IMG/VR virus record: IMGVR_UViG_3300001782_000018
Coordinates: 1 to 21,282 of that record
Length of the DNA: 21,282 nt
Strand: one strand, 5' to 3'
DNA from: a virus
The position numbers were made by a program, and so were the translations under genes. Each line of letters opens with the position of its first letter. The first letter of the stretch is position 1. The notes below the pieces were generated by a model. It was given only the letters and a program-made list of their open reading frames with translations, ran no database searches and was not told where the DNA came from. Below are positions 1 through 21,282 of this stretch, piece after piece.

Positions 1-1047
1 CAGAGCCTTCGACCGCATCTCTTCGTCACCGTATATCGTGGGAGAATATACTATCGTTGTCGACCTCCCCCCACCACCGGCCGGCACGGTCCCAACACCG
101 CCATACCCTTCAGCTATATCTGACACGTCACGCATAGCATTCTTATAATCTTCCCAAGCTCTTATCCCGGTTGTTAGCGCCGCCGTTGTAGCGTCAACTG
201 CCCTAACCATACTATGCCCCACCATCTCGTCTTCGGTTGTTTCAAGCTGCTTGCTGGCTTCCGAAGTCGCCTGCGCGTAGGCTATCCAAGCTAAAGCGCC
301 AACAGTGACAGCGGCTGCGACTGCGAGAATCGCCCAGCCAACGGGACCTGACAGAGCATGCATGACGGCTACCGCATGATTAGCCAGCCAAATGGCAGCC
401 GCGTGTATCCCATGAGCCACAGCCGCAAGCTTCGATGAAACCGCCATTCTGATGTTCGCGAATTCTACCATGTGCAAGTGCATGCGAAGGTAGGTCAGCT
501 GGGCTATGAGCCCAACTCCCTGGAATATTATGCCAATGTATCCAGCCACATTGTCCAACATAGCTTTGTTTAATCTGTCCCTCGCCGCTGTCTCGTCAGC
601 TACAGCGCTAGCTAATCTCAGCGATGTTTCCATATACTCCTCCGACGTTTCCATACCAGCAGCTTTGAGCGCGTTCAGCCTCTCCTGTAGAATGTACTGC
701 TCCTGCTGCGTCAACCTCAGCCGCTCCTCGGCATCAGCGACGCGCATGGCCGCTATGCTCCAAGCCTGCCACATCGCGGTTATGTTTCTGCCTATCGCCG
801 CGACATCGCCCATCACCCTGGTCATCTCTATGAGCTCGGCGTGCTGAAGCCTCCATTGCGTCCTGGCGAGCATCAGAGCGCGCCTCCCGCCATAGATAGA
901 ACCGGTAACCTCCTTCAACTGCGCGTTAAGGTTCGCACTAGTGTCCGTCCCCTCACTGAAGGCCGTCCATATCCGCCTTATCTCATTGTAGACGTTGTCC
1001 GCCCCTGTTATCTCCATCTCGGTTACTACTGGGAATCTTGCGCTCAT
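1..1047 (-). CDS. tape measure protein, 3' end outside window
   Basis: My own translation of the minus strand gives 349 open codons from ATG 1047 to the left edge with no stop. The start is preceded by GGTGGAGGCA and overlaps the stop of the upstream gene (ATGA). The N-terminal half is helical and Gln/Glu/Arg/Ala-rich (about residues 50-165). Two hydrophobic segments follow (about 167-187 and 234-258), then a Gly-rich stretch and a beta-type segment (STTIVYSPTIYGDEEM) of the kind seen near the C-terminus of short tape measures. Position just after the tail chaperones and gp10-like gene is the classical place for the tape measure, which sets tail length and helps DNA entry. If the tail segment is really near its end, the protein is short (not much over 350 residues). 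The call rests on composition, hydrophobic segments and synteny rather than a specific motif. Confidence 0.75.
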   Translation of the reverse strand, partial: MSARFPVVTEMEITGADNVYNEIRRIWTAFSEGTDTSANLNAQLKEVTGSIYGGRRALMLARTQWRLQHAELIEMTRVMGDVAAIGRNITAMWQAWSIAAMRVADAEERLRLTQQEQYILQERLNALKAAGMETSEEYMETSLRLASAVADETAARDRLNKAMLDNVAGYIGIIFQGVGLIAQLTYLRMHLHMVEFANIRMAVSSKLAAVAHGIHAAAIWLANHAVAVMHALSGPVGWAILAVAAAVTVGALAWIAYAQATSEASKQLETTEDEMVGHSMVRAVDATTAALTTGIRAWEDYKNAMRDVSDIAEGYGGVGTVPAGGGGRSTTIVYSPTIYGDEEMRSKAL

Positions 1048-1412
1048 TGCCTCCACCACTCAAGCTGGCTTAACGGAAGGTCATGCCAAAATTGATACAC
1101 GGCCGCCCATACAGGGGGTCTGAAAAATGGCCGAGCTCTCATCCTGACGGTGCCGAACTCAACGAACCCGGAATGGTCAGCGTACGCGCCGATTTCTATG
1201 CGCATCCCGTCGATATCAATGTAGCCGAACCCTATCTTGTCGCGCAACTCCCCGGATTTTACCGACGCCAAACCCCTGGCTCCGACTATCGCCCGCTGAG
1301 AGACCTGAATCATGAGCTCCATGGGCATGACCTTGACTACATGCTCCGGGTCTTTGAGCTTGCGCATTAGTCTCTCCCGCCCCGTCATTTTAAGACTTAT
1401 TTTGAACGGCAC
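1044..1412 (-). CDS. HK97 gp10-like tail completion/neck protein
   Basis: 122 residues. The core pattern is that of the HK97 gp10-like family: an N-terminal beta strand and helix (FKISLKMTGRERLMRKL), then SGELRDKIGF, then YADHSGFVEFGTVRMRARPF, the usual 'YA..vEfGT..m.A.PF' signature near the C-terminus. The family closes the head-tail junction or tail end. The start is GTG 1412, inside the frameshifted chaperone ORF, with GGAG about 11 bases upstream; ATG 1388 is possible but has no Shine-Dalgarno and would remove the first strand. The stop overlaps the tape measure start by four bases. The position is odd: this gene is more often between the connector and tail tube genes, not between chaperones and tape measure. 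Confidence 0.7.
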   Translation of the reverse strand: MPFKISLKMTGRERLMRKLKDPEHVVKVMPMELMIQVSQRAIVGARGLASVKSGELRDKIGFGYIDIDGMRIEIGAYADHSGFVEFGTVRMRARPFFRPPVWAAVYQFWHDLPLSQLEWWRQ

Positions 1413-1940
1413 TCTTCAGCATCTCCACGTCAACCGCCAAGAACGCGAGTTCGAGTTGGACCCTACGCCATGACAGATTGAGAGTTTGCTCAGGTGTGTA
1501 CCCGAACTGTTTAGCGAACGTGTGCACGACGAGGTCTTCATACTCTTCACGCGACATTGCCAATTTGTTCTTGGACTTCTTTTTGAAGAACCTGTTTATG
1601 ACGAAATCTATTCTTTGTCGGTCTGGCTTTCTTCCGATGTAGAGGAGGATTCGCCTCGCAATGGCCCTAAAGGGAACTTGTTGAACTCCGCTATGGCGGC
1701 ATACAGCTTCTCGCCCGTATCCTTGTCAAGCTTCTCTATGTCCTCAAGCTTCATCTTAGGAGACTTCACACCGAAGAAGACCGTGAACGTTCTCAACGAC
1801 CCGCTTCGGAATTTCATCTGACCGTCCCGAGTCACAACGGAAGATTCGTCGAGAATTTTGTTGTGCTCGCCGAAGGTGACCTCCTTTATGGTGAAGCGCT
1901 TTCCGCCAATTTCAACGATTTTGTCTTTCAATGCCGCCAC
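1390..1940 (-). CDS. tail assembly chaperone, -1 frameshift fusion product
   Basis: Predicted programmed -1 frameshift product. Codons 90-91 of the upstream ORF read CCT TTA and, with the preceding C, form the slippery heptamer CCCTTTA (minus 1674-1668). Slipping back one base continues AGG GCC ATT GCG and stays open for 92 codons to TAA at 1392-1390, giving 183 residues (91 + 92). The extension has a basic stretch (RFFKKKSKNKLAMSREEYED) and then an amphipathic helical end. This is the gpG/gpGT arrangement: the short form and the fusion bind the tape measure during tail assembly and are absent from the finished virion. A stand-alone start at the internal ATG (SREEYED...) would need a Shine-Dalgarno site, and none is seen. 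Confidence 0.7.
1608..1940 (-). CDS. tail assembly chaperone, short form
   Basis: 110 residues, acidic at its C-terminus (ESSSTSEESQTDKE). The N-terminus (KDKIVEIGGKRFTIKEVTF) has the 'k.v.igGk.y.lke' look of Siphoviridae tail chaperones. It lies directly after the tail tube gene and before the tape measure, as gpG-type proteins do. The first possible start is GTG 1940, touching the tail tube stop. TTG 1931 may be the true start because AGGTGG sits six bases before it. The tail tube stop UAG and this ORF are in the same frame. It ends at TAG 1610-1608, about 58 bases past the slippery site. Confidence 0.7.
   Translation of the reverse strand: MAALKDKIVEIGGKRFTIKEVTFGEHNKILDESSVVTRDGQMKFRSGSLRTFTVFFGVKSPKMKLEDIEKLDKDTGEKLYAAIAEFNKFPLGPLRGESSSTSEESQTDKE
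1668..1674 (-). other. programmed -1 ribosomal frameshift site
   Basis: Minus-strand heptamer CCCTTTA in the zero-frame phase C CCT TTA is an exact X XXY YYZ slippery sequence (X=C, Y=T, Z=A). It lies at codons 89-91 of the chaperone ORF, where the -1 frame is open for 92 codons. About 10 bases downstream a small stem GAGG-CGAAT-CCTC (minus 1657-1645) could help pausing, but it is weak. The -1 frame downstream shows coherent protein composition. Confidence 0.7.
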
Positions 1941-2885
1941 CTACAGGGTTGTCACGTTTATCGTGGCGAATTCTATCTTGAACTCGAAGTCTAGCAGGGT
2001 GAGTTCCCTTATGGGCTTGTCGCCTTCCGTGATTCTCCCGCCTGTCATCGTTATCAGTCTGCCGCTCGAACCAGCAGGCAACGAGACCGCCGCCGTTCTT
2101 TGTGTATTCGCCAAGAAGTCTTGCAACTCGCTGATTGCCGAGAAGTCTATCTTCCCGGTGATAGCCGCGCTGACTTCACCCTCCTGGAAATCCCTGTACA
2201 AAGTCTTGTCAGCATCGCTGGCACCTCTTTTCACAAGGTTCCTCCGCAGTTCAAGCTGCCACTCCGTTAGCCTGTGGTAGAAGCTGGAGCCGCCCCAAGT
2301 AATATCGCAGTCACTAGCCAAGAGATAATCCGTGTTGGGCTTGTTCTGATGTGTAGCTGTTCCTTGCACATAATTGGTGGTATCAAATGTCGGATTCTGC
2401 ACGTAGAAGTCAACCTCCTGTGTTACCGGTAGGTTTTCCTCAACATTCCCCTTGAGGATTATCGAGTTTACCTTGCACCCTCTGCAAGTCCAGTAGTTGT
2501 ACGTCGGAGTCTGTGAAGCCTCTATCCTAGCGCCAATCGACAGCGATGCTATATGCTTCTCGAGGTCTATCGTAGCACCGGGTACAGACGCGCCCATCGC
2601 ATAGTTGAACACGTCTATCCATTCCCAGGTCGTGCCGTCGCGCGCAAGCAACTCGCTTTCGACCTTAAGCTCCATGAACTTTTTCAGGAGTATCATGTCG
2701 CTCAGTATCTGCCTGCCGAGCCCGACCTTCTTCTTGTATATCGGGTTGAACTTCGGTATGAAGTTGAGTACCTCGCCGCCAGGTCCCCAGTTCCATTGCC
2801 CCGTAGTAGGCAGTTGCCCGAACGTGGTTTCCCTAATCCATCCGATTCTGTCCGCATCGTATCCCCATCTCATGTATTCTGACAT
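1941..2885 (-). CDS. major tail tube protein
   Basis: 314 residues. The N-terminus (MRWGYDADRIGWIRETTFGQ) followed by LPTTGQW matches the '.gy..e.t.G..p' opening of many siphovirus and archaeal tailed-virus tail tube proteins. The rest is beta-rich with a long central sandwich, and the C-terminus (LTLLDFEFKIEFATINVTTL) ends in beta strands. The start ATG 2885 has AAGGAG nine bases upstream. The gene follows the tail terminator candidate and precedes the tail chaperones, the usual order. The 5' leader contains one copy of the twin-hairpin element. It stops at TAG 1943-1941, in frame with the next ORF. Tail tube is the best call from order and N-terminal pattern; no sheath gene is seen, so the tail is probably non-contractile. 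Confidence 0.75.
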   Translation of the reverse strand: MSEYMRWGYDADRIGWIRETTFGQLPTTGQWNWGPGGEVLNFIPKFNPIYKKKVGLGRQILSDMILLKKFMELKVESELLARDGTTWEWIDVFNYAMGASVPGATIDLEKHIASLSIGARIEASQTPTYNYWTCRGCKVNSIILKGNVEENLPVTQEVDFYVQNPTFDTTNYVQGTATHQNKPNTDYLLASDCDITWGGSSFYHRLTEWQLELRRNLVKRGASDADKTLYRDFQEGEVSAAITGKIDFSAISELQDFLANTQRTAAVSLPAGSSGRLITMTGGRITEGDKPIRELTLLDFEFKIEFATINVTTL

Positions 2886-2923
2886 CTTTCATATCTCCTT
2901 GTTTTAGGTTTTTGGATGTTTAG

Positions 2924-2951
2924 CATCGTCCCCGATGGTAACTCATGTTAC
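2924..2951 (-). repeat. twin-hairpin intergenic element, copy B
   Basis: Minus strand: stem GTAAC-ATGA-GTTAC joined without spacer to stem CATCG-GGGA-CGATG, both perfect 5-bp stems with 4-base loops. The second loop is a GNRA tetraloop if transcribed in the minus direction. The first stem base is the G of the upstream gene's UAG stop codon, and the element lies in the leader of the tail tube gene. The same element occurs at 14891-14918; stems are identical and only loop bases differ. Confidence 0.8.
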
Positions 2952-3406
2952 TATGATTCGCCCCTGGAGTATATACAGAGCAACTCCAAGGTGGCCTTTA
3001 TAGTCGGCGTGTCGTCCTCCAAGAGGTCGAAGAACCTCTCCGCCTGGACATAGACGAACCTGATATCTTCAAACATGGTGTCGTTCGCTTCGACTACGTC
3101 ATAGATTTCATCCACGCATCTCTGTAGCTCGTCCCTCATGTCTGAGACATTCTTCTTGGACAAGTTCGAAATCAGTATCATGATATTGACAGGCACGACT
3201 TCCTTGATTATGACTTTTGTCCTTGTCTTCCTGCGCGGATAGCCCGCCAGCTTGGTTGCCTCGATAGACACGGGGTGGTCCACAAACCTCTTCGACAAGT
3301 CCTCGGGCTCGCCGCGCCTTATCGTGACGCGCCCCTTATGTATGAAGCCGTCCCCGTCCCATTTTTCGGAAAGCATTTCCGCCACAGACAACGATGCGTC
3401 CTTCAA
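2951..3406 (-). CDS. putative tail terminator / tail completion protein
   Basis: 151 residues. Position between the head-tail connector gene and the tail tube gene is that of the tail terminator in siphoviruses. The alpha/beta layout fits: an N-terminal helix, a strand region (GFIHKGRVTIRR), a long central helix (SDMRDELQRCVDEIYDVVEA) and a last beta strand (TIKATLELLCIY) as in proteins that form the ring at the tail end. No diagnostic motif is visible. The start is TTG 3406, two bases after the previous stop, probably by translational coupling; GTG 3385 or ATG 3376 would shorten it. It ends UAG UAA, with the UAG giving the first base of the twin-hairpin element. Confidence 0.5.
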   Translation of the reverse strand: MKDASLSVAEMLSEKWDGDGFIHKGRVTIRRGEPEDLSKRFVDHPVSIEATKLAGYPRRKTRTKVIIKEVVPVNIMILISNLSKKNVSDMRDELQRCVDEIYDVVEANDTMFEDIRFVYVQAERFFDLLEDDTPTIKATLELLCIYSRGES

Positions 3407-3407
3407 C

Positions 3408-4253
3408 CTAGGTCATCCCCGTAACACCCAGCGTGTCTCCGAATTTCGCCTTCACGTAATCGTCCATCAAGGCAACGGCCAAAGCGTTGAACTCGGGCGT
3501 CTTCGTCGGTTGCCTATCTGTGGCGTAGTACCCGGCCGCAAACAGCGATGCCGCCCTAACGATGATGTCGGGAACGACGCCCGGAATTTCACCGTAAGGC
3601 TCAATGATTACGTCTATCCTAAAGTCGGCATACCTTAGAGCTTCATACAGCTCTGGCTCATTGTTGAAGTTTGTGTCAGATATCCCTAGATGCAGCTTCA
3701 GCAATGATATTGTTCCGTATGTCACCGGTATGGTCCAAAAGGTATCCATCTTGAACGATGAATAGTCATCGGCTGAACCGAAGCATTCGAAACCGTGCTT
3801 ACCGAGCCTGAAATTTGATGGAAGGTCCTCAGCCTCAGCGACGCTAAAGCCATCTATGTAAGCGTAAACATTGTATACTGCGCCAACCAACACCGACTTG
3901 AGCCTGACGATATAATCGGTATTCATGGCGATGGTCATATTCCTTGTCACAAGATTCGTCCTATCCGTCTCGACATCGCTAGAATTCCTCGTCACCCTGT
4001 CGAGTTTGACGGTGTTGTTAGTTGGGTCCAGGACTAGCTCGACGTAGTATGTGTTTTCCGAACCATCCTTGTACCAGTTCACCAAGACGGCCGCTGTGCC
4101 AGCAAACACTCTCACTGTGACCATGAACTCGTAATTAGTATCGGTCACTTCTCCAGCGACGCTTCTAGCATTAGCTCCACTGGGGACGATGCCCTTTATA
4201 GTCTCGTTAAGGTCCCTAGACCAGGTTCCAGTTAATACTGTGTATATGTCCAT
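3408..4253 (-). CDS. ConA-like lectin domain fused to head-tail connector
   Basis: 281 residues with two apparent domains. Residues 1-175 read as a ConA-like jelly roll of the LamG/DUF1080 type: GTWSRDLN, then NYEFMVTVRVFAG, ENTYYVELVLD, VKLDRV, DYIVRLKSVL, NVYAYIDG and LGKHGFECFG in the expected strand order. Residues 178-275 look like a gp6-type head-tail connector: ISLLKLHLGISDTNFNNEPE, then helices with RYADFRIDVII, IVRAASLFAAGYY and EFNALAVALMDDYVKAKFG. The connector part would sit under the portal; the lectin would then stick out at the neck. The start ATG 4253 overlaps the upstream stop (TAATG). Both assignments are from pattern recognition; the connector call is supported by the following tail terminator and tube genes. 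Confidence 0.6.
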   Translation of the reverse strand: MDIYTVLTGTWSRDLNETIKGIVPSGANARSVAGEVTDTNYEFMVTVRVFAGTAAVLVNWYKDGSENTYYVELVLDPTNNTVKLDRVTRNSSDVETDRTNLVTRNMTIAMNTDYIVRLKSVLVGAVYNVYAYIDGFSVAEAEDLPSNFRLGKHGFECFGSADDYSSFKMDTFWTIPVTYGTISLLKLHLGISDTNFNNEPELYEALRYADFRIDVIIEPYGEIPGVVPDIIVRAASLFAAGYYATDRQPTKTPEFNALAVALMDDYVKAKFGDTLGVTGMT

Positions 4254-4594
4254 TATGGTGCAGGCCTCGTTATATCCACTTTGATTTCTATTGTCCCCTC
4301 ATACAAAGTTTCAATCTTGGCGTCTGTCTTTGTTATCTGTATATCAAAGTAAAATATCTGCGCCGCCTTCAATGAATTGGTATCAGCAGCTGCTATATCG
4401 AATTGAGCTACGCCATTCGTCGGGTCTGTAAGTGACGCTGTCTTCTGCAAAAAGTTTGCCTCAGCGCCCCTGTGTGTCTTCCATGTCATAAGAATCACAC
4501 AGCCAGATATGTCCTCAACTGCCAGCGTCGCCCTGTTCAGCACCGTTATCTCATAGGACTTGTCGTCGCCTCTGTGCATGCTCAAGTCAGCCAT
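4253..4594 (-). CDS. BppU-like Ig-fold virion protein
   Basis: 113 residues. It matches the N-terminal immunoglobulin-like domain of phage BppU-type baseplate/receptor-binding proteins: HRGDDKSYEITVL at the start, DISGCVILMTWKTH, then LTDPTNGVAQFDIAAADTN, FYFDIQITKTD and a final EGTIEIKVDITRPAP. In phages this domain carries receptor-binding modules or links them to the virion. Here it is a complete small protein with no extra domain, overlapping the repeat protein upstream by 8 bases and the lectin-connector gene downstream by one base. Tight coupling suggests that the three products are assembled together. GGTGGC stands before the ATG. Confidence 0.6.
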   Translation of the reverse strand: MADLSMHRGDDKSYEITVLNRATLAVEDISGCVILMTWKTHRGAEANFLQKTASLTDPTNGVAQFDIAAADTNSLKAAQIFYFDIQITKTDAKIETLYEGTIEIKVDITRPAP

Positions 4595-6041
4595 TGAACA
4601 CAGCCACCCAAGAGTCTTTTTCTCTCATCGTTGATTTCATTCCTTTGTCAGTTACTTTCGTGACTATGAGTGATATCGCCCCGCCCTTGTTTATCAAGAT
4701 AATATCGAGGCTTGCGGCGGCGTCGGCTATCAGTCTAGACAGGTCCATTGATACCTCGTCGGCGCCAGCACCGCTGTCCGATATGACATAAGTCAGAGGA
4801 ATCGCTGCAACTATGTCTGCACCGAGGCCCGCGTCTGATATGTTCACAAGCGAGCCCGAAATTACCGAAATCGCGCCAACACCGCTACCGACATCATCTA
4901 TGACCACAGTTTCGCCGATGCCCCAAATCGTGACAACTTCGCTACCGACTACTGAATCAAGAACCTGTATCGACCCAGCAGCGGTTATGATATCAGCGGC
5001 TGAGCCGACATCGTCAACAACTTTTGTCGTCAAACTCAGCACATTAACGCTATCGACACCGAGCGACAGCTCCGTTTGCAATATCTGTTTCAAGAATGTG
5101 ATAATATCTAAACCTTGAGCCGTATCTGATACAACCGACGCCTCAGCTACCAACGTTATACCGTCTACTCCAGACCCAGCATCTTGGATGAACTGCCCGG
5201 TTGGCACCACGTCAATGCTCGATATCCCGCCCCCGGCATCCGACACTGACACCGGTTTCAGAAGCACCATGACATCAGAGCCGGTTCCAAAGTCGACTAT
5301 CGGCGCTAGCAGAGCTTCGAACGATATGGCGTCTGTCCCAACCCCAGCATCGTCGGCATTGACGAAGTTGATTATGATTAGGTCTATAGATTCCACGCTA
5401 CCGCATGCGTCAATTGTTACAATCATCGTATTCGGAAACGGAACCGCGTCCACACCAACAACGTTCTCGTAGATGTTAACAGCACCAACGGTTATCACTC
5501 GAAGTATGGAATCCGCGCCTTCAGCCAATTCTATGAACGATATCGATTTGTCGAGCGATATTGCAGACAACCCGCTGGACGTATCTATCATAACAATCTG
5601 CTTGGCGAACCCCACGGAATCGACCCCGACAAGAGACTCGCTCACAGGTATGGACTTCAAGAAACTAAGAATATCCAAAGACGTGGATGACTCTTCCACA
5701 CTCACCGGTTTGTCCATAGCGATGGCCTCTGAACCCTCCCCGTTGTCGCTTACAGACAGCAAGGTGAAGTCCATCTGCCTCGAACCCGGGGAACCTGAAA
5801 TATCCACCGTTGTTTCATGAGTCACACCGCTATATGTAACCTTTATCGAATCGCTGTCCGCGTAATCTGTGGTGAACTTGGACTTGTCACCCAAGTTAGC
5901 AGCATAGATTCCGCCCATCTGAGTCGTGAAGTTCGACTCTTCGCCCTTGGTATCATTCCGCACAGTCACAGTCGCGCCTACCTGGACCTCGCCTTGGTTC
6001 TTGACTACCCCCCAAATCACATACGGTGTCTGTATTGTCAT
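4587..6041 (-). CDS. repeat-rich virion surface protein
   Basis: 484 residues. Residues 8-95 resemble a carboxypeptidase-regulatory/Cna B-like Ig domain (WGVVKNQGEVQVGATVTVRN). Residues 95-455 consist of about 19 degenerate repeats of 18-20 residues with consensus like 'V.D.G.G.D.I', for example VSDAGGGISSIDV, QDAGSGVDGITLV and DDVGSGVGAISVI. A non-repeat cap (TDKGMKSTMREKDSWVAVFNG) ends the protein. Regular Asp/Gly turns with alternating hydrophobics suggest a beta-solenoid or stacked-strand fibre, perhaps calcium-binding through the Asp residues. No enzyme motif is seen. It starts at ATG 6041 after GAGGTGGCGCC and follows the large surface protein by nine bases. It is likely a spike, fibre or adhesin. 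Confidence 0.6.
   Translation of the reverse strand: MTIQTPYVIWGVVKNQGEVQVGATVTVRNDTKGEESNFTTQMGGIYAANLGDKSKFTTDYADSDSIKVTYSGVTHETTVDISGSPGSRQMDFTLLSVSDNGEGSEAIAMDKPVSVEESSTSLDILSFLKSIPVSESLVGVDSVGFAKQIVMIDTSSGLSAISLDKSISFIELAEGADSILRVITVGAVNIYENVVGVDAVPFPNTMIVTIDACGSVESIDLIIINFVNADDAGVGTDAISFEALLAPIVDFGTGSDVMVLLKPVSVSDAGGGISSIDVVPTGQFIQDAGSGVDGITLVAEASVVSDTAQGLDIITFLKQILQTELSLGVDSVNVLSLTTKVVDDVGSAADIITAAGSIQVLDSVVGSEVVTIWGIGETVVIDDVGSGVGAISVISGSLVNISDAGLGADIVAAIPLTYVISDSGAGADEVSMDLSRLIADAAASLDIILINKGGAISLIVTKVTDKGMKSTMREKDSWVAVFNG
4677..5759 (-). repeat. about 19 tandem degenerate 18-20-residue coding repeats
   Basis: Visible in translation as recurrent '(V/I)xDxGxGxDxI' blocks across most of the repeat protein. 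The DNA copies are diverged, so the repeat is an old protein-level repeat and not a recent tandem expansion. Boundaries are approximate. Confidence 0.75.
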
Positions 6042-6050
6042 GGCGCCACC

Positions 6051-8942
6051 TCATGGGTAAACATGATACCAAGTCCCAGCCGCGTCACAGAATATGAACA
6101 GCCAGTCATCAGTGTCCGATATTGTCACAGACGCATCGTGAGCATAGCCGTTCACGAATAGACCCTGCTGGACCTCGGCATCACTGTAATACACTATCCA
6201 GTCGAACTGTATACTATCAAGGTACAAACTCTGATTCACCTGACCGAGGGTTTTCCCAACATCTGCTGTGTCCGGATGAATCTTATTGTTGCCTTGCGAC
6301 AAGGCCGTCGCGCCGATGGTGTATCTGTACGTGTAGACCTTGATATAAGGCAACTCAGTCTGCTGCCAAGCGTACATTATCGTCCCAGAATAGGACACCG
6401 GTGTGCAGATGTTGGGGTCCTCGGAAAGTCTGGCATTATCCGGGTCTAGAATATTGAACAATCTCAACCTGGGCTCCCAGAGACCGCTAGAGTTCCTGTT
6501 CCTGGACCAGCCCGAACCTTCAATCTCCTCAACCCAGCTGCAAGTTATCTCTTCCCTCGACTCGTCATAGCACAATACAGGGAATCCACCCCAAATGCCA
6601 CCACTTACCCCAGCGTATATGTCAGCCGCGACTACCTCTTCCTTGATGGTCCATGTCCCCGTCGCATAATCCTTATATGAGTATCTTATGGTCTCTACAT
6701 TGTAGTTGCCCGTCGTGTACGCCGCATGTATGTTCCCCTGCGGGTCTATCGTCGTCGAGAAGAACCTGTAGTTGACCGGCACTGTGTCTGAAATATTGAC
6801 TCTGCCGCCCAACGTCTGCGTAGTCACGTTCCAAACTCTCTCCGTGAAGTTCTTCCCGCTAGGCCAACTTACGTACTGAACAGACACGCTCCCGTCCGGA
6901 AACACCTGCAACTGCGAACCAGCCGTATACGTCTCAATCGTCACAGGATATCCAGACGCGGTTGTCCAGGTTCCGTCAATGGTCGACGAATGATAGAGCC
7001 ACTGGTGGCCATTCGCCGTCTGCGAAAAGTTCCCGACGAGAATGAACGGATATCCTGTCGCATTGGCAATTACGCCTTCCGTCGCCCCAAACTCGTCAGC
7101 ATCGGGGAACACGTGGACAGTCTGCCAAGCGGCTCTCCATGTTATGTCGCCGTCGCTGTGGTCGAAGTCGCCCATCCTGTACATGACATCATTGTCAGCA
7201 CCCTCGGTCTCCCTGCATGTCGTAACGTACACGACCCAAACGTCGCCGCCAGCAGACTTGTTGTACCATAACCAGGCGTAAGCATAATCCATCCTCTGGA
7301 TATTGTCCCTGACAGCCTCCTTGTATACCCAGTTCCCGCCGGCTCCGTCAAGGTTGAAATACTCAAGCATGTGCGAGCCATTGCACATGAACAAGACGTA
7401 GCTGCCGTTCGTCTCAAACATCTTCCTGCCGTAGCTGTGCCTAATCGCGCGCTCGACGCTCGAATTCAGCCCCGTTGTCTCAACGTAGGTCGGGTCGAAG
7501 AAGTACAGCGGCTGCACTAAAGTCTGGTTCTCGTTCGTGACGCTCCACCTGCCGGAGGTCGTAGCGTTCACCCAGTACTTGAATACAAAGGATGAGTAGC
7601 TTGCGCACGTCGTGAACGAGAAGTTCCCCCAACCCTCAACGGCACTGATGGTCACACTCTGATTCGCCGCCCATGAACCGCTAGCGTTCTGACTGAAGAG
7701 TATCTTGTGGACAGTGTCCCCAGCAGGCGCCCTGAACTTCCAGCACACCTCCAATGTGTCTTGGGCCACAGGGAACTCGGGATTGAATATGTCCCTGTAG
7801 GTCCAGTTGGAATTCCACAGCGATATGAAGCATTGGCGGATATTCAATGAATAGAAACCGCTCTCGTGACTTTGGAACTTGACGGCGACGTTACATGTCG
7901 AAGCCCCCCACGCGATATAGTCGCTGATGTCAATGCGGAACCATTTGAACCCATCAGTCATTTCGTAATCGCCCAAATCATACACATCTGTCGTATTGTA
8001 TATCCACGGAGTCCATGTGCCGCCTTGAGTCGGCAACTCCTTCCAAGCCTCAACCTCAAGGAACGCCTGCGCGAATGTGGCATTGCTCTTCTCAAAAAAG
8101 AGCCATGAAAAATTCTGGTTATCAGCCAGCGAAGTTACGTATCCATCCTTTATGTCAAGGTACGGGTTATCGCCATCAGTGCTCCATCCCGTCTCTGTCG
8201 AATTGTAATCCACCGGTAACAGAACATAGTCATCTGGCGGAGCCTCATATTCAACCTCGACATATATTTGAGTACACCTAGCATAGGCCGTGACCTCCGT
8301 GGGTTTCAACACGTGTATGGACAAAAGGTCCACGCCAATCTGCAAGTCAGCAATCTCCGCTTGAGTCCAAGGCTGATTGGTGTTAGGATTATCCGCATAC
8401 TCCTTGGAATACAGGGTATATGTCGTGGTGAGATAATTGGTTGTGCCCCTGTACTCAGTCGCATGCGTGTATATTATGGTCCTACCAGCGGGACTACCGC
8501 CAGACACATCTTTCTTGCACCTGACGTACACAGTTATCTTAATGATTTCATCGGTCTCGCAAAAGTCTATATCCGGTATGTTGTACAGGTCATAGTCCCA
8601 ATCGTTCGAGTTCGGGTCCTCATCATATACGTACGTCGTATCACCATCACCGCTCCCGGTATCATCGACCTTCTCCCAGTTGTAAGTAGCCTCCGGATAA
8701 TCATATAGCCCCGTATGCACGCCATAACCCGCGGGCCTCAATGTATCCATTGTGGCTGCGACTGGGAACTCGACCTCCATCCTCGTCAATATGACAGCCG
8801 TCTGCAAGGCTCCAATCAAAAGGAGCAGAGCGACTATCGCGGCTTTAACCTTGCTCTCTATCCTGCCCCAATATATCGCCGCCAGCAGGACAAGCACCAG
8901 GCTCAAAAATATCGCTAATACAAAAATGAGGAAAGGAATCAT
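6051..8942 (-). CDS. large membrane-anchored, sequon-rich surface protein
   Basis: 963 residues from ATG 8942, chosen because GGAGG lies seven bases upstream and the ATG overlaps the upstream stop (ATGA); an upstream start at 8993 would add 17 residues inside the previous gene. Residues 2-24 and 34-52 are hydrophobic helices. The rest is beta-rich: about 60-235 and 240-385 resemble jelly-roll domains, 385-478 an Ig-like domain, 485-880 a sialidase/BNR-like propeller with repeated W/Y strands, and 900-963 a C-terminal module. I count 21 N-x-S/T sequons, dense from residue 247 on. It has Cys at several sites but no catalytic motif I can name. It is probably an adhesin or a virus-encoded cell-surface protein. 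The two-helix anchor is unusual for a tailed virion. Confidence 0.6.
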   Translation of the reverse strand: MIPFLIFVLAIFLSLVLVLLAAIYWGRIESKVKAAIVALLLLIGALQTAVILTRMEVEFPVAATMDTLRPAGYGVHTGLYDYPEATYNWEKVDDTGSGDGDTTYVYDEDPNSNDWDYDLYNIPDIDFCETDEIIKITVYVRCKKDVSGGSPAGRTIIYTHATEYRGTTNYLTTTYTLYSKEYADNPNTNQPWTQAEIADLQIGVDLLSIHVLKPTEVTAYARCTQIYVEVEYEAPPDDYVLLPVDYNSTETGWSTDGDNPYLDIKDGYVTSLADNQNFSWLFFEKSNATFAQAFLEVEAWKELPTQGGTWTPWIYNTTDVYDLGDYEMTDGFKWFRIDISDYIAWGASTCNVAVKFQSHESGFYSLNIRQCFISLWNSNWTYRDIFNPEFPVAQDTLEVCWKFRAPAGDTVHKILFSQNASGSWAANQSVTISAVEGWGNFSFTTCASYSSFVFKYWVNATTSGRWSVTNENQTLVQPLYFFDPTYVETTGLNSSVERAIRHSYGRKMFETNGSYVLFMCNGSHMLEYFNLDGAGGNWVYKEAVRDNIQRMDYAYAWLWYNKSAGGDVWVVYVTTCRETEGADNDVMYRMGDFDHSDGDITWRAAWQTVHVFPDADEFGATEGVIANATGYPFILVGNFSQTANGHQWLYHSSTIDGTWTTASGYPVTIETYTAGSQLQVFPDGSVSVQYVSWPSGKNFTERVWNVTTQTLGGRVNISDTVPVNYRFFSTTIDPQGNIHAAYTTGNYNVETIRYSYKDYATGTWTIKEEVVAADIYAGVSGGIWGGFPVLCYDESREEITCSWVEEIEGSGWSRNRNSSGLWEPRLRLFNILDPDNARLSEDPNICTPVSYSGTIMYAWQQTELPYIKVYTYRYTIGATALSQGNNKIHPDTADVGKTLGQVNQSLYLDSIQFDWIVYYSDAEVQQGLFVNGYAHDASVTISDTDDWLFIFCDAAGTWYHVYP

Positions 8943-9559
8943 TCGACCGCCTCCGTTTCCGCTTCGTTTACTAGGTCCTCGAATCCCCAACATGCGTCAT
9001 TGTTCCACATGAACCAGATGTGCTTAAGACCGTTGGCAGACCAGTCCAGAGTCATGAACTTAGAGCCATCATGGAATATCACAATCATGTGGCCGACGTT
9101 GCTTGCCGATAGCCCAACAGCCAAGAATATTCTATGCCCAGGATATCCCATCGCGGACAAGATGTTCGCCAGAAGTATCGCGCCATCATCGCAGTCGCCT
9201 CTCAAGGTCGTTAGCACTTCTGGCGGGAGCGCCCAGTAATCAGAGATTCCGAATGTATCACTGTCTTTAGCGTAAGTCATGGTGCATTTAACAAAATTTA
9301 GTGCGTCAAGATAGTTCTTAAGAAACTTCGCATTGTCGGCGACAAGCGATTTCAGAGTATTCGGGTTCATGAAGAACCCTCTGACGTCCATCATATACAC
9401 CTCGCCGCTAGGCAGAGTGCGAACTGACACAGACAGGTCCGACCTCACCATTCCCGGAAACTCCCTTTCAAGGTCTACATAAAGCGACTGTCGTTCCTTC
9501 TGCTCGAACTCATCGCAAACTTGCTTGGAAACTTCCTTTTTGAACCAGCCAAAGCACAT
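8939..9559 (-). CDS. transglutaminase-like cysteine protease
   Basis: 206 residues. The active-site pattern of the transglutaminase-like superfamily is clear: LRGDCDDGAILLANILSAMG places Cys123 at the start of the helix, GHMIVIFHDG gives His157, and FMTLDWS gives Asp172. These proteins cleave or remodel amide bonds; several tailed viruses carry one near structural genes, with substrate unknown. The N-terminal 100 residues are helical and charged with no signal peptide, so it probably acts inside the cell or in the virion. The start ATG 9559 follows GGAGGAGGCAAAAAT, a strong site. It overlaps the large surface protein gene by four bases, which hints that the surface protein could be its substrate. 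Confidence 0.75.
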   Translation of the reverse strand: MCFGWFKKEVSKQVCDEFEQKERQSLYVDLEREFPGMVRSDLSVSVRTLPSGEVYMMDVRGFFMNPNTLKSLVADNAKFLKNYLDALNFVKCTMTYAKDSDTFGISDYWALPPEVLTTLRGDCDDGAILLANILSAMGYPGHRIFLAVGLSASNVGHMIVIFHDGSKFMTLDWSANGLKHIWFMWNNDACWGFEDLVNEAETEAVE

Positions 9560-9580
9560 ATTTTTGCCTCCTCCATGTAG

Positions 9581-9600
9581 GGAGAAAAAAGAGGGGTGGT
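9581..9600 (-). terminator. T-tract, possible partial terminator
   Basis: Minus strand CACCCCTCTTTTTTCTCC right after the stop of the virion-type gene: a pyrimidine-rich tract with T6, like archaeal T-run terminators. It has no hairpin, and it lies only about 25 bases before the next start, so readthrough is likely. Confidence 0.35.
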
Positions 9601-9601
9601 T

Positions 9602-10156
9602 TTAGCTAAAGGTTATGTTGAGCGTCAAAGTCCAAGTTCCGCCGCTTTTGGTACCGCTTGCCTGAACCTTCCTGTTTAGGTTCTGCTGAGCCGCTGCCCC
9701 ATTGTCCACGGTGAACTCGTTCCAAGCGAAGTTACCCTCGGCATCTGTGAACTCAGAGCGCCAAGTCAACGTCTGCGCTGACCTTGATGGGTAACTACCA
9801 GAAATCATCGCTTTGAATGTCTGGTTGCTTCCCAGAAGACCGGTCTGTGCCTCACTCTCATCAGCGGCGCTGTCACCAACACCTAGCCTAGCGTTGGTAT
9901 TGTCCCATTTCGTTATCGTTGCTAAGTCGCAAATCAGGTCTTCGAACGCTTGGATACCTTCATTGAGCATCATGTTACCGAAGAACCGCTCGATTTCGTA
10001 AGGTACTTCACCGACAGCCATAGCTTCAGCATAAGTTTTTGACTTGAACTTCTCAATGACCCATTCGACCTTCGCTTGCTTGAATCGCTCCATGATTGTG
10101 CATTCCTTCTCTACGCAGAGGGAATCTTCACCGCGACTCAAATCGCTGTTTTCCAT
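9602..10156 (-). CDS. putative virion structural protein
   Basis: 184 residues. After a charged N-terminus, the protein resembles a recurrent phage/archaeal-virus structural module: FGNMMLNEGIQAFEDLI, NTNARLGVGDS, a beta-rich centre, then EFTDAEGNFAWNEFTVDNG and a final LNRKVQASGTKSGGTWTLTL strand set. The 'nt.igvGdg...f.W.E.gv.N....lnR.v.....K....Wtl' pattern is common in predicted tail-fibre or decoration proteins, but its exact role is not settled. The start ATG 10156 has GGAG eight bases upstream and follows the small ORF stop by one base. It is the first clear virion gene after the central promoter region. Confidence 0.6.
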   Translation of the reverse strand: MENSDLSRGEDSLCVEKECTIMERFKQAKVEWVIEKFKSKTYAEAMAVGEVPYEIERFFGNMMLNEGIQAFEDLICDLATITKWDNTNARLGVGDSAADESEAQTGLLGSNQTFKAMISGSYPSRSAQTLTWRSEFTDAEGNFAWNEFTVDNGAAAQQNLNRKVQASGTKSGGTWTLTLNITFS

Positions 10157-10157
10157 G

Positions 10158-10322
10158 TCACCATCTCCTAGCTTCGATAGCTACGCCTTCTAGAGCTTGC
10201 ACCTCAACCTTCGTGAGGTTGCGGAAGGTTCTGCCGCCACGTGACTTCAAGGTGTATGTCCCATCGTCCTCTTGAAAGACGGTCCAATGCGGATTCCTAA
10301 GGATTTCCTTTGGCGTTGCAAT
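10158..10322 (-). CDS. small ORF with non-standard start, unknown function
   Basis: A 54-codon frame with protein-like composition: TPKEILRNPHWTVFQEDDG, then YTLKSRGGRTFRNLTKVEVQ, ending VAIEARRW and TGA 10160-10158, one base before the next ATG. There is no ATG, GTG or TTG in frame upstream before a stop. A very strong AAGGAGGAG lies just before ATT 10322, and ACG 10316 is about eight bases from GGAGG, so initiation at ATT or ACG is possible. The coding call rests on the strong ribosome site, the tight junction with the next gene and the residue pattern. It could instead be a decayed start. Function unknown. Confidence 0.45.
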   Translation of the reverse strand: MATPKEILRNPHWTVFQEDDGTYTLKSRGGRTFRNLTKVEVQALEGVAIEARRW

Positions 10323-10360
10323 CTCCTCCTTCTTTTCTATATCTTTTATACTCGCAGGGC

Positions 10361-10370
10361 ATTTATATAG
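10361..10370 (-). promoter_or_regulatory. TATA box for the surface/tail gene block
   Basis: Minus strand CTATATAAAT, an archaeal TATA-like box in the gap between the winged-helix gene and the small ORF. A start about 25 bases downstream (near 10340) would give a short leader carrying AAGGAGGAG. A second TATA-like string (TATAAAAG) lies at about 10343-10350. Confidence 0.5.
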
Positions 10371-10381
10371 TTTCCTCGATA

Positions 10382-10398
10382 CGGATTTTATAAATCCG
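10382..10398 (-). promoter_or_regulatory. palindrome containing a TATA box, possible operator
   Basis: CGGATTTATAAAATCCG on the minus strand is a 7-bp-arm inverted repeat with a 3-base centre, 8 bases after the winged-helix stop. It contains CGGATTTATAAA, which recurs exactly at 15811-15822. It may be a promoter, an operator for the adjacent winged-helix protein, or a 3' hairpin. Confidence 0.5.
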
Positions 10399-10406
10399 CT
10401 TAGGTA

Positions 10407-10652
10407 TCAGAGCACCTCCAGTAACGCGAGGCCCTTCGCGGTGATGCTATACAATCCCCTGCTCTTGCGTTTCACCCAGCCTCGCTCCAGGGTTGTCTTC
10501 AGGGTGAAATAAAAAACCATCGGAGAACAGTTTGTCTCAGTAACCACTCTCTTCTCCAATGGCGTCCACTTGATATCCTTGCCTTTCAAGGAACCCAATA
10601 TGCACCGAATGATTTTGCACCGCCTTGCGAATATCGCCTTGTCGTCAGTCAT
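10407..10652 (-). CDS. winged helix-turn-helix DNA-binding protein
   Basis: 81 residues. The helices AIFARRCKIIRCILGSL and WTPLEKRVVTE, then the recognition region PMVFYFTLKTTLERGWVKRK, then the wing RGLYSITAKGLALLEVL form the standard small wHTH: 'L...L...Gwv.r...G.Y.iT.kG...L'. Likely a transcription regulator of viral genes. The start ATG 10652 overlaps the upstream zinc-ribbon stop (ATGA), with GAGGTGG seven bases before it. A palindrome with a TATA box lies immediately downstream and is a candidate operator, which would let the protein control the surface/tail block. That link is inference. Confidence 0.7.
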   Translation of the reverse strand: MTDDKAIFARRCKIIRCILGSLKGKDIKWTPLEKRVVTETNCSPMVFYFTLKTTLERGWVKRKSRGLYSITAKGLALLEVL

Positions 10653-10897
10653 TCAAGCTCCACCTCGACAGGCATCAACTTGCTCTTATATTTGCAAGAC
10701 GCGCAATACTTGACAACGTCCAAATCTCCCCTTTTGTAACCGCGCACCGAGAGGTCAAGGTCAAAGTCGGACATCTCATTTCCGCAATATGGGCACCGCT
10801 TCCAGCAGTCACAGTAAACGACAGACGCAGGCCTCAGCCTAGAGTAGGTCTTGCCGCATTTGCCGCATCTGCCCGTAGCTTCGCCGACTTTGGACAT
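10649..10897 (-). CDS. zinc-ribbon protein with eight cysteines
   Basis: 82 residues, eight Cys in pairs: C11/C14 (CGKC), C29/C31 (CDC), C35/C38 (CPYC) and C65/C68 (CASC), enough for two zinc sites. Between them lie basic residues and short strands, as in small zinc-ribbon nucleic-acid-binding or adaptor proteins. No enzymatic motif. GAGG stands seven bases before ATG 10897. It lies 12 bases after thyX and overlaps the winged-helix gene, so the three are one transcription unit. It may act in regulation with the winged-helix protein, but this is only context. Confidence 0.6.
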   Translation of the reverse strand: MSKVGEATGRCGKCGKTYSRLRPASVVYCDCWKRCPYCGNEMSDFDLDLSVRGYKRGDLDVVKYCASCKYKSKLMPVEVELE

Positions 10898-10909
10898 TGT
10901 CTTTCCTCG

Positions 10910-11701
10910 CTATGGTTTTTTGGACGTCGCTGACCTTAAGGCACCAAACTCCCTTACATCATAATCGCGGGTACCGCAGGTATTGCGCCCTTCCGGGCAG
11001 AATCCAAGCTGCCAACATCTGGGTCCAGCCGCCGCGAATAAAGTGGGAGATATCTCCTTACACATCGCCAGCATCTTCCAGGCAAGCGTGTGAATCTCCC
11101 ACGTATTCCTAGCGCAGCATCTGAGCCCGAAGAAGTTATAGAGGCTCCTAGCGTTTACCGTCATAACTAGTCTTGCAGCCACAGCGTTTGGCAATACGCT
11201 CCTAGCCTCGGAATGGGGATACCCGGATTCTATGAGGCCTCTATACTTCATGAAGGCTTCCTTGCAAGCCTCCGTGAACATAGTCAATTGGTTTTTATCA
11301 AGCTTGTCCGGCCTGACAACCATGAGCTTGTCGTATGAAATGTAATGCTGTGATTCCTGTGTATAGCTCGCCATTCTATGACGAACTATTTGGTGCGTGC
11401 ATGCGCGAGATATGTTCCTGATGTCAAACGTGAACACGGCATGCTCCCAAACAGAACCGTGCCCGCATTCGACGACGGTCTGCACCATATTCAAGGCTCT
11501 CCCCAGCGGGACGTCCTTGACAGTTTCCGCGACATGACCTTTGTATGTGGCTCTAGCAGCAAAGGCTATAAGCTTCTCTATGTCCTTTGGGTAGGAGACG
11601 AGCCGCACGTCCATTTGCGGCGCCTCCCTCACCTCAATCACATCACGCTCATCCTCCTTGACCGCGAGCCATACTACGTTTTCAAACTTCTTGATTTCCA
11701 T
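10910..11701 (-). CDS. thyX: flavin-dependent thymidylate synthase ThyX
   Basis: 263 residues. Makes dTMP from dUMP with methylene-tetrahydrofolate, FAD and NADPH, supporting viral DNA synthesis. The signature region is THQIVRHRMASYTQESQHY, with RHR at 107-109 and Ser112/Ser117; the usual SxR end of the motif is S-Q-H here (His119). Other conserved parts: GHGSVWEH, EARSVLPNA, VNARSLYNFFGLR and a C-terminal Cys cluster (RCWQLGFCPEGRNTC) common in some archaeal and clostridial ThyX. The first 30 residues extend beyond the usual start. ATG 11701 was chosen because AAGGTG lies eight bases upstream; a start at 11902 would overlap the zinc-ribbon gene in another frame and adds 67 unrelated residues. 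A T8 tract lies upstream. Confidence 0.92.
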   Translation of the reverse strand: MEIKKFENVVWLAVKEDERDVIEVREAPQMDVRLVSYPKDIEKLIAFAARATYKGHVAETVKDVPLGRALNMVQTVVECGHGSVWEHAVFTFDIRNISRACTHQIVRHRMASYTQESQHYISYDKLMVVRPDKLDKNQLTMFTEACKEAFMKYRGLIESGYPHSEARSVLPNAVAARLVMTVNARSLYNFFGLRCCARNTWEIHTLAWKMLAMCKEISPTLFAAAGPRCWQLGFCPEGRNTCGTRDYDVREFGALRSATSKKP

Positions 11702-11732
11702 GACATTTTCACCTTGATACGAAACTTTTGGA

Positions 11733-11750
11733 ACAAAAAAAAGGGGGAAG
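11733..11750 (-). terminator. T8 tract after the capsid gene block
   Basis: Minus strand CTTCCCCCTTTTTTTTGT, 16 bases after the stop of the zinc-ribbon gene. Archaeal transcription terminates at T-runs, so this is a likely end for part of the head-gene transcripts. No TATA box is visible between it and thyX, so thyX probably depends on readthrough. Confidence 0.5.
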
Positions 11751-11765
11751 AGATGGAGAACGCTT

Positions 11766-12017
11766 CTAAGTGGTGAAGGCTCTGCCACACTTGTTGCAGT
11801 GATACTTCGGGACCTCGTGGACATCGTCCAGAGACACCATTCGGACGAACACAGTGTCATGGGACTCGCATAGTGTGCAAGGCGGCCTCTTAAGCACGGC
11901 ACGCGGCTTTGAAGATTCCAGGGTCTTGCGGTTATCTTTTGGCTTTTGTGCTCTTGCCTTTGGTTTTTTAGCTGCTTGCATGCCTGCCGCGAAGCCTTTA
12001 TCCTCGGACTTTTCCAT
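11766..12017 (-). CDS. small zinc-ribbon protein with basic N-terminus
   Basis: 83 residues from ATG 12017. The N-terminal half is Lys/Ala/Pro-rich (AAKKPKARAQKPKDNRKTLE) and probably disordered or nucleic-acid-binding. The C-terminal half has two CxxC knuckles (CTLC at 47-50 and CNKC at 74-77), a one-zinc ribbon. AGGGGTG lies six bases before ATG 12017, which is why it is preferred; TTG 12035, overlapping the capsid gene stop, would add six residues. It follows the capsid gene and precedes a T8 tract. It could be packaged with DNA or act on transcription; function unknown. Confidence 0.6.
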   Translation of the reverse strand: MEKSEDKGFAAGMQAAKKPKARAQKPKDNRKTLESSKPRAVLKRPPCTLCESHDTVFVRMVSLDDVHEVPKYHCNKCGRAFTT

Positions 12018-12031
12018 GCTATGCACCCCTA

Positions 12032-13054
12032 TCAAGTTCCCTTAGCCACAGCTGTCGTTCTCAATGTTGTTAGTCCGTATCTTTCACTGCCTATTGCCCC
12101 GTAGAGCAATTCTTTGGTATCTTCGTATGGCTTGGTGAGTATGTCCCGTCTGAGACACAGAGCCGCGGCGTAGTCAGTGTCAATCATCAGTTTGGTTCCC
12201 GATGTGATGAGTGTGGACCACACGACCTTGAAGCCAAGGTATGATGTGCCCAATATTCCACGGGTGATGTCTATCAGGTTGCCGAAGTACATAGCGCTCA
12301 AGAACTTCTCATCGGTGAAGACTCCCTCAAGCTCCGCCGGATTCAGAGCAAGCACTTTCCCGTGGAAGTTTGCCTGTTCCAAAATAGTCCAAAGTTTGAC
12401 GCAATCAGCCCATGCGAAGCTAGCGCCGTCACCCGTTGTCTGAATGGCACCACCAGCCAAGCTGCCCGCAGCGATACCATTGTAGAGGTTGTAGATGTCT
12501 GTCGTCTCTTCCTCGCCAATGGCTCTGCCTATTTCGGCAACTTGCCTTTGAAGTACCGGCCAAGATGTGTCTTCAAGGAAGGATTGGCTCCACTCCTCGG
12601 AAGCCGCCCACTCGACGTCGATGTTACAGTCCTGCTTCGAATACTTCTCGCCTGTCGACCACGGTCTTGTTTCACCGACGCGCCACGCTTTGCCCTTCTT
12701 CGCCAAGATGAATCTGACAAGAGGTTTTGTCGTAGGGAGTACGGCAATCATCTCCCGTCCAATCAAGGCTGGAACGGCCGCGTTGATTACGGTCGAGTGA
12801 ACCATTCCCAGTGCCTGCGAGACATCTGAAAGCTGCGCCTCCTTCATAACAAATTTGTAGAACGGGTTCGCTTTCGCCTGTTCCACAACTTTGTCACTTC
12901 CTCGCTGTCCTCCCTCTTCGGGGTCCGCCTCGACAGCCTCCAGCAGGTTCCTCGAGAATTGCTTCACGGGGTATTGACCAGGCCTGAGGTTCGATTTGGA
13001 TTCCTCGATGAGCTCGAGGACTTTCATTGCTTCTTTGCTCAGCATGTCTATCAC
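12032..13054 (-). CDS. HK97-fold major capsid protein
   Basis: 340 residues. It is placed after the protease and decoration genes and has the HK97-type organisation: a charged helical N-terminal arm (about 1-60), AALIGREMIAVLPTTKPLVRF like the N-arm/E-loop junction, GETRPWSTGEKYSKQ in the E-loop region, IGEEETTDIYNLYNG in the P-domain, and the C-terminal segment KPYEDTKELLYGAIGSERYG. It forms the icosahedral shell. The start is GTG 13054, overlapping the decoration gene stop (GTGA); ATG 13045 is three codons later and gives the same protein. Length is normal for the family. A short zinc-ribbon gene overlaps or abuts its end. Confidence 0.85.
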   Translation of the reverse strand: MIDMLSKEAMKVLELIEESKSNLRPGQYPVKQFSRNLLEAVEADPEEGGQRGSDKVVEQAKANPFYKFVMKEAQLSDVSQALGMVHSTVINAAVPALIGREMIAVLPTTKPLVRFILAKKGKAWRVGETRPWSTGEKYSKQDCNIDVEWAASEEWSQSFLEDTSWPVLQRQVAEIGRAIGEEETTDIYNLYNGIAAGSLAGGAIQTTGDGASFAWADCVKLWTILEQANFHGKVLALNPAELEGVFTDEKFLSAMYFGNLIDITRGILGTSYLGFKVVWSTLITSGTKLMIDTDYAAALCLRRDILTKPYEDTKELLYGAIGSERYGLTTLRTTAVAKGT

Positions 13055-13485
13055 GTTCCGACGCCTTCGATGCTCGGGCAGACGAATACCAAGATTTCGT
13101 CGTCGGCTTCACCAGCAGACATGTGAGCCTGCGCTCCGCTGAAGGACACGCTAGCCGCCAGAGCTTTGATGCATCTGCCCTCGGCGTCGCTCATCAGAGC
13201 GTCACCAGCGGCGAATGCGCCTCCAGCGTACATCTTCACGTATCCCATCTTGAGCACAGGTATCATGTCGTCAGTGTCACCATCCTTGAGGGCAACGCCA
13301 AAGATTCTCTCGCTAGCGTCGCACTCGTGAACCAGAGGCATCTGGTTCTCGCCGGCTGTCACAGTTACGAAACGACCCTTCCGCACATCATCCTCGTCGC
13401 ACTTGCATGTGACCTTGTATGCTATGCCCATCGAACTCGCTACTTCACCAATATCCAATTCGGGGAATAGGTCTTCTGCTGCCAT
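13051..13485 (-). CDS. capsid decoration protein, DUF2190-like
   Basis: 144 residues, rich in Ala, Gly and Asp with short beta strands. RKGRFVTVTAGENQM, SERIFGVALKDGD, VLKMGYVKMYAGGAF and AAGDALMSDAEGRCIKA match the beta-barrel pattern of phage head decoration proteins ('v.aGd.l.sd..Gr...a'). It would sit on the capsid surface as a stabiliser. Position between protease and capsid genes fits. ATG 13485 has GGAG nine bases upstream. The stop overlaps the capsid start by four bases, so the two are translated together. Confidence 0.7.
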   Translation of the reverse strand: MAAEDLFPELDIGEVASSMGIAYKVTCKCDEDDVRKGRFVTVTAGENQMPLVHECDASERIFGVALKDGDTDDMIPVLKMGYVKMYAGGAFAAGDALMSDAEGRCIKALAASVSFSGAQAHMSAGEADDEILVFVCPSIEGVGT

Positions 13486-13521
13486 TTGTCATTTCTCCAA
13501 GTTTCTATCCTTTCAGGGTTC

Positions 13522-13536
13522 GCCTACTCAGTAGGC
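13522..13536 (-). repeat. perfect hairpin at the protease stop codon
   Basis: GCCTACTGAGTAGGC on the minus strand: 6-bp stem with a 3-base loop. Its first base is the G of the protease UAG stop, and it lies 37 bases before the decoration gene. The other intergenic hairpins in this window also begin at the G of a UAG, but this one has a different sequence. Confidence 0.6.
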
Positions 13537-14858
13537 TACTTACTGCTTTCCTCTATGTTGAAGAGCTCAAACACTCCAGAGAAGTCAACGGGCGGGATAG
13601 CTTCTACTAGGCTCCTATACTGTCTGGCTCTTTCCTGTAGCACTGAACCAGTGAAGTGCCCGATTTTGCGTATATCGCCCGGATTCAGAACTTCGAGAAC
13701 ATTCTTCCGCGAGACTAAATCCTTGCATTCTTCCATCAGTTCGCTGAAGATTTTCTCCGCTTTCTGTAGCTGCTCGCGTTGAACACGGATGGTAGCTTCC
13801 GCCTCAACCAGGTCGTCTTCCATGCCCTTGATTCTCGTCAACAACTGCGGCTGCAAGTCAAGGAACTGCTTGGCAGCTTTCAAAGATTCGACATCTTCCA
13901 CAAGGGTGGCTAACAACGCTTTGGTATCAACCTCAGTGGCGTCCTTTGCGGCATCTTCAGCCTTCTTCTCGATTTCCAACTCATCCATCACCTTCTGTGC
14001 TTTCTCCATAGGTCCGTCTAAGAGAATCGCCTCATTTCCAACAGGCAGCTTGAACTTCTCGATGATAGCCGGAAGAGGCATTTCCTCGTAGGAAGCCTCA
14101 AGCGCCTCACTCAGAAATGCGGGCGTTTCCGATATGACTTCGTCGACAAGTCCGAATTCCTTCGCCTCCTCAGCGCTCATCCACACGTCCGTCTTGTGCC
14201 AGATGTCTTCTATGTCTTGGGGAGTCTTCCCGCTTCTCTCGGCGAGAATCTCCTTCAGCATGTCGTTGACCTTCTTAAGCTCTACAGTCTGGTCCTCAAT
14301 GTCAGATGTTTTACCCCATTGGAACGTGCTCACCTCATGGATGAGGAATCGCGTGTGGGGTGTCGCTCGTCTGACAGAGCCGGCTTGTAGCAAGACGGCG
14401 CCCATACTAGCAGCCAAGCCTCTGGCTTCGCAGACTATCGGAATGCCGTTTGTCACCAAGTTCTTTATCGTGTCGTACAAGAGAAGCCCGTCATAGACAT
14501 CTCCACCGACACTGTTCAAGACTATGGTGATTGGCTCCTTGCTCTTGCTAGCCAGGAACTCAAGCTTCTTCGTCGCGCGCTTTGACGTGCTCTGACCGAC
14601 AGAGCCGTGGAACAGCACTGTCCTGTTGCTCAGCAGCGACCACTCCAGCTCCTCGTCCAACGAGAACGACTTGCCGGAAGTCTCTAGCTTAGCCAATTCT
14701 TCACCAGATTTCTTAGCCCCCGGGGTGCCTTCAGTACCCGGATTAGTCTTAGAAGCCTTGGTCTTTTTGTCAGCCGCGATTGTGCCCTTCACGGTCACAG
14801 TCATCTTGTCACCGCTTTCCAACTCTGGTATGTCCTTGCTGTCATTCTCCTTCTTCAT
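13536..14858 (-). CDS. ClpP-like prohead protease with C-terminal scaffold
   Basis: 440 residues. The centre (about 75-250) is a ClpP/S14-type serine protease: EPITIVLNSVGGDVYDGLLL, then EARGLAASMGAVLLQAG with nucleophile Ser151, then PHTRFLIHEVS with His174, and HKTDVWMSAEEAKEFGLVDE with Asp224. The full triad is visible. Residues 285-385 are a charged coiled coil, typical of a fused scaffold, followed by a short C-terminal domain. ClpP-like prohead proteases degrade the scaffold and trim capsid proteins. The N-terminal 60 residues are Lys/Gly/Thr-rich and probably flexible. ATG 14858 has GAGGAG six bases upstream. The leader carries the twin-hairpin element. Confidence 0.88.
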   Translation of the reverse strand: MKKENDSKDIPELESGDKMTVTVKGTIAADKKTKASKTNPGTEGTPGAKKSGEELAKLETSGKSFSLDEELEWSLLSNRTVLFHGSVGQSTSKRATKKLEFLASKSKEPITIVLNSVGGDVYDGLLLYDTIKNLVTNGIPIVCEARGLAASMGAVLLQAGSVRRATPHTRFLIHEVSTFQWGKTSDIEDQTVELKKVNDMLKEILAERSGKTPQDIEDIWHKTDVWMSAEEAKEFGLVDEVISETPAFLSEALEASYEEMPLPAIIEKFKLPVGNEAILLDGPMEKAQKVMDELEIEKKAEDAAKDATEVDTKALLATLVEDVESLKAAKQFLDLQPQLLTRIKGMEDDLVEAEATIRVQREQLQKAEKIFSELMEECKDLVSRKNVLEVLNPGDIRKIGHFTGSVLQERARQYRSLVEAIPPVDFSGVFELFNIEESSK

Positions 14859-14890
14859 CTTTTGCTCCTCATTTCGCTGTAGATTTTTTA

Positions 14891-14918
14891 CATCGTCTCC
14901 GATGGTAACTTACGTTAC
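14891..14918 (-). repeat. twin-hairpin intergenic element, copy A
   Basis: Minus strand: stem GTAAC-GTAA-GTTAC directly joined to stem CATCG-GAGA-CGATG. Both loops are GNRA tetraloops in the transcript. It starts at the G of a second in-frame UAG after the stop of the upstream gene and is followed by an A-rich stretch and the ribosome site of the ClpP-like protease gene. It is the same element as at 2924-2951. Confidence 0.8.
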
Positions 14919-14923
14919 TATAC

Positions 14924-15787
14924 CTACTGGTTTCGCTCCAAGTCCGAGCTGGGCCGGAGAGTATCAAGGAATTCCGCTTGGTACTCCCTCAAGAAAGTTT
15001 TAGTCCCATGCTCAGAAGCCTCCTTCAGGAGCAGCTTCCCGAGCGCCTCAAACAATTCCACTGTCGTCGTCGGGTCTCCGGGTTTCAATGACACCAAGTA
15101 AGACGTCTCAATCCCCCTAAGACCGCGAGGCGCGACACCGTTCATCCGCTCAAGAACCTTCCAATCAAAGTTGACGCTGACATGCTTTATGATTCCGTTC
15201 TCTATGAGATTCACTATGTACGGCGGAGCATACAGAAGCTGCTCAATGTATCCGTCATGCCATCTTGAATCAAGTATCTTGTATGGCGGAGGAATCTTGA
15301 ACCTATGGTCTATGTAAGTCGGTCGCCCCACAAAACTAGCGGCTGAGCCCTCAAGCTCAGGCAGAAGGTAATGCCTCAATGAGGCCCAAGAATCTGGGTG
15401 ATATGCGACCATGGGATGAATGGCTTTGACCTTTATCAACTGCCTAGTAGGCAAGCCATATACAGAGACATCGCCCACCCACTCGAAAGATTCTCTGAAA
15501 TCGGGATGGAATGGCTTAGCGACAATGTCTCCCATGAACGCCTTAGTCAGAAGACCTTTAGCTGTGTTCATCAGTTCATTGATTCCTTCCAAGTTCGAGA
15601 CGAGGGAAGCGACAGCTTCCTTCGAACCTATGCGGCATTGGCCCTTTTTGTGGTTCGCAGCCATGGATATTTCATCGTCGCAACCGTATTTGTTCATGAG
15701 CCGATAATAGTAGTCACTACCGCGCTTCTCGCCGTATTGCTCTATGTGGCTACGCCAAATCTTCTGGAAGTCTTCGTGTTTCGGCAT
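14924..15787 (-). CDS. putative S78-like prohead protease
   Basis: 287 residues. Residues 1-40 (FQKIWRSHIEQYGEKRGSDY, then YYRLMNKYGCDD) are a small helical domain seen at the front of some archaeal-virus head proteins. Residues 120-235 resemble the herpes/S78 prohead protease fold: SFVGRPTYIDHRF with candidate His161, then GIIKHVSVNFDW with candidate Ser204, and SLVSLKPGDPTTTVEL like the strand after the active site. If right, this virus has two maturation proteases side by side. It may instead be a head morphogenesis protein with a relic fold. The start ATG 15787 lies 27 bases after a TATA box, so the mRNA may be leaderless. It ends UAG with a second in-frame UAG two codons on. Confidence 0.55.
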   Translation of the reverse strand: MPKHEDFQKIWRSHIEQYGEKRGSDYYYRLMNKYGCDDEISMAANHKKGQCRIGSKEAVASLVSNLEGINELMNTAKGLLTKAFMGDIVAKPFHPDFRESFEWVGDVSVYGLPTRQLIKVKAIHPMVAYHPDSWASLRHYLLPELEGSAASFVGRPTYIDHRFKIPPPYKILDSRWHDGYIEQLLYAPPYIVNLIENGIIKHVSVNFDWKVLERMNGVAPRGLRGIETSYLVSLKPGDPTTTVELFEALGKLLLKEASEHGTKTFLREYQAEFLDTLRPSSDLERNQ

Positions 15788-15810
15788 TTGTCTCTGTTAC
15801 CTCAGCCAAC

Positions 15811-15822
15811 TTTATAAATCCG
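15811..15822 (-). promoter_or_regulatory. TATA/BRE promoter for head genes
   Basis: CGGATTTATAAA on the minus strand, identical to the string at 10387-10398. The TATA centre is about 27 bases from ATG 15787, the distance expected for a leaderless archaeal transcript. Confidence 0.6.
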
Positions 15823-15846
15823 ATTTAAATAAAAGATTCTGCGGAG

Positions 15847-15858
15847 CATATATAAAGG
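15847..15858 (-). promoter_or_regulatory. second TATA-like box upstream of head genes
   Basis: Minus strand CCTTTATATATG. It would give a start near 15825 and a leader of about 35-40 bases. It may act in tandem with the box at 15811-15822. Confidence 0.45.
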
Positions 15859-15975
15859 CTCCTTCGAAAATTCGCTCAGAAAGTTAATTGGAACCCGCCT
15901 CGGAACTAAAAGATTCCCACACAATACAAGGGAGAAAGGAGAGGATTTATTTCCAGAGGCGGGCACAGTTGTTGT

Positions 15976-15990
15976 AGTAAAAAACAGGGA
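15976..15990 (-). terminator. T6 tract after the membrane protein gene
   Basis: Minus strand TCCCTGTTTTTTACT about 25 bases past the stop at 16015, ahead of the TATA boxes near 15.85 kb. It probably ends the portal-membrane protein transcript. The whole stretch 15788-16014 shows no convincing gene, only this tract and the promoters. Confidence 0.45.
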
Positions 15991-16014
15991 GTCTTGTGTC
16001 TGCATCAGTTTCAG

Positions 16015-16431
16015 TCACCGCTTCATCTTTTCGATTTCGGATAGTATGAAGTCCGTCGCAACTATGAATCCCACGACCCACCAATTGTACGGCGGCGGCA
16101 GTAATGTCGAGATAGTAGTCACAAGACCAACATATAAGGCAGCAGTCTCGTAAAGCTTATTCTCGTTATACTCCAATTGCGGATGTCCAGCAGCCTTCTC
16201 TTTGTAAACGTTCCTAAGATAGCCGAGAAGATTCCTACCAAATGCCGCCAGCGCAGCTATCGGTGCTGAAATGAAGAAAGCCTGAATGTAGCTGACATAC
16301 GGAACTCCCCATTCAGGGACTGTCCCAATGTCAATCGTCTTCATCGCCATGTCAACAGCCACAAACCCGGCGGTGATAAGTATCATGACCACAAGGACTT
16401 TTGGAAGCGTCAAAGCGTTCAGTCTTTTCAC
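16015..16431 (-). CDS. small integral membrane protein, holin-like by position
   Basis: 138 residues with three or four hydrophobic helices: about 11-31 (VLVVMILITAGFVAVDMA), 50-70 (AFFISAPIAALAAFG), and 93-131 (AALYVGLVTTISTLLPPP then WWVVGFIVATDFI). The loops are charged and the C-terminus is basic. Size and topology resemble phage holins, but no family motif is visible, and it may serve in head assembly or exclusion. The start is uncertain: GTG 16431 lies inside a perfect Shine-Dalgarno (GGAGGTGA), which sits ideally five bases before the in-frame CTG 16422, so CTG initiation is possible. It follows the portal gene by 20 bases. Confidence 0.5.
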   Translation of the reverse strand: MKRLNALTLPKVLVVMILITAGFVAVDMAMKTIDIGTVPEWGVPYVSYIQAFFISAPIAALAAFGRNLLGYLRNVYKEKAAGHPQLEYNENKLYETAALYVGLVTTISTLLPPPYNWWVVGFIVATDFILSEIEKMKR

Positions 16432-16451
16432 CTCCCTTCAAAGTAAATAGT

Positions 16452-17885
16452 TTATGTGGTGCGCGGAAGCTGATGTTTTGTTTTCGTTAACACTTCTTCA
16501 CCAGCCCTTGACCCAAGGTCTGGACTCGATGTTGGTACGAGCTTGACATCATCGTCAGAATCCATTGGAAGCCCGATGATATCCCTGAAGACTCTGCGGA
16601 GCTCCTCCGGCTTTATCGCGCCCATCTCGGTGGACTTTATTATGTACGGTAGCATCCGCAATACCTGCTCGATGTCCAACGGAGACGGGGTCTCCCATAC
16701 GACGTCCGCTATGATTGCTTCGGGAAAATTCCAAGATTGCAATAGCGGCGCGTATATGAAATTCTCCAAGAACTCCTTGAACATATTTTGCAGCGTGAGA
16801 ATCGTAGCCTTAGAGACGGTAACGGCGGCTCTCGCCGAGGCCTCTGTGAACCCGGGCGTCGTGAGAAGCTTAGCCAACGGCGTCTGGGTGCCCAAGATTC
16901 GTTCATTATTCAATGATTCAATGTACATGTCGAACCCTCTAGAGCGTTCAGCGACAACCGAGTGGACTCTCGCTTCCTTAATGTTTGTGGTGAGTCTCGC
17001 GCCCTTCATCGGCAGCTGCCCTATTTTCGCATCCCATTCATTGAGCTTCTTTGGCGGTAAGCCGGGGAAGTTCCACAGTTCATTCGGCGCCGAGAATCTT
17101 TCAATCTGCTCCCCCATAGACTTGTGCATAGAGCCGATTATTTTGAAGAACTCCTTCCGCTTCTCGCCGTCACCGACGGGCATCTTTATAGCCATGCGCT
17201 GCAATGTACCCCAACCCCAAGCTTCATTGTTGATAGTGTTCCAAGTCAGATGGAACATTTCCTCGGGCGGAATCATCTTCCCGCCGTACGCAGACGAAAG
17301 CGTATAACCTACTGGATTATCCCTTGTGGTGCGCGAGAAATCGCCGCGCTTCCCCCGATGTATCCTCTCAATAGAGTCCAGCGGGAGGTATCTCAAGTTT
17401 TCAAGGTTCCCGCCGGGGTTGTATATGAACGCATTGCCGGCCCCCCAAACGTCCCGCCCAGCATTTCGCACGATTCTTTTGAGATTGACGTGCCTATCAT
17501 AAAGTTTCAAAGCGTCAATAGCGTTGATTTGGAGAGTTCCCCCCGGTTCCGCAAAGCTTGGAACTCGCTTCTTATGCTCTAAGAAAGCCTTGTCCACAGA
17601 GACGTGCCAGCCGACGCCAACAGCCTGAGTCCAGATGAAATCAATGCTCGCGCCCACGCCAAGGTCGCCTCGGTATATATCAAGCAAGGTCTGCATCGGG
17701 ACAACCGGATACTCGCCGCTGCTGGCCGTCCTAGGCGTCTCAAAAACATCGCTCTCCTTACCTTTCCCGCTCGCTGTCACAAGTAGTCTCGGAACCTTCA
17801 GACCGAATCTAGCTCTCAAACTTTCAGCAAAGGTCGGCCGAGGAGAAGTGTCAAATAACTTTTTAGTCTTTTCGTCTTGAGCCAA
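16452..17885 (-). CDS. portal protein
   Basis: 476 residues if TTG 17885 is the start. Portal-family features: a first helical region with VVPMQTLLDIYRGDLGVGAS and IDFIWTQAVGVGWHVSV, RIVRNAGRDVWGAGNAFIYN, LRYLPLDSIERIHRGKRG, YGGKMIPPEEMFHLTW, WGWGTLQRMA, then a long stem-like helical C-terminal half (ASARAAVTVSKATILTLQNM) and an acidic tail region. It forms the 12-subunit vertex ring through which DNA passes. An ORF extension to TTG 17975 would add a hydrophobic 30 residues that lie across the promoter and lack a ribosome site, so it was not chosen. AGGGGA lies 12 bases before TTG 17885. No terminase gene precedes it; the integrase does, on the other strand. Confidence 0.82.
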   Translation of the reverse strand: MAQDEKTKKLFDTSPRPTFAESLRARFGLKVPRLLVTASGKGKESDVFETPRTASSGEYPVVPMQTLLDIYRGDLGVGASIDFIWTQAVGVGWHVSVDKAFLEHKKRVPSFAEPGGTLQINAIDALKLYDRHVNLKRIVRNAGRDVWGAGNAFIYNPGGNLENLRYLPLDSIERIHRGKRGDFSRTTRDNPVGYTLSSAYGGKMIPPEEMFHLTWNTINNEAWGWGTLQRMAIKMPVGDGEKRKEFFKIIGSMHKSMGEQIERFSAPNELWNFPGLPPKKLNEWDAKIGQLPMKGARLTTNIKEARVHSVVAERSRGFDMYIESLNNERILGTQTPLAKLLTTPGFTEASARAAVTVSKATILTLQNMFKEFLENFIYAPLLQSWNFPEAIIADVVWETPSPLDIEQVLRMLPYIIKSTEMGAIKPEELRRVFRDIIGLPMDSDDDVKLVPTSSPDLGSRAGEEVLTKTKHQLPRTT

Positions 17886-17924
17886 GAGGCCAATCCGTCC
17901 CCTTCTTATATGGATATAGGAATA

Positions 17925-17943
17925 CAAGGCGAATATAAACGTT
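17925..17943 (-). promoter_or_regulatory. portal-side promoter of a divergent pair
   Basis: Minus strand AACGTTTATATTCGCCTTG. The TATA (TTTATATT) predicts a start near 17909 and a leader of about 24 bases before TTG 17885. It differs at only two of 19 positions from the plus-strand copy at 18011-18029. Confidence 0.65.
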
Positions 17944-18010
17944 CCTATGAGAAACCGGGTGATAGCAATGCCCAAAATTTAGTAAGATTGAACAGCCACT
18001 CATTCTTAAT

Positions 18011-18029
18011 AACATTTATATTCGCGTTG
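18011..18029 (+). promoter_or_regulatory. integrase-side promoter of a divergent pair
   Basis: AACATTTATATTCGCGTTG on the plus strand. The TATA predicts a start near 18043, giving a leader of about 14 bases with GGAG eight bases before ATG 18057. Confidence 0.65.
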
Positions 18030-18056
18030 CAACATTACAATCATGGAGAAAAAAAT

Positions 18057-19211
18057 ATGGAAAACGCAAAGGAACGTGTCGCTGATATCAAGACCTACGA
18101 TAGTGTTGACAGATGGCTGAACTCCGTTCTGGCGGAAAGAACCGGCTCCGAGCGAACGGTAGCTTGGTACGCGCGAGAACTCGTGGACTTCATTGATTGG
18201 TACAGGGAAGCATACGATAAGGACGCTGTACCAGACGACCTCATAATAAAAGCCAAGGAAGGTCTCAAGAAGACCGGCACACCCGAGTGGGCCGACAACC
18301 TCGCAAAAAGGTACTTCAACCACATAACCAAGAAGTTCAAAAGAAGTTCATCGAAAGTGAAATACGGTGTGGTCCGAAGCTTCTTCAGATATAACGGCAT
18401 AAGGTTTGTATCGAAGACGCCGACTGCACCAACATTGACTAGAACGATAATACCGCCAGTCGAGGACCTTCGCCATGTCTGGAATATAGCCGACCTACCA
18501 GAGAAGATTCGCATAGGCGCATTGAATGACACTGGACTAAGACCGTCCGATGTCGTCGGATTAACATACGCCGATATCAAGCTTTGCATTGAAAATGACG
18601 AAGACTACATCTATATCGAGAAGGTCGCCTTGAAGCATCCAGTTTGGTATGCCTGCTGTTTCTCGAAGATAACGACGAACCTCGTCAAGTCCTACCTTGA
18701 AATCCGCAGAAACGAAGGCGAAGTTTTCAAAGACACATCAGCCGTGATAACGGAATGGAGACATCTTGGCGAACCGATAACGGTCAACATGCTCTACAGA
18801 ACTGTGAAGGGCGTCGGGGCGAAAGTCGGCGTCAAAATATCGCCTAGGACATTCCGCAAGAGGTTCAAGACAATCTGCGAACCGATAATAGGAACCACAG
18901 CGACCTGCAAGATGGCCGGCTGGAAGGTTCCGGGAGTCGGCGAGCACTACTTCCAACCGAACAAGGAGCAGACAATAAACGAGTTCAAGTCCGTCGAGAA
19001 GTCACTGGTTCTAGAAGAGGTGCCAATGAGGCTCGACCCGCAAACACAGTATAACACGGCGAAAAAGGTCCTATCCGACATGGGATTAGACGCTGACACA
19101 TTACTGGCGAAATACAAAGTCGGACCGAAGATTGAAGACAGGGCAAATTTCCTAGCGAAGAAGGTCAGAGATGTTCTCCAAGTAGTCAAAGTAGCAGAGG
19201 AGTTGGAATGA
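18057..19211 (+). CDS. int: archaeal-type tyrosine recombinase (integrase)
   Basis: 384 residues. Residues 15-125 form a SAM-like core-binding domain (RTVAWYARELVDFIDWYREA). The catalytic domain has GALNDTGLRPSDVVGLTY with Arg162, a candidate Lys193 (VALKHPVWYACC), ISPRTFRKRFK in place of the HxxR box (Arg264 and Arg267), GWKVPGVGEHYFQP with Trp289 and nucleophile Tyr298. A basic residue in place of the His is known in SSV-type archaeal integrases. A helical tail of about 80 residues follows. ATG 18057 is chosen for GGAG eight bases upstream; an upstream start at 17877 would cross the promoter. The stop overlaps the next gene (ATGA). It integrates viral DNA into the host chromosome; no att site was recognised. 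Confidence 0.88.
   Translation: MENAKERVADIKTYDSVDRWLNSVLAERTGSERTVAWYARELVDFIDWYREAYDKDAVPDDLIIKAKEGLKKTGTPEWADNLAKRYFNHITKKFKRSSSKVKYGVVRSFFRYNGIRFVSKTPTAPTLTRTIIPPVEDLRHVWNIADLPEKIRIGALNDTGLRPSDVVGLTYADIKLCIENDEDYIYIEKVALKHPVWYACCFSKITTNLVKSYLEIRRNEGEVFKDTSAVITEWRHLGEPITVNMLYRTVKGVGAKVGVKISPRTFRKRFKTICEPIIGTTATCKMAGWKVPGVGEHYFQPNKEQTINEFKSVEKSLVLEEVPMRLDPQTQYNTAKKVLSDMGLDADTLLAKYKVGPKIEDRANFLAKKVRDVLQVVKVAEELE
19183..19207 (+). repeat. junction repeat R1, copy 1
   Basis: The integrase 3' end encoding VKVAEEL with the ribosome site of the next gene. About 21 of 25 bases recur at 19556-19580. Confidence 0.6.
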
Positions 19212-19534
19212 TTAGAACGATATACCGATGGTATGCCGTCCATGCACAACCGGAACGACGCGAAAGATTAATAGAGAACTTCCAAGAAGAAGTCAATGCG
19301 CACATTGGAACCGGATGGAACATATTAACCTGCGGCATGAATGAGTCATTCATCTTCGCAATCGTTGAAAAGGACCTCGGCGGAAAAAAGCTCACCGATG
19401 AACAGAGAAAATCAATCGGCGACCCGAAATGGCACCCGCATTCAGTGAAGGCGTGGATTCGCAAAGCCTGCGAGTTCGGCCTTTCAGATGGCAAAATCCT
19501 CATAGCCATTCTCAATGATTTTGCGGTGGAATAA
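19208..19534 (+). CDS. unknown small protein
   Basis: 108 residues, not recognised. Mixed alpha/beta with an N-terminal strand and helix (RWYAVHAQPERRERLIENFQ), GWNILTCGMNESFIFAIVEK, a charged middle and a C-terminal helix pair (PHSVKAWIRKACEFGLSDGK and ILIAILNDFAVE). It has no TM segment or metal motif. It overlaps the integrase stop (ATGA) with GAGGAG five bases upstream, so it is co-translated with the integrase. It lies between two diverged copies of a 25-bp junction repeat, which suggests that it was inserted as a cassette. Confidence 0.6.
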   Translation: MIRTIYRWYAVHAQPERRERLIENFQEEVNAHIGTGWNILTCGMNESFIFAIVEKDLGGKKLTDEQRKSIGDPKWHPHSVKAWIRKACEFGLSDGKILIAILNDFAVE

Positions 19535-19554
19535 TATGGGAAAACGAAGCAGAC
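19523..19554 (+). repeat. junction repeat R2, copy 1
   Basis: Spans the end of the preceding gene and the first codons of the zinc-ribbon gene. It matches 19734-19765 at 27 of 32 positions, and all five differences are transitions. Confidence 0.65.
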
Positions 19555-19745
19555 ATAGTCAAAGTAGCGGAGGAACTCGATTGAGAAATGTACCAAGAAC
19601 CAAAGCCGACACCTGCCCATATTGCAAGTACAAGCATGACGTCAATGAGGGCGGAAGTACAATGTACCCAAACGGAAGATGCGAAATCGAATGCGCACAT
19701 TGCGGCAAACTCTACTACTACATAGATTTGAGCGTGGCGGAATAG
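19536..19745 (+). CDS. small zinc-ribbon protein
   Basis: 69 residues from ATG 19536 (GGTGG seven bases upstream). A basic N-terminus (MGKRSRHSQSSGGTRLRN) precedes a zinc ribbon with CPYC at 27-30 and Cys49/53/56 (CEIECAHC), ending in an aromatic strand (LYYYIDLS). TTG 19581 is a second good start because GGAGG lies seven bases before it, and it begins right after a sequence that copies the integrase C-terminus in another frame. Small viral zinc ribbons often bind nucleic acid or modify host transcription; the role here is unknown. Confidence 0.6.
   Translation: MGKRSRHSQSSGGTRLRNVPRTKADTCPYCKYKHDVNEGGSTMYPNGRCEIECAHCGKLYYYIDLSVAE
19556..19580 (+). repeat. junction repeat R1, copy 2
   Basis: Same as the integrase 3' end but read in a different frame here. 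In the integrase frame it encodes IVKVAEELD followed by TGA, and most base changes are synonymous in that frame. Confidence 0.6.
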
Positions 19746-19765
19746 TATGGGGAAACAAAGCAGAC
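19734..19765 (+). repeat. junction repeat R2, copy 2
   Basis: Second copy of the gene-junction block, covering the end of the zinc-ribbon gene and the first six or so codons of the next gene (MGKQSR against MGKRSR). Confidence 0.65.
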
Positions 19766-20046
19766 GCATCATGACGGGCTTAAATGACGAAGAGCGAATC
19801 GAGGAAAGCAAATGGAGACAAGAGATTCAAAGCTACCTCAAAGGATTGCAGAGGTTCTCAATATCGTTCGCCGCGATTGGCGGAAGTCTGAGGTGCATGG
19901 TATGCGACAGAACCGTCACGCCGCAAATGTTCATGAGAGCTAAAGGTTGCTGCGCGACATGCTTCAAAGGGATGACGGAGCTAATTGAGAGACGGGCGCC
20001 GCTAGAAGAGTTCAAAGCATACGTAGCGAAGAGGAGCCACAAATAA
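19747..20046 (+). CDS. small zinc-binding protein
   Basis: 99 residues. The N-terminal half is basic and helical, then LRCMVCDRTVTPQMFMRAKG and CCATCFKGM give a zinc-ribbon type site (Cys50/53 and Cys68-69/72), followed by a C-terminal helix. No enzyme motif. It starts one base after the previous stop with a weak GGCGG upstream, and its stop shares one base with the next ATG. Its first codons and ribosome region copy those of the preceding gene, although the proteins differ afterwards. Function unknown. Confidence 0.6.
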   Translation: MGKQSRRIMTGLNDEERIEESKWRQEIQSYLKGLQRFSISFAAIGGSLRCMVCDRTVTPQMFMRAKGCCATCFKGMTELIERRAPLEEFKAYVAKRSHK

Positions 20047-20465
20047 TGGGGTTCGACTTTGTGGTCATAGAAATGCGGGAAAGACTCAATAAAGTCGTTG
20101 ACGCAATGCGCCATCTTAAGCTCAGCTATGACAAAAGTGATGTCGAAGATTCGGGACTGACCGACTTCCAAGGACCATTGAACGCCGGTAGCATCATTGA
20201 CGGCATGTCAATGGAAGACACATTCAACGATGTTGTCGTAAAACAACTCGGCCCAAACAAAGAGCTGCTATGGTGGCCCGAGATACAATGGATTCGGAAA
20301 ATCCCGCAAGAGCTACTTCTCGAGCTCAAGAAGATTTGCAGGATACATGACTGCGAGTGGTTCTTCAGCAAGCTTGTCAGCGACGGAGAAACAATGTGGA
20401 CAAACACGTTCACATTGCTCAAGACCAAAATGAAGAACGAAGGAATCGACCTTGAGGAGGTGTAA
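20046..20465 (+). CDS. unknown acidic protein
   Basis: 139 residues, not recognised. An N-terminal helix (EMRERLNKVVDAMRHLKLSY), an acidic loop (DVEDSGLTDFQGP), LWWPEIQWIRKIPQELLLEL and a C-terminal helix ending IDLEEV. It has no TM, metal or nucleotide motif. GAGGAG lies nine bases before ATG 20046. It is part of the integrase operon by spacing. Its 3' end overlaps the perfect ribosome site of the next gene. Confidence 0.55.
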   Translation: MGFDFVVIEMRERLNKVVDAMRHLKLSYDKSDVEDSGLTDFQGPLNAGSIIDGMSMEDTFNDVVVKQLGPNKELLWWPEIQWIRKIPQELLLELKKICRIHDCEWFFSKLVSDGETMWTNTFTLLKTKMKNEGIDLEEV

Positions 20466-20467
20466 GA

Positions 20468-21175
20468 ATGGACAGAAAAGATATGCTTGAAAGACTAATG
20501 CAGGGCGTCGACCCGCTCATAGTGACAATAGAGAAATGGAAAGACATAGTAAACGGCGTTGGCGTAGATGAGGGCGGATTCAATTGCGCGCTTTGTGAAA
20601 CATATAGACCAAAGCCGAGCGAAGACCCAAGTCAAGCGGTCAAATGCGGCAAATGCCCGATATACGAAGCCACCGGGAAACCGCTTTGCATGGGCACACC
20701 ATATAAAACATTCCGACTTGCCATGGAAGACAAAGATACAAAAGCGGCAAACAGGGCTGCTCTTGAAGAACTAATATTCCTTAGGAGACTTCAGAAGAAC
20801 ATCGCGCTCAAAGAAACCGCGGAAGGAATCGTCACTTTGAAAAAACTGGCGCATAATATCATAGATATAGTGGAGAACGCTCTCCGGGACAAATATCCTG
20901 TGATGGAAAAACTTGTCGACTCAGAGCATAATACGCTCCTTGCCGGCGAGACATACTATAACCTTGAGGATGACGTCACAGCAGTAGTCAAGGAATACTT
21001 GAAGAGAGTGCTTGAACTTAGTAAATACATTGTAACTGTTGAAGTTGTTGGCGTAGAAACCTACGAGATAAAAGCGGAGAACGAAGAAGAAGCTAGGGAC
21101 AATTTTGAACTCGGAGAAGGTCGCCAGATAGCAGCAACAATTGAGCGCAAAGTAATCTCATGTGATAAGACCTAA
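20468..21175 (+). CDS. Cys-rich N-terminal domain with DpnD/PcfM-like C-terminus
   Basis: 235 residues. Residues 38-79 have CALC (40-43), CGKCPIYEATGKPLCMGTPY (60-79): a five-Cys metal or redox motif recurrent in phage proteins of unknown function. A helical middle (100-185) follows. Residues 188-231 (YIVTVEVVGVETYEIKAENE, then EEARDNFELGEG) resemble the small DpnD/PcfM domain. The combination has no known function to me. The ribosome site GGAGGTG overlaps the upstream stop and is five to six bases from ATG 20468. It is the largest gene of the operon after the integrase. Confidence 0.55.
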   Translation: MDRKDMLERLMQGVDPLIVTIEKWKDIVNGVGVDEGGFNCALCETYRPKPSEDPSQAVKCGKCPIYEATGKPLCMGTPYKTFRLAMEDKDTKAANRAALEELIFLRRLQKNIALKETAEGIVTLKKLAHNIIDIVENALRDKYPVMEKLVDSEHNTLLAGETYYNLEDDVTAVVKEYLKRVLELSKYIVTVEVVGVETYEIKAENEEEARDNFELGEGRQIAATIERKVISCDKT

Positions 21176-21199
21176 AAGCCTGAAGGATTCGTTGTTCAA

Positions 21200-21282
21200 A
21201 TGAGCGAAGGCGAATTTAAGAAACGTTCAAGAAACTTCAAAGACATCATTGACGAAGAGTGCAACTATTCCTGCTATATTGG
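21200..21282 (+). CDS. unknown protein, truncated by window end
   Basis: 27 codons from ATG 21200 to the right edge: MSEGEFKKRSRNFKDIIDEE then CNYSCYI. Two Cys in a CxxxC spacing (Cys21 and Cys25) and a charged N-terminus. AAGGA is about 12 bases upstream, which is weak. It continues beyond the window, so nothing can be said of its function. Confidence 0.4.
   Translation, partial: MSEGEFKKRSRNFKDIIDEECNYSCYI

Follow-up and report, generated by a model that had tools for sequence, protein, structure and literature searches.

The late module of this virus contains a small repeated element, a pair of abutting hairpins found in two copies about which the unusual point is that a block has been copied with every stem base kept, while loops and flanks have changed. 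The repeat is real, but small and limited to two copies. The window analyzed here is the whole 21,282-base virus record, and both copies lie on its minus strand, ahead of the tail tube gene and the prohead protease gene. The reading that we favor, at a likelihood just short of even, is that the copies are intercistronic RNA elements, predicted from the sequence to uncouple or protect parts of the late message in what is probably an archaeal tailed virus.

Sequence and Extent of the Repeat

Each copy is 28 nt long and consists of two 5-4-5 hairpins (stem-loop-stem) without a spacer between them. Copy A (2924..2951, minus strand) reads GTAAC-ATGA-GTTAC / CATCG-GGGA-CGATG and copy B (14891..14918, minus strand) reads GTAAC-GTAA-GTTAC / CATCG-GAGA-CGATG. 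A preliminary description of the window had given these sequences and coordinates (2951-2924 and 14918-14891 on the minus strand), and they proved exact. It was equally accurate on the stems, with 20 of 20 bases identical between the copies, and on an alignment of 31 nt (ATA plus the 28), in which the three differences fall in loops only. When the alignment is extended to 33 nt, the two bases that follow the second stem differ as well. Three of the four loops are indeed GNRA loops on the transcript strand, ATGA being the exception, and on the opposite strand, none of the four is.

The similarity extends over 40 nt (2915..2954 in copy A and 14882..14921 in copy B, both on the minus strand), of which 34 match. 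This is the strongest direct repeat in the record, and no direct repeat of such a score was seen in 300 dinucleotide shuffles (0/300). When up to three mismatches are allowed, the full twin pattern has two occurrences in the window, against none in 100 dinucleotide shuffles. If any sequence is accepted, a zero-gap 5-4-5 twin also turns up in shuffled windows, once in 60 of them. The form alone is thus only mildly unusual, and it is the repeat that carries the significance, the two copies not being independent samples of the form. The six changes in the 40 nt miss all 20 stem bases (p about 0.01), and the three changes within the 28 nt are confined to loops (p about 0.017).

Such a repeat could also result from a leader segment that was copied between the two sites by recombination or gene conversion and kept for its ribosome-binding leader, the twin-hairpin form being incidental. 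The frequency at which chance twins arise in shuffled windows is compatible with this, as is the similarity running past the hairpins, where the leaders may align down to the ATG; in copy B, moreover, the UAG of the element is not needed as a stop, as though it had been carried along. Copying of this kind would lead to even change, whereas the flanks diverged and the 20 stem bases did not, and a third gap of the module holds an unrelated hairpin at the same place. We consider this origin unlikely.

Placement in the Late Module

The minus-strand late module is tightly packed; most genes overlap and real gaps are few. The order is portal-like gene, small genes, 287-aa gene, protease, decoration protein, major capsid protein and ThyX. 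Tail and other genes follow, then the tail tube, a gene resembling a tail assembly chaperone and the beginning of a tape-measure-like protein (gene order and reading are the only basis for naming the portal, the chaperone and the tape measure). Copy A lies in a 65-nt gap between a 151-aa gene of no family (2951..3406, minus strand), whose UAG stop is the start of the element, and the tail tube protein gene (1941..2885, minus strand; Pfam Phage_tube_2, E 5e-8). Copy B, also in a 65-nt gap, is located between the 287-aa gene (14924..15787, minus strand) and the gene of the ClpP-type prohead (head maturation) protease (13536..14858, minus strand; phrog_94, E 3e-45). The cassette behind copy B continues with the decoration protein gene (13051-13485, minus strand) and, next to it, the major capsid protein gene (12032-13054, minus strand). 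The gene context had thus been correctly assigned.

Two further features were seen in the gene map. At 1413-1607 (minus strand), between the tail tube and the tape-measure-side genes, a second frame is open beyond the stop of a 110-aa gene (1608-1940); judged from the sequence, a tail assembly chaperone is probably made here by programmed frameshifting. Two small genes in succession carry, at their starts or close by, a direct repeat of 30 nt (19525-19554 and 19736-19765) whose copies are 87% identical.

Both copies start at the G of a UAG, as had been described, and this UAG is the upstream stop in copy A but not in copy B. There, the upstream gene actually ends at a UAG located 6 nt earlier (14926-14924), and the hairpin starts at a second UAG in the same frame. 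The distance from the upstream stop to the hairpin is 0 nt in copy A and 6 nt in copy B, and in both copies UAG is directly followed by an in-frame UAA. Both elements end well before the ribosome-binding site of the downstream gene, with an A-rich leader following, and the tail-tube and protease genes each have their own ribosome-binding site and ATG.

Because the hairpin begins on a stop codon, translational recoding was considered, either as stop-codon readthrough or as bypassing of the T4 gene 60 type. The genes that flank copy B form one polypeptide in a related virus, which is in line with this idea. The tandem UAG-UAA of both copies, the 65-nt gap that puts the downstream gene in another frame and the separate ribosome-binding sites all speak against it. 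Recoding is scarcely credible on these grounds and was rejected. A leader peptide in copy A (ATG AGT TAC ... TAA) was also rejected, since it is not kept in copy B, where the start codon is missing. The same holds for an intrinsic (bacterial) terminator: an A-rich sequence follows the hairpins, without a T run, and the element is absent from the terminator scan.

A single hairpin, GCCTAC-TGA-GTAGGC (13522..13536, minus strand), is present in the 50-nt gap between the protease and decoration-protein genes of the same operon. It has 6 bp and a UGA loop, starts at the G of the UAG stop of the protease gene and is unrelated in sequence to the twin hairpins. The true gaps of the module are those of copy A (65 nt), copy B (65 nt), the decoration protein (50 nt) and a BTLCP-like gene (42 nt), and two longer ones. 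A hairpin starts 0-6 nt from the stop in three of these six (p about 0.001, or about 0.013 when copies A and B count once, both values having been framed after the data were seen).

Virus Type and Transcription Context

The ThyX protein is closest to Sulfolobales virus ThyX proteins (about 42%). For the integrase, the top score was obtained with the archaeal XerA model, yet it stays below the cut-off of that model. Clusters of TATA-like boxes (TTTATAA, TATATAA) are located in the gaps near 10.36-10.39, 15.81-15.86 and 17.93-18.02 kb. Taken together, these features suggest that the record is probably that of an archaeal tailed virus. Among the ANME-1 tailed viruses, there is a known group with ThyX (PMC9894754), cited here for comparison, without any claim of kinship with the present virus.

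The gap regions contain palindromes of their own. At 10379-10395 (minus strand), a TATA-like box lies within a 17-bp palindrome, CGGATTTATAAAATCCG. From this region, CGGATTTATAAA recurs near 15811-15822 (minus strand), which suggests a shared promoter motif. An imperfect inverted repeat with 26-nt arms (81%) and TATA-like boxes is found at 17925-18029, flanked on one side by the start of the portal-like gene and on the other by the integrase gene.

In the gaps of copies A and B, no clear TATA-like box was found at the right distance; there is a weak TATATA about 25 nt upstream of copy A and nothing comparable at copy B. Since TATA-like boxes are present in three other gaps, the two elements look internal to polycistronic late messages, and both appear to lie inside longer transcripts rather than at clear promoters.

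This bears on the main rival of an RNA element, which is a serious one, namely a DNA control site. The two adjacent 14-bp dyads might form a double operator, or a virus-specific late promoter element, through which a regulator, of the virus or of the host, would switch both late cassettes jointly. A dyad-binding protein would be expected to keep the half-sites identical and to leave the centers free; each copy belongs to the leader of a structural cassette, the similarity covers 40 bp and so runs past the hairpins, and the palindrome around the TATA-like box at 10395-10379 is a DNA dyad at a likely promoter of this very virus. The half-sites of the two dyads in each copy, GTAAC and CATCG, differ, however, so that one homodimer would not bind both dyads alike. 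Neither the same half-site in each dyad nor a promoter in register was found, as neither gap has a clear TATA-like box and there is only the weak TATATA upstream of copy A, and the GNRA bias of the loops is seen on the transcript strand. A DNA site is less likely than an RNA element, though to be taken seriously.

Search for Further Copies and Relatives

The pattern with exact stems has no copy elsewhere in 2.9 million viral contigs, and none in 84,980 species genomes. When loops of 3-6 nt were allowed, the viral contigs gave one sequence, in two near-identical contigs and inside a 93-aa ORF, which was judged a chance match; the virus that carries it is unrelated, with T7-like structural genes (by reading). 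A covariance model of both copies, the check proposed in the preliminary description, recovers copies A and B from 322 kb of DNA, and beyond these only the same chance match. Across the window, the full model gives nothing above noise beyond copies A and B. BLAST of the leaders against phages and plasmids returned short chance matches only. No Rfam covariance model matched the elements; a single match below threshold (E 2.8), at another place in the window, is attributed to chance.

Single-protein patterns of the capsid, the whole protease, the portal, the integrase and ThyX revealed no relatives. With a conserved fragment of the protease as query, one true relative was found, the 27.6-kb contig L005, and a capsid alignment search led to this contig again and to nothing further. 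It shares the order portal, 137-aa protein, homologue of the 287-aa gene, protease, decoration protein and capsid, at 28-56% identity, and its homologue of the portal-like protein heads the same head module. A tail tube match was not found in this contig. The relative, record G001 (L030 plus L031), has QueE-, QueD- and QueC-like genes at about 12.9-15.8 kb, as judged by sequence reading only; genes of these types belong to the preQ0/archaeosine pathway, as in viruses with modified DNA.

At L005 8966-11029, the homologues of the 287-aa gene and of the ClpP-type protease form a single 687-aa reading frame. Through this fusion, the gap of copy B and its element are absent from the relative, rather than broken, and the element model found nothing above noise on L005. 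As no copies are present in the collections searched or in L005, the finding stays an observation in one genome.

The copies are palindromic, intergenic, repeated and in the same orientation, and might for this reason represent a small mobile or replication-related repeat (a REP/MITE-like insertion, an origin or a packaging signal) that came to lie in intergenic gaps by chance. There are two copies only, and neither the viral contigs nor the species genomes hold further ones; the flanks differ, with no target-site duplication in sight, and the genes examined include no transposase. Such an origin is very improbable.

Folding and Proposed Role in the Message

Both hairpins are present in the minimum-energy and centroid folds of leaders of 103-115 nt. 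The 28-mers have folding energies of -8.5 and -9.3 kcal/mol (z -2.5 and -3.3); for the whole leaders, the advantage over shuffles is only mild (z -1.0 and -1.5). Selection on structure, as first proposed, is borne out in part: a stem-constrained repeat with GNRA loops is present in two leaders, and compensatory changes are missing, none being found among the two copies. As their stems are identical, they cannot show covariation, and a protein that recognizes DNA dyads predicts the same pattern.

An intercistronic RNA element would act between the upstream stop codon and the A-rich leader with the ribosome-binding site of the virion cassette. The two stems are predicted to fold side by side in the message and, if stacked on each other, could give a 10-bp rod with a tetraloop at either end. 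After a ribosome has left the stop codon, the element would fold and set the upstream cistron apart from the downstream one. The folded element might then block ribosome drift as well as exonucleases, and it probably marks or protects an mRNA end produced by processing in the A-rich linker. In this way, the tail-tube segment and the protease/decoration/capsid segment could be kept or translated at levels unlike those of their neighbors. In the 50-nt gap, a single unrelated hairpin may solve the same problem. The mode of action would be like that of the stop-proximal REP hairpins of bacterial operons. A more far-reaching version is that the copies represent a new class of RNA in archaeal tailed viruses, with twin hairpins that stack coaxially and abut a stop codon, on which a specific processing nuclease or RNA-binding protein would act to set the ratios of the virion proteins made from a single long message; this we regard as quite improbable.

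To our knowledge, the tuning of head and tail protein amounts from polycistronic messages in archaeal tailed viruses is largely unmapped. At present, the twin hairpins are an orphan feature of one genome, with an inferred function. If the proposed role is true, they would provide a compact, testable case of intercistronic post-transcriptional control in an archaeal virus, and the hairpins could serve as a tag for locating such sites elsewhere.

Comparison with Known Systems

Twin dyad operators of prokaryotic repressors consist of adjacent palindromes with conserved half-sites and free centers, and the twin hairpins share all of these features. Unlike in those operators, the half-sites of the two dyads differ here, and there is no recognizable promoter. 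Phage translational operators likewise place a short hairpin, whose loop is defined, some 30-40 nt ahead of a start codon. In the T4 operator, which overlaps the ribosome-binding site, the loop bases are important, whereas here the loops vary and the stems are kept.

That no element of this form had been described, as was stated at first, is too strong, as paired or single stop-proximal extragenic palindromes of the REP type are a known kind. REP elements of bacterial operons and their paired forms are likewise intergenic palindromes, often close behind a stop codon (PMC12306157), and both of the present copies are intergenic and near a stop codon. REPs have long been proposed to protect mRNA segments (PMC12306157), as suggested here for the twin hairpins. 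Unlike REPs, the twin hairpins join, without a spacer, two short stems that differ from each other and end in tetraloops, and they occur in a virus in two copies only. REPs are many-copy elements, whereas two copies are found in this record and none in the other collections, and no partner of the RAYT/Y1-type transposase kind was seen among the proteins scanned, which are part of the ORFs of a record that is itself a fragment. In bacteria, ribosomes are reported to stall at REPs located at most 15 nt from a stop codon, with translation being reduced (PMC12306157). By analogy, we infer that the twin hairpins act like such stop-proximal REP hairpins, yet they are not filed as REP.
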